The position numbers were made by a program, and so were the translations under genes. Positions 1-64,000 of a stretch of DNA of 64,000 nt are shown piece after piece (position 1 is the stretch's first letter; the number at the start of each line of letters is the position of its first letter). The DNA lies in the NCBI RefSeq assembly GCF_004210375.1, contig NC_134828.1:23490400-23554399 (forward strand). The letters are read 5' to 3'. Origin of the DNA: Tachypleus tridentatus. Taxonomy: Eukaryota > Arthropoda > Merostomata > Xiphosura > Limulidae. The notes beneath the pieces were generated by a model. It ran no database searches and was not told the origin of the DNA. It worked only from the letters and a program-made list of their open reading frames with translations.

Positions 1-1687
1 ACTATCACTGTTGTAATAATTATCATCCCTCGGTCTTAATGAACGTCACCACAACAATGAACAACTTACCAACACTATCACTGCTGTAATACTATCAGAT
101 TTTAATTACGTCACCACAACAATGAACAACTTACCAACACTATCACTGCTGTAATACTATCAGGTCTTAATTACGTCACCACAACAATGAACAACTTACC
201 AACACTATCACTGTTGTAATAATTATCAGGTCTTAATTACGTCACCACAACAGTGAACAACTTACCAACACTATCACTGCTGTAATACTATCAGCTTTTA
301 ATTACGTCACCACAACAATGAACAACTTACCAACACTATCACTGTTGTAATACAGCTCTCAGGACCACAACAGTTTACCATTACGTCACCTCGGTTACAA
401 CACAACAGAACAACTTACCAACACTATCACTGTTGTAATAATAATACAGGATCAATAACTTACCAACTTCACTGTTGTAATAATTACGTCACCACCACAA
501 CAGTAAACAACTTACCAACACTATCACTGTTGTAATAATTATCAGCTCTCGGTTACAGGACCACAACAGTGAACAACTTACCAACACTATCACTGTTGTA
601 ATAATTATCAGCTCTCGGTTACAGGACCACAACAGTGAACAACTTACCAACACTATCACTGTTGTAATAATTATCAGCTCTCGGTTACAGGACCACAACA
701 GTGAACAACTTACCAACACTATCACTGCTGTAATACTATCAGATTTTAATTACGTCACCACAACAGTGAACAACTTACCAACACTATCACTGCTGTAATA
801 CTATCAGGTTTTAATTACGTCACCACAACAATGAACAACTTACCAACACTATCACTGCTGTAATACTATCAGATTTTAATTACGTCACCACAACAATGAA
901 CAACTTACCAACACTATCACTGCTGTAATACTATCAGGTCTTAATTACGTCACCACAACAATGAACAACTTACCAACACTATCACTGCTGTAATACTATC
1001 AGGTCTTAATTACGTCACCACAACAATGAACAACTTACCAACACTATCACTGCTGTAATACTATCAGGTCTTAATTACGTCACCACAACAATGAACAACT
1101 TACCAACACTATCACTGCTGTAATACTATCAGGTCTTAATTACGTCACCACAACAATGAACAACTTACCAACACTATCACTGCTGTAATACTATCAGGTC
1201 TTAATTACGTCACCACAACAATGAACAACTTACCAACACTATCACTGCTGTAATACAATCAGGTCTTAATTACGTCACCACAACAACGAACAACTTACCA
1301 ACACTATCACTGCTGTAATACTATCAGGTCTTAATTACGTCACCACAACAATGAACAACTTACCAACACTATCACTGCTGTAATACTATCAGATTTTAAT
1401 TACGTCACCACAACAATGAACAACTTACCAACACTATCACTGCTGTAATACTATCAGGTTTTAATTACGTCACCACAACAACGAACAACTTACCAACACT
1501 ATCACTGCTGTAATACTATCAGGTCTTAATTACGTCACCACAACAACAAACAACTTACCAACACTATCACTGCTGTAATACTATCAGGTCTTAATTACGT
1601 CACCACAACAATGAACAACTTACCAACACTATCACTGCTGTAATACTATCAGGTCTTAATTACGTCACCACAACAATGAACAACTTC
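1..1687. repeat. 65/66-bp tandem satellite, about 26 copies
   Basis: The unit carries TTACCAACACTATCACTG and TTAATTACGTCACC. Most copies are 65 bp; copies at about 490-720 belong to a 66-bp subfamily with CAGCTCTCGGTTACAGGACC in place of the TTACGTCA segment. The array runs off the left edge, so its true length is unknown. Open frames inside the 66-bp part exist only because the period divides by three. Confidence 0.97.
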
Positions 1688-1796
1688 AGAACATTGATAC
1701 ATGATTACACTACCATGGCAATATAAACAAACATTATTATTGTTGTGGTAATATTAACTCTTAATTAAACGACTACAAAAAGGACTTTTCTAATTT

Positions 1797-2537
1797 GAAC
1801 TTTATGTATTTAATACTTTGTCCGAAGGTTATTCCAAACTGACAAATGAACTTTATGTATTCAGTAATTCCAAACTGACAAATGAACTTTATGTATTCAG
1901 TACTTTGTTCGAGTTATTCTGACAAATGAACTTTATGTATTCAGTACTTTGTCCGAAGGTTATTCCAAACTGACAAATGAACTTTATGTATTCAGTACTT
2001 TGTCCGAAGGTTATTCCAAACTGACAAATGAACTTTATGTGTTCAGTACTTTGTCCGAAGGTTATTCCAAACTGACAAATGAACTTTATGTATTCAGTAC
2101 TTTGTCCGAAGGTTATTCCAAACTGACAAATGAACTTTATGTGTTCAGTACTTTGTCCGAAGGTTATTCAAACTGACAAATGAACTTTATGTATTCAGTA
2201 CTTTGTCCGAAGGTTATTCCAAACTGACAAATGAACTTTATGTGTTCAGTACTTTGTCCGAAGGTTATTCAAACTGACAAATGAACTTTATGTGTTCAGT
2301 ACTTTGTCCGAAGGTTATTCCAAACTGACAAATGAACTTTATGTATTCAGTACTTTGTCCGAAGGTTATTCCAAACTGACAAATGAACTTTATGTGTTCA
2401 GTACTTTGTCCGAAGGTTATTCCAAACTGACAAATGAACTTTATGTATTCAGTACTTTGTCCGAAGGTTATTCCAAACTGACAAATGAACTTTATGTGTT
2501 CAGTACTTTGTCCGAAGGTTATTCCAAACTGACAAAG
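1797..2537. repeat. 51-bp tandem satellite with 102-bp dimer order
   Basis: About 14 copies of a unit containing TCCGAAGGTTATTCC and GACAAATGAACTTTATG. Adjacent units alternate between TATGTATTC and TATGTGTTC, which gives a 102-bp higher-order period broken once near 2230-2300. A 51-bp unit leaves frames open on both strands as 17-residue repeats; I see no sign that this is coding. Confidence 0.96.
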
Positions 2538-2787
2538 GGTCACATTAGCAAAAACTGAGACAGAACTACTCCAAACTGGCCATATTAGTAAAAAACTGGG
2601 ATATTTTTTTTACGATGATGGACTACATAAGCATGGAGTCGACTACTTATTTTACCGTTTGTATAAAGTCCACGAATGCCTCCCTTTAACCTTTTCATGA
2701 AGCTTCCACAGAAGTGTTTAAGGACATCTGTTTGGTTTTAGATACACGAACCCTATAAAGATTAGTTATTCTATTATGCTCTCAGAA

Positions 2788-3410
2788 GAAGAAGTTGGTC
2801 TACTTATTATTGTGACAATGGGCTATATCAGTAGAAGTTGGTCTACTTATCCTATTAATACTGGGCTATATCAGTAGAAGTTGGTCTACTTATCCTATTA
2901 CTACTGGGCTATATCAGTAGAAGTTGGTCTACTTATTATTGTGACAATGGGCTATATCAGTAGAAGTTGGTCTACTTATTATTGTGACAATGGACTATAT
3001 CAGTAGAAGTTGGTCTACTTATTATTGTGACAATGGACTATATCAGTAGAAGTTGGTCTACTTATTATTGTGACAATGGACTATATCAGTAGAAGTTGGT
3101 CTACTTATCATTGTAACAATGGGCTACATCAGTAGAAATTGGTCTACTTATCCTATTAATACTGGGCTACATCAGTAGAAACTGGTCTACTTATCCTATG
3201 AATAGTGGACTATATCAGTAGAAGTTGGTCTACTTATCTTATTAATACTGGGCTACATCAGTAGAAACTGGTCTACTTATCCTATTAATACTGGGCTACA
3301 TCAGTAGAAACTGGTCTACTTATCCTATTAATACTGGGCTACATCAGTAGAAACTGGTCTACTTATCCTATTAATACTGGGCTACATCAGTAGAAACTGG
3401 TCTACTTATC
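2788..3410. repeat. 43-bp tandem satellite with a hairpin in each unit
   Basis: About 14 copies. Each unit contains AGTAGA, a 6-nt spacer and TCTACT, so every copy can form a 6-bp stem. Variants differ mainly in TTATTGTGAC versus CCTATTAATAC. The array stops directly at a SINE-A copy. Confidence 0.95.
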
Positions 3411-3644
3411 AAACTTGCGCTAGCCGTCCCTAATCTGGTAGTGTGAGACCAGAGGAAGGCAGCTAGTCATCACCACCCACCACCAACTCTTCGGCTACTC
3501 TTTTACCAACAAATAGTGGGATTAACCGTCAAATTATAACGCCCCCACAGCTGAAAGGGGAAGTATGTTTGGTGTAATGGGGATTTAAACCCGCGACTTT
3601 TAGATTACGAGTCGAGTAGCTTAACCACTTAGCCATCCTAGACC
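3411..3644 (-). mobile_element. SINE-A copy, tail truncated
   Basis: Reverse orientation. The tRNA-like head is at the right end (AGCCATCCTAGACC side) and the body matches the family described at 33510-33804. The 3' tail segment is missing where it meets the 43-bp array. Confidence 0.9.
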
Positions 3645-4077
3645 ACAAATTTACATAACAATAATTCCGCTATGGATAGTTTAGCTGGCAGAAAACAACA
3701 CAAAACAACAAAATATTTTCTTGGTTCGACGTGATGTGCGTGTTAAGAATAAAGTTAACGTGAAACTGTTTGTAACAGCGTATTGGAGAAAAAGAGACTT
3801 TTTCGCTGTAAATATTGGAGACAGTGAGAAATATTTAATTAGTTAAATTAATTATTAACCTTTTCTGGACTTATTTTTGTAAGCTGTTACTTACGCCCTG
3901 TATTTTCATTTATCTTTGAAATTTTTTAACTATCTCTTCATAAAATTATACTTTACAGGAAACAGTTTTTCTCTAGTGAATTTTTTTATGTACTATACAC
4001 ACGAATTATCAGTCAAATTCGTGTTTGTGTTACTGACTTAGGGCTCGAATATTCTTGTAGTGTTTGTATATCTTTTG
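3645..4077. other. Unassigned AT-rich interval
   Basis: No open frame of note, no repeat family and no RNA gene recognised. Confidence 0.5.
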
Positions 4078-4352
4078 GGCCCGGCATGGCCAAGCGCGTA
4101 AGGCGTGCGACTCGTAATCCGAGGGTTCGCGCCCGCGTCGCGCTAAACATGCTCGCCCTCCCAGCCGTGAAGGCGTTATAAAATTATGGTCAATCCCACT
4201 TTTCGTTGGTAAAAGAGTAGCCCAAGAGTTGGCGGTGGGTGGTGATGACTAGCTGCCTTCCCTCTAGTCTTACACTGCTAAATTAGGGACGGCTAGCACA
4301 GATAGCCCTCGAGTAGTTTTGTGCGAAATTCCAAACAAACAAAAAACAAAAA
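4078..4352 (+). mobile_element. SINE-A copy, full length
   Basis: Starts GGCCCGGCATGGCC, has the CTCGTAATCC anticodon-loop segment and an A/C-rich tail. The B-box region is mutated (GGGTTCGCGCCC). Confidence 0.93.
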
Positions 4353-4824
4353 TGTATATCTTTAAATTTTAAACGATTTTTCAGTAACCCTTGAAATTTA
4401 CTTGGAGTATCGAACATTAGTCACAGTTTTACATTTTGTCATATTTAAATACATCAAGGTTTTGTGTTTACCAATTCAGTGGTCTTCCACTGGCTTAGAA
4501 GTGACTCGGCAGGCTGACGTCCCTAGAAATTGGGATTGGATACCTGTGGTGGGCACAGCACAGATGACGTTAGCTAAACTAATTCTGTGTTTGAATATAG
4601 CTTTTACTAATTATTTTGTTAAAGATCACAAGGCTGTCTATGTTATGGATACCAGGGGTGTTGATATATGAATTTTAGGGTTATAAGCCCGCAGATTTAC
4701 CGTTGGATTACCAGGGAGATATAGCCTTAGAAATATATTTGAAATCGATGACGTGAGTAACCATCTGATTATGACGTAGTATTGCTTACGTTTACAGCAA
4801 CAAAAGTGACGTGCGTTTTTTGTT
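4353..4824. other. Unassigned interval with a SINE-B fragment
   Basis: Around 4535-4575 a piece reading GTGGTGGGCACAGCACAGAT matches the 3' half of SINE-B in plus orientation. The rest is unrecognised. The 89-codon frame crossing it is not credible as a gene. Confidence 0.5.
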
Positions 4825-4944
4825 TGCTTTTAGTTAACCACAAAACTATAGAATAGGCTATCTGTGCTCTGCTCACCATAGGTATCGAAATCCGGTTTTT
4901 AGTGTTGTAAGTCAGCAGAAATTCCGCTGTGCTACTGGGTGGAG
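4825..4944 (-). mobile_element. SINE-B copy
   Basis: Reverse complement of the family described at 41664-41795, with the head (GTGCTACTGGGTGG) at the right end. Confidence 0.85.
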
Positions 4945-5036
4945 CTGATGGCTGATACGGAACAGACAATCTAGTTACTCAAAATGGCAAACTTATGTTT
5001 TGATTGTTTTATTTTTCCTTCTCAACAGTAACATCC

Positions 5037-5530
5037 AGGAGTGCGCTTTCACTTACATTTCACAGATAACGTGTTTTCCTAAACTAAATTTATCTGTTTA
5101 GTTCTACAGAAGTGTACAGGAGTGCGCTTTCGCTTATATTTCACAGATACCGTGTTTTCCTAAACTAAATTTATCTGTTTAGTTCTACAGAAGTGTACAG
5201 GAGTGCGCTTTCGCTTACATTTCACAGATAACGTGTTTTCCTAAACTAAATTTATCTGTTTAGTTCTACAGAAGTGTACAGGAGTGCGCTTTCGCTTACA
5301 TTTCACAGATAACGTGTTTTCCTAAACTAAATTTATCTGTTTAGTTCTACAGAAGTGCACAGGAGTGCGATTTCGCTTACATTTCACAGAGAACGTGTTT
5401 TCCTAAACTAAATTTAGATGTTTAGTTCTACAGAAGTATGCAAGAGCGCTCTTTCGCTTACATTCAACAAAGAACGTGTTTTTCTAAACTATATTCACTT
5501 GGGTAGTTTTACAGAAGTCCATTGAAGATA
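5037..5530. repeat. 81-bp tandem repeat, about 6 copies
   Basis: The unit contains GGAGTGCGCTTTCGCTTAC and an inverted pair CTAAAC / GTTTAG separated by 11 nt. The first four copies are nearly identical and the last two decay towards 5530. Confidence 0.95.
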
Positions 5531-5563
5531 CATCAGGAGACGACAACACACTTAGATCGTTTG

Positions 5564-6639
5564 CAGTGGCGGCGCCAAGGGGGGGCTTGGGGTGGCTTGA
5601 GTCCTTCCAAAAATGAGCCAAGCCCCCCTTAGCCCCCCAATATTATTACCTACATATATTCATAAAATATGGAAAACACGATCGTCGTTGTTGCTTAACA
5701 ATTAACATCAAAGAGACATAGATCTGTAGAACTCAACGTCTTCATTAAAACGGAAGTATGTGTCATGCGTCATAGTAACGTACTGAATGTACTGAAACTC
5801 ATGCAACGTACTGAATGCACTGAAACTCAAGCGCTGTATTGCCGCTCCCTGTGTAATGCCATTCTATCTTGAGCTTTGACGAAGATTAAACAACCACGTT
5901 GATTTTAAGTTACAACAGATCATCAGGGATTTTACTTGATAAACTAAAGGTTTCACAGGTATTTACCCATTAATTCATTTATCTTTTATTGAAAAGTAAA
6001 ACATAGCATGCATGTATAAGTGTATTGTGTATAGGTCAAAACTATGAAGTATTTAGCTGGTGTTGTGTCCATTGTGAGATCATTTTGCATTGTGTATCAG
6101 CCATCCAAAATTTGCTGCCAATCACCAGAACAGGCACATTGTTTTGAAGTAATATTGACTATAAACACAACATGATGAAAGATAGTTAGCCTGATAGTGA
6201 CCTTTACTTTTCCTTAGAGTGTATCAACTTCACATGGGATAATTCGTTTCTGCTTTGTAAACTATATCTTTATGTTATAGTTCTTTTGATTTGTAGCTTT
6301 ACTCTTAATGGTATATGTTCAATCTAAGCTAATCTTGATTTTCTTTATTATTATGTATTACCTTGGGTGGAATTTAGGTGGGTTTCGTCTTTTACATATA
6401 CGCATATTTTCATGAATAGATTATTTCTAATTTGCAATAATGAATTATTAATCAGACTATGAGTTTCCAATGAAAACTACATTGAAAACGCAGTTCAAAA
6501 CATCACACCTTTCTGAAATGTACCTTGGTATTTACATTATTATAATTTACCATCTATACTTCATATTGATGGCATTTTGGGAAGCCCCTCCACAGTTTAC
6601 CTCAGCCCCCACAACGAAAATATCCTGGCGCCGCCACTG
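5564..6639. mobile_element. hAT-type non-autonomous DNA transposon
   Basis: A 1076-bp element with 14-bp terminal inverted repeats reading CAGTGGCGGCGCCA at both ends. It is flanked by 8-bp duplications differing at one base (ATCGTTTG at 5556-5563, GTCGTTTG at 6640-6647). An 8-bp duplication with CAGTGG-type ends is the hAT signature. Just inside the left end, GGGGGGCTTGG pairs with CCAAGCCCCCC to form a strong subterminal hairpin. No transposase is recognisable in the AT-rich interior, so this is probably a deletion derivative moved in trans. Confidence 0.85.
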
Positions 6640-6966
6640 GTCGTTTGACTTCTATTATAGGAACGTACAGGATGAAATAAGTGAATATTCTCATGTATAC
6701 TGTCAGTAGTGCTTGTCTTTTCTGGCGATCTGCTGTTCTAAATAAAAATAAAATAAAATAAAAATCTTACTGAGAATTAACTTTGTTATTTTCTTCTTTA
6801 TAGGTTTGTTGTTAGTTTTACATAATCTTTATAAAACGTTCCAAATCATAGTTTTTGGACAGGATTCAACAAGCATGTTTATACGAGACAATCTGTGTTC
6901 GTGTTAAAAAGACGAACCCATGTCTCATCTACAAACGAACCTATTGCATTAACTTATAACACCATT
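6640..6966. other. Unassigned interval
   Basis: Contains a short A-rich AATAA tract near 6740-6765. Nothing else recognised. Confidence 0.5.
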
Positions 6967-7062
6967 CCCCTAGCAATAACCCTATAACGCTAAAATTCAG
7001 AGTTCGTTCTCTGTGGCGGGCACATCACAGATAGCCCATAGTGTAATTTTAATGTTTAAAAT
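6967..7062 (+). mobile_element. Degraded tRNA-SINE fragment
   Basis: Shows TATAACGCTAAAATTCAGAG and GGGCACATCACAGATAGCCC, the middle and tail of the SINE-B/C type, without a clear head. Confidence 0.6.
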
Positions 7063-7069
7063 AAGCAGC

Positions 7070-7175
7070 TTCTCAGTGGCACAGCGGTATGTCTGTGGAC
7101 CTTTTACATTAGAAACCGAGTTTCGGTACTCGTGGTGGGTAGTATAGCTTTGTGCGTAATTAAAAACAAAACAAC
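7070..7175 (+). mobile_element. SINE-B copy
   Basis: Contains the A-box-like GTGGCACAGCGG, a GAGTTTCGGTACTC B-box-like arm, and the GTAGTATAGCTTTGTGCG tail followed by an AAAAC-rich end. Confidence 0.85.
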
Positions 7176-7640
7176 AAGTTATTTGCAGCGTATTATTATT
7201 GACAAACTATGCAAAGCTGCCTTTATTTCTGAACTGGTACACTAGAGGGAAGGATGTCGGTCAACAGCACCAGCTCCGACTATTTTGTTTATATTATAAC
7301 TGAATAACCAGTAGAATTACCATCACTCTTATAACCCACGCTGTCCTTATCGTGCAAGGCACGTTCTACGGACAATGGGACGAGAAAATTAATCCCCTAA
7401 TTCATAGACCGGCTACACAAACCACAAGGCCATAAATAAATAAGCTGACGTATTGCTCTGAGTACACGTGTGGAAACGTTCTGTCTGTGAACAGATGTGC
7501 TGATGTTCTTACCATTGTGTATATGTTTACAAACAAGCTGTTTCACAATACGGATTCTGCACGCGAACTTCCTAGAGAACTATAGTAAGCAAGACTGAAC
7601 TGTTTTAGCCGAGTAAATGTAAAACTGTCTCTATGTATAA
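7176..7640. other. Unassigned interval
   Basis: Around 7245-7280 ACTAGAGGGAAGGATGTCGG weakly resembles the SINE-A body in reverse orientation, too diverged to call. The rest is unrecognised. Confidence 0.4.
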
Positions 7641-7739
7641 AGTCTTCGGATTTACAACGCTAAAATTAGGGGTTAGATTTCCCTAGGTGGACTTAGCAGA
7701 TAGCCCATTGTGGGCTTTCCTCTAATAAAACACACACAC
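7641..7739 (+). mobile_element. SINE-C copy, head truncated
   Basis: GGATTTACAACGCTAAAATT, GGGTTAG, then AGCAGATAGCCC and an ACACACAC tail, matching the family described at 35196-35313. Confidence 0.8.
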
Positions 7740-8262
7740 TCTATATATAGCAAGTCTTGAGCTCACGAAAACAAAAGTGTAGGTGAAAGTAGGTAGCTGT
7801 GTTCCTAACTTGTTCTTCATCACGACGCTGTTTGTTATAAATGTAGTGAATCGAGCACTCTGTACCACCTTCAACCAGATTGGAGAAAAAACAGAACTAA
7901 GACGAGCTTTCTGTGGTACATACGTGGTATATCTTTAACTTAGGAGACTAGATCCAAAGGTCCTTGTTCTGTTGTAGTAAACTCACTCTCTGGGAGTTAA
8001 AAGAGTGACAGTCAAATCCTACTCTTCGATTAGAGTATTCTAAAAGTTGTCTCTGTGTGTTATTGACTAGCTATCTTCCCTTTATTCTATCAAAATGAAA
8101 TTATAAACTAGCGCGGATACAAAACGCAAAAAATTGAGAATAACTTTGAATCGATAACTGATACGTTCGAGCACAGAATGAAATAGATTATTGCTTCAAT
8201 TGTGGGATTTTCCCACCACCGTTTATGAAAGTGATTTGATTAATTAAAACAAAAGAGAGAGC
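7740..8262. other. Unassigned interval
   Basis: At about 8000-8110 there are faint similarities to the SINE-A/D body (AGAGTGACAGTCAAAT, GACTAGCTATCTTCCCTTTA). Otherwise unrecognised. Confidence 0.4.
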
Positions 8263-8263
8263 T

Positions 8264-8577
8264 TGTTTGTTTGTTTGTTTCCACCTACGATAAGAATAAG
8301 TTCTGTTGTTTATTTTTAAATTTCGCGCCAACTTACATGAGGGCTATCTGTGCTAGCCGTCCCTAATTTAGCAGTATAAGACTAGAGGTAAGGCAGCTAG
8401 TCATCGTCACCGACCGCCAGCTTTTGGACTACTCTTTTACCAACGAATAGTGGGATTGACTGTCACATTATAATGCTTCCACGGTTGAAAGGAGAGCACG
8501 TTTGATGCGATGGAGATTCGAACCTGCGACCCTTGGATTACGAGTCGAGCGCCCTAACCACCTGGTCATGCCGGGCC
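8264..8577 (-). mobile_element. SINE-A copy with GTTT tail
   Basis: Reverse orientation. A (TGTT)n tail at 8264-8281, diverged linker, body from 8317 and tRNA-like head ending CATGCCGGGCC. Confidence 0.92.
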
Positions 8578-8700
8578 GAGAATGTAGCGCCACACACCCT
8601 TAATTTTGAGCTACTCGTGGGGAGCTACAAGATACTGATATATTACTTTCAATATTACCTTTGGTTTTTAACTGTTGAAAACTTCCTAAAACTAAATATT

Positions 8701-8812
8701 GCCTTCCGGTGGTACAGCGGCAAGTCTTAGAGCATAGAGCATTACAACTTTAGTTCTGATACCCACAGTGTACAGAGGGCAAATAGCCTGATGTGTAGTT
8801 TTTTGTTTTTAA
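8701..8812 (+). mobile_element. SINE-B copy, diverged
   Basis: GGTGGTACAGCGGCAAG head, then AGAGGGCAAATAGCC and a T-rich end in place of the usual tail. Confidence 0.7.
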
Positions 8813-9672
8813 CAACTAAACATTAAATACTATTGTTTAAACACCAGTTGGGAAATAAGGTGTTTAAAAATAGGAAGAGTTTATTTTGGTAAAGTAAAAC
8901 TGTAATTAACTATTGAGTCAGTGGTAAGTAGCCGGATTTTACGTGATAGTTAATTATCATACGAAAACCAGCCAAAGACGTTTGAAAGTAACTTCCTTCT
9001 CCTCCCAAGAAGCTTGCATGAGTTATCATAACATATTATAAAAATATACATGACACGCAATGAGCAACTTTAACACGTCCTTGTTTGTTCAAGGATTATT
9101 GCAACTTTTCACGCGCTATCATTTGTGTCGGTTATACAACGTCACGTGGGACACGGAGTAATTTAGCGGTTGCAACATGTCCTACACTTTCAGGTGGGGT
9201 CACGTAGGACAGAGAAAGTAATTCAAGGGTAACAAGTTTTATTTTATTTTTTAACTTTACGGAAAGTTCATTTGGCATCGGACGTTCTACTTTTTATATT
9301 GTGCTGAGTTTATAAGTAACAGTCGCGTGTTTTGTGAGCGAACGACTCGTGGGTATGGTAACATCAAAACACAACCGAGAGAGCATTAAATGAGTTTGGT
9401 CACGAACTGAAGCTTTTTAAATGTGAAGACATAAAGACGACAATAACCGGAGGAATCGGGATGGTTTATTCGTCCTACTAGAGCAGCTGCCCTCTGGTGT
9501 CTACCCCTTCAAATTAATGGATAGTTTTTGCCATCAGATGTTAATGTTATTCAATTGAAAGAAAATATCGGCATAAATAAATTGCTCGATAACTAAACGA
9601 CACCTCTTTCTATCTTCATCGATCTGGCAAACGAACACATGAAATTGTGGGGTTATCTCTAGCTAATCAAGC
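8813..9672. other. Unassigned interval
   Basis: Two similar GTCACGTGGGACA / GTCACGTAGGACA segments lie at about 9140-9210. No gene, RNA or known repeat recognised. Confidence 0.5.
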
Positions 9673-9969
9673 GGCCCGGCATGGCCACGTGGGTTAAGGC
9701 GTTCCACTCGTAATCTGAAGGTCGCGAGTTCGCATCCCCATCACACCAAACATGCTCGCCCTTTAAGTCGTGGGAGCGTTATGATGTAACGATCAATCCC
9801 CCTATTCGTAAAATAGTAGCCTAAGAGTTGGCGGTGGGTGGTGATGACTAGCTACCTTCCCTCTATCTTTACACTGCAAAATTAGGGATGACTAGCGCCG
9901 ATAGGCCTCGTGTAGCTTTGCGCGAAATTAAAACAAACAAACAAACAAACAAACAAACAAACAAACAAA
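9673..9969 (+). mobile_element. SINE-A copy with expanded CAAA tail
   Basis: Head GGCCCGGCATGGCC at the left. The A/C tail has expanded into an (ACAA)n microsatellite at about 9930-9969. Confidence 0.95.
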
Positions 9970-10050
9970 TCTTCTTTGTATGTATGTTGAATTTTAATCA
10001 CCCAGGAGGGTCAGGTGCACATCACCTCTACCTCCATCCCTATCTATTTT

Positions 10051-10154
10051 GGCGGTGGGTGGTGATGACTAGCTACCTTCCCTCTATCTTTACACTACTA
10101 AGTTAGGGACGGCTAGCGAAGGAAGCCCACGTGCAGCTTTGCGCGAAATTCAAA
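10051..10154 (+). mobile_element. SINE-A 3' fragment
   Basis: Only the body end and tail (GGCGGTGGGTGGTGATGACT to GCGCGAAATTC) remain, just downstream of a complete copy in the same orientation. Confidence 0.85.
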
Positions 10155-10342
10155 CTGACTTTTGTATTTTTTTCTCTCTTCCTTTTTTTTTCTTTTTCCG
10201 TTAAATATATTAAAAATAATAAATAAAAGTAATAATGGAAAAAATATATAAATAAATAAAAGGGCAACTCAAGACAATACATGGAAAAGGGCCGGAGTAC
10301 TGTAGAAATATATTCAAATGGCCATTTCTGGCTCGTGCAGGT

Positions 10343-10457
10343 ATGTGTTTTTCTTATAGCAAAGCCACGTCGGGCTATCTGCTGTGTCCACCGAGGGGAA
10401 TTGAGCCTTTGATTTTAGTATTGTAAATCCGAAGACTTACCGCTGTCCCAGCGGGGG
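10343..10457 (-). mobile_element. SINE-C copy
   Basis: Reverse orientation: TTCTTATAGCAAAGCCACG at the tail side, CAGCGGGG at the head end. Confidence 0.88.
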
Positions 10458-10933
10458 AACTATGCACGTGCGTCTAGTAAATGCATTTAGGTAAGTGTTA
10501 CTTTGTTCTTCCATTAATACTAGTTTCGTTAACAGTAATGATGTGATGAATATTTTTTGCAGTTTTTCTTAATATTCATCGTGTACTTTTGTTAATGAGG
10601 TTTACTTGGCCTTTTAGATAAGACCAACTTCACTTTTCTAAGATGGACGAATACCAATTGGTGTTATTGGGATTACGGCCAAAAACGTCGCTAAAGGAGA
10701 GGATACCCAAAAGCCGAATCAATGCATTCTAATAATCGCACGTAAGAACTATGTTGTGCGTTTGCAATATTTATTGTTATTTTAATTTTTAGTTCTAATC
10801 TGTATGGATTGTTTGCTACGATCCAAAGTTAATGACAAATAAAGATTTAAAATAGGCAAATGTAAAAAAAAACAACAACAACAACAACAACAAATATTTA
10901 AATAAAACGCCACGCAGTAAAATTTTAACCAGA
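10458..10933. other. Unassigned interval downstream of the bZIP gene
   Basis: Contains a (CAA)n run at 10872-10892. No gene recognised. Confidence 0.5.
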
Positions 10934-11523
10934 TTTATTTAACACACTTAAACACCTTACATATATAATAACATCAACTGCTCAGTTGGTTTAGCTCTGT
11001 TACTTTATGTTTCGGTTATTACACAATTATATCAGTGTTTTAACACGTACATAGAGTTTTTGAATATCAAACAGTTTCTTATTTAAACAGCATTTCTGAA
11101 GTTAAATAATTTATTTTTCTATATCCGTAAAATATTGTAATGTACAGTTCTTTTGCCACACTTAGAATAACATAATAAATGTTACAAAAGTGGTGATAAA
11201 AATGATACTTTGAAATGTTTAGAAATACAAACTCTGGAATGACGTGTTTTTTTTTTTTTTGTATCCCTGTCAATAAAAGCTATTGTGGCAGTTGTATATG
11301 ATATTTCATATATATTTTATGTACACTTTTCATAGTAAACAAATTATTAAAAGCTGTACAAAATATGGAAGAATGTAATTGTATTTTAGACGGTTACAAC
11401 GGTTACATGCTGATAAAAGTGCAAAGGATGAAACAGCCAATCAGAGTGGAGAACACATCATATGACGATCGGACAGAGAGGAGATTGCTTCACTTTTGGC
11501 ACAAATTAACCACACGTGGAACA
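10934..11523 (-). other. Candidate 3' untranslated region of the bZIP gene
   Basis: The DNA after the bZIP stop codon is AT-rich and non-coding. Polyadenylation-signal matches (AATAAA on the minus strand) lie at 11115-11110 and 10939-10934. The 3' end is a guess based only on these hexamers. Confidence 0.35.
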
Positions 11524-12855
11524 TCACAACTGGTCATTATCGTTATCTTGACATTCAAAGTTATTCTTTTCTGTCGGACGTTGGTCACCGAGCTCCGTCT
11601 GTTTACGATTACAGAGCATCAATTTTCGTAAGTTTGCCACTTCGGACGCTAATTTCTGGAGTTCGCCGCGAAGCATAGAGTTTTCAGCCTGCAACAAGTT
11701 GCGTTCATGTGGCGGCGCTTTGTGAGAAGACCTTGGCTGGGATCGGTGTTTTCTGTCAGTAGAAGCGAGACTAACTGAGGAGGGACTGCCAGTGCTGTCT
11801 CCGTCGGAGGAGACCGAGGAGGCGTCTTCTCGGACGCTACTGCTGTCCTGCCTGCTGCTCCGGCCACTGTCCGTTGGGCTGGGTGTGTTCTGGCGGCTAT
11901 CTCGTTCACCGAGATGTATCTTGTGCCGCAACTTGAGGGGTAAGGAGAAGTGAGGACTGGATTGCCCACTTGCACTTGTTTGAGGACTGTCTTCTGTCGA
12001 TGACCACGAGCTCGAAGATCCCGTGAACTCCTGGTCGACAGGGGAACACCTTGCTGCTGGAGGACCATTAAACAGTGCTTGTTCGAGCGTTTGACACCTG
12101 CCAATTTTCATCCCGGTATTCGTGCTCGGTTGAAGAGATGAGAGACTGATGTCGCTGTTGGTTGAGTAGTCACTATCACTATTACTGACCATCATCACCG
12201 GCACCTGCCTCGCTTGGATCGCCGTGGATGAGTGGGGACAGAGCTGACCACTAGCTGACATAAGAGAAGAGGTTGAACTGGATGTACTTTGAACGTGAGT
12301 GTAGAGAGAGGTGTTGTTGCCTATTGTAGGGCAAATACTCGGGATTATATTGGACACTAGGTTGGAACGTCGCCCATGTTGGTCTGGACACACAGAGGGA
12401 TGGGGCAGTTGAACTTGATCTGGACTGACCATGGGCTGCGATGAAATATCATACTTGTCTCTGATAGCTCCCAACTCAGCTCTGAGGATGGCATTCTCTT
12501 TGGTCAGCTCCAAGACTTTGGTTTCCAGTACCAGGTCATTCAGTCTACGTTTTTGACGTGACCTTTTTGCTGCTTCATTATTCCTTCGTCGTCTATCCCA
12601 GTAATTGTAGTCTTTCTTGAAGTCTGGGATGAACTCGCGTTGCTTTCTCATTGGGAATATGTCTTGAGGCTTCAGATGAGCTGTTAAGTCTACCGGTCCA
12701 TTCAGCTGCTGTGTCCAGGGGTCATTTTGACTAGAGAAATTGCCAGGAGAAGAATCAGGGACGGTACCAGGGGGTGGTTCTCCCTGAAGAAGGGGTGGGG
12801 GTGGCTCCTGGAGACGAGGTTGTTTGGATAAAGGTTCGTTCTCTGTCAGCATCAT
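11524..12855 (-). CDS. bZIP transcription factor, NFIL3/E4BP4-vrille type
   Basis: A 443-residue nuclear DNA-binding protein encoded in one uninterrupted exon, like the single coding exon of vertebrate NFIL3 and of similar length. Residues 70-84 ([15 protein letters not shown]) are the extended motif before the basic region typical of the NFIL3/vrille/PAR group. The basic region (about 84-106) contains NNEAAKRSR with the invariant Asn92 and Arg100. The zipper has heptad positions Leu110, Leu117, Leu124 and Ile131. A serine-rich, low-complexity middle (about 185-375) contains [13 protein letters not shown] (305-317), which resembles a C-terminal motif of NFIL3 and vrille. Near the C-terminus Leu388, Leu395, Leu402 and Leu409 form a second heptad series. 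The start is the first of two ATGs after a splice acceptor; the frame stays open back to that acceptor, so a short N-terminal extension from an upstream exon is possible. Family members bind TTAYGTAA sites, usually as repressors. Which paralogue this is cannot be settled by eye. Confidence 0.93.
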
Positions 12856-12873
12856 AATGGTATCAAAACCTAA

Positions 12874-12895
12874 TCTAGAAAGAAGAAAAAAAATA
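12874..12895 (-). other. Splice acceptor before the bZIP coding exon
   Basis: On the minus strand a T-rich tract ends in TTCTTTCTAG, with the exon starting at 12874, 19 bases before the ATG. It implies at least one upstream exon, probably non-coding. Confidence 0.75.
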
Positions 12896-13003
12896 TTAGC
12901 AGAGAAATGAAATAAAACAGTTCACTTTATGAACACTTCGTAAACAGTTTTCATCTCAAAACATTTCAACTTGTTCTACTCTATGGTTCCCCCCCCCCAA
13001 TCC

Positions 13004-13098
13004 TCTAAACACAAGTAGCTCAGCGATAAGACTTATAACTGTAAAAATCGAGGTTCGATACTCATGGTGGACAGAGATCCAATCGTATAGCTTTGTGC
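13004..13098 (+). mobile_element. SINE-B copy, diverged
   Basis: AAGTAGCTCAGCGATAAG head, GAGGTTCGATACTC B-box-like arm and TATAGCTTTGTGC tail. It lies in the putative first intron of the bZIP gene. Confidence 0.75.
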
Positions 13099-13242
13099 TA
13101 AAAACACTTTGCAACAGTAGCTATGACGTTCTTATTGATTTCGTTTTTTCTTATAATTTCTAACATATAAGGGTTAAATTAGCCGTCCCAAACTTATAGA
13201 AGTACAGGCAAAAACTAATATATTAATAACGTGTGTTTGTAG

Positions 13243-13353
13243 GTTTTCTTATAGCAAAGCCACATCGGGTTATCTGCTGAGCCCACCGAGGATAATCGAA
13301 CCGTTGGTTTTCGAGTTGTAAATCCAAGAACATACCGCTGTACCAGCGAGGGG
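13243..13353 (-). mobile_element. SINE-C copy
   Basis: TTTTCTTATAGCAAAGCCAC at the tail side and CCAGCGAGGGG at the head. Intronic to the bZIP locus. Confidence 0.88.
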
Positions 13354-13680
13354 CATGTTAATTGCACCCTTTGAAATGAAAAAAATGTGATATCAGTCTT
13401 TGCCAGTGAGTGACTTACGATTTTACTAATAATTAACTTCTGAACAATTCAGTTTTGATAACTGGCATTGTAAACAAAAGAGTCCTGAAATAACCTTTCT
13501 CCAGAATAAAACGAAATCATTGTTCGATCCATGGTTTTCCACTACGAATTACGAATCTATCAAATACGTTTCAAAGCGACTATTGAATATCATCGAATTA
13601 CGTCAACGCTTGTGATCTTAACCCACGTGTAGGATCAACTTGTCAAACTTCAACCTGTAAGGTATCCTGCCACTTAAGGA

Positions 13681-13880
13681 AATAAACCGTTCTACGCGCA
13701 GTTGATTCAAAACGTTGACGTACGTACCCCCTCCGTTCCCTACGCTCATCGAAGTGTTCGAACAGGCATGGCGCACGCTGCACGGAGTAGGCGACACGAA
13801 GAAACAGCGAGAGTACGGTCGAAGAGAAAGACACGTGAGTCGCATTTCACGCGTCGTGAACCGAACGAACGCGGTGTTGT
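13681..13880. promoter_or_regulatory. CpG-dense segment inside the bZIP intron
   Basis: About 27 CpG dinucleotides in 200 bp, far denser than the surrounding AT-rich DNA, with a CACGTG E-box at 13832-13837 and a second one nearby at 13624-13629. It overlaps no repeat I recognise. It could be an alternative promoter or first exon, or an enhancer. Short open frames cross it on both strands, but none resembles a known protein. Confidence 0.4.
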
Positions 13881-14452
13881 TTTCAGATTTCGAAATGTGT
13901 CAGGTATGCATAATTGGGAGAGGATATAATAAGTTATTATCAAAATAATAAGCAGCCACAAACGTAATTATATAAGATTATGTATACATAAATGGATGCT
14001 TCGACTATACCTGAAAAACTGTAAACCACAAGTAACTTCGGGCATCAGAGGCTCAGAAGAAATAGCTGAGTAAAACTGGGTTCAGAAACTCGGACAAACT
14101 GATATAAACAGAGGCTCTTTCACATCTAACCCTAACTTTAAGTGACTTGTCTGACTCGTATGGTAAGTAACGCGACCTAGATTTGGGAACTCAACGCTTC
14201 CGCACAGAAAGTAATTCAATGACGTTGGAAAAGTCCTGAGAAAAACAGGTCAGGGGTAAAAAAAAATGATGTCAAGGCAAGCAAAACGTGTTAAAATTCT
14301 CTCCCACTGTCTGATGACCGCTAGGCAAAGTTATAGGAACTAGAATAGGTTTTGGTTTTGTGTTGTTTTCATTATTCTAAATCTTGTTGTTTGAACCGCC
14401 TTCACTTAACGACAGACTGATATTATTAGGACGAAAATACAGATATGTAATG

Positions 14453-14460
14453 TTATGTAA
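14453..14460. promoter_or_regulatory. D-box TTATGTAA in the bZIP intron
   Basis: With its flanks it reads GTTATGTAAT, a full match to the NFIL3/PAR consensus RTTAYGTAAY. Possible autoregulatory site; short motifs also occur by chance in AT-rich DNA. Confidence 0.4.
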
Positions 14461-14480
14461 TGGCGTCCCTTAAGTTGAGG

Positions 14481-14694
14481 GTTTGTTTGTTTGTTTTTAA
14501 TCTCGCGCAAAGCTACACGAGGGCTATCTGCGCTCAACTTTTGGGCTACTCTTTTACCAACAAATAGTGGGAGTGATGGACACATTATAACGCCCCCACG
14601 GCTGAAAGGGCGAGTATGTTTGGTGCAACGGGGATTCGAACCCGCGACCTTCAGATTACGAGTCGCACGCCTTAATCCACTTGGCCATGCCGCC
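14481..14694 (-). mobile_element. SINE-A copy with internal deletion
   Basis: Reverse orientation. The body segment between CTATCTGCGCT and CAACTTTTGGGCTAC is missing, about 60 bp. The head ends at GGCCATGCCGCC. Confidence 0.9.
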
Positions 14695-14697
14695 CCC

Positions 14698-14916
14698 CTC
14701 CCTAATTTAGTAGTGTAAAACTAGAGGAAAGGCAGCTAGTCATCACCACCCACCGCCAACTTTTGGGCTACTCTTTTACGAACGAATAGCGGGATTGACC
14801 GTCCTTTATAACGTCCCCACGGCTGCTGGGGCGAGCATGTTTGGTGTGATGGAGATTCGAACTTGCGACCTTAGGATTACGAGTCCAACGCCTTAACCTA
14901 CCTGGCCATGCCGGGC
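14698..14916 (-). mobile_element. SINE-A copy, tail truncated
   Basis: Abuts the previous copy head to body. It begins at CTCCCTAATTTAG and ends with the head CATGCCGGGC. The missing tail implies truncation or recombination between adjacent copies. Confidence 0.9.
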
Positions 14917-15071
14917 TTAAGTTGAGGGACGAAGATACTTATTTACTAACTTTTAAGAATGTAGAAAATATTAACCAAGTAAAACATGTAATAAAATATA
15001 AAAGCTTTAATAACCATGAAGTTTCAAATTCGTTTTATTTCAGCATATGGTAATCTGAATTAGTTTTTATA

Positions 15072-15196
15072 TGTTCGTTTGTTTGAAGTTAAACACAAAG
15101 CTACATAATGGACTATCTGTGCTCTGCCCATCACAAGTATCGAAACTAAGTTTCTTGCATTGTAAGACCAATATATTCTGCTGTGCCACTAGGGGC
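15072..15196 (-). mobile_element. SINE-B copy
   Basis: GTTTGTTTGAAGTTAAACAC tail side, CTATCTGTGCTCTGCCCATC core, GTGCCACTAGGGG head. In the bZIP intron. Confidence 0.88.
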
Positions 15197-15447
15197 AGTA
15201 TAGGTATGTGTTTAATGTTAAAAGAAATATTATTTCTAGTTTTATTATTTTTTTAATATTGTCCTAAATCTACACAACACAGAAGTTATATGAAAGGACC
15301 CGTTATAAACTGGTTCTAGATATGTTATGATAAATCTGTTTATCAAACAGGCGTCGCGCTGAAACAGAAACTACCTGTCTGATTGGTCTTCAGGTTATGT
15401 TCTCTCGGAGTAAAGGTTCTTCAGGTAATTAGTGTCTGACTTCTACG

Positions 15448-15469
15448 TATATATATATATATATATATA
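15448..15469. repeat. (TA)n microsatellite
   Basis: About 11 TA dinucleotides. Confidence 0.95.
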
Positions 15470-15810
15470 CTACTCACAGCTGACGAATGTATGTGTATAT
15501 GTATATTTACAAAGGTCTTTGTGTCACAGCTCTTACTTAGGATTGAATACAGTTAAAATTAAGACCTGGTGAAATTATTTGTATAATTATATATTCTACC
15601 AGGTTTAGGCTTATGACATTCTGTTTTGTATTGTTTTACAGATTTTAGGTTTATGACGTTGTTTTCGCAGCGTTTTACAACTTTTAAGCTTGAATCATTT
15701 CATTTTGTATTATCACACTAAATATCCGCTTCGTTCGAAACGCTCGATTATTGCTACAATAGAACAATGTGCCCATGTACGTGACAAGAAATTATTTAAT
15801 ATAATATTTC

Positions 15811-15818
15811 CTTACCTG
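15811..15818 (-). other. Candidate splice donor CAG|GTAAGG
   Basis: On the minus strand the exon would end at 15816 and the intron begin GTAAGG at 15815. This near-ideal donor would pair with the acceptor at 12875, giving an intron of 2941 bp. Confidence 0.5.
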
Positions 15819-16455
15819 CCAAACAGTGGAAAGCTTCGGTGAAAAGACGCAGTTCGTAATTAATCAGTCGAGTTGTGTAGTTAATGTTAAAACACTGAAA
15901 TCCACACCGATTAGTGCACTAAAACGTCTATGTGGTTGGACGAAACGATAAATACAAGATTCAATACAACTTCGACAAAACTGGCACGAAAATAAAAAGA
16001 GGGGAAAACCCACCGAAAATTTGGCGAACAACTACAAGTACCCCTTGCGATGACGAGGGGAGACGAGACTGTTATGAGTACAACAGTGTGAAGTCCAAGC
16101 AGTTTCTAAACAGAAATCTTTGATCAGGTAACAGAGAGAAAATATTTCGCAGGTGTATCTGAAGTTCATTAGTAGGCTTATTGTGTGATGAGACAGGACC
16201 ACAATCGGACCACGTAATGCTCTGCTAGCTGGACTCTCAGGCCCGAAGGTCCGGCGGCTGGTGTTCGCTAGCACGTTATGCAATACTCGCTAAGCGCATG
16301 TGTTCCACTTTTCCTTTTCTGCTCTGCGGCGTTACTTTCAACGCAACTCGTCCACGCGACGGTTGGAAAGGGAATATCAGAGTGGAACGGCTTTGTCAGC
16401 CTCGTGGTAGGTTCGGTTTCGAGCCAAAGTATCGATCCGCTGACTTGACTTACAC
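15816..16455 (-). other. Candidate 5' untranslated exon of the bZIP gene
   Basis: Defined by inference only: the donor at 15816/15815 downstream and the TATA box at 16481-16487 upstream. The segment is richer in CpG than its surroundings (16190-16440). No good coding frame joins the bZIP frame. RNA evidence would be decisive. Confidence 0.35.
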
Positions 16456-16480
16456 TTATTGAAATGTGTGTGTCGTTTCC

Positions 16481-16487
16481 TTATATA
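16481..16487 (-). promoter_or_regulatory. TATA box of the candidate bZIP promoter
   Basis: Reads CTATATAAGG with its flanks on the minus strand. Transcription would start about 30 bp downstream, near 16455. Confidence 0.45.
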
Positions 16488-16520
16488 GCACAGGACAAGC
16501 AATTGATCCAAAAGTGCTGT

Positions 16521-16526
16521 CACGTG
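16521..16526. promoter_or_regulatory. E-box CACGTG next to the TATA box
   Basis: A perfect palindromic E-box 33 bp upstream of the TATA box on the gene strand. CLOCK/CYCLE-type bHLH-PAS dimers use CACGTG to drive vrille in flies; their action here is inference. Confidence 0.45.
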
Positions 16527-16737
16527 CTACAAAGTAGTCTCTGTGTTGTCGTACGCGCGAAACGAAACATTACAGACTAGCATTTTTTAAGTAAGCCATC
16601 GTGTTTAATATATATCAGCACCGTACTAAAACAGCCTTCAACGTATTTTTAAATTGTCTACAGCGGTTTTGTACATCAGCAGCGTACTAATTACCTTCGT
16701 ATTTCGAAGAAAGGAAATACCAGTGATGTTGTAGAAG

Positions 16738-16985
16738 GAGCGGGCGTGGTTTACTTGTTAGCATACCGGCCTGCGGATTCTAAGGTCTATGGCTCGCGTA
16801 CCTTTGCCTCAAAATTGCGATTTGAGCCCGTGAGTGCGTTATAAATATGACAGTCAAATGTCGTTATTCGACTAAAGTAGCCCACATGTTAGCAGTGGGT
16901 GGAACTACATTTCCTCGACTCTCTTAGTTGAAAACTAGGGATGGTTGGCGCACATAACCTAATTGCGTAGCTTTGAGCGGATATA
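16738..16985 (+). mobile_element. SINE-D type element
   Basis: A different family with the same plan: GAGCGGGCGTGGTTTACTTG head, then AGTAGCCCACATGTTAGCAG and GTAGCTTTGAGCG before an A/C-rich end. The 3' half is related to SINE-A (GCAGTGGGTGG, CTAGGGATGGTTGGCGCA). Confidence 0.7.
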
Positions 16986-17110
16986 CACAACAACCAATAA
17001 ACCAAGTAAATAAAATCATAACAACACAGTGATTGTAAATTGATTTGTGACGGAACGTACATAACTGTTACTTTGCCGTGACTAAAAATGATTTACCTTC
17101 AGAAACTTAT

Positions 17111-17116
17111 CACGTG
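17111..17116. promoter_or_regulatory. Upstream E-box CACGTG
   Basis: One of four perfect CACGTG motifs between 16.5 and 17.75 kb, upstream of the candidate bZIP promoter. Confidence 0.35.
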
Positions 17117-17178
17117 TTTCGTTTTATCTTTTTTTTATATATATATAAATTTATTCGGAAGTTCTTTACTTTTCACGT

Positions 17179-17184
17179 CACGTG
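17179..17184. promoter_or_regulatory. Upstream E-box CACGTG
   Basis: Overlaps a CACGTC half-site (CACGTCACGTG), 62 bp from the E-box at 17111-17116. Confidence 0.35.
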
Positions 17185-17335
17185 TGGGCGCTGTTATCAA
17201 CTTCAGACATCACTATCGCTTCTTTCTGTACGTATACAACAGAAACAAATCCAACTTATCAATTTATCTTTCCACATAGAAGACGCCAATTGCAACTGGA
17301 TCAACGTCGAACAGGTGCTGTGATGGAACCCTGGA

Positions 17336-17343
17336 TTACGTAA
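17336..17343. promoter_or_regulatory. D-box TTACGTAA, full consensus
   Basis: ATTACGTAAC at 17335-17344 matches RTTAYGTAAY completely. This is the preferred palindromic site of NFIL3-type proteins and lies upstream of the gene that encodes one. Confidence 0.45.
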
Positions 17344-17741
17344 CTAACCCTTCTAGCCAGCTTTACTCAGCAACAGTAACTGAGCCAATCGCGATAGAAA
17401 ATATACTGAACTATGGGGAAAAAAATGGTTCCCAACTCTCGCCCTCCTCTATTGAAACAAATTTGGAAAAATAAATTATATCATGTATGTTTCACATTCT
17501 CTGTATAGACAGACGCTAAAGTAAACCCACTGCGTTGTCTGAAGTATGGTAGTTAACGTAAGCAGGTAATAAACATTATATATTTGCGGTGCGTGAGCGA
17601 GTACAACAATAACAACATGGCGCCGATCCGCATCTTTCCTCCCAAAAAACCTAAACTCATTATTTGCAGGAAATTGAACATTTATTGAAATTGAACGCAA
17701 TAAATTTGAACTTAAAAGGGCTTACGGCTGGCGCTAACGAG

Positions 17742-17747
17742 CACGTG
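17742..17747. promoter_or_regulatory. Upstream E-box CACGTG
   Basis: Perfect E-box about 1.3 kb upstream of the candidate start site. Confidence 0.3.
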
Positions 17748-17792
17748 AATTTTTCTGGTGGTGAAATATTATCGATTAAAATTGAAATATGT

Positions 17793-17800
17793 TTACGTAA
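17793..17800. promoter_or_regulatory. D-box core TTACGTAA
   Basis: Core intact; the first flanking base departs from the consensus. Confidence 0.3.
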
Positions 17801-18033
17801 TCTCCAGGTTTGTCCAAAACATTATGCATGAGCTGTAATTAAATGTAGTCAAACAGACAGGATTCGTTGGGACTGTTTTTGTTTTGTTATATTTTTAATT
17901 GAAAATGTTCAACATTGTTGTGTCTTTCTGTTAATTACGTATTCCACACGTCTAAGCACGGGGCGCAGATAGCTTTGAGCCATAAAACGTCGAATCATCC
18001 GACCAACTAAGCGTCGGACAACTAATAAATTTC

Positions 18034-18280
18034 GGCCCGGCATGGCCAGGTGTGTTAAGGCGTTCGACTCGTAATCTGAGGATTGCGGGTTCGAATCCCC
18101 GTCGTACCAAACATAAGTGAGGGTTTATCCCACTATTCATTGGCAAAAGAGTAGCCCAAGAGTTGGCGGTGGGTGGTGATGACTAGCTGCCTTTTCTCTA
18201 GTCTTACACTGCTAAATTAGGAACGGCTAGCGCAGATAGCCCTTGTGTAGCTTTGTGCGAAATTCAAAATAAAACAAAAA
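18034..18280 (+). mobile_element. SINE-A copy with 11-bp target duplication
   Basis: Flanked by ACTAATAAATT at 18021-18031 and 18280-18290, direct evidence of retrotransposition. About 35 bp of the body after ACCAAACAT is deleted. Confidence 0.96.
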
Positions 18281-18290
18281 CTAATAAATT

Positions 18291-19069
18291 GTTCACAGCG
18301 CTTTATGTTTATATATATATATTACATATAGCCCGTATTCATGTATACCTATTTATATGAACTGACCTTTTATAGGTTTGTTGTTACTATACAAACGAAA
18401 CCATACAAACAATATTTAATTTTAACATTGTGTTACTGCTATATAAGATACTTTTAATAAGAGTTTTGATTGAGACCACAATTAAATATGTTATAGTCTT
18501 CTAAATAACTTCAAATAAACACCGTGTTTGTTTTAACGCATATCTTCTGGTTTTTACTCAGTCTTTTAGATGCTCGGTCAGCCATTTTTATAAGCACAAA
18601 ATGAGCACACTGGTGAGATTAGTCGTGATTAGTGGGAACTGTAGATATGTGATTACGATTATAGGGTATGTGTATATATACATATAAATACATACCGTAT
18701 TGGCTCCTGACACGTGATTAGCCTGCACATGACCGTCTGCCGATCGATAATTTGGAGGTAAATAACACGCGTTGGCATCACCATGACAACGAACTATAAT
18801 TGCGTGAGTATACCTACCATCAAATGACTTCGAACAAAAACAATTCGCCTTTTAAAACTGTTAAATATGACCTTCGTTTATATAATCATGGTATATTGTG
18901 TCATAACTTTGATGTGCACACAAATATTTTGTTATTAATTTAGTATTTGCTTCATTCAAAGTTCACTTTGACGTGTCGTACATTAAACAAATAAGTCAAT
19001 ATTATCTGTAGATTAGATTGTGTAACGATTCCAGTAAAATGATTAAGAAGATTGGAGACTGTGTAACGT
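18291..19069. other. Unassigned interval
   Basis: AT-rich, with short TATATA runs near 18312 and 18675. No gene or repeat family recognised. Confidence 0.5.
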
Positions 19070-19197
19070 TCCAGTACGATTATCAGAAAATAGTAATATT
19101 CTAGGTGATGTTCCAGTACGATTAATAGAAAATAGTAATATACTAGGTGATGTTCTAGTATGATTATCAGAAAATAGTAATATACTAGGTGATGTGG
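19070..19197. repeat. 45-bp tandem repeat, about 3 copies
   Basis: Unit containing CCAGTACGATTATCAGAAAA and TAGTAATATACTAGGTGATG. Confidence 0.9.
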
Positions 19198-19490
19198 AAA
19201 GACCCTGAAATCATACGAATCAAACAAAACAAAAATACAGATCACGTATAAGTTAAAGACAACATCAAACCTATTGTTCGAACTAGATCGTACCATTCTC
19301 TTAAGTTTGAAATAAAAAATAAAACCAACCATTTAAATATTTATCAACCTTGAGCTCTTTTAGATTAATTTCATCCACCACACATTCTAAAGACCAACTG
19401 TCCTGTTAGAAAAATGTCGCTGTCTTAGCCAATGACGTCTCTTTTTCTGCCAAATTTTATATACGTGTTTTGTAGTCTTAGCATTTTTAC

Positions 19491-19790
19491 CATTAAGTAG
19501 TACAAAACTACATAATGAATTAACACTATCAGCCATTAAGTAGTACAAAACTACATAATGAATTAACACTATCAGCCATTAAGTAGTACAAAACTACATA
19601 ATGAATTAACACTATCAGCCATTAAGTAGTACAAAACTACATAATGAATTAACACTATCAGCCATTAAGTAGTACAAAACTACATAATGAATTAACACTA
19701 TCAGCCATTAAGTAGTACAAAACTACATAATGAATTAACACTATCAGCCATTAAGTAGTACAAAACTACATAATGAATTAACACTATCAA
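19491..19790. repeat. 42-bp tandem repeat of near-perfect palindromes
   Basis: Seven almost identical copies. Within each, CATTA-A-GTAGT pairs with ACTAC-A-TAATG around a 5-nt loop, forming a 27-nt hairpin with one mismatch. A SINE-A has inserted at the right end. Confidence 0.96.
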
Positions 19791-19798
19791 TTCCTTTT

Positions 19799-20078
19799 GG
19801 GCCCGATATGGCCAGGTGGGTTAAGGTGTTCGACTCGTAATCCGAGGGTCGCGGGTTCGAATCTCGGTCGCACCAAACATGCTCGCTCTTTCAGCCGTGG
19901 GGGCGTTATAATGTTACGGTCAATCCCACTAGTCGTTGGTAAAAGAGTAGCCCAAGAGTTGGCGCTGGGTGGTGATGACTAGCTGCCTTCCCTCTAGTCT
20001 TACACTACTAAATTAGGGACGGCTAGCGCAGATAGCCCTCGTGTAGCTTTACGCAAAATTCAGAACAAACAAACAAAC
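19799..20078 (+). mobile_element. SINE-A copy with target duplication
   Basis: Flanked by CAATTCCTTTT (19788-19798) and CAATTCCCTTT (20079-20089), one difference. It ends in an (AAAC)n tail. Confidence 0.95.
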
Positions 20079-20137
20079 AATTCCCTTTACAATTTCAAAC
20101 AAGTGATGCAGATTTCCTGCGGCTCTTCATTGTTTAT

Positions 20138-20282
20138 GATATCATAATATCAGAGATCTTAGCTTGTTCTCTATGATAACATAATATCAGAGATCTTAGC
20201 TTGTTCTCTATGATATCATAATATCAGAGATCTTAGCTTGTTCTCTATGATATCATAATATCAGAGATCTTAGCTTGTTCTC
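20138..20282. repeat. 37-bp tandem repeat, about 4 copies
   Basis: The unit contains ATATCAGAGATCTTAGC and TGATATCATAATATCA, itself rich in short palindromes. Confidence 0.95.
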
Positions 20283-20427
20283 TTATGGCAACTCCTCCGT
20301 CCTATGTACCATCCTAATAGCCTCTTTTACTTGCTTAATGACCTTCCTAAGGTCAGGAGCCCCAAATCGAACGCAATATTCTATCTGTGGTCTAACCAGA
20401 GGCCTGCACAGTAACATTACAATCTCT
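20283..20427 (-). pseudogene. CR1/L2-type LINE reverse-transcriptase fragment
   Basis: A short open stretch on the minus strand reads CRPLVRPQIEYCVRFGAPDL and continues RKVIKQVKEAIRM before a stop. This is the segment downstream of the RT catalytic core in CR1/L2/jockey-type LINEs (LVRPxxEYxxxxW.P.L). Only about 45 residues survive. It starts where the 37-bp array ends. Confidence 0.75.
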
Positions 20428-21140
20428 TTAGACTTATATTAAATATTTTTTTTATATGCAATCTAAAATATTATTCGGTCTGCCACCACCACCTTTAGCT
20501 TGTGTAAACCCTGTAAAACCTTTAATGTATGAATTGTTTATTTTTAATTATTTTTACAACTCCTGCGGCCAACATCAGATCACTGTATTTCACGAAATAG
20601 TGACAGTTACCTGCTGATGACCACACGACTGGTCGATAAGTTGTAGAGAAAAGTTGAATAAAAATATACAATCCACTTCATAAGCTGTATCGGAATTCCT
20701 CTCCTCACAATAACTACACACACATACGGTCACGTAAGTTCATAGGAACACTCATATTTGTTTTAAAACTCTGATTATTATACATAGAAAATATATACTC
20801 TTACCTAATTATTTGGGTTAAGACAGTCTTCACAGTGACGGTCATAATTATTTCATTGCAATATGTGACAGTGAAAGGCGTAAAAACAATTCTTTTTGAG
20901 GGTTCTGAAGGCGTTCAGAGCGTATCCTTTCGGTGTATAAACGATCATACATTTAACTAAAACTATTAATCCAGGTGGCTACATAGGCTAATAGCAGAGA
21001 CTTCAACGTCTCACGTGCTTACCAAACATGAGAAGTATTTAACCAGAATTACCAGTAATATCTTTACAAGTTTCAACCACAACCACTCTGTTCAACACAG
21101 ACTTGGCTGTCACTAGACAGATAGATAAATTAGAAAATAA
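20428..21140. other. Unassigned interval
   Basis: Contains CCAGGTGGCTACATAGGC near 20970, possibly an old tRNA-SINE head. Otherwise unrecognised. Confidence 0.4.
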
Positions 21141-21252
21141 TTGATTGTTTATTTTATCGGGAAACGAGAAAATCTATGCAATGGGCTATCTGTGCTGTCC
21201 CCACCCCTGGATTACAAGTCTTCATGTTTACAGATGATCCACTGGGAGTGGA
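21141..21252 (-). mobile_element. SINE-B copy, diverged
   Basis: ATGGGCTATCTGTGCTGTCC core, with a head ending CCACTGGGAGTGG. Confidence 0.75.
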
Positions 21253-21519
21253 ATATACAGAAAGATAGAGATTCAAATATATAGATAATCTGTCTCTCTT
21301 AGCTGATACCTCGTTAACTGAAGGATGTTTATCATAGTGCTGAAGTCATTGTGAGAAGTAGCACGCATGTAATGCACGTAACTACAGTAACAGGAGGCAT
21401 CAGTATATTTATCTTTGTTCAGCCGTTACTGTCCAAAGTCTTTGAAGAATGCTAAGTTTGTTGACCAAGTGATTTAGAACAATGTGAATGATCAATATAT
21501 TTGTCGATATATTAGAGGA

Positions 21520-21636
21520 TTGTTTCCTCTGTGGTAAGCGCAAAGCTATACACATGGGCTATCTCTTCCATGCCTACCACGGATATCGAAACCCGGCTAT
21601 AATCGTTATAAGCCTTCAGAGTTAACGCTGGGGAAA
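21520..21636 (-). mobile_element. SINE-B copy
   Basis: GCGCAAAGCTATACACATGG tail segment, TATCGAAACCCGG B-box arm, and a head truncated at AACGCTGGGG. Confidence 0.82.
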
Positions 21637-22094
21637 ACATTTTAGGACAACTGACGACGAGAAAGATGTTTATTTTATAAATGACAAAACTAAACACAGG
21701 CATTAAGAATCTTGGGAAGTGATGAAAACATTCTGTCTTAGCGTTTCATCAGGTGATAAAATAATACATTTTAGTCTGTAAGACAGATTTCAGAAACACT
21801 ATTAAAACAAGAGGGAATCCTCAGTAGCCGTAAAACTTGCAGTTCTGTTAGATTAGAGTAGATTGATCTACGAGTTTTCTTTTTCTCTGTATTAGATATA
21901 GCTTTGTGCACCAGAAATACCAAGTGTGGAACGTGCGTATACCTGATTCGATATTGTTACTCAACAGAATGTCTACCAGCCTACCTACCGTCAAAATGAA
22001 ATTCTTTTAATCTGGAAGACTTGGGCGTGGTCAAATACGTGAATTGAAAGGGTTTGACCTCTAGAGTTCAAAACTGTAGTAACATCTCAAATCG

Positions 22095-22198
22095 GTCAAG
22101 AAATGACACAAAAGCTATCTATGCCCTGCCTACAATGGGTATCGAAACCTGGTTTTTACTGTTGTACGTCCACAGACATACCACTGTGCCATTGACGG
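22095..22198 (-). mobile_element. SINE-B copy
   Basis: GCTATCTATGCCCTGCC core, GGTATCGAAACC B-box arm, and CCACTGTGCCATTGAC head. Confidence 0.82.
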
Positions 22199-22284
22199 TC
22201 TTTCCAATCGACCTACCGTGAATTTCTACGCAAACTCTCCTCTGTGCGAACCTTTCACAATTGTTATTCTAAATGTCTTTAGAG

Positions 22285-23312
22285 AGTAATTATTTAAGTT
22301 ACTCTACACTACTACGCACACTTCTCTACTTACTCTACACTACTACGTACACTATTCTACTTACTCTGCACTACTACGTACTTTCTCTACTCTACTCTGC
22401 TTCTCTACTTACGTCTGCACTACTACGTACTTCTCTACTTACTCTTGCACTACTACGTACACTTACTTCTCTACTTACTCTACTCTGCACTACTACGTAC
22501 ACTTCTACTTCTACTCTGTTGACTGTACTACTATTACATATACTTTACATTGCTTACTACTCTACTATTATACACTGCTCTTGCTCGTTGGCACGTTGAT
22601 TTAATGTAATACTTATCTTACTTCGCGTTATCTGTACTATTATTTCTACTTTGCATAATCTTTACTGCTGCTGCTTATCTTCACTGCTTTGCATCTGCGT
22701 TTCTTATTGCGCGTGCTGTATCTGCTTTGCGCTATTTTATTTGCTGCTGCGCGTTGCTTACATTACGCACTACTCCTGCTGCGGCTTTGCTAATCGTATG
22801 CTGCTGTACATTCTTTTCTTGGCTACTTACTCTCATCACTACTATTGCCTCACTTTCTGCTGTTGACTGTATCACTACTTATATATACTTTGCTTACTTA
22901 CACTACTACGTACACTTCTGCGCTATCTGCTTACTATCTACATCTACTGCGCATGTTACGTACATTATCTTCTCTTATTACATTTCTACTACGTATATTG
23001 CTCTTACTCTGCTTGCTACTGCGTACACTTCTATCTCTTTACTCTACACTACTACGTGCGCTGGCTATCTCTACTTATACTCTGCTGCTTTGCGCGGCTA
23101 CATCTTCTCTATTTTACTCTTACACTACTACGTTGCATCTATCTGCTACTTACTCTACACTACTACGTACACTTCTCTACTTACTCTACACTACTACGTA
23201 CACTTCTCTACTTACTCTGCACTACTACATACACTTCTCTACTTACTCTACACTACTACGTACACTTCTCTACTTACTCTGCACTACTACGTACACTTCT
23301 CTCTCTAGTTAC
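22285..23312. repeat. 31-bp pyrimidine-rich tandem array
   Basis: The unit reads CTACACTACTACGTACAC plus TTCTCTACTTACT. Both ends are regular; the middle (about 22560-23040) has decayed into CTGCTTTGC-type sequence. The plus strand is strongly C/T-rich and almost free of stop codons in all three frames, so overlapping open frames of 70-190 codons run through it. They are repeat artefacts. Confidence 0.93.
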
Positions 23313-25039
23313 TAAATAGAGATGATTATTTCTCTATTCTCCATGTTACTTTCTTACATTCCTTCCTGTTCTACTTATTCAGCCACACCGAAATGCTTCC
23401 CTACATTTATAATATTACTTTCTGTGTTTTCAAATTGAGGAATATCCTGAGCTCTAGTTAATTTAAAGTTTTCCACTTATTGTCTTTAATTGCGTCTTTT
23501 AAAACTTGCTGAAACAGTTTAGATCTTTGGTGTTTTTACGACACAACATTTTTGAGAATGCTTTTCACCGTAACTTAGATATATGGTTTCGAACATTTGA
23601 TAATTTATCATTATATAGCTTTAAATGTTGAGTAATTTCGAACCATACTGTATGTATACTAATCTATTTTATTTGTGTGTGTGTAAATACTCGGCTAGGA
23701 TTCGAACACAAGATCTCTCGCATTCCAGGCGAGCGCTTTGCTATTTCATGTGATTCACTTTTTTTTTTTTGATATCCCGATATACATCTATCTAAAAGTC
23801 GTATCAATTTAAGTTTCTTTTGTAAATATAAATTCCTTTTAGTTTAGAATCAAGTTGTTCTCTGTGTTTCACAGCCTTGTAATCGTGTACAAAGCTGCAC
23901 ACCTCGTGCGTTCCCTGGACCACTTAGAGGGAGGTGTTATCTCCATGAGTCTACTCGCTATTTTCAGCTCTGACCTTGACTATTTCGTTTGCATCACCAC
24001 ACCCTGTGTTGCGATTGCGTCACTCCCTGTAAATGACGTAATACGTTTTCTTTGCTGCCCCAGAATACAGCACTGTTGTCGCCCTGTGAGTAATATGTCC
24101 GAGAAGCAGCTTAAACGTTTCGTTTACAAAGAAAGTTCTTTAACCTTCTATCTGTCATAAACACAGCAACTTCAAAGACACATAACTAATAAAACGACTT
24201 CTTGAAATTAAATTATTTAACTTTGTTTTAGTCTAATCAATACTAAGGGAACAATACTAAAATAAATCAGTTTTTTTTTTTAAATAAAGCTGTGAGGTTT
24301 ATTCAGTCAGAGAAATAATAACTTTTAAAGAATACATTAAAGCAGATCCGTGTTATTAAATCCTATGGGTTTTTAGTACGAAAAACATGACTTTAAAAGA
24401 TACGTTAACCGAAAATAAGCACACTTCAGTTGTTTTTACTCGTTGGAAGGAGGTAATTTGATGATACAAACAGACATAATATTTGAACCTAGACAGCAAT
24501 GAAACAAACCAAAAACAAGAAACAAACAAAAACAACCAAGGTTGTCTACCTTAAGGCAGCGACTTGTCGATTTTACCCTCTTTAAACTTTGTTATGTAAT
24601 CCACGTGTTTGTAAACGACCCTCTGACGTCTGAATGAAGAAGTACTCAAGTTTTAAATTACCGAAGAAATAAATAAACGAACTACGGGTCCCCATTGGCG
24701 CAGTGGAACATCTGAAGACTTACTATGCTAAAAATAAGGGTTCTACGCATAGCGTGTAGTTTGTTTAATAATATTTATACATGGACGTCGAGTTTCTAAG
24801 AGAGCAGAAGGGGGGTTCATGTTATTTTATGAAATAAACCAAACCGCACACACTCATAGTTCGCGTGTTCTTCCCGTTTCTCACGTGAAATATGTTATTT
24901 CTTAAATGTTAGTTTTATATGATTCGTCGAGCATAAAGTGGGAACAGAAAAATCTCTATAGAGTTGAAAGAAAAGAGAGACAAAGAACATAATGTAACAT
25001 TTAAGTTTGTACGTTGATGTGGCGAATATTATTTGAACG
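23313..25039. other. Unassigned interval
   Basis: About 1.7 kb without a credible gene. It holds a tRNA-like relic (23692-23755), T-rich runs at 23760 and 24271, and a SINE-B fragment at about 24690-24765. A 101-codon frame at 23855-24160 has no recognisable domain. Confidence 0.5.
23692..23755 (-). pseudogene. tRNA-like relic with GGA anticodon
   Basis: On the minus strand CTCGC-CTGGAAT-GCGAG forms a perfect 5-bp anticodon stem around a loop with GGA (serine). A B-box-like TGTTCGAATCC follows. The T stem is poor, there is no long variable arm, and the acceptor stem is not evident. It is probably a SINE head or dead tRNA. Confidence 0.35.
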
Positions 25040-25220
25040 TTTTATGATGTAACGCTTGATTCAGTGGTGTTAGCATAGAGTTACTGGGATGTAACGCTTG
25101 ATCCAGTGGTGTTAGCATAGAGTTACTGGGATGTAGCGCTTGATCCAGTGGTGTTAGCACAGAGTTACTGGGATGTAGCACTTGATCCGGTATTATTAAC
25201 CTAAAGTTAGTGGGTGGTAA
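25040..25220. repeat. 42-bp tandem repeat, about 4 copies
   Basis: The unit contains GTAACGCTTGATCCAGTGG and GTTAGCATAGAGTTACTGG. The last copy is diverged. Confidence 0.93.
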
Positions 25221-25477
25221 CAAAATTCGGTGAATCTCTATCTCAGCAGTATTCTTGATTCTTAAGGCTGCACTGTGCAGAGATACAGAACTTTCCGTTA
25301 CCAGTGGTTTGTGTGAAACTGTGAATACGAGACCCTTTGAGAACTGTGTGGGTTGTAGCAACTTCCAATGTATTTCATTACACTAGAAGTGCAAATAAAT
25401 AAGTTTTTGTGTGAAAGTCTTGTGAAACTACCTGTTCTAGCCATTCATAATGTTTATGTGATGGACTAGAGGGATTT

Positions 25478-25602
25478 TTTGTTTGTTTAGAAATAAGCAC
25501 AAAGCTACAAAATGGGCTATCTGTGCCCTGCCAACCACGGGTATCGAAACCCGGTTTTTAGTGTGTAAGTCCGCAGACATACTATTGTGCCACTGGAGGG
25601 CG
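25478..25602 (-). mobile_element. SINE-B copy, well preserved
   Basis: GAAATAAGCACAAAGCTAC, CTGCCAACCACGGGTATCG and head GTGCCACTGGAGGG all match the family. Confidence 0.92.
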
Positions 25603-25745
25603 ACTAGAGGGAAGGCATTTAGCCAACATCACACATTTCTTATTTTTTGGGCTACTCTTTTACTAACGAACAGTGGGATTGACCGTAAAATTATAACACC
25701 CTCCATGGCTGAAAGGGCGAGCATGTTCGGTGACGATGAACACCT
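25603..25745 (-). mobile_element. SINE-A fragment
   Basis: Middle and head-proximal part in reverse orientation (GGGCTACTCTTTTACTAACG, GAAAGGGCGAGCATG), directly abutting the SINE-B. Confidence 0.8.
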
Positions 25746-26927
25746 AAGTCGTAATAACAGCTAAAAGGAAAAGAAAAAGAAAAAAGCGAAAATAGTAAGG
25801 AGGTTGTGCCTTTTACAATCGTTAATAAAACCAAGATTACATACACTAGAGGTAAGTGTTCAGATTACTGTGAGGAGCCCTTTTCGGAATGTGTCTGGCT
25901 GTGTCGCAAATTATACAGATCTTGTAGATCAAATTTCACAATAATGTGTTATTTATTATTAAACTATTATTTAAATTTTACTTACAATTTCTTTTTGTCT
26001 TAGTGGGAGAATCGTGAGACACTTTCTAAAACATCTTCGTTGTCTTGAAAAACCTGATATAGGTGATAAATGAGTTCGTACTTTACCTTTCCATTGGTCC
26101 TACATAGAAAGTGGAGACACTGTGAATAAGGGGTCCCAAAACTGGATTTCGTGTGCAGAAAAGCTTTTGCCACGTGTCCTGTTTACCCAGTTTTTTTTTC
26201 TTTGCCAGCAGTTCATCTGTTGCCAAAGAACTATTTATTTTAAAGCTAAAAAAAGGTTAAGCTGAAGTATATTATTCTAACTTAATGCTATTTTCAGTTA
26301 ACTCACGTTCTATAAAGATGCAGTTTCCTATAACACTCACATAAAAATTTAATGTTTTTACTGAAAGTTGTGAATTTCCGCAGCTTCGTTAAGAGATAAA
26401 AGGTCTGTACGTTTAGTTCACAAGCTGAAAGACTTGGAAACACCCAATTTTTTTCGAAATTACAATTTAAAAATAGAAGCATTTTTTTTTTTTTCTTTTT
26501 TTCCATTCTTCTAGGAGTTTGTGAGAATCAAATTCGAAGATGTCACAGATTATATGGAATATTTAACTCAACAAGCAGGAAATATCCAAAAGGAAAACAA
26601 GATAGTTATTGCAAGATTCATACAAACTAGTATGACGTCAGTCAATAATCTTTTCACGCATGTAGTTACAAACTAAAACGTGCATTTTCATTGCAGACGA
26701 AGTCCTTAGTTCTTTAATGGTACAAAAAATTACCCACAACTGCATTTGAATTAGCGATTATCAGTTTAATATACTGCCTTCGAAAAAATGCTCCATTTGT
26801 AAACATTACACAATTGCAATGAAAAATATTTTAAGTTGGACATGTAGAAACGTACGAAACAGTAGGAAGATCGAATTATAATCATGACATCACTCTAATT
26901 ATTAGGGGCAAGTCTTCCTTACGGTTG
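25746..26927. other. Unassigned interval
   Basis: A/T-rich with homopolymer runs (26482-26500). No gene or repeat family recognised. Confidence 0.5.
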
Positions 26928-27197
26928 GGCCCGGAATGGCCAAGCATGTTAAGGTGTTCGACTCGTAATCCGAGGGTCGCGGGTTCGAATCTCGGTCGCA
27001 CCAAACATGCTCGCCCTTTCAGCCGTGGGGGCGTTATAATGTTACGGTCAATTCCACTATTCGTTGGTAAAAGAGTAGCTCAAGAGTTGGCGCTGGGTGA
27101 TGATGACTAGCTGCCTTCCCTCTAGTCTTACACTGCTAAATTAGGGACGGCTAGCGCAGGTAGCCCTCGTGTAGCTTTGCGCGAAATTCAAAACGAA
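26928..27197 (+). mobile_element. SINE-A copy, full length
   Basis: Intact head with CTCGTAATCCGAGGGTCGCG and GGTTCGAATC, complete body and short A/C tail. Confidence 0.95.
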
Positions 27198-27337
27198 CAA
27201 GCCAACCATGGATTCCATAGGTTTTTTAGTTAGACATATTTTTCTATGGTGTTTATACATCAAATAAATGGGTTGTGAATAGGAGTCAAATTCTGACGGA
27301 ACTTATTTTTTTTACTGAAAACAAGATTGACTTGTGT

Positions 27338-28405
27338 TGTTGTGTCGTGTTTTTACTTGTGTTTGTTGTGTCGTGTTTTTACTTGTGTAGGTTGTTGTGT
27401 CGTGTTTTTTACTTGTGTAGGTTGTTGTGTCGTGTTTTTGTGTCGTGTGTAGGTTGTTGTGTCGTGTTTTTACTCGTGTAGGTTGTTGTGTCGTGTTTTT
27501 ACCTGTGTAGGTTGTTGTGTCGTGTTTTTACTTGTGTTTTTATGTCGTGTTTTTACTTGTGTAAGTTGTTGTGTCGTGTTTTTACTTGTGTTGGTTGATG
27601 TGTCGTGTTTTTACTTGTTTTTACTGTGTTTGTGTCGTGTTGTTACTTATGTAGGTTGTTGTGTCGTGTTTTTTACTTGTGTGGTTGTTGTGTCGTATTT
27701 TTTTGTTGTGTAGGTTGTTGTGTCGTGTTTTTACTTGTGTAGGTTGTTGTGTCGTGTTTATACTTGTGTAGGTTGTTGTGTCGTGTTTTTACCTGTGTTG
27801 TTGTGTCGTGTTTTTACTTGTGTTGTTGTGTCGTGTTTTTACTTGTGTAGGTTGTTGTGTCGTGTTTTTACCTGTGTAGGTTGTTGTGTTTTTACCTGTG
27901 TTGCTGTGCCATATTTTTACTTGTGTTGTTGTGTCGTGTTTTTACTTGTGTTGGTTGTTGTGTCGTGTTTTTACTTGTGTAGGTTGTTGTGTCGTGATTT
28001 ACTTGTGTTGTTGTGTCGTTTTTTTGTTTGTTGTGTTTTTACTTGTGTTGTTGTGTCGTGTTTTTACTTGTGTAGGTTGTTGTGTCGTGTTTTTACTTGT
28101 GTAGGTTGTTGTGTCGTGTTTTTACCTGTGTAGGTTGTTGTGTCGTGTTTTTACCTGTGTAGGTTGTTGTGTCGTGTTTTTACTTGTGTTGTTGTGTCGT
28201 GTTTTTACTTGTGTAGGTTGTTGTGTCGTGTTTTTACTTGTGTTGCTGTGCCATGTTTATACTTGTGTTGTTGTGTCGTGTTTTTACTTGTGTTGTTGTG
28301 TTGTTGTGTTGTGTTTTTACTTGTGTAGGTTGTTGTGTCGTGATTTACTTGTGTTGTTGTGTCGTGTTTTTACTTGTGTTGTTGTGTCGTGTTTTTACTT
28401 GTGTT
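27338..28405. repeat. G/T-rich minisatellite, 29-bp and 25-bp units
   Basis: Built from TTGTGTCGTGTTTTTACTTG joined by GTGTAGG or GTG. The plus strand is almost pure G and T with very little A or C for more than 1 kb. Several overlapping frames stay open as Cys/Val/Phe-rich repeats; these are artefacts. Confidence 0.95.
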
Positions 28406-29067
28406 GACTCAATTTTGTTTTTCTTTTTTAAAAACAGGTCCCCTTCACTCATCTGAGAATCTTTAAATTTTTTTTGATAATTTCAAACCTACTTGTGACA
28501 CACACACAAACAAACAGAAGGAGAAAAATAACAGATCAATTATTTATTTTTGTGATAAATTTTCGACAACGTGTCTTAGGCAAAAATATAAAACGATTCA
28601 TAATAATACGATACGGTGACTCCACTGGAAGTAAAGAGCACAGAAAACAAGCTGGTAATACGAGGATAAGGTTGGAAAGTACGGCTTTAATAATTTTCCA
28701 TTTTGGAAGAGGCAAAGACACGTGATTCGCAAGTCACAAGCACAGCGTCTGCTTATATAATCCATTATAGACGTTACAGCGAAGCCCGCGTAGCAACTGA
28801 AACTCTAGCACGAGCCTGAATTAGATTGCGCAAATTCTGCAGTTTTTCGCAAGAAAGCGATCGATCGATTAGTGAGTTTATTCTGCATTGCAGAAAAATA
28901 ATACAAACACGTGCTTCTTGAGGGGAGGGACGGGCGAGAGGTCAAATATCACACTCTATGGTTACGCTGATAGCTTGCGTATGCAGCAGAATTTCACTGT
29001 ATAATAGATACTACTTTATTATTCGTAGGTCTTCTCCAATAGAAGTATAAATAATTAAGTTATTATT
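28406..29067. other. Unassigned interval with a CpG-richer patch
   Basis: 28725-28960 is less AT-rich (GCGATCGATCGATTAG, GGGACGGGCGAGAGG). No gene recognised. Confidence 0.45.
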
Positions 29068-29090
29068 TGTGTGTGTGTGTGTGTGTGTGT
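29068..29090. repeat. (TG)n microsatellite seeded by a SINE-C tail
   Basis: Lies exactly at the tail side of the reverse-oriented SINE-C at 29091-29192, whose normal tail is ACACAC. Confidence 0.93.
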
Positions 29091-29192
29091 ATTTTTATAG
29101 CAAAGCCACATCGGGCTATCTGTTGAGCCTACCGCAGAGAATCGAACCCCTGATTTGTAAATCCGTAGACTTACCGCTGTACTAGCGGTGGG
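29091..29192 (-). mobile_element. SINE-C copy
   Basis: TTTATAGCAAAGCCACATCGG tail segment in part, GAATCGAACCCC B-box arm, CTAGCGGTGGG head. Confidence 0.9.
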
Positions 29193-29276
29193 CATTTTGT
29201 TTTCGTTTTATAACTTTAAACTTAAGAAATAAACCATGTTTTAAAATGTTTGTATTCCTCTTCATGCACAAAAAAT

Positions 29277-29403
29277 GTTGTTGTTGTTTTGAATTAAGCA
29301 CAAAGCTACACAATGGGCTATCTGTGCTCTGCCCAACACGGTATCGAAACCGGTTTTAGCGTTGTAAGTCCGCAGACATACCGCTGAGCCACTGAAGGGG
29401 GGC
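29277..29403 (-). mobile_element. SINE-B copy
   Basis: GAATTAAGCACAAAGCTAC tail, GCCCAACACGGTATCG B-box arm and GAGCCACTGAAGGGG head. Confidence 0.9.
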
Positions 29404-29504
29404 CCACAAAAAATTAAATAAATTTGAAAACATCGTGGAACACGTCAAATAAATAAATTTCTAAAATATTTTAAAGACTTTTGTAGTCTGACGAGATCTG
29501 ACGT

Positions 29505-29612
29505 TCAGTACGATAAGTTTGAGAGCTTATAACGGGTTTTGATACCCGTGCTGCGCATAGCACAGATAGCCCACTGCGTAGGTTTGTGATTAGTAGCACA
29601 CAAACACAAAAT
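29505..29612 (+). mobile_element. SINE-B copy, head degraded
   Basis: GGGTTTTGATACCCG B-box arm, GCACAGATAGCCCACTG core, ACACAAACAC tail. Confidence 0.8.
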
Positions 29613-29765
29613 TTAGAATAAAAAAAACGAATTCGAATTTCTATGTAAATAAATGATATCACCTGTAAATGAATCCAATAAGATGTTTGTATTTGCTTTT
29701 ATGGAGGCTTTTTTTTGGGGGGGATACATTTAAATGAAACTCTGTCCCATTTGTTTCCAAAAGAT

Positions 29766-29867
29766 GTAGACTAGGACTGCATTAACTCAATGGGCTTATA
29801 ACGCTAAAATTGAGGGTTCGACACCCCGCCATGAACATTGTGGCTTTGCTATAAAACAAGCAAACCA
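29766..29867 (+). mobile_element. SINE-C-like copy
   Basis: CTTATAACGCTAAAATTGAG and GGGTTCGACACCCC, then TGTGGCTTTGCTATAA and an A/C-rich end. Confidence 0.75.
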
Positions 29868-29880
29868 AGTGTTGTACAAG

Positions 29881-30003
29881 GGTGTATAAATACGAAACTT
29901 TACAACTACATCTAAATGCTTCTCATAGTTTCTTATCATCCCCTTGTGTATAAATACGAAACTTTACAACTACATCTGAATGCTTCTCATAGTTTCTTAT
30001 GAG
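29881..30003. repeat. Two copies of a 63-bp repeat
   Basis: GTGTATAAATACGAAACTTT and TGCTTCTCATAGTTTCTTAT appear twice in tandem. Confidence 0.9.
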
Positions 30004-30131
30004 CCCCCTTGTGGCTCGGAGGTAAGTTCAGAGGCTTGTAACACTAAAATGTCAGTCTCAATAATACTTTCTGTTTTATGGCCGCATCACGAACTGTCTA
30101 TTGTGTAACCTTGCGCTTAACCACAACAGCA
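30004..30131 (+). mobile_element. SINE-B-like copy
   Basis: CCCTTGTGGCTCGGAGGTAAG head and TATTGTGTAACCTTGCGCTT tail. Confidence 0.72.
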
Positions 30132-30213
30132 GAAGTTTCTTATCAGAGATGCCCTCTGACATGAAGCGACATTTTGAAAATAAGATATGTTGCATTTGTT
30201 AAATAAATATTTA

Positions 30214-30492
30214 TCTGTTTGTTTGTTTTTGAATTTCGCGCAAAGCTACTCGAGGGCAATCTGTGCTAGCCGTCCCTAATCAAGCAGTGTAAGACTAGAG
30301 GGAAGGCAGCTAGTCATCATCACCCACCGCCAACTCTTGGGGCTACTCTTTTACCAACAAATAGGAGGACTGACCTTCACATTATAACGCCATCATAGCT
30401 GAAAGGGCAAGTGTATTTGGTGCGATGGGGATTCGAACCCGCGACCCTCAGATTACGAGTTGAATGACGTAACCCACCTAGCCATAACGGGC
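30214..30492 (-). mobile_element. SINE-A copy with target duplication
   Basis: Flanked by TAAATATTTA at 30204-30213 and 30497-30506. GTTT-type tail at left, head GCCATAACGGGC at right. Confidence 0.95.
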
Positions 30493-30557
30493 ATCTTAAA
30501 TATTTACTACTATTTCAGTTACATGGAGTTATATCCAGTTGTATAATTTGTCTGAGT

Positions 30558-30660
30558 GTTTGTTTTTGCGTAGAACTACGTAACAACTATACGCGCTCTG
30601 TTCACCAAGAAGAATCGAACCCTGGGTTTAAACGTTACCAATCTGTAAACTTACATAATT
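30558..30660 (-). mobile_element. Diverged tRNA-SINE fragment
   Basis: GCGTAGAACTACGTAACAAC tail-like and GAATCGAACCCTGGG B-box arm, SINE-B/C type. Confidence 0.6.
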
Positions 30661-30934
30661 TTGAATACGATCAGGAAATTTTCCAAAAATTTGGATATAA
30701 ATATATGTGTGAAGAACAACAACATGAAACCACTGCCTCACATACTAGCTTGTTTCTGCCAATGGGATAATCGGAAGGTAAAATAAAATATTTTTATTGG
30801 TTAATCAATAAGCTTGAGGGTTTATAACGGCGATATTCGGGATTCGATCCCTGTTCCTAAGAAACAAAACAAATGTTTGAGTTTATTTTATTTCACATAT
30901 TTAGTGATCACCTTTTTTTTTGGGGGGGAGGGAA

Positions 30935-31052
30935 GGTTAAGCATTGAATTAAAAAATGAGTTATCTCTGTGCTCTACCCCCTACGGATATACAAAATCCG
31001 GTTTCTCGTACTGTAAGACGGCAGGCAGAACCGCTGTGCAACTGGAAGACCA
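30935..31052 (-). mobile_element. SINE-B copy, diverged
   Basis: TTATCTCTGTGCTCTACCCC core and CGCTGTGCAACTGGAAG head. Confidence 0.75.
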
Positions 31053-31451
31053 CTGAGTACAAATACTGTATAAAGCTATACAATTATAATTCGTAACTAA
31101 AATGATTAGGGAGGGAAATCATGGAAGCGACACCTGGTGTCAAAAGACGGAAATTATACACAAAACTAAAAACATTAACATTAAATTTTTTAAAATAAAT
31201 ACGAACACCAGACTGGATCTGTTTATTGAGGGAATTCACGTTTGTTTTCGAAATCGATTTTACTCATTGATTGTACTTAATTATTACCGTATGGTTTTAA
31301 AAGTTCTGCTTTGCTCGAGGTAATACGCCGCCTCTGTTACTATTTTGAGCCACAGAACGCGACCCGTTCGGCCGTTACAAGGGTATCTGAGCTACGTTTC
31401 GCGCATTTTGCTATCGATCGTTGGTCGTTTAAAGCGGTAAATTGAAACGAC
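31053..31451. other. Unassigned interval
   Basis: 31315-31445 is CpG-richer than its surroundings. No gene recognised. Confidence 0.45.
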
Positions 31452-31548
31452 TGCCAAATTTGACCGAAATTGGTGCAATTAGTCCTAGCAGACAAATTTC
31501 CTTTATCAAATTTGACCGAAAATGGTTCAGTTAGTCCTAGCAGACAAT
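31452..31548. repeat. Two-copy repeat, about 55 bp apart
   Basis: CAAATTTGACCGAAA and TTAGTCCTAGCAGACAA each occur twice. Confidence 0.88.
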
Positions 31549-31780
31549 TACTTTTTAGTTTTTTTTTTTAAATACATAAAAGAGTAGACATCGCAAGGTT
31601 TAAATTAAGATACTTTTTACTTATATATTTTTTACGTTTACGTTTTGAACCGTAATTTGTATATAAGTGAATACGCAACGCTGTTAAAATCCAGTCTTTA
31701 CATATCCAGTTCATTAACAGCTGTTCAACACACATTATTAAACATAATTACGAACCTACCTGTGATACTCTACATGCTAC

Positions 31781-32170
31781 ACAGATAGACGAATAGACTG
31801 GAGAGAGAGAGGGGGGTGGGGGAAAATATGACACAAAGATGGACAACCAGAAAATAAGGGCAGACAAATTAGACAAAGGAAGACACGAACTGGACGACAC
31901 ACACAGAAAGATAGAGAAAATAGATGGAAAAATTGGAAGATGGTTAGGGAAGCTGGACAAATGAACAAGGAAACTGGACTTTGTTAAAGACAAATAAACT
32001 CCACACAGGAATAGACAAATGAGACGTAAGAATATACAAACTGTAGAGAGGAACGTGAAAATAGACAGATGAGAAGGTGAGCTGGACAAAAGGATAGTTA
32101 AATTAAAAGACAGAATCAGCAGAGAGACAGAAGAACAAATGATAGATTGGAGCACAGAAGAATGATAAAT
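31781..32170. repeat. Purine-rich low-complexity tract
   Basis: The plus strand is dominated by A and G in GACAAA/GAGA-like words, including AGAGAGAGAGGGGGGTGGGG near 31801. It looks like a decayed simple repeat. A 144-codon minus-strand frame through it is an artefact. Confidence 0.85.
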
Positions 32171-32204
32171 CTTTTGGACCATAAAATATTTGCCTAAACG
32201 TTGT

Positions 32205-32776
32205 TGAAGGAGATCAAGAATTGTATATGTGTACCACTTGTTACTACTTTTTGCAAGTCTTTAAACAGCAAGCAAGTACCTGAGGATTGGAAATTAGCTA
32301 ATGTCACTCCTGTATTTGAGGTAGTAATAATAATTGTCCCAGTAATTATAGACCCATTAGTCTTACATGATTTGCGGTAAAAGATTTGGAAGGTCTGTTA
32401 ACAGACACTTAGCAAAACCGTTTAACAATGTTTAGAATTTTATTGTGTATTTAACATGGTTTCATTAACATAAACTTTAAACTTGCAAATTTTTTGACAT
32501 GCTTTGAAAAAGTTATTTATGTGTATGAAGGTAAGGGTGTGTGTAGATTTGGTGTATATGGATTTTCAAAAAGCACTTGACAAAGTGCCACAAAAAGGCT
32601 TGTGAAAAAATTATTTCTACAGGTGTAGGGATAAGTTAACTAATTTGATAGATGGATGGAAGAAAGCAGAAGGTTGTTCCAATTGGGGTTCACTCAAACT
32701 GGATCAATATTACAAGTGGGGCACCTCATGGTTTCGTCTTAGAACCTCTGTTATTTTGATCTATATTAATGAGCTA
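32205..32776 (+). pseudogene. CR1/L2-type LINE reverse-transcriptase relic
   Basis: Recognisable in shifting plus-strand frames: VPEDWKLANVTPVFE (finger-region motif), VYMDFQKALDKVPQKGL (first catalytic-aspartate block, usually FxKAFDxV), and GVHSNWINITSGAPHGFVLE followed by PLLF and IYINELD (the GxPQGSxLGPLLF block). Several frameshifts and stops break it, the Gln of PQG is His, and the second catalytic block is missing. The family name is inferred from motif style. It ends where a SINE-A head begins. Confidence 0.88.
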
Positions 32777-32881
32777 GATGCATGGCCAGGTAGTTAGGGT
32801 GCTCGATTTGCTTAATGTAGGTCACGGGTTTGAATCTCCATCACACCAAACATGCTCGCCATTTCAGCCGTGGAGGTGTCC
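32777..32881 (+). mobile_element. SINE-A head fragment
   Basis: GCATGGCCAGGTAGTTAGGG to CAGCCGTGGAGGTG, lacking body and tail, joined to the LINE relic. Confidence 0.85.
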
Positions 32882-33116
32882 AAATTTTAACAGTGAAAAA
32901 GTAGAACTAGGGAATACAAATTTTGGCAACGTAGGTTTCACCTTCAGTTAAGACAGTTTCATTTCTTCTAACAGGGTGGTTGGCCTCTGGAGAGGGTTAA
33001 CCTTGTGATGTTGAAGAAACAATAAATTCAAGTGAATTTAAGAGAAATATATGATTGATAAAGGCTGACTTTAAGATTTCTAAAACTTATATCTTTAATA
33101 GTTTTAGTTTAGAGGC

Positions 33117-33399
33117 GGCCCGGCATGGCCAAGCGTGTTAAGGCGTGCGACTCGTAATCTGAGGGTCGCGGGTTCGCATCCCCATCGCGCCAAACATGCT
33201 CGCCCTTTCAGCCGTGGGGGTGTTATAATGTCACGGTCAATCCCACTATTCGTTGGTAAAAGAGTAGCCCAAGAGTTGGCGGTGGGTGGTGATGACTAGC
33301 TGTCTTCCCTCGAGTCTTACACTGCTAAATTAGGGACGGCTAGCACAGATAGCCCTCGAGTGCTTTGTGCGAAATTCCAAAACAAACAAACACACAAAC
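33117..33399 (+). mobile_element. SINE-A copy with target duplication
   Basis: Flanked by AGTTTAGAGG at 33106-33115 and 33400-33409. Full length with an (AAAC)n tail. Confidence 0.96.
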
Positions 33400-33509
33400 A
33401 AGTTTAGAGGACGGGATAGCCGAGGAAGACCAATAGGTTTCATGCTGTTCCTAAACGTTGTGTTGTGTTATAAAATAAACTGAATGTACTTTCCCTTAGT
33501 AAAATATTT

Positions 33510-33804
33510 CGGACCGGCATGGCCAGGTGGGTTAAAGCGTTCGACTCTTAATCCGAAGGTCGCGGGTTCGAACCTCCGTCGCACCAAACATGCTTGCCCT
33601 TTCAGCCGTGGGGGCGTTATAATGTTACGGTCAATCCCACTAGTCGTTGGTAAAAGAGTAACCCAAGAGTTGGCGGTGGGTGGTGACGACTAGCTGCCTT
33701 CCCTCTTGTCTTACACTTCTGAATTAGGGACGGCTAGCGCAGATAGCTCTCGTGTAGCTTTGCGCGAAATTCAAAAAACAAAACAACAACCTAAAGAAAA
33801 ACAA
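33510..33804 (+). mobile_element. SINE-A, reference description for the family
   Basis: Flanked by an 11-bp duplication, AGTAAAATATT (33499-33509 and 33805-33815). The 5' head of about 75 nt is tRNA-derived: an A-box (TGGCCAGGTGGGTTAAAG), an anticodon arm whose loop in intact copies is CTCGTAA (anticodon CGT, threonine), and a B-box (GGTTCGAACCTCC). The body runs GCTTGCCCTTTCAGCCGTGG through GTGGGTGGTGACGACTAGC. The 3' end GATAGCTCTCGTGTAGCTTT plus GCGCGAAATTC and an A/C tail is shared with SINE-B. RNA polymerase III would transcribe active copies from the internal promoter. About 23 copies or fragments occur in this window. Confidence 0.97.
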
Positions 33805-34001
33805 AGTAAAATATTAGTATACCGCGCTTTCGAAGACTCTCGAAGAGTTACCAGTGTAGTTTAGCAACTTGTCGTTTGTTTTATCTACTTTCACTTGAAA
33901 GTTGTTCAATCAACAGTTCGTGAAGTAAATAGATGGAGATGTATTTCTCAGTCCAACACGTGCAATGGTGTAACTGATGTTTTTCTTAGTGTTAGTTTAT
34001 A

Positions 34002-34262
34002 CAGGGTGTCCCAAAATGAATATATCGAGAAGAAAGTTGAACAACATTTGTATTATCTGAGATAACAACAAAATTCAAAATAATAAATCTTTTGAAGACT
34101 TGTAAGTTTTACTTACATTTAATTAATAAACATCCGTCTTCCATCATTAGCTATAATCAGTCTAATTCTGGGTTTAAATTTTGATAATACATTTTCTAAC
34201 ACATATGGAGGTATGGATAAGACAACATTGCGAATATGAATTTTCAGTTACTCAGGATACGT
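34002..34262 (-). mobile_element. Tc1/mariner-type transposon 3' end
   Basis: The terminal sequence CAGGGTGTCCCAAAATGAAT lies directly after a TA (34000-34001). On the minus strand a readable C-terminus includes NVVLSIPPYVLENVLSKF and RIRLIIANDGRRMFIN before a stop, the style of a mariner-type transposase C-terminus. Everything upstream of that is missing. Confidence 0.75.
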
Positions 34263-34270
34263 TATGGTAC

Positions 34271-34316
34271 GCCCCCTAGTGGTATAGCAGCACGTATGAG
34301 GACCCACACCGCTAGA
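34271..34316 (+). mobile_element. SINE-B head fragment
   Basis: GCCCCCTAGTGGTATAGCAG matches the A-box region. It is cut off by the adjacent SINE-A. Confidence 0.65.
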
Positions 34317-34317
34317 T

Positions 34318-34592
34318 TTGTTTGTTTGTTTTGAATTTCGCACAAAGCTACTCGAGGGCTGTCTGCGCTAGCCGTCCCTGATTTAGCAGTGTAAGATTAG
34401 AGGGAAGACAGCTAGTCATCACCACCCACCGCCAACTCTTAGGCTACTTTGTTAACAACGAATAGTGGGATTGACCGTCACATTATAACGCCCCCACGGC
34501 TGAAATGGCGAGTATGTTTGATGTGAGAGGGATTCGAATCCGCGACCCTCAGATTACGAGTCGAGTGCCTTAACTTCCTGGCCATGCCGGGG
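34318..34592 (-). mobile_element. SINE-A copy
   Basis: GTTT tail at left, head GGCCATGCCGGGG at right. Confidence 0.94.
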
Positions 34593-34765
34593 CATTTATA
34601 TTAGTCGAAGGCGTGGAAGTACCTTGGTATTTTCCTTCCTTTAGGCCTTAAACTCAAGAGATATTCCTTGTGTGACCTCCAAATAGAAAAATAAATAAAC
34701 ACGCACATACCTATACATGTTTTCGAGATGTACGTGACTTTAGTCATATCTTGATATATTCCTTC
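34593..34765. repeat. Dispersed 173-bp repeat, inverted partner at 47078
   Basis: The reverse complement matches 47078-47249 with only a few differences. In both places it sits directly beside a SINE-A head, so repeat and SINE appear to have been copied together. Confidence 0.93.
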
Positions 34766-35195
34766 TGAGTCTAAAGCTATCCGGAAAGTGGAGAAAGACT
34801 GTTAAACTGGAACAACATTCTATATATACATTTAAAACCAAACGTGGTGAGAGACAAGAGAAAGGTGGAAGTCCACAGCATTACTGCGAAGAGAATTTTC
34901 GTTCAAGAAATACATAAATAGTAAGAAACTGGTAATTTGATAAGATGCTTTTGGTTTAATGTTTCGTCCTCAGATCAATAATTTGTTTACACACACGCAG
35001 TTCACTACCATCCGGTTTGGTCCACACGTTACATCACTATGGCCCATCTTATATTTTTCGCTGTTACAACACTGAGTGCAAAGAATATACAAAAAATAAA
35101 TCGCACATTTCTTACGTTAACCCTAACAGTAATTAGTGGAATTAATTGTATGCAGTACTGATGATAATTTGTGTTAACGTTTTAACACGTGACTC
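34766..35195. other. Unassigned interval
   Basis: No gene or repeat recognised. Confidence 0.5.
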
Positions 35196-35313
35196 GTGTG
35201 TGTTTTCTTATAGCAAAGCCACATCGGGCTATCTGCTGAGCCCACCGAGGGGAATCGAACCCCTGATTTTAGCGTTATAAATCCGGAGACATACCGCTGT
35301 ACTAGCGGGGGGC
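35196..35313 (-). mobile_element. SINE-C, reference description for the family
   Basis: In the forward sense it reads CCCGCTAGTACAGCGGTATG (A-box region), CTCCGGATTTATAACGCTAA, a strong B-box GGGGTTCGATTCC, then GGTGGGCTCAGCAGATAGCC and TGTGGCTTTGCTATAAG with an ACAC tail. It is about 115 bp, tRNA-derived, and its 3' end resembles those of SINE-A and SINE-B. Confidence 0.93.
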
Positions 35314-36240
35314 TGTTAGGGACCCTGTTATTAGTAACAAAGTTGCATCCCTATAAACAACTTCAGTGTAAATAACTTAATAAAAAACTGTCCAAACAAC
35401 TCACAGAACATTGCATAACTTTCTTACTGTCAAGTCGAACAATGCTTAGACAATCAATTTAATGTAACAGCTACCACGAAATGTTATACACTTTATTAAC
35501 TTTCAAATATTACAATGCCGAAATACTTAACTTATAAAACAAACAAAAAATTACATAGTTTTTAGCTATTCTAGTGCGTAGCCCTCTCTAACCATAAACG
35601 CACAGAATAAAAAAAAAAAAAGTGCCAAACGCACGAGCGTGTAACCAATATCATAGTGCATATATGTACGAATAGTGCGTGGAACTCGAGGACTTGATCA
35701 CGTAGTCTAAAATATATTCGTGTAGAAATATGTATGAGACAGTTACATAACATGTTCTGGCGGGTAATATGACACGTGGTCCCAAGTTAGAAACATTGCA
35801 AGTATAGGAACTGTAAATACGAGTTTTTTTTCACGTGACTTTGCTTGTGAGTATTGGTTACCTTTTCTTTATGAATAACATTATTGCTCTATGATAATAA
35901 ATACACAGTTTTATCAGCGTATTCTGGTTTGTTTTTACCAAATATAGTTGTTGTTTTTCAATGTTCGTCTGTCCTTCGAACTTTTGTTTTTTGTAAATAA
36001 CTATGTATAATTACTCTTAGCTTGTGAAACTGATTCTACGTCACCCACGTGGTTATAGAATTGATCACTTCCCAGTCAGTAAGCAAATCGCATAGAAATA
36101 ATTACGTCATGCATAATTTTAAGAAAAACGACTGGCGACGCTAAACAGATAGATTACGCTTATAACTCACGCAAAATCATAATTTGGATTTTATTTAATG
36201 ACCAGGAACGTGCAGTCGTGAAATATCTACTTTCACATCG
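35314..36240. other. Unassigned interval
   Basis: AT-rich; no gene or repeat family recognised. Confidence 0.5.
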
Positions 36241-36400
36241 TTAGCTAACTGACCATAAACATCGATATTGGTGTTGCATGTTTCAGTAAACTTGTCACAA
36301 ACATCTCTACGGGTGCTACATTCGTTGACCATAAACATCAATACTAACATTTGTTAGTAAACTGACCATAAGCCCACGCCCCCTTGTTAGATGAACTGAC
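36241..36400. repeat. Degenerate repeat around GACCATAAACATC
   Basis: CTGACCATAAACATC-like words recur three to four times with irregular spacing up to the left edge of the Penelope insertion. Confidence 0.6.
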
Positions 36401-36413
36401 CGAAAACTAACTT

Positions 36414-36804
36414 CAGTGATGTCGAGAAAACCCACTTGTAGAGAAATATATATATGTAAAAACGGCTCGTTTGCGTAGAAAAATATAATTTACGTAGAAG
36501 TACGCAAAATTAAAGAAGCCTTACTTATACAACAACTTAAACCAAAAATAAACCAATACAAAGGAACGCCTTTATACCTATATTAATATAATAAAATAAA
36601 ATTATATATTCAAACATCTAACACCGCCCTCTACATTCCGACACTCAGTTACACAACCCCTTCCAAACATGTGGTCAGCTTCCGGTCAGTTACCTCTTTC
36701 TTTCTTTGTGAACCTGATGATGACCGAAGAAGGTCGAAACGTTGTTCGCTCTTCTACGTAAAATATTTTCTCAACCCAAACGAGCCGTTTTTGCATATAT
36801 ATTT
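36414..36804 (+). mobile_element. Short Penelope-like element with inverted terminal repeats
   Basis: Bounded by a 13-bp target duplication CGAAAACTAACTT (36401-36413 and 36805-36817). About 57 bp near the left end (36444-36500) is inverted at the right end (36751-36804), sharing AAAACGGCTCGTTTG and TTTACGTAGAAG. The interior keeps the last codons of the GIY-YIG endonuclease region (TTATACAACAACTTAAACC, CAATACAAAGGAACGCC) and the 3' region, so it is a 5'-truncated copy. Penelope-like elements are known for complex terminal repeats of either orientation. Confidence 0.88.
36714..36740 (+). ncRNA. Hammerhead-ribozyme-like core in the Penelope element
   Basis: CTGATGA at 36714-36720, a GACC/GGTC helix closed by GAAGAA, then GAAAC at 36736-36740, in the order of the hammerhead core. 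Hammerheads have been reported in Penelope-like terminal repeats. One extra base sits between CTGATGA and the helix, helix III would be minimal with GTT as the cleavage triplet, and helix I looks weak, so activity is uncertain. Confidence 0.5.
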
Positions 36805-36817
36805 CGAAAACTAACTT

Positions 36818-37364
36818 GTGTTAAACAGAGCGCTATCCTGGTCTGATGTAAGCCGCAATCTTCCCAACAGCTACTTTCTGTTTGTCTTAAAGCGAGTGTC
36901 ATCCAAGTGTTGCGTAAATCTACGTATTACCAAGTGTTGCTGGCTGGCTGTATCATCCTGGCTGGACGAAATTGTGCATTACTACCTCAAGACGAAAATT
37001 GCGAATAGACAATAAATCATTACCTTTCGTTACATATACACGTATAAACATAATTTATCGGTGACGTTAAACAAGGAGGTTATATACAAAGTTTGTTTTC
37101 ATGTCAGAGAAACGATCACCCTTAAAACATGCGACTCCGCATCAGGTTGTTTTTTTTTTTTTTACATAGAATAGATTACGTTTTTATGTTCGTTTATTTG
37201 TAAAATTAATTCTTTGTTTGTAAATTAATATTCTGCCGTTTTTAAGTTTTAATAAATTTATATCTCTACGAAGCAGTAGTTTCATTTTCATGCTTTAAAC
37301 AATATAAACGACTTTAGGACATCTGTCTATCACCGTATAAATTCTGCCCAATTTTGTTAATTTA
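36818..37364. other. Unassigned interval
   Basis: Contains a T run at 37150-37163. Nothing else recognised. Confidence 0.5.
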
Positions 37365-37745
37365 GCGATAACACGTATGTAACCATGGCAACAACACGTC
37401 TGCAGCTATTGTAATAACACGTCACTTCTGCAACTGTGGCATGAACTTGTCTGTAACTGTCGTAATAATAACCGTATGACTGTGATATTAATGTTACTGT
37501 AACTGTCGTATTACCAGGCTTAGGACTATAGTAATGTCAATATTAACGTGTATGTAACTATACATATAAAGTTTCTGTAATTGAGGAATTAATATGTAAC
37601 TATAGTAGTAACATGTCTGTAACTATAGTGATAAAGTGTTAGTGACTACCGTTATAACATGTTTATAATTAAAGTAGTAACACGTTTGTAACTACAGTAA
37701 TAACATGTCTGTAACTATAGTGATAAAGCATCTGTAACGTGTGTA
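37365..37745. repeat. Degenerate repeat of about 25 bp
   Basis: Words such as AACACGTCTGTAACT and ATAGTAATAACATGTCTGTA recur about 12 times with drift and length change. Confidence 0.75.
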
Positions 37746-38085
37746 CCCACGCGAGAAGCACGTTATTTTGTGTTCTGATTTCTTTCTGCCGCTGTGAGCT
37801 ACACACTTAACAACGCACGTGTTCACGTGTACTTTGACCACGTGTGCCCAGTGGCTGTGATCGATAACCTGCACAAAGCTAACGTCAGTGTGACATTTAG
37901 CTAACAGGCAACAAAGAGATTCAGAAGACGCCCCACGTGACAAAAGTTTTAATAACAACAATAAAAATAAATAAGAGAATCAATTATCACCAGGATGTTC
38001 TGTACATCTTTACATAAAACCAGAGTGTCCCTCAATTATCATTATCTGTGTAAAACTTTCTTTGTGAATTTATAAGAACACGCTG
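37746..38085. other. Unassigned interval
   Basis: Several CACGTG motifs (for example near 37823 and 37839). No gene recognised. Confidence 0.45.
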
Positions 38086-38087
38086 TA

Positions 38088-38313
38088 CAGGGTGGCCCGT
38101 AAGTCCCTACCCATCCATATATCTTGTGTATCTGTGTGCTGTCCCTCATTCTCGCTGCATAATATTATGCGACGCCATCTTCTGTGAGACATTTTCCTCA
38201 ACAAAGCAGGGTTATTGTTCCAAATGCCGCGGTAACAGCTGCCTTCAACTCAACATTAGTATTATTGAATTTTACATAACATATGGATGGGTAGGGACTT
38301 ACGGGCCACCCTG
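38088..38313. mobile_element. 226-bp MITE, Tc1/mariner type
   Basis: Perfect 33-bp terminal inverted repeats beginning CAGGGTGGCCCGTAAGTCCC, flanked by TA on both sides (38086-38087 and 38314-38315). No coding capacity. The perfect ends suggest recent movement. Confidence 0.93.
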
Positions 38314-38315
38314 TA

Positions 38316-39208
38316 GATTATTTTACATTTGATGTATTTTATTATCTCACAGTACTGGTATATTAACTTAACGTTGACAAAAAGATCTGTCATAGTTCTG
38401 TCTAACTTTGTACGTCAGCGAAACTTTGTGTCTTAATCTAAGAATATCTCGTGCTGTCAGCATTTATGGTATCACAGATTAGGTCGTCGAAATGCCCAAA
38501 ATATAAATATTTCCAATGCACGAAGAGTTTGACATGTTAATGACACAAGAACGCCACAACACCATGCTTATCAATAACCGGAGGTCCACTACAGAATACA
38601 GGATACGGGTCTAGGACCTAACCATTCATATCTAATAAACTTCAACAATTATATATATATTTTTGATGTATAAATAAATAATCCTGCACGCACTTATTCT
38701 AGTATGTGTTGTTCTTATAGGAATATGAACAAACAGGCGATGCTAATTTGTGGAAAGGTTTGTGGAAACAAACATATCACATTTCAATTCTTGACGAAAC
38801 AAAGATCATTTTCCCAAACTAAAGTCGTTCTTTTAGTGATGGTCGTTCAACGGTTACATTGTATATTAAATACATCATTCAGCCAAAGTTGTTCAACAGG
38901 TAAACTGTCTATTAAATATAACATTCAGTCAGCATCCTTCGTAAAGTGTAGCGAGGTTCAATCAATCCTTCTTTGTTCTTCTTTTAAGCCTTGTATTTTT
39001 CTCAAATCCTTCATCAGGTTAAAATTTTGGTTTGTTTTTGGTTTTTACAAACGTCTTCTGGCTGATCCGAGATTCAAGCTCGGACACGACTATATAAGTT
39101 ATTCCTACAAGCAATTCCGGTTTTGGTTCTTGTTTTCCACCGGTGTTTCCAGCTATTTTCTAAAGCCCTACATTTGATTAAAGGATTAATTCTATTAAGT
39201 GTTCCTTT
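38316..39208. other. Unassigned interval
   Basis: A 157-codon plus-strand frame (38704-39177) has no domain I recognise, no duplicated family copy and no splice context, so I do not call it a gene. Confidence 0.45.
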
Positions 39209-39486
39209 GGCCCGGCGTGGCCAGGTGGTTGATGCACTCGACTCCTAATCTGAAGATTGCAGGTTCGAACTCCCGTTACACCAAACATGTTCGCCCTTTC
39301 AGCTGTGGGTACGTTATGATGTGACGGTTAATTCCACTATTCGTTGGTAAAAGAGTAGCCCAAGAGGTGACGGTGGGTGGTGATGATTAGCTGTCTTCTC
39401 TCTAGTCTTACACTGCAAAATTAGGGACGGCTAGTGCACGTAGCCTTCGTGTAACTTTACGCGAAATTCAAACCAAAAGCAAAAAC
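39209..39486 (+). mobile_element. SINE-A copy
   Basis: Head GGCCCGGCGTGGCC, complete body and GCGAAATTCAAACC tail. Confidence 0.93.
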
Positions 39487-39699
39487 CTTTATTGTTCGTT
39501 TAAGTGTGTCCAGTGGTTTCTTTACGCGTTTCCAAAGTTAAGCTCAACTCAGAACTAACGTCGTTAAGTTTCTACTGAGGTTTATGAAAATCATTTCTGG
39601 TTTGACCTTTTAACTTGTTTTCACAGGTTCTTAAAACTTCAAATTCACCTTCGGGGCTTATTTCTGTATTCTGAAGCTTTACCGTAGTTCCATTCAATG

Positions 39700-40808
39700 T
39701 ATTGTTCCTTAAATATCTCTAGTGTGAATATAAAGTCCTTCTAGGATCTGTTCCTTTAAATGTCTCTAGTGTGAATATGAAGTCCTTATATGATTTGTTC
39801 CTTTAAATATCTCTAGTGTGAATATGAAGTCCTTCTATGATTTGTTCCTTTAAATATCTCTAGTGTGAATATGAAGTCCTTCTAGGAACTTGTTGCTTTA
39901 AATATCTCTAGTGTGAATATGAAGTCCTTCTAGGATTTGTTCCTTTAAATATCTCTAGTGTGAATATGAAGTCCTTCTAGGAACTTGTTGCTTTAAATAT
40001 CTCTAGTGTGAATATGAAGTCCTTCTATGATTTGTTCCTTTAAATATCTCTAGTGTGAATATGAAGTCCTTCTAGGAACTTGTTGCTTTAAATATCTCTA
40101 GTGTGAATATGAAGTCCTTCTAGGATTTGTTCCTTTAAATATCTCTAGTGTGAATATGAAGTCCTTCTAGGAACTTGTTGCTTTAAATATCTCTAGTGTG
40201 AATATGAAGTCCTTCTAGGATTTGTTCCTTTAAATATCTCTAGTGTGAATATGAAGTCCTTCTAGGATTTGTTCCTTTAAATATCTCTAGTGTGAATATG
40301 AAGTCCTTCTAGGAACTTGTTCCTTTCAATATCTCTAGTGTGAATATGAAGTCCTTCTAGGGACTTGTTCCTTTTAATATCTCTAGTGTGAATATGAAGT
40401 CCTTCTAGGATTTGTTCCTTTAAATATCTCTAGTGTGAATATAAAGTTTTTCTAGGGACTTGTTCCTTTCAATATCTCTAGTGTAAATATGAAGTCCTTC
40501 TAGGGACTTGTTCCTTTCAATATCTCTAGTGTGAATATGAACTCCTTCTAGGGACTTGTTCCTTTTAATATCTCTAGTGTGAATATGAAGTCCTTCTAGG
40601 ATTTGTTCCTTTAAATATCTTTAGTGTGAATATGAAGTTTTTCTAGGGACTTGTTCCTTTAAATATCTCTAGTGTGAATATGAAGTCCTTCTAGGGACTT
40701 GTTCCTTTCAATATCTGTAGTGTAAATATGAAGTTTTTCTAGGAACTTGTTGCTTTAAATATCTCTAGTATGAATATGAAGTCCTTCTAGGATTTGTTTC
40801 TTTAAATT
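39700..40808. repeat. 47/48-bp tandem array, about 23 copies
   Basis: Core ATCTCTAGTGTGAATATGAA plus GTCCTTCTAGG. Two linker types, GATTTGTTCCTTT and GAACTTGTTGCTTT, alternate over about 39.88-40.2 kb, giving a dimer of about 95 bp. A third linker, GGACTTGTTCC, dominates further right. Confidence 0.96.
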
Positions 40809-41663
40809 TCAATTTCAATTTTTATGTGTTTAAAGGATATCAGTAGTAGTTTTCTGAACTTCTAATGTCTTATTATTCAGTTTCTAAACATTCATTTTTC
40901 CTTCTTACTAGTTCTATGATCTCCCTCAATTGTATGTCTTACTTTGACGAAATAAGAACTTTTACGATATTTTCAAACAGCTATTAATGAAATATATTTT
41001 ACTTTTCTAATGAGACTAGAAAGAAAAAATAGCGATAAAAACTTATGATCCGTGTTATGTGGCGCCATCTAACGTTGTATTCTTAATATAAGATTTTAAA
41101 ACACTAGTCGGTTTTTAACAAGTCATAAATTTTAGTACTATACGTATAATGTTCCATATTTTTATTTGTCGTAATTAACTCAGTGTTGCAATGAATTTTG
41201 CTTTTGTGATAAATATTAAACGTTCTTTTTAAAGATACGTTCGGTTCTTTGTGTTTTAGTTGAGCCTCTACCAACAAATAAAGATGTTGAGGTCGTCCCA
41301 TTCTTGAATATCCTGCATCTCACTGACCATAAAAAAAGCATGGTTGTTTGAGAAACAGTCCAGCAACTTTTACACTTTGACCTTGAATCCGTTTAGAATA
41401 TTTAACATTGTTTAAAGCATCAACCTGCCAAGACTGTTTGAGATTGACTCAATAAACTAGTAGTAATTAAGCAACAGGATTTACAAAATAGAAATAGGGT
41501 TAAGTTCATAGTGTTTACAAAATAGTTTTGGTTGAGATTGGCCCAACAGGTTCAAGGGAGTTAGGGTACACACAAACACACATATCGTATTTATATATGA
41601 AAAAGTTACTTGTCGTAAGACAATTGTTTTTGTATCAAATGGTTTATATAGATACTGTTATGC
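40809..41663. other. Unassigned interval
   Basis: No gene or repeat family recognised. Confidence 0.5.
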
Positions 41664-41795
41664 CCCGCCCCTCCCAGTGGCACAGTGGTATGTCTGCGGA
41701 CTTACACACTAAAAACCGGGTTTCGATACCCGTGGTGGACAGAGCACAGATAGCCCATTGTGTAACTTTGTGCTTAATTCAAAACAAACAAACAG
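41664..41795 (+). mobile_element. SINE-B, reference description for the family
   Basis: Head CCAGTGGCACAGTGGTATG (A-box), CTGCGGACTTACACACTAAA, B-box arm GGGTTTCGATACCCG, then GACAGAGCACAGATAGCCC, TTGTGTAACTTTGTGCTTAA and an AAAC tail. About 120 bp, tRNA-derived. Roughly 17 copies or fragments are present. Confidence 0.95.
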
Positions 41796-42074
41796 ATACT
41801 GTTCTTATCAGTGCTGTGTGTGTTGTATCCAGCCCGGCTTGAAGAGCCCTGGATTGAGGGAAACTCGTCTTCAGCAAGGGAGTGACAAACATTGTGTGGT
41901 TGGAATATTAATATTAATAGCTAGTATAACATAGATATTTGAAATATAATTATGAGTGTTGTCTAGTTATTTATCCTACTAGTCCTCACTTTTGTGTTTC
42001 TCAAGAGGACAAAAACATTATAGTTTTCATATAGACCAAACATCTTATGGTGTTTAAAGTAAAACGTCATTAAC

Positions 42075-42253
42075 TGTTTGTTTGTTGAGTTTCGCGCACA
42101 GCTATTCAAGGGCTGTGTGCTTTAGGATTGGTCAAGAATTTTTTTTTCAATTCAGGAGTCTGGCCCAGTAGGCAACCTTTCATGACACGCAGGATTGAAA
42201 CTCGCGACCCTTAGGTTGCGGGATGAACGCTCTGACCTCCAAGCCAGAAAAAC
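42075..42253 (-). mobile_element. SINE, variant family
   Basis: TGTTGAGTTTCGCGCACAGC tail and CTCGCGACCCTTAGGTTGCG head, with a different body (CTGGCCCAGTAGGCAACC). Confidence 0.7.
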
Positions 42254-42282
42254 CTAAGGGATATATGCGTTAGCTCCCCATA

Positions 42283-42497
42283 ATTTTGAAGCTACACGAA
42301 CACTATCTGCACTAGCCATCCCTAATTTAGCAGTGTAAGACTAGAGGGAAGGCAGGTAGTCATCACCACCCATCGCCAACGAATAGTAGGATTGATCGTA
42401 TTGTTATAACGCCACCACGGCTAAAAGGGCAAGCATGTCTGGTGTGAGGGGGAATCGAACCCGCGACCCTCTGATTACGGGTCTGGCCATGCTGGGT
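42283..42497 (-). mobile_element. SINE-A copy, two internal deletions
   Basis: The CTCTTGGGCTACTC part of the body and part of the head before GTCTGGCCATGCTGGG are missing. Confidence 0.9.
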
Positions 42498-42705
42498 CTT
42501 ATAGGGAAGGTATATAGTCAATTCCATCAACTGTAAACTATTGAGCTATTTTTATCCGGCCAAATAGTGGGACTTAACTGTTACCCTTATAATGCGCTTA
42601 CAACCCTAAAGAGTGGAGCGCACGTTTTTTTCGGTAACGGATCTCGAAGCATAGACCTTCAGATTCGTAGTTCGTAACGCCAACAACTAGGCCACACTCG
42701 AACCG
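42498..42705 (-). mobile_element. SINE-D-like element
   Basis: Abuts the SINE-A. AATAGTGGGACTTAACTGTT and GAGTGGAGCGCACG resemble the 16738 family in reverse orientation. Confidence 0.55.
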
Positions 42706-43493
42706 ACAGAATAATCATGATAAAATAAACAAATAATGATTTATAGGATGGATGTCCAGTACACCGTTACGCAGTTTTTTTTCATTTAATTTGTTTTTTT
42801 TTACTGAAAATAAAAGTCAGGTTGTTGAGTAACAGCGCAGTTCGTTCTTGTTTATACAACGTTTCGTTATTATTGTTAGGCGCTATATTTGTTATGGTGC
42901 AAGTTGTCCGCTTTTCAGAAAGATCTGCGGTCACAGTAATGATAGCCAGATCGAAACGTCTGGAACATCTAGCGAGTTCTAAACAATTTGATGTCGGAAT
43001 GAAAGACAATTAACAATATAGTAAAATTGTTTCTCACTGGTAGCATGAACCAGCCAGTGTGTTTTCGTTTCATCTGTGAAGTGGTACAAGTACAGTTATT
43101 TTTAAGTTAGTGTTGCGCAGTTAGAGTCATTTGTAGACGTGGCCTGTAAGTTATAAGTGTTCAAACTTGTAAAAGCGTTAAGGAACAAATAACTTACCAT
43201 GTTATCGTTTCAGTGTCTGAACTCTAAATTATTTTCACTAGAAAATTTAAAAGAACCCATTAACAAAAGAGCAACATTGTTATTAATCCTGTTATTTTAG
43301 GGGTCAGCCTGATTAATTTTTGTTCTCCAGCCTAGTAGTTTCTAATATTTGATTTGTTTCTGTCTGTTTAACTTATTATTTCAATCCTGTTTAGTTATTA
43401 TCTCTTTTTACTTTCTCTTCGGTCTTTTATTTTTGAACATGCGCAGTGTTGCCAGCGGTCAAGCCACTTAATCGATTTATTATTTTAATAACT
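42706..43493. other. Unassigned interval
   Basis: No gene or repeat family recognised. Confidence 0.5.
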
Positions 43494-43968
43494 TTGATAA
43501 ATCACTCACCCAAATCTAATATTAAATAAATCAGTCACCCAAACCTAATATTAAATAAATCAGTCACCCAAATCTAAGATTAAATAAATCAGTCACCCAA
43601 ACCTAAGATTAAATAAATCAGTCACCCAAACCTAAGATTAAATAAATCAGTCACCCAAAACTAAGATTAAATAAATCAGTCACCCAAACCTAAGATTAAA
43701 TAAATCAGTCACTCAAATCTAAGATTCAATAAATCAGTCACTCAAATCTAAAATTCAATAAATCAGTCACTCAAATCCAAGATTAAATAAATCAGTCACC
43801 CAAATCTAAGATTCAATAAATCAGTCACTCAAATCTAAGATTCAATAAATCAGTCACCCAAATCTAAGATTCAATAAATCAGTCACTCAAATCTAAGATT
43901 CAATAAATTAGTCACTCAAATCTAAGATTAAATATTTCAGTCACCTAAATCTAAGATTAAATCTTCTG
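43494..43968. repeat. 29-bp tandem array, about 16 copies
   Basis: Unit AAATAAATCAGTCACCCAAA plus CCTAAGATT, with a CCC/CTC variant. AAACCTAAGATT types lie left and AAATCTAAGATTC types right. Confidence 0.96.
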
Positions 43969-44944
43969 TTATTCTCTTTCTTTCTCTCACCGCGATCTAG
44001 TGAAAAACAAACCATCAACTGAAATGAAACTGGAAACTGTATAAACTTATTAGGACGAAGTTGAGGAGTTATGTTTATAATAACAGGTATAGAAACCAAG
44101 TAAAAATTCTCTATAATAGGATTAGTTCCAACTATGCTTTTTATGTTGTATTCTTTCGCTCATTAATTCATTCGGCTGAAGTTCTCTCTCTCTGCTTGTT
44201 AATCTGTAGGTTTCACCATTTTAATTTCCTTAATGTTCTTTTAAAGAAATAGATCGGAATATTTTATTGTTCTGTTTTGAAAAGGTTTTACGACGTAAGG
44301 AGAAAACACGAACATTGTTTTATTAATACACTTCTTAATGTGCCACATTTATTCACTTTTTATTTTCTGGATGAAACTAAGCGTTAGTTTAGTTATATTT
44401 CACGGTTGATAACTGATGTTACATCACTACAAAATATTGTAGACAAGCAAACAAATGAACAGGAAAATACTAGATAAATCTGACTTACACGTATACTGAA
44501 TAATAAGAAAGAAAACTGTTTGGAACAGCTCGTGACTGATATAACAACACATTTTAAACAAATTGTTAATTCTGATGGATCAACTAGCAGCTGTGGAAAT
44601 ATATTTAATAACAAACAAGGATATATGTCTAACTTAAAACTACCAGTAATAAACCAGTGAACAAAACGTTGCACAGTAGAGAAAATCTGGTTTTGAACGA
44701 ACACTATCCTAAATTACCTTAAAAACACATATAGAAAATAACACCTTGAAGTCTGGCAGAGATGTAAAGATACAGTGGAGATACTGTATGATAGGTAATA
44801 AATGGCGCATATATTTTAGTTATGTTACAAATGGACTTTTAGAGTAAATCTAATTTTCAAATTATATTCAAGTATTTATAGGAAGGCCATATGCATTGTT
44901 TGATAGCTGGTGTTTATATGCGTATTAGAAAGGTAATTCTAAAG
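43969..44944. other. Unassigned interval
   Basis: No gene or repeat family recognised. Confidence 0.5.
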
Positions 44945-45207
44945 CGTTTGTTTGTTTTGTTTTGAATTTCGCGCAAAGCTACTCGAGGGCTATCTGCGCT
45001 AGCCGTCCCTAATTTAGCAGTGTAAGACTAGAGGGAAGGCAGCTAGTCATCATCGCCCACCGCCAACTCTTGGACTACTCTTTTATCAACGAATAGTGGG
45101 ACTGACCATAATTTTATAACGCCCCCACGGCTGAAAGGGCGAGCATGTTTTGTGTGACGGGGACTCCAACCCACGACCATCGGATTACGAGTCGAGTGCC
45201 TTAACAG
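44945..45207 (-). mobile_element. SINE-A copy with target duplication
   Basis: Flanked by ATTCTAAAG at 44936-44944 and 45208-45216. The head is 5'-truncated at CCTTAAC, so reverse transcription stopped early. Confidence 0.95.
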
Positions 45208-45216
45208 ATTCTAAAG

Positions 45217-45871
45217 TGATTAAGGTGTGCACTTTTATTATTACCTTAGGCGAAATTATCATATACAGTTATTGATGCGAGACATAAAATCCAACATATT
45301 CAACAAATTAAACTAATTAAAGATTCAATGATACGTAATTTCATTAACAGACTGAAATCATGGTAGTTTCAAGATACGTGCGGGCTGAACAAAATGGTGA
45401 ACTAAAGTCAGCAAAAAACTGGATTCAAGACTGTCTATGGTTTATTATAGAATGATATTCTATTAGAATTCCACATTCAGAATAACATTACCAAACCGTT
45501 TCTCTTCTTATGTGATATTAATAAGCATATAATAATTATTAAGTCATATACTGTATTAGTTAAATAATTTTGGTTGTTTGAACAGAAGTTTTAAAAATTA
45601 TAATTATAAAGAAAATGTTCGATTAATTTTAACATATTATCAATTTTAAATGTTTGTATGTAATGTTATTTACAGATATATGTGTGGATATAACGGTTAC
45701 GTATAAAGCGCAATGGATTGATTATTATTTTTCATTTTCTAACAGGTGTTTGTTTGGTGTCAAACTTGTAAAGACACTGGTTTGGTCATTTTAATAACAA
45801 ATGTAAAAGGTACAGTACTATAGGTTGTTCTTATGGATCTTCAAGTTACATCTATTAATAGGGTTATATTG
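45217..45871. other. Unassigned interval
   Basis: AT-rich; nothing recognised. Confidence 0.5.
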
Positions 45872-45950
45872 TAGACACAACGTTTCGATACCTATGGTGG
45901 GCAGAGCACAAATAACATATTTTTTAGCTTTGCGCTTACAACAAACGAAT
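45872..45950 (+). mobile_element. SINE-B 3' half
   Basis: CGTTTCGATACCTATGGTGG, GCAGAGCACAAATAAC and TAGCTTTGCGCTTA. Confidence 0.8.
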
Positions 45951-46583
45951 AAAAAAGCTTCAACAACAAAAAAATTAAAATTATATTTGCAAATATTTAA
46001 GTATGCGATGAAGTTAAACCATTTAACGCTTTTGTTTATTTGTTCTTCCGCACCATAAAAGTGTTTAGGTTTGACTGATATAAAAATTGAGAATTAAATT
46101 TTTGTTCTACGTGAGTATTTTTTCACTTGGACATAAAGGCTACGTGAGTGTGGCTCCATCTATGCACTATTAGAGTTATTAATTGGCAAAACATTTTTGT
46201 GCCAAAAGTGAGTGAGTACGGACAGTAGCATCTTTCAAATGATTTCATTTTTGTTTGTTTGTTCAAGAACTTTGCCCCAAGTCGTAAAATGACTATGTGT
46301 GCATAACCATTTATGATTTGGAGTTGAAATGATATTGCAAAGATATAAACCGCCAACTCTTGTCTGATTGATTAGTGAGATTTGATTGTCACTTTTACAG
46401 CATACCAATCGTCTATAAATTTTAAGCACATTTATTCAAGTAATGGATTGCAAATAAAAAATCTTCATGCTCGTAGTCAGGAGATATCTAGTTTATTATG
46501 AACGTTTATGTCTGGGCGTTGGGTTTTTATAATTAATATATGATAGAATTTAAATCTGATGACCATTAGTGCTGCAGGGGTCG
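45951..46583. other. Unassigned interval
   Basis: A short SINE-A-like piece in reverse orientation lies at about 46347-46404 (CCGCCAACTCTTGTCTG). The rest is unrecognised. Confidence 0.5.
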
Positions 46584-46593
46584 CACCGAATGA

Positions 46594-46836
46594 TTGTTTG
46601 TTTGTTTGTTTTGGAATTTCGCACAAAGCTACTCGAGAGCTATCTGCGCTAGCCCTCCCTAATTTAGCAGTGTAAGACTAGAGGGAAGGCAGCTAGTCAT
46701 CACCACCCACCGCCAACTCTTGGGCTACTCTTTTACCAACGACTAGTGGGATTGACCGTCACATTATAACGCCCCCACGGGTGAAAGGGCGAGCATGTTT
46801 GGCGCGACCGGGATGCGAACCTCAGATTACGAGTCC
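46594..46836 (-). mobile_element. SINE-A copy with target duplication
   Basis: Flanked by CACCGAATGA at 46584-46593 and 46837-46846. The head is 5'-truncated near the anticodon segment. Confidence 0.96.
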
Positions 46837-47040
46837 CACCGAATGAAAGGGGGTGGGTGGTGAAAACAGTTAATATACGTTTGTATATATCAGTTATAAA
46901 AACAAACAAAACAAAAACGGATATCTTAACGCGGCCATGTTTGTTCTGAAACGATGCATTCAATGTAGCAAAGCAAAACGTAAAACATTTCAGAATATAC
47001 AACAAGTGTTACAGGGAAGACGTAAATATCTCAATAAATA

Positions 47041-47077
47041 TGACCGCCATGGCCAAGTGGTTAGGGTGCTCGATTCG
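47041..47077 (+). mobile_element. SINE-A head fragment
   Basis: GCCATGGCCAAGTGGTTAGG to CTCGATTCGTA, cut at the anticodon loop by the 172-bp dispersed repeat. Confidence 0.75.
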
Positions 47078-47249
47078 TAGGAATATATCAAGATATGACT
47101 AAAGTCACGTACATCTCAAAAAACATGTATAGGTATGTGCGTGTTTATTTATTTTTCTATTTGGAGGTCACACAAGGAATATCTCTTGAGTTTAAGGCCT
47201 AAAGGAAGGAAAATACCAAGGTACTTCCACGTCTTCGGCTAATATAAAT
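47078..47249. repeat. Dispersed 172-bp repeat, inverted partner at 34593
   Basis: Nearly identical in reverse complement to 34593-34765. Lies between two SINE-A heads. Confidence 0.93.
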
Positions 47250-47492
47250 GGCCCGGCATGGCCAGGAGGTTAAGGCACTCGACTCGTAATCTGAGGGTCG
47301 CGGGTTCGAATCCCTGTCACATGCTCGACCTTTCATCTGTGAGGGAAGTGTAATATAACAATAAACGCCACTATTCGTGGGTTAAAGAGTAGCTCAGGAG
47401 TTTGCTGTGGGTGGTGATGACCAGCTGCCTTCTCTCTTGCCTTACTCTGCTAAATTAGGGACGGCTAGCGTAGTTAGCTCTCGTGTAGCTTT
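47250..47492 (+). mobile_element. SINE-A copy, tail replaced
   Basis: Head GGCCCGGCATGGCC. The tail ends at GTGTAGCTTT where Penelope sequence begins. Confidence 0.9.
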
Positions 47493-48411
47493 CACAAACT
47501 TTAAATCACCCACACTGGACTATACATTTCTTGGGACTCAGCACATGAAATAAAACAAAAACTCAACATACTAAAAAACCAAATAAACACAGCCATAAAA
47601 CTATGCTCACCAGATAAAATTAAAGATGGATTAGACAAAATAAAACAATACTTCATCAACATCAATAAGTTTCCTCCACAAACCATAGAAAACATTTTAC
47701 GCACACATCTAGACAAAAAGCAAAATCAACTAACAAAAGTAAATATATCCCACGATTTAAAAATCACGAAACCATATACTGCTGCATACCATATATTCCC
47801 GACATCACCAGAAAAATAACCAACATTTGGCAAAAATTAGCAACAAAATATGGCATTCCAATTAATACCAAATTCATTCAAAAACCAGGCACAAAACTGA
47901 GGTCTATACTATGTAAAAACTACACTGACAAACACCAAACCAACATTATTTATAAAATACAATGTGCTAACTGCTACGACTTCTATATTGGAGATACAAG
48001 TAGAAAAAGGGAAACCAGATTCAAAGAACACAAAAAGTCACCTTCACAAGTTTTCGAACACTGCAAGTCAAATAAACACAACATAACCATAGAAAACACC
48101 CAAATACTAAATAAAGAAACAAACACAAAATTAAACAAGCCTTACTTATACAACAACTCAAGCCCAAAATAAACCAATACAAAGGAACACCTTTATACCT
48201 ATATTAATAAATATAATCAAACATCTAAGCACGCCCTCTAGAGTCCTACACTCAGTTACACAACTCCCTTCAAACATGTGGTCAGCTATTGGTCAGTTAC
48301 CTCTTTCTTTCTTTGTGAACCTGACGATGACAGAAGAAGGTCGTAACGTTGTTTGCTCCTCTGCATAAAAAACTTTCTCAACCCAAACGAGCCGTTTTTA
48401 GATATATAAAT
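47493..48411 (+). mobile_element. Penelope-like element, 5'-truncated
   Basis: Contains the region between reverse transcriptase and endonuclease, a GIY-YIG endonuclease relic, and a 3' region that parallels 36510-36804. It ends at the same GAGCCGTTTTT terminus (near 48390). At the hammerhead-like positions it has CTGACGA (48321-48327) and GTAAC (48343-48347), so both core elements are mutated. Confidence 0.88.
47530..48175 (+). pseudogene. Penelope GIY-YIG endonuclease relic
   Basis: Upstream, one frame reads NILKNQINTAIKLCSPDKIK and KFPPQTIENILRTHLDKK, the linker after the RT domain. After a frameshift near 47790 a second frame reads NIIYKIQCANCYDFYIGDTS and RKRETRFKEHKK. It shows the YKI and YIG strands, a CxxC pair typical of Penelope endonucleases, and the catalytic-type Arg of RKxETR. 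Frameshift and stop codons make it inactive as it stands, and the reverse transcriptase is missing. Confidence 0.87.
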
Positions 48412-48442
48412 CTTTAAATATTTCTGTAAGGTTGGAAAATTC

Positions 48443-48533
48443 CTGTGTATTTTAATGTAATTTCTCTGTATTTTAATGTTATTTCTCTGTATTTTAATGT
48501 AATTTCTATGTATTTTAATGTAATTTCTATCAC
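48443..48533. repeat. 21-bp tandem repeat, about 4-5 copies
   Basis: TGTATTTTAATGTAATTTCT repeated, A/T-rich. Confidence 0.92.
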
Positions 48534-48682
48534 GTTGACATGTATTACTTTTTGTATAAAAACGGTTCAAGGTGAAGAAATAAATAAAAGTTATCTATTT
48601 GAACAGATTACTCATAGATGATGTAAACCTGGTTACACAGGTGCTCTTTCTATTGGAAGCTTAAAATGTTTTACGATGGAAA

Positions 48683-49000
48683 AGTTATGTATAATGTGCG
48701 TGGTTCTTCTAACCGTTAGAGATTACTTACATTAGTTACGTACAATGTGCGTGGTTCTTCGAACCGTTAGAGTTTACTTACACTAGTTATGTACAATGTA
48801 CGTGGTTTTTCTAACCTTTAGAGTTTACTTACACTAGTTACATACTATGTGCGTGGTTCTTCTAACCGTAAGAGTTTACTTACACTAGTTATGTGCAGCG
48901 TGCGTGATTTTTCTAACCGTTAGAAATTACTTACACTAGTTACGTACAATGTGCGTGGTTCTTCTAACCGTTAGAGATTACTTACACTAGTTATGTACAA
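48683..49000. repeat. 51-bp tandem repeat, about 6 copies
   Basis: Unit GTTATGTACAATGTGCGTGG plus TTCTTCTAACCGTTAGAG and TTACTTACACTA. Unrelated to the 51-bp array at 1797-2537. Confidence 0.95.
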
Positions 49001-49431
49001 AGATTGATTTAAAGGTACTTATGAGGAATCAATATTCTAAATAATCCAATTCTTTTGTTATTTACATCTAACAAAAGGTTTCTTGTCAACTTGTATTAAT
49101 TACAATAAGGATATTTCGTGTGGACATGTGAAAACTGAAACATTTAAAAGTCCGAATTCTCACTCATACATCAAGAATAAAAGAATTCTACAGTAGGCGT
49201 TGCTCTTAAACACAGAGTTTGGTACTTCGTGTTACATAACTTGTGTTAGTAAACAGCTGGAACAGTGGGAAAAAGGTTTGTGTTACTTGTCAAGAAGTAA
49301 CACATGTTTGTGTTGTAAAGATAGTGTAGATTTCATCCATTTTTAACCGTTGACAGTTCCTTGTTGTATAGACAGTGTGGATCTCAATCGTTTTAAACAG
49401 TTGCCACAGAAAGAGAGACTTGTCAAGCGAT
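49001..49431. other. Unassigned interval outside the left inverted arm
   Basis: No gene or repeat family recognised. Confidence 0.5.
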
Positions 49432-50779
49432 TATATGTTAGAAAAAAATACAATATAGCTTTCCAAGATTTCCAAAAAGCGCGGGAACTTGTTATTTAGA
49501 AGAAAGCTGTTGAACAAATAAGAAATACCGGTTTATGTGATGGAGATCTAATCACAGTATATATCTGTATGTTTACCAACATCACACAACACTTACGTTA
49601 AATGTAACTTCTCATAATCTATGTTAATGACAATTTCAATACGTGTAAATATAGATGGAATACGTTCGGACGTTTCTTATCTCGATAACACTTAATCCTG
49701 ATCTTTGATACAGATAAATAAGTGTTCAAATAATATCATAGCCCTCAATATCAATATTTAATTAAGATAAATAATTGTTCGTATAATATCATGACCCTCC
49801 ATATCAGTCTGATAAAGCTATAGAAATGCCAAAATAATATAATAATCTTCCGTATCAGTCTCTGTGAAAGCTAAGGAAGATTTCTAATAATAGTCATTAT
49901 AACATTCTATATCGATTTCTGACAAAGGTAAAAATATAATGAAATAATATTAAGTGACACACGCACACAGAGGTTTTTTATGACATCTGTAATACGTAAA
50001 CGACGCAGAATAAGCTACAAATAAGAAAGACAAAGCCAAGCTCTATACAAATAAGAAAGACAAAGCCAAGCTCTATTGGAAGAGTCTTTGATCAACAAAT
50101 TAATTTCCTTTTGTAAACAAGTATTGAAATAAAGTCTTTGAGAGAAACCGAAACCATAAAATTACGTAACTTGATACTGAAGATTTTTCTTCGTAAAGCC
50201 TTAACTGTAATCAAATCTTAAGGATAAATCAGAATATGAAAGACTTCTTTGCCACCAGCACGTACGAACAGGCCCACGTGACTTTAACAGTGTTACGGCT
50301 GCTGTTGTTTTGTTACTTTTGAAACTGAGCAGATGTCTCGTATCCATAGTAACGTTATTGTATTCAAGGGGAAAAAGTAAATATACAAAATAGTTACGTA
50401 TTAAGTTGATATCAGAGATGAGGTTTGTGAACCTGGAGGCTAAACCAACGAAGAGTCTTAAAAAACATTTCGGTTCATATTAATCACATTAGAAAACATT
50501 TCTGTGACCCGTATCTTACAGTAGAATATGTGGATGTAATCTTCACTGTCACGTTACAGGACTTGCACGGACTTTTACACTATATTCACACTGGGAAGCC
50601 TACATGTGACCTTCACATTATATTAACACAGGGAAGCCTACATGTGACCTTCACATTATATTAACACAGGGAAGCCTGCATGTGACCTTCACGTTATATT
50701 CACACTGGGAAGCCTACATGTGACCTTCACATTATATAAACACAGGGAAGCCTACATTGATCTTCACGTTATATTCACA
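49432..50779 (+). repeat. Left arm of a long inverted repeat
   Basis: Matches the reverse complement of 62596-63905 throughout. Over about 390 bases compared by eye (from 50221) I count about seven differences. The arm includes a two-copy AATAAGAAAGACAAAGCC repeat near 50020-50075 present in both arms, a degenerate repeat of about 65 bp at 49720-49960, and a 38-bp minisatellite at its inner edge. No coding frame is evident. Confidence 0.95.
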
Positions 50780-50820
50780 CTGGGAAGTCTGCATTTGACC
50801 TTCACATTATATTCACATTA
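50576..50820. repeat. 38-bp minisatellite at the inner edge of the left arm
   Basis: Unit CACAGGGAAGCCTACATGTG plus ACCTTCACATTATATT, about six copies. The partner block at about 62596-62760 has fewer copies. Confidence 0.93.
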
Positions 50821-50837
50821 GAAAGTTAAAGAAATGT

Positions 50838-52081
50838 CAAGTCATTTCAAGTCACCCCACAGCATCTCAATGGGATAAAGATCTGGGCTTTGACTCGGCC
50901 ATTCCAGGTCTCTCTATTTCTTAGTTTTCAGCCAGTCCTTGGTGGATTTACTGGTATGTTTTGAGTCATTGTTGTGTTGCAGGGTCCAGTTCCGCTTCAG
51001 CTTTAATTTTCTTACAGATGGTCTCACATGATCCTCAAGCACCCTCTGATACACAGTAGAATTCATGGTGGATTCTATGATTGTGAGATGTCCAGGTCCT
51101 GCTGCAGTAAAGCAGCCCCAAACATGACACTTCCACCTCCATGCTTCACAGTTGGTATGAGGTTCTTTTCCTGGAATGCCGTATTTGGTTTACGCCAAAC
51201 ATGTCCTCTGTTCTGGTGTCCAAATAATTCAATTTTGGACTCATCTGTCCAAAGAACATTATACCAGAAGTCCTGGTCTTTGTCTACATTCTCTCTGACA
51301 AACTTCAGTCTGGCCTTGATGTTTCTCTTAGAGAGCAAAGGTTTCCTCCTTGCACACCTCCCATGCAAGTTAAACTTGTGCAGTCTCTTTCTGATTGTAA
51401 ATGCATGCACTTTCACATCAACAGTAGCCAGAGCCTGCTGTAGGTCCCGTGATGACATGTTAGGGTGTTTGGAGACCTCTTTTAGCATCTTGCGGTCTGC
51501 TCTCGGGGTGAACTTGCTTGGACGACCAGACCTGGTAATGTTGGCAGTTGTTTTGAAAGCCCTCCACTTGTTGACTATTTTCCGGACAGTGGAATGGCTG
51601 ATTTCAAAATCTTTTGGGATCTTTTTAAAACCCTTACCAGACTCATAAGCTGCTACAATTTTCTTTCTGAAGGCCTCAGACAGCTCTTTTGCTCTCACCA
51701 TGATGCTCACTCTCACTTCAACAGTCAGGAGCACACCAAACTATATGTCTGAGGTTTAAATAGGACAAGCCTCATTAAAAATGCTGAGTAACAATCTAAT
51801 AATCATGTGCACCTGGTGTGATACACCTGTGTGTGAGTTGAGCCATTTTAAGTGGGAATAAATGTGGAGGTGTCCTAACTTTTTCCTCAGTTAGAATATG
51901 CATTTTTGTAGAATTACATTTACAAAAGATCTGGAAAAGTGTTTTCTTTAGTTTTAATTGTTTAGTTATATTCCTATAACCTCTCAGTATTGTTAAAATT
52001 GAGATTAAATATCTATATATCCAAAAATGTTACAAAAATACACAGGATTTCATAGGGTGTCCTAACTTTTTCACACGACTG
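50838..52081 (-). mobile_element. Tc1-type DNA transposon, C-terminal end truncated
   Basis: The 5' terminus is intact: CAGTCGTGTGAAAAAGTTAG reading inward from 52081, next to TA. A second GTGTCCTAACTTTTTC block about 180 bp inside (near 51870) gives the double-repeat (IR/DR) layout of Tc1 elements. The other terminus is missing; the element stops just after the transposase catalytic glutamate region. Confidence 0.92.
50840..51701 (-). pseudogene. Tc1-type transposase, near-intact relic
   Basis: From MVRAKELSEAFRKK the frame is open for about 208 residues: a paired-like helix-turn-helix DNA-binding region, the GRPSKF linker (residues 59-64), and catalytic Asp153 in WTDESK. A one-base deletion near 51124 (GTCATGTTTGG where one more G is expected) shifts the frame. 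The second catalytic Asp (about 50965) and the third-position Glu (IEMLWGDLK, about 50865) follow in the shifted frame. A TAG stop lies at about 50918, probably from a TGG. The C-terminus and 3' inverted repeat are missing. The sequence style resembles Tc1 families I associate with fishes. It is far better preserved than the neighbouring mariner. Confidence 0.93.
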
Positions 52082-52082
52082 T

Positions 52083-52205
52083 ATATCAATATCTGATAAT
52101 GTTAAAGAAATGTTAAAATAATGTTATAAACTCTTATATCAATCACTAATAAAGCTAAATAAATGTTCAGGTATTATCATAACTCTCCATAAAAGTCTCT
52201 GATAG
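52083..52205. repeat. Extra copies of the arm-internal degenerate repeat
   Basis: ATATCAATCACTAATAAAGC and TGATAATGTTAAAGAAATG resemble the ATATCAGTCTGATAAAGC repeat inside the left arm (49720-49960), same orientation, and lie just beyond the Tc1 end. Confidence 0.7.
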
Positions 52206-52209
52206 TATG

Positions 52210-52321
52210 CGTTTTATTATGGCTAAACCACATTGGGCTATCTGCTGAGCTCACAGAGGCGAAGCGAATCTCTGATTTTAGTGTTATAAATCTGTAGACT
52301 TACCGCTATACTAGCGGGGAG
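52210..52321 (-). mobile_element. SINE-C copy
   Basis: GGCTAAACCACATTGGGC tail segment, CTATACTAGCGGGG head; the B-box is mutated (GAAGCGAATCTC). Confidence 0.85.
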
Positions 52322-52322
52322 C

Positions 52323-52662
52323 ATCTCGAATAGTAACAAATAGTGAATCTAAATTGTCTGATTTCCTTGTGTGATTAAGACTAGCTTTATTCTTTTTTTT
52401 ATCGCGTGAGGCTGAAAAGTAAAAGAGTGAAATAAACGTTCTGTCTTTGTGTTGTAATGGTTACGACAACCTTGCGTTAGCGTGGGTACACCCTGGCCCT
52501 GCGTTACAATGGTTGTAAGAAAGGTTGTTGTTGATGTGAAACGTTTTTTCGCTTTTATATATTATAAACATGAAACTTAGATTCTTTTATTTTTTAAAGT
52601 ATATACAAAACTTAAATACCGTTACTTACGGGAACTGTCTGAAATCAGTTAAGTTTAGAAAT
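52323..52662. other. Unassigned interval
   Basis: Just outside the mariner left end, TTACTTACGGGA (52622-52633) repeats a word from the mariner terminus. Otherwise unrecognised. Confidence 0.45.
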
Positions 52663-53870
52663 CAGGTCATCCCTTAAGTAATGTCCGATTTGAGGTTCAA
52701 AAAAAGAGAAAGGATTTCAAACGCTTTTAGTGTTATTTAATCAATAACACTGTGTTAAACAAATTATGTTCCTGGATAGTATGTGTTATTTCTTAATTGC
52801 TTATGTTCTAAAAGTACAGAAAATGGCCATTATTCCCTTCAAACTTTGGTTTTGTGACCTGGATAATGAAATTTAGAAATTAACCTATTTTATATGTAAA
52901 AACGGGCAAATTTGCACATTTTCATTTACATAAGGTCTGAATAAAACAACATATGAATCAAGATTTACATGTATACAAAAATGTTTAGAAGTGAGTAGTT
53001 TCTCGAGATTTACGACTGTAATGTAAATCACTTTCACGACGTATCAGACCCCAAATATAGTCTCGGCATTAAACTTCGTTAGACCAAGATATCTGATCAA
53101 GCCACTGAGGTTTCTTTGGTTGGGGTAGTGTGGGTTTCTCTCACCAGCTGCACCTCTGAAATTGTAATCTGGATCTGGATTTAAGCTATTATCTGCGGCG
53201 CTTAACATTTCTATAATATATCTATTTTTCATCTCCAGTCACTAACCTGTTCAAAAAGAGTGAGTTACGTTCACGAGAGTGCAGAGAAGTGTAAATGTCC
53301 ACTCTTGCTCTAAGGTTGGCTTCTGTCAAATGATGGGGACCCATTTCTAAGTTTTGACACCTTTCTAAGATGTTGCAGATGACGATGAACTGTTAAATAG
53401 GTTGAATTAACCTTCTGTGCTAGTTCTTTAACTGTTACAACCCAATCTTCATCAAGAGCAGCCAGTAGCAAGTCATCATTAAACTCAGCAGGATGACCTG
53501 AACGTGGCGCATCACTTAAGCTCTAGTTACCTGATCTGAACTTTTGAAACCACCTTTGACATTTTCATTCATTAAGACACTCCGCACCATAAACACCTTG
53601 AATGTTTCGTGTAGTTTCTGCTGCACTATTGTCTTTATTAAACTCATAAAGTATTATATGTTTAATGTGCTCCTCAGACACATCCATCTTCATAAGGGTT
53701 TATTTGATTAACGATCTGAAAAAGTGGAGTTGGGTTAGTTTCTTTTATTTGTCTGAACATTTTTATACACGTTCTACTATATATTTTAGTCATTAAAGCC
53801 TTCTACAAAGACAGAAATAATGATGCACTTTTTATATTACATTTTGAGACATTACTTACGGGATGACCTG
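52663..53870 (-). mobile_element. Mariner element, degraded
   Basis: Terminal inverted repeats of about 27 bp start CAGGTCATCCC-TAAGTAATG at both ends with a few mismatches. The length of 1.2 kb fits a mariner. TA is clear only at the right flank. Transposase orientation is minus. Confidence 0.88.
53050..53687 (-). pseudogene. Mariner transposase relic
   Basis: Begins MDVSEEHIKHIILYEFNKDN, the first helix-turn-helix of mariner transposases, then RWFQKFRSGN, GHPAEFNDDLL and VHRHLQHL (second helix-turn-helix). Further on, in another frame, LVTGDEK marks the first catalytic Asp block. Stops replace codons at several points (after CLNE, after RSGN, after DEK), there are frameshifts, and the C-terminal catalytic half is largely deleted. 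It is related to the SETMAR-type transposase by motif style only. Clearly older than the Tc1 beside it. Confidence 0.9.
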
Positions 53871-54297
53871 ATATCCTTAAGAAAACGTCTATATTGTTAG
53901 AAGCAGATGCGATATATACGACTGTTAAACTCTTCAAAACTTGTCATTACAGAAGTTGTTATCGTTCATGTTAATCCAGAATGATGTTGGAACTTCTTAT
54001 AAAACGATATTCTGTATGTAAGAGACGAAGAGTAGTTAGTTAGATCACAAGCATGTTCTGAGTTGTTTTTTTTTCATGTATATACAAGTCTTCCATACCC
54101 TGTTAAACCTCTGAGAAACTAAGTCTGGATTATTTGTGAATAAAGAGAACCGATAAAACAGAATCATTATCAGCTCCTGTGATTCAATGAAATATTTTCT
54201 GAAGGAAGTTTATGTGAGGTTATCATGTCTCACGAAACGTCTGCCTGTATCTTAGATAGACGGGTAAGTAGACAACAGATGGACAAACGAGCAGATT
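53871..54297. other. Unassigned interval
   Basis: No gene or repeat family recognised. Confidence 0.5.
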
Positions 54298-54420
54298 GGT
54301 TTGTTTTATAGTTAAGCGTATAGCTGCACAATGGGCTGTCTAAGCTCTGCCCACTACGACTATCGAGACGCAGTTTCTAGCGTTTAAGTCCGCAGACATG
54401 CCGCTTTGACAGTGGAGGAC
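54298..54420 (-). mobile_element. SINE-B copy
   Basis: ATGGGCTGTCTAAGCTCTGC core and GACAGTGGAGG head. Confidence 0.83.
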
Positions 54421-54570
54421 AACAGACTGGCAGGTGTGCTGTTACAAAAAGTTGTATGTATATTTCATATAAAGACGAATAAACAAAGAGATGATCAGAT
54501 AGATATATGGATATATGTTTACTCTGATACAAAATTGTTTCTGTTTCATAGACTGAACATCGGCGAATGG

Positions 54571-54841
54571 TTTGTTTCTTTTGTTGTGAATTTCACGTAA
54601 AGCTACACGAGGGCTATCCGCGCTAGCCGTCCCTAATTTAGCAGTGTAAGACTATAGGAAAGGCAGCTAGTCATCACCACCCACCGCCAACTCTTGGGCT
54701 GCTCTTTTACCAACGAATTGACCGTGACATTATAACGCCCCCACGGCTGAGAGGGCGAGAATATTTGGCGCGACGGGGATGCGAACCCGCGACCCTCAGA
54801 TTACGAGTCGCACGCCTTAACACGCTTGGCCATGCCGGGCC
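54571..54841 (-). mobile_element. SINE-A copy
   Basis: Tail TTTGTTGTGAATTTCACG, head CTTGGCCATGCCGGGCC. A 13-bp body deletion follows ACCAACGAA. Confidence 0.94.
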
Positions 54842-55273
54842 AAACACCAAAGGATAGATACATATTTATTAAAGTGCATACATTTAATGTTGACATAACA
54901 AAGAGAACATTTAAATTATAGCAGAAATACGCGCCCTCTGGACAAGTATAACTGTTAGTTCCTGTGGAAAACTACTGGGTTTGCGCTCTTTTCTGGAATT
55001 GTCTGACAGTTCCACAGCGATGTACGTATACGCGACATTCAATGATGTTCACCATCCATGAGAAAATGGTTTTATTGATATTTTAGTATAAAAAGGAGCT
55101 ATCATCACAGCATTACATTAGAGAGTAGATTTTATTAAAGTATTTAGTTGTAGACACAGTCATCAACGAAAGTACTTTGTTCTCTGTCGTAATTCTCATG
55201 AGATTTTCACTAAAGAAAAACAAATACTTTTAAGTTTTTTATTGTTTTATATTTAAAACTTACTTCTATTTGT
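54842..55273. other. Unassigned interval
   Basis: No gene or repeat recognised. Confidence 0.5.
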
Positions 55274-55391
55274 TCCCCGCTAGTACAGCCGTAACTCTAG
55301 GGATTTACAACGCTAAAATTGGCGGTTTGATTCCTCTCGGTGGACTCAGCAGACAGCACGATGTGGCTTTGCTATAAGAAAACACACACAT
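55274..55391 (+). mobile_element. SINE-C copy
   Basis: CCCCGCTAGTACAGCC head, GGCGGTTTGATTCC B-box arm, ATGTGGCTTTGCTATAAG tail and ACACAC end. Confidence 0.92.
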
Positions 55392-55618
55392 ATACTTTTA
55401 AGTGTTTGTGACTTTTATTGGTAAGATCTGAAACATATAATTTTTGTGAACATTTTAACTGCTTTATTTATTGCTCGACTATAAATATACTGGCTAGTTA
55501 TAAATAATATTACTCAGCTATGATTGGTGGCGATCCGTGCGGTAGTTTCTGAGATCCGAGTTTTGGATATGCACATCGCAAGCTCAAATTTAATGAGATT
55601 TCGCATCAAGTATTCTTC

Positions 55619-55695
55619 AGAGGAGGTTGGAGGTATCAATGTATGTCCCTTTGCAGCAGGAGGTTGGAGGTATCAATGTATGTCCCTTTGCAGCA
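55619..55695. repeat. Two-copy 38-bp tandem duplication
   Basis: GGAGGTTGGAGGTATCAATG plus TATGTCCCTTTGCAGC occurs twice. Confidence 0.95.
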
Positions 55696-55934
55696 TTGCT
55701 CCAGTATAGGACCCGATATAAGTTATTCAAGTCAACTCGACTTAGGCTGTAGTTAGCTTTGTTCATTGGTTTCTGTGCGAGAGCTTTCTCTGTCAGACTT
55801 ACGTTTCGTAAGTATTACGTACGCTTTTTTTTTTTTTTTTACTCTTGACAACACACAGTTACGTAGATTAATTTCACTAAGACATTTCGAATGGAGGTTC
55901 GTATTATCTAATTATTTTAACTTGTTCATCAAAA

Positions 55935-56074
55935 AATCTGAACCAGAGCGTTGTTCACGAAAGAATCTAAACCAGGGCGTTGTTCACAAAAAATATCTGA
56001 ACCAGGGCGTTGTTCACAAAAATATCTGAACCAGGGCGTTGTTCACAAAAATATCTGAACCAGGGCGTTGTTTA
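55935..56074. repeat. About 30-bp tandem repeat, 4-5 copies
   Basis: ATCTGAACCAGGGCGTTG plus TTCACAAAAAT; nearly identical copies. Confidence 0.95.
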
Positions 56075-56858
56075 CCATCAAAGCTGCACCTTCCTAGAAT
56101 GATCGTGACATCTGGTATACTGAAACAAGAAACCAGAAAAACAAAATGGATGGAAATGGGTTTTAACGTTTTTCATTTTAAACTTGTTTCTGTTTTGCTA
56201 TGAAATATTATTGGTTGACGAATTGGTAATTAAAAAACAAAGATAACATTCGAATTAAATTAAACTAATTTCTTTTTTTTTTTCTAAATTCAAAATATAC
56301 TTTAATAATATGAATACGAGACTTTCGAATTGGGCTTAAGATGCCGCAAACCTTACACCTATTACTCAGGAATTATTAATAAGATAGAGAATTTTTTGGG
56401 GGACTTTACCCCATCTCCAGAGTGGTCTATGCTACCGGCTTTTTTTTTTTCATTTTAAATAAACTTTAATCACTAGTTTTTCCTCATTTGAAGTTTTTGT
56501 TTGCGAAAGTAAAGTTTTATATTGTAATGGCTATTTGTCAAGTGGTGTAGACTAGACTGATGCGAGACAGGAGTTGTGGTACGTTGAGTACAAAAATTAT
56601 GTCATCCGCTGAGTCTGAGGGTTATAAAAACTTCCTGAAATTTGAAAGTCAAGAGAAATATGACAGACTCACTCATACTGTAATATCAGTTTATTATTAC
56701 TAGCTATTTAAAATTCTTTGAGTTTCTTTTTTCTTAAATATCTATAAATCCGATGGATCCTCTTAAGTTGTAACTTTGAGCTTCATTTTTCCAGAACGTC
56801 TGTCGTTTTTTTTACGTTAATATCAAAACTAAGTTTAACCTAAAATTTTAAAAATGTA
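56075..56858. other. Unassigned interval
   Basis: T-rich runs at 56271-56284 and 56441-56450. No gene recognised. Confidence 0.5.
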
Positions 56859-57540
56859 GAGGGGGTTATCAAAAAAGTGGCCAATCTTGAAAATGTTGTC
56901 CATTTGTTATATCTTTTATTAGATAACAGAAAAATATGTAAGATTATATGTTTTAAGAACACACTCAACGAGATCTGTTCAAATATAATCTCAAAACCCA
57001 ATTTTTAACACTGGCTTTTGTAAATACGTGAAGTGTTCATGATTTTAAGTTACGTTTTCTCATAAATAGTGTTGTGCACCTCCTACAGTTTCTTAGATCA
57101 TTTTACTCTAATTAGCCTACAAAATGGTTTTAAAAGTTTTTTAGTTGTGGTGTCGTTAAAATAGAAATAAGAGAATCGATGTTATTGAATGACCAGGTCA
57201 ACCACCTGGTGTTAATACAACTGAAAACTTATGGGCTGTAGAGTTAAACTGATTAACGAAAGATTGCAAGCCAAACACGGAGGATGAACTTTTTGATGTA
57301 CTCAAAGAAAGATGGCAGTAAATCACTCAATGTTTGTGAGAAAACGTAACTTAAAATCATGAACATTTCACGTATTTACAAAAGCCAGCGTTAAAATTAG
57401 GATTTGAGATCATATCTGAACAGATCTCGTTGAGTGTGTTATAAAAATACACAGTTTTTTTATCTTTTTCTGTTATATAATAAAAGATATAACAAATTAA
57501 CAATATTTTCTAGGTGGAGCCACTTTTTTGTCTACCCCTG
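56859..57540 (+). mobile_element. Long-inverted-repeat Tc1/mariner-type element
   Basis: Inverted repeats of roughly 200 bp (56859-57065 against 57335-57540), with outer ends sharing AAAAAAGTGG and TA at both flanks (56857-56858, 57541-57542). Between them a plus-strand stretch reads TENLWAVELN, then after a stop LTKDCKPNTEDELFDVLKER, the C-terminal end of a Tc1-type transposase (NPIENLW motif). It is therefore a deletion derivative of an autonomous parent. Confidence 0.85.
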
Positions 57541-57542
57541 TA

Positions 57543-57857
57543 CTTATTTAAAATGAGACGTAAATCTTCTTTCATAAATATTAACCCTCTCTTGTCTTAT
57601 TATTTAAAAATAGATTAACTGTAAAAGTAATATTATAATTACTTTGTCATTCATTTAAGTATTGAGTGAAAATTTTTAATTACGTCATATGTGATAGAAA
57701 ACAATTAAATAGTAATCCTTCTTCTGAAGCTTCGGTCAGTCTCAGACGACTTCCAACTGTTTGTGAAGTTCATTTCTAACATTCTTTAAAACACAGCTTT
57801 ATTTAAACATATCAGTACCATAGAGAGACCCTATGTTCCAGTTTGTCAGTTTTGATA
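57543..57857. other. Unassigned interval
   Basis: No gene or repeat family recognised. Confidence 0.5.
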
Positions 57858-57985
57858 AACTGTCCCCAAGTGGCACAACAGTTTGTCTGCGGACTTATAC
57901 TGCTAAAAATCGAGTTTCGATACACATGGTGTGCAGAACACAGATAACCTTTAGTGTAATTTTGTGCTCAATAACAAACAACAAC
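57858..57985 (+). mobile_element. SINE-B copy
   Basis: CCCCAAGTGGCACAACAG head, GAGTTTCGATACAC arm, GCAGAACACAGATAACC core. Confidence 0.88.
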
Positions 57986-58317
57986 AGCAATGACGCCATC
58001 TGTTATTAACTCTGTTCGTACCCTCTTCAACAGTCTAGAAGACAAAGGTCGTTCTTTTAATTTTTATTAGCTGAACACGACTATAGCAGGCTCGACAATG
58101 TTTTCGGGTTTATACAGTAACTGTTTTCTATCACTTAAACAACGTGTCATCTTGAGTGCTTGTTTTCTTTTACTGGTTTTTCTGAACCGAACTCCACAAT
58201 ACACGTGTCAGTGTTTCACATTCTTCTGACTTGTCTAATGACTTCAAACTTACCTCAGTTTTCGATCAATCTCGTATAGATTTTCGTTCTTCGGTTCATT
58301 TACAACCTTAATTCCTC
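57986..58317. other. Unassigned interval
   Basis: Nothing recognised before the satellite starts. Confidence 0.5.
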
Positions 58318-61300
58318 TAGATTTCTTCTTTTTGTTGTAGAGTGAGATCATCATCGTCTGTTTACCAATCCACACTTTGCCATATCTGGATCTTGTGAAA
58401 CAATAGAAGTTTCTTCATTTTGTTCTAGAGTGAGATCATCATCCTCTGTTTACCAATCCACACTTTGCCATATATGGATCTTGTGAAGCAATAGAAGTTT
58501 CTTCATTTTGTTCTAGAGTGAGATCATCATCCTCTGTTTACCAATCCACACTTTGCCATATATGGATCTTGTGAAGCAATGTAAGTTTCTTCATTTTGTT
58601 CTAGAGTGAGATCATCATCCTCTGTTTACCAATCCACACTTTGCCATATCTGGATCTTGTGAAGCAATAGAAGTTTCTTCATTTTGTTCTAGAGTGAGAT
58701 CGTCTTCCTCTGTTTACCAATCCACACTTTGCCATATCTGAATCTTGTGAAGCAATAGAAGTTTCTTCATTTTGTTCTAGAGTGAGATCATCATCCTCTG
58801 TTTACCAATCCACACTTTGCCATATCTGAATCTTGTGAAGCAATAGAAGTTTCTTCATTTTGTTCTAGAGTGAGATCATCTTCCTCTGTTTACCAATCCA
58901 CACTTTGCCATATCTGGATCTTGTGAAGCAATAGAAGTTTCTTCATTTTGTTCTAGAGTGAGATCATCATCCTCTGTTTACCAATCCACACTTTGCCATA
59001 TCTGGATCTTGTGAAGCAATAGAAGTTTCTTCATTTTGTTCTAGAGTGAGATCATCTTCCTCTGTTTACCAATCCACACTTTGCCATATCTGGATCTTGT
59101 GAAGCAATACAAGTTTCTTCATTTTGTTCTAGAGTGAGATCATCATCCTCTGTTTACCAATCCACACTTTGCCATATCTGGATCTTGTGAAGCAATAGAA
59201 GTTTCTTCATTTTGTTCTAGAGTGAGATCATCATCCTCTGTTTACCAATCCACACTTTGCCATATCTGGATCTTGTGAAGCAAAAGAAGTTTCTTCATTT
59301 TGTTCTAGAGTGAGATCATCATTCTCTGTTTACCAATCCACACTTTGCCATATCTGAATCTTGTGAAGCAATAGAAGTTTCTTCATTTTGTTCTAGAGTG
59401 AGATCATCATTCTCTGTTTACCAATCCACATTTTGCCATATCTGAATCTTGTGAAGCAATAGAAGTTTCTTCATTTTGTTCTAGAGTGAGATCATCTTCC
59501 TCTGTTTACCAATCCACACTTTGCCATATCTGGATCTTGTGAAGCAATAGAAGTTTCTTCATTTTGTTCTAGAGTGAGATCATCATCCTCTGTTTACCAA
59601 TCCACACTTTGCCATATCTGGATCTTGTGAAGCAATACAAGTTTCTTCTTTTTGTTGTAGAGTGAGATCATCATCCTCTGTTTACCAATTCACACTTTGC
59701 CATATCTGGATCTTGTGAAACAATAGAAGTTTCTTCTTTTTGTTGTAGAGTGAGATCATCTTCCTCTGTTTACCAATTCACACTTTGCCATATCTGGATC
59801 TTGTGAAACGATAGAAGTTTCTTCTTTTTGTTCTAGAGTGAGATCGTCTTCCTCTGTTTACCAATCCACACTTTGCCATATCTGGATCTTGTGAAGCAAT
59901 AGAAGTTTCTTCATTTTGTTCTAGAGTGAGATCATCTTCCTCTGTTTACCAATCCACACTTTGCCATATCTGAATCTTGTGAAGCAATAGAAGTTTCTTC
60001 TTTTTGTTGTAGAGTGAGATCATCATCCTCTGTTTACCAATTCACACTTTGCCATATCTGGATCTTGTGAAACAATAGAAGTTTCTTCTTTTTGTTCTAG
60101 AGTGAGATCGTCTTCCTCTGTTTACCAATTCACACTTTGCCATATCTGGATCTTGTGAAACAATAGAAGTTTCTTCTTTTTGTTCTAGAGTGAGATCGTC
60201 TTCCTCTGTTTACCAATTCACACTTTGCCATATCTGGATCTTGTGAAACAATAGAAGTTTCTTCTTTTTGTTCTAGAGTGAGATCGTCTTCCTCTGTTTA
60301 CCAATCCACACTTTGCCATATCTGGATCTTGTGAAGCAATAGAAATTTCTTCATTTTGTTCTAGAGTGAGATCATCTTCCTCTGTTTACCAATCCACACT
60401 TTGCCATATCTGGATCTTGTGAAGCAATAGAAGTTTCTTCTTTTTGTTGTAGAGTGAGATCATCTTCCTTTGTTTACCAATCCACACTTTGCCATATCTG
60501 GATCTTGTGAAGCAATAGAAGTTTCTATATTTTGTTCTAGAGTGAGGTCATCTTCCTCTGTTTACCAATCCACACTTTGCCATATCTGGATCTTGTGAAG
60601 CAATAGAAGTTTCTTCTTTTTGTTGTAGAGTGAGATCATCTTCCTCTGTTTACCAATCCACACTTTGCCATATCTGGATCTTGTGAAACAATAGAAGTTT
60701 CTTCTTTTTGTTCTAGAGTGAGATCGTCTTCCTCTGTTTACCAATCCACACTTTGCCATATCTGGATCTTGTGAAGCAATAGAAATTTCTTCATTTTGTT
60801 CTAGAGTGAGATCATCATCCTCTGTTTACCAATCCACACTTTGCCATATCTGGATCTTGTGAAGCAATACAAGTTTCTTCATTTTGTTCTAGAGTGAGAT
60901 CATCATCCTCTGTTTACCAATCCACACTTTGCCATATCTGGATCTTGTGAAGCAATAGAAGTTTCTTCATTTTGTTCTAGAGTGAGATCATCATCCTCTG
61001 TTTACCAATCCACACTTTGCCATATCTGGATCTTGTGAAGCAAAAGAAGTTTCTTCATTTTGTTCTAGAGTGAGATCATCATTCTCTGTTTACCAATCCA
61101 CACTTTGCCATATCTGGATCTTGTGAAACAATAGAAGTTTCTTCTTTTTGTTGTAGAGTGAGATCATCATCCTCTGTTTACCAATCCACACTTTGCCATA
61201 TCTGGATCTTGTGAAACAAAAGAAGTTTCTTCTTTTTGTTGTAGAGTGAGATCATCTTCCTCTGTTTACCAATCCACACTTTGCCATATCTGGATCTTGT

Positions 61301-62198
61301 GAAGCAATAGAAGTTTCTTCTTTTTGTTGTAGAGTGAGATCATCTTCCTCTGTTTACCAATCCACACTTTGCCATATCTGGATCTTGTTAAGCAATACAA
61401 GTTTCTTCTTTTTGTTGTAGAGTGAGATCATCTTCCTCTGTTTACCAATCCACACTTTGCCATATCTGGATCTTGTGAAACAATAGAAGTTTCTTCTTTT
61501 TGTTGTAGAGTGAGATCATCTTCCTCTGTTTACCAATCCACACTTTGCCATATCTGGATCTTGTGAAACAATAGAAGTTTCTTCTTTTTGTTGTAGAGTG
61601 AGATCATCATCCTCTGTTTACCAATCCACACTTTGCCATATCTGGATCTTGTGAAGCAATAAAAGTTTCTTCTTTTTGTTGTAGAGTGAGATCATCATCC
61701 TCTGTTTACCAATCCACACTTTGCCATATCTGGATCTTGTGAAACAATAGAAGTTTCTTCTTTTTGTTGTAGAGTGAGATCATCTTCCTCTGTTTACCAA
61801 TCCACACTTTGCCATATCTGGATCTTGTGAAGCAATAGAAGTTTCTTCTTTTTGTTGTAGAGTGAGATCATCTTCCTCTGTTTACCAATCCACACTTTGC
61901 CATATCTGGATCTTGTTAAGCAATACAAGTTTCTTCTTTTTGTTGTAGAGTGAGATCATCATCCTCTGTTTACCAATCCACACTTTGCCATATCTGGATC
62001 TTGTGAAACAATAGAAGTTTCTTCTTTTTGTTGTAGAGTGAGATCATCTTCCTCTGTTTACCAATTCACACTTTGTCATATCTGGATCTTGTGAAGCAAT
62101 AGAAGTTTCTTCTTTTTGTTGTAGAGTGAGATCATCTTCCTCTGTTTACCAATTCACACTTTGCCATATCTGGATCTTGTGAAGCAATAGAAGTTTCA
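58318..62198. repeat. 88-bp satellite, about 44 copies, with 528-bp higher order
   Basis: Unit words: GTGAGATCATCATCCTCTG, TTTACCAATCCACACTTTGC and CATATCTGGATCTTGTGAAG. Spacing is exactly 88 bp through the array. Two main variants (CATTTTGTTCTAG and CTTTTTGTTGTAG) are intermixed, the second prevailing right of about 61.1 kb. A rare AAGCAATACAAG-type variant recurs at multiples of 528 bp. It lies inside the long inverted repeat, about 400 bp from the right arm. Confidence 0.97.
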
Positions 62199-62595
62199 AT
62201 TCTTAAACCAGTATTCTTTTTCCACTGCCTTCAGGTTTTGAAACTTGATCAAAACAAGTGAATCGCATGTTTTCCAATGTGAAGACTGGATTCTACATCT
62301 TTACTTAATATTAATTAGAAACTTTCACGATCATTCATCTCGTTAATACAACTAGTACTGTGTTTTTGTGACAGGCCACGCGTCATGACGAATTATTTAT
62401 ATTACAAAACTGGGTAACCAAATGTTTTGAAGTCCTATGATTAGTTTTAAATTATCTGGCAGTTATTTCTGTGTATTAATACGTGGACAAAAAATCTGTT
62501 TTCCTTCAGATGTTTTCTTTTATATAAATCTGTACACACTAGATAAGTAAGCATCCACTAGCCTGTCAGCTAAGCTGAAACATGCATAGTCCCGA
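62199..62595. other. Unassigned spacer between satellite and right arm
   Basis: No gene or repeat recognised. Confidence 0.5.
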
Positions 62596-63905
62596 ATGTG
62601 AATATAACGTGAAGATCAATGTAGGCTTCCCTGTGTTAATATAATGTGAAGGTCACATGTAGGCTTCCCAGTGTTAATATAACGTGAAGGTCACATGCAG
62701 GCTTCCCTGTGTTAATATAATGTGAAGGTCACATGTAGGCTTCCCAGTGTGAATATAGTGTAAAAGTCCGTGCAAGTCCTGTAACGTGACAGTAAAGATT
62801 ACATCCACATATTCTACTGTAAGATATGGGTCACAGAAAGGTTTTCTAATGTGATTAATATGAACCGAAATGTTTTTTAAGACTCTTCGTTGGTTTAGCC
62901 TCCAGGTTCACAAACCTCATCTCTGATATCAACTTAATACGTAACTATTTTGTATATTTACTTTTTCCCTTGAATATAATAACGTTACTATGGATACGAG
63001 ACATCTGCTCAGTTTCAAAAGTAACAAAACAACAGCAGCCGTAACACTGTTAAAGTCACGTGGGCCTGTTCGTACGTGCTGGTGGCAAATAAGTTTTTCA
63101 TATTCTGATTTATCCTTAAGATTTGATTACAGTTAAGGCTTTACGAAGAAAAATCTTCAGTATCAAGTTACGCGATTTTATGGTTTCGATTTCTCTCAAA
63201 TACTTACATTCAATACTTGTTTACAAAAGGAAATTAATTTGTTGATCAAAGACTCTTCCAATAGAGCTTGGCTTTGTCTTTCTTATTTGTATAGAGCTTG
63301 GCCTTGTCTTTCTTATTTGTAGCTTATTCTGCGTCGTTTACGTATTACAAATGTCATAAAAAACCTCTGTGGGCGTGTGTCACTTAATATTGTTTCATTA
63401 TATTTTTACCTTTGTCAGAAATCGATATAGAATGTTATAATGACTATTATTAGAAATCTTCCTTAGCTTTCACAGAGACTGATATGGAAGATTATTATAT
63501 TATTTTGGCATTTCTATAGCTTTATCAGACTGATATGGAGGGTCATGATATTATACGAACAATTATTTATCTTAATAAATATTGATATTGAGGGCTATGA
63601 TATTATTTGAACAGTTATTTATCTGTATCAAAGATCAGGATTAAGTGTTATCGAGATAAGAAACGTCCGAACGTATTCCATCTATATTTACACGTATTGA
63701 AATTGTCATTAACATAGATTATGAGAAGTTACATTTAACGTAAGTGTTGTGTGATGTTGGTAAACATACAGATATATACTGTGATTAGATCGCCATCACA
63801 TAAACCGGTATTTCTTATTTGTTCAACAGCTTTCTTCTAAATGACCAGTTCCCGCGCTTTTTGGAAATCTTCAAACTTTATATTGTTGTATTTTGTATAA
63901 TGTAT
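62596..63905 (-). repeat. Right arm of the long inverted repeat
   Basis: Reverse complement of 49432-50779. Both arms carry the same internal two-copy repeat (63240-63325 here) and the same inner-edge minisatellite. Homology fades at about 63905, where the DNA outside the two arms becomes unrelated. Confidence 0.95.
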
Positions 63906-64000
63906 AAACACCCTCAGTCAGCGGTTTTAGATTTTTATATCTCTTTCATGTTAGCGTTTTGAAAAAGTGACATGAAAATAATGCATTCAAAAGTGTGTTT

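What the first reader, a model, noticed from the sequence alone, without database searches (positions are those of the whole stretch)
49432..63905. 14.5-kb structure bounded by 1.3-kb inverted arms
The left arm (49432-50779) and right arm (62596-63905) are inverted copies, about 98% identical over the roughly 390 bases compared by eye, with abrupt outer and inner edges. The enclosed 11.8 kb carries a satellite and several transposons but no host gene. Candidates are a foldback-type or other giant terminal-inverted-repeat element, an inverted segmental duplication homogenised by gene conversion, or a misassembly. If transcribed across an arm pair, it could yield long double-stranded RNA.
Basis: partly seen in the sequence, partly recalled or inferred. 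Interest (0 to 1): 0.8.

Follow-up and report, generated by a model that had tools for sequence, protein, structure and literature searches.

The report
Local inverted duplication plus assembly duplicate
Two mirror-image 1.3-kb stretches really do face each other in this animal chromosome, but they look like an ordinary local inverted copy of DNA rather than a giant mobile element, and a seemingly independent second pair nearby is probably the other parental version of the same place left in the assembly by mistake.

Summary
The inverted arms are real: 49432-50817 and 62595-63904, about 97% identical, the only inverted pair over 1 kb in 119.6 kb compared with itself. The genome search returned two more arm copies, again an inverted pair, 739 kb away. 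That pair is not an independent insertion: it sits in a 74,760-bp contig with a 500-N gap at each end, which matches this locus inverted, mostly at 97.2-98.5% in long blocks, far beyond the arms and up to the last base before one gap. It is best read as an unpurged haplotig, the second allele; read depth was not available. So the haploid genome probably has two arms, carried by both alleles, and a misassembled pair is unlikely. Against a transposon: no further arm copies found, no target duplication, no transposase of its own recognised. Arms differ by 1.7-2.0% in their core, alleles by 0.3-0.9%; no site requires gene conversion. Best explanation: an ordinary inverted duplication of otherwise single-copy, repeat-bearing DNA by break repair, older than the allele split. 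No function is supported.

The parts
49432..50817 (+). left arm of the inverted pair, outer edge to end of the 38-bp minisatellite
62595..63904 (-). right arm, inverted copy of the left arm
49679..49950 (+). old, degenerate 53-bp tandem repeat inside the left arm (5.1 copies, 64% match); its counterpart lies in the right arm
50570..50817 (+). 38-bp minisatellite forming the inner end of the left arm (6.6 copies)
62597..62768 (-). 38-bp minisatellite forming the inner end of the right arm (4.6 copies)
50818..50844 (+). 27-bp stretch between the left arm and the truncated Tc1-family copy; shares 13 bases with the 53-bp-repeat DNA at 52101
   Evidence: that it belongs to the 53-bp repeat is judged by eye, and one search also lists 9- to 12-base matches elsewhere
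50845..52086 (-). Tc1-family DNA transposon copy lacking its low-coordinate end (about 390 bp including one terminal repeat, judged against one other copy); a high-copy family, unrelated to the arms
52082..52186 (+). two further copies of the 53-bp repeat, in the same orientation as in the left arm
58322..62197 (+). 88-bp satellite, 44 copies here, about three in the allelic contig
62198..62594 (+). DNA between satellite and right arm, found here and in the allelic contig only
   Evidence: query 62198-62597
31761..64000 (.). part of the window covered by the inverted, probably allelic contig; the match begins at 31761 (opposite the N500 gap) and continues past the window end to C4:23593394

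Best explanation
The structure is a local, dispersed inverted duplication. One 1.3-kb stretch of otherwise single-copy, minisatellite-bearing DNA was copied in reverse orientation about 12 kb away. The likely route is repair of a break by template switching, or a small inversion with staggered breaks; this route is inferred, not shown. It predates the split of the two alleles, since both assembled copies carry it, and the arm cores have since diverged by about 2% without a detectable need for gene conversion. The second pair of arms 739 kb away is probably the other allele of the same locus, kept in the assembly as an inverted haplotig between two gaps. No function is shown.
For: Arms found in four places only, two per assembled copy, plus one 48-bp match inside the left arm's own minisatellite. 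The second pair lies in a stretch C4:22743443-22818202 bounded by 500-N runs on both sides; the match to the window ends on the last base before one of them (22818202), while the 119.6 kb around the window holds no N. It is collinear and inverted from there to C4:22762973, matched at C4:23593394. Window DNA beyond the match (29000-31700) finds only itself at full length; the other listed rows are repeat-sized (40 of 12,857 candidates scored). Substitutions run from 0 to 5.4% per 500 bp, as alleles or paralogues with varied history would; the block at the gap end holds 69 indel events in 8.7 kb, 48 of one base. Left-right arm difference is 17-20 of 1,004-1,006 sites; allelic difference is 3 of 1,007 (left) and 9 of 1,004 (right); 12 fixed, 12 private and 0 conversion-requiring sites. 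No target duplication. The left inner neighbourhood holds more copies of the 53-bp repeat found in the arm, as expected if the left arm is the older copy.
Against: No read depth, Hi-C or k-mer data are held, so haplotig versus true inverted segmental duplication rests on gaps, collinearity and divergence pattern. About 20 of the 69 indel events fall in one imperfect tandem repeat at 37.3-37.6 kb, so poor polishing is only one reading. The mean difference of 1.46% is above the 0.8% heterozygosity reported for another horseshoe crab (PMC7210998, passage). Satellites differ strongly (44 versus about 3 copies), several satellite blocks fall to 78-93%, and about 280 bp of the contig (22774250-22774531) match best elsewhere. 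The polarity of the arms is weak: the Tc1 copy is cut off 27 bp from the left arm's inner edge, which could mean that the left arm arrived later.
Confidence: 0.82

Rival explanations
1. The second copy is a true, fixed inverted segmental duplication of at least 55 kb on the same chromosome, and each copy contains the arm pair.
For: It is assembled as part of the chromosome scaffold, 704 kb away; satellite lengths differ between the copies.
Against: 500-N gaps on both sides of a 74.8-kb stretch and a match that stops on the last base before a gap. Gaps between duplicate pairs on one scaffold are listed as a mark of false duplication (PMC9516828, passages).
Confidence: 0.12
2. A small (about 12-kb) inversion with staggered breaks duplicated the 1.3-kb breakpoint sequence at both ends. 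This is a sub-case of the best explanation, so its odds overlap with those above.
For: [quoted passage not shown] No target duplication.
Against: The missing Tc1 end, which such a model could have left at the right outer flank, is not found in the 119.6-kb stretch compared. Without an outgroup, native and new junctions cannot be told apart.
Confidence: 0.25
3. A foldback-type or other giant terminal-inverted-repeat transposon.
For: Long inverted arms with tandem repeats at their inner ends and abrupt edges.
Against: No further arm copies in the searched 2.17-Gb genome (the tool calls its repeat counts lower bounds), no target duplication, no transposase recognised other than in a truncated copy of a separate, high-copy Tc1 family, in the 10 of 27 enclosed frames scanned.
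Confidence: 0.04
4. The arm pair in the window is itself a misassembly.
For: Satellite-rich neighbourhood; a gap-bounded duplicate contig on the same scaffold.
Against: Two assembled copies show the same pair and the same edges apart from minisatellite length, and the arms differ by 12 changes fixed in both.
Confidence: 0.03

Closest known systems
Inverted duplications from fold-back or template switching (PMC3907307, PMC10766186: titles and abstract openings in a search listing only)
   Same: inverted copy of DNA; a spacer and abrupt junctions are features recalled of this class
   Different: here present in both alleles with a spacer of about 11.8 kb; the mechanism was not observed
Inversion-breakpoint duplications from staggered breaks (PMC7584159, passages seen)
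   Same: inverted duplicates at both ends of a segment
   Different: no uninverted state is available here to show an inversion
Heterotype false duplications in assemblies (PMC9516828, passages seen)
   Same: diverged alleles kept as two copies, with gaps between them
   Different: applies to the second copy at 22.79 Mb, not to the arm pair itself; read depth not tested
Foldback transposons (recalled)
   Same: long inverted arms with internal tandem repeats
   Different: no further copies in the genome search, no target duplication

Membership tests
Giant terminal-inverted-repeat / foldback transposon | multiple copies with the same arm edges at unrelated sites | tested here: not met
   four places, two of them in a probably allelic contig (tool counts of repeats are lower bounds)
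Giant terminal-inverted-repeat / foldback transposon | target-site duplication at the outer edges | tested here: not met
   longest free match 4 bp, mean of 500 random pairs 5.3 bp; in register only the 4-bp ATAT/TATA
Giant terminal-inverted-repeat / foldback transposon | own transposase between the arms (autonomous elements) | tested here: inconclusive
   10 of 27 enclosed frames of 60 aa or more scanned; Tc1-type domains only in a truncated copy of a separate high-copy family, and sub-cut-off helix-turn-helix matches at 53310-53522
Dispersed inverted duplication | two inverted copies of otherwise single-copy DNA | tested here: met
   if the second pair is allelic
Dispersed inverted duplication | ancestral single-copy state in a relative | not testable with these tools
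   the tool states that this genome has no relatives here
Staggered-break inversion | uninverted order of the enclosed segment in a relative | not testable with these tools
   no relatives held
Unpurged haplotig (heterotype false duplication) | gaps between the two copies on the scaffold | tested here: met
Unpurged haplotig (heterotype false duplication) | the contig is collinear with the other copy throughout | tested here: met
   from 22818202 to 22762973, apart from satellite length and about 280 bp at 22774250-22774531; the 19-kb satellite end was not matched
Unpurged haplotig (heterotype false duplication) | half read depth, one-copy k-mers | not testable with these tools
   no reads held

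The most novel reading that the evidence does not exclude
The arms are kept as an inverted pair because a transcript across them makes a long hairpin that feeds small-RNA silencing. The evidence does not exclude this. The allelic difference of the left arm (4 of 1,120 sites) is below the regional mean of 1.46%, that of the right arm (12 of 1,120) only a little, and windows lower than both occur elsewhere in the block.
Probability: 0.03. Interest if true: 0.45.

Novelty: new member of a known kind. Interest (0 to 1): 0.12.

Why it matters
It also flags a probable false duplication of about 55-75 kb in a chromosome-scale assembly of what is probably a horseshoe crab. The locus could serve as an example of a dispersed inverted duplication whose relative age can be read from two assembled alleles.

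Tried and rejected
Giant transposon: rejected on copy number and lack of a target duplication; the lack of a transposase of its own rests on 10 of 27 enclosed frames. Giant palindrome centred between the two copies: the 60 kb at the mirror centre shows no inverted self-match over 306 bp. Staggered inversion carrying the missing Tc1 end to the right flank: that end was not found in the 119.6-kb stretch. A 62-bp repeat at 64.7 kb as relative of the arm repeat: it matched only itself. Rfam families in 46000-64000: none at the gathering score. tRNA genes in the window: none by ARAGORN with the bacterial code. Genes in the arms: no Pfam match in the 3 of 8 arm frames of 60 aa or more that were scanned. 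Species from papers: the listings (5 papers; 8 of 55 listed) and passages of one paper gave no assembly that I could match.

Full report
OBSERVATION. One search finds three slightly overlapping inverted blocks covering 49432-50719 and 62619-63904 at 95-97%. One search gives one inverted match of 1,299 bp at 96.7% and shows that it is the only inverted pair over 1 kb among 7 pairs of at least 300 bp in 119.6 kb compared with itself. In two other stretches there are 3 such pairs in 140 kb (the longest being the second arm pair) and 1 in 60 kb. The outer edges are at 49432 and 63904. The inner edges lie at the end of a 38-bp minisatellite (6.6 copies left, 4.6 right), at 50817 and 62595 as read by eye.

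A SECOND PAIR, AND WHY IT IS PROBABLY THE OTHER ALLELE. The window is C4:23490400-23554399 of a 2.17-Gb genome in 205 contigs. The arm matches four places over nearly its full length: the two here and two at C4:22790119-22791343 and 22799514-22800817, again inverted; a fifth row is a 48-bp match inside the left arm's own minisatellite. Two pieces of the arm give the same four places and no others. At first sight this is a second element with the same edges. But the match does not stop at the arm edges: window DNA from 31761 outward aligns inverted to C4:22818202 downward, at 97.2-98.5% in most long blocks and at 78-93% in several satellite blocks. One search shows that 22818203-22818702 is a run of 500 N, so the match ends on the last base before a gap; the 119.6 kb around the window hold no N. 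One search finds another run of 500 N at 22742943-22743442. The second copy is thus a stretch of 74,760 bp between two gaps. Its far non-satellite part (22762973-22764989) matches C4:23591394-23593394, still inverted, at 95%. Its first 19 kb is a 38-bp satellite that found no partner in what I held, and about 280 bp at 22774250-22774531 match best elsewhere in the locus. The window DNA just beyond the match (29000-31700) finds itself as its only full-length match; other rows are repeat-sized (40 of 12,857 candidates scored). Substitutions run from 0 to 5.4% per 500 bp. The 8.7-kb block at the gap end holds 69 indel events, 48 of one base (31 deletions in the contig, 17 in the window), about 20 of the 69 in one imperfect tandem repeat at 37.3-37.6 kb. 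Gaps between duplicate pairs on one scaffold are listed among the marks of false duplication (PMC9516828, passages). I read the contig as an unpurged allele. Two points are against a simple reading: the mean difference of 1.46% is above the 0.8% heterozygosity given for another horseshoe crab (PMC7210998, passage), and read depth, the decisive test, is not held.

CONSEQUENCE. Two assembled copies carry both arms with the same edges apart from minisatellite length, so a misassembled pair is unlikely; and if the second is an allele, the haploid copy number of the arm is two. The copies differ in satellite length: 44 of the 88-bp unit here, about three in the other.

AGE AND CONVERSION. The arm core compared has 1,008 alignment columns, 5 of them with gaps; the outermost bases and the minisatellite were left out. 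Left and right arms differ at 17-20 of 1,004-1,006 sites (1.7-2.0%); the two left alleles differ at 3 of 1,007 and the two right alleles at 9 of 1,004. Of 24 variable sites 12 separate left from right in both alleles, 3 vary in the left arm only, 9 in the right arm only, and none requires conversion between arms. Private changes could hide conversion, so this is absence of need, not proof of absence. The mean allelic difference over 572 overlapping windows of 1,121 bp outside the arms is 1.46%. The duplication is thus older than the allele split here. In one search's wider limits the alleles of the left arm differ at 4 of 1,120 sites and those of the right arm at 12 of 1,120; neither is exceptional, since windows down to 0.09% occur elsewhere in the block.

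NOT A TRANSPOSON. There is no target duplication: the longest free match between the outer flanks is 4 bp, against a mean of 5.3 bp in 500 random pairs. Of 27 frames of at least 60 aa inside the structure, 10 were scanned with Pfam; four frames elsewhere in the window were scanned too. Transposase domains over the cut-off appear only in the Tc1-family copy at 50845-52086; a frame at 53310-53522 has sub-cut-off helix-turn-helix matches. The Tc1 family is high-copy (7,034 candidates at first look, 40 scored), and this copy lacks about 390 bp including one terminal repeat, judged against one other copy. No Rfam family reached its gathering score in 46000-64000.

WHICH ARM IS OLDER. The outer half of the arm holds an old 53-bp tandem repeat (5.1 copies at 64%). 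Two more copies in the same orientation lie just beyond the Tc1 copy at 52082-52186, and the 27-bp stretch at 50818-50844 shares 13 bases with that DNA, a weak sign since matches of 9-12 bases occur elsewhere. The search found no such repeat next to the right arm. This favours the left arm as source. Against it, the Tc1 copy is cut off next to the left arm, as if something arrived there later; the missing part is nowhere else in the 119.6-kb stretch. The point is open.

MECHANISM. Shown: an inverted copy of DNA without further copies found, abrupt edges, no target duplication, presence in both assembled copies. Inferred: origin by break repair with template switching, or by a small inversion with staggered breaks, a model described in PMC7584159 (passages). 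An outgroup would separate these.

ORGANISM. Pfam coagulin (PF02035) matches 19 places, all over the cut-off, and rings in 0 of 14 control genomes. That coagulogen is specific to horseshoe crabs, and that a genome with large contigs numbered up to C13 may be a Tachypleus, is recalled and not tested.

VERDICT. A true observation with an ordinary explanation. The apparent confirmation elsewhere in the genome is probably an assembly duplicate. Interest is low.

Noticed in passing
C4:22743443-22818202 (L006, L007, L010, L011, L016-L019, L032, in part): A 74.8-kb stretch between two 500-N gaps that looks like an unpurged haplotig of C4:23.522-23.593 Mb.
   Followed up: yes
window 58322-62197: An 88-bp satellite with 44 copies here and about three in the probably allelic contig: a strong length difference, or a collapse in one.
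   Followed up: partly
window 11524-12921, strand -: Open frame of 465 aa with a bZIP domain (Pfam bZIP_2, 5.9e-16); its look of a giant/NFIL3-type factor is recalled.
   Followed up: no
window 47505-48172: Two overlapping frames without a Pfam match; the C-terminal part looks like a Penelope-type GIY-YIG end (recalled, by eye).
   Followed up: no
G000:C7:19216972-20544518: A cluster of coagulin-family exon matches, apparently several copies, apart from the matches at C11:9.02 Mb.
   Followed up: no
C4:22743443-22762379: A 19-kb array of a 38-bp satellite at the end of the haplotig contig; its unit differs by eye from the 38-bp repeat of the arms.
   Followed up: no
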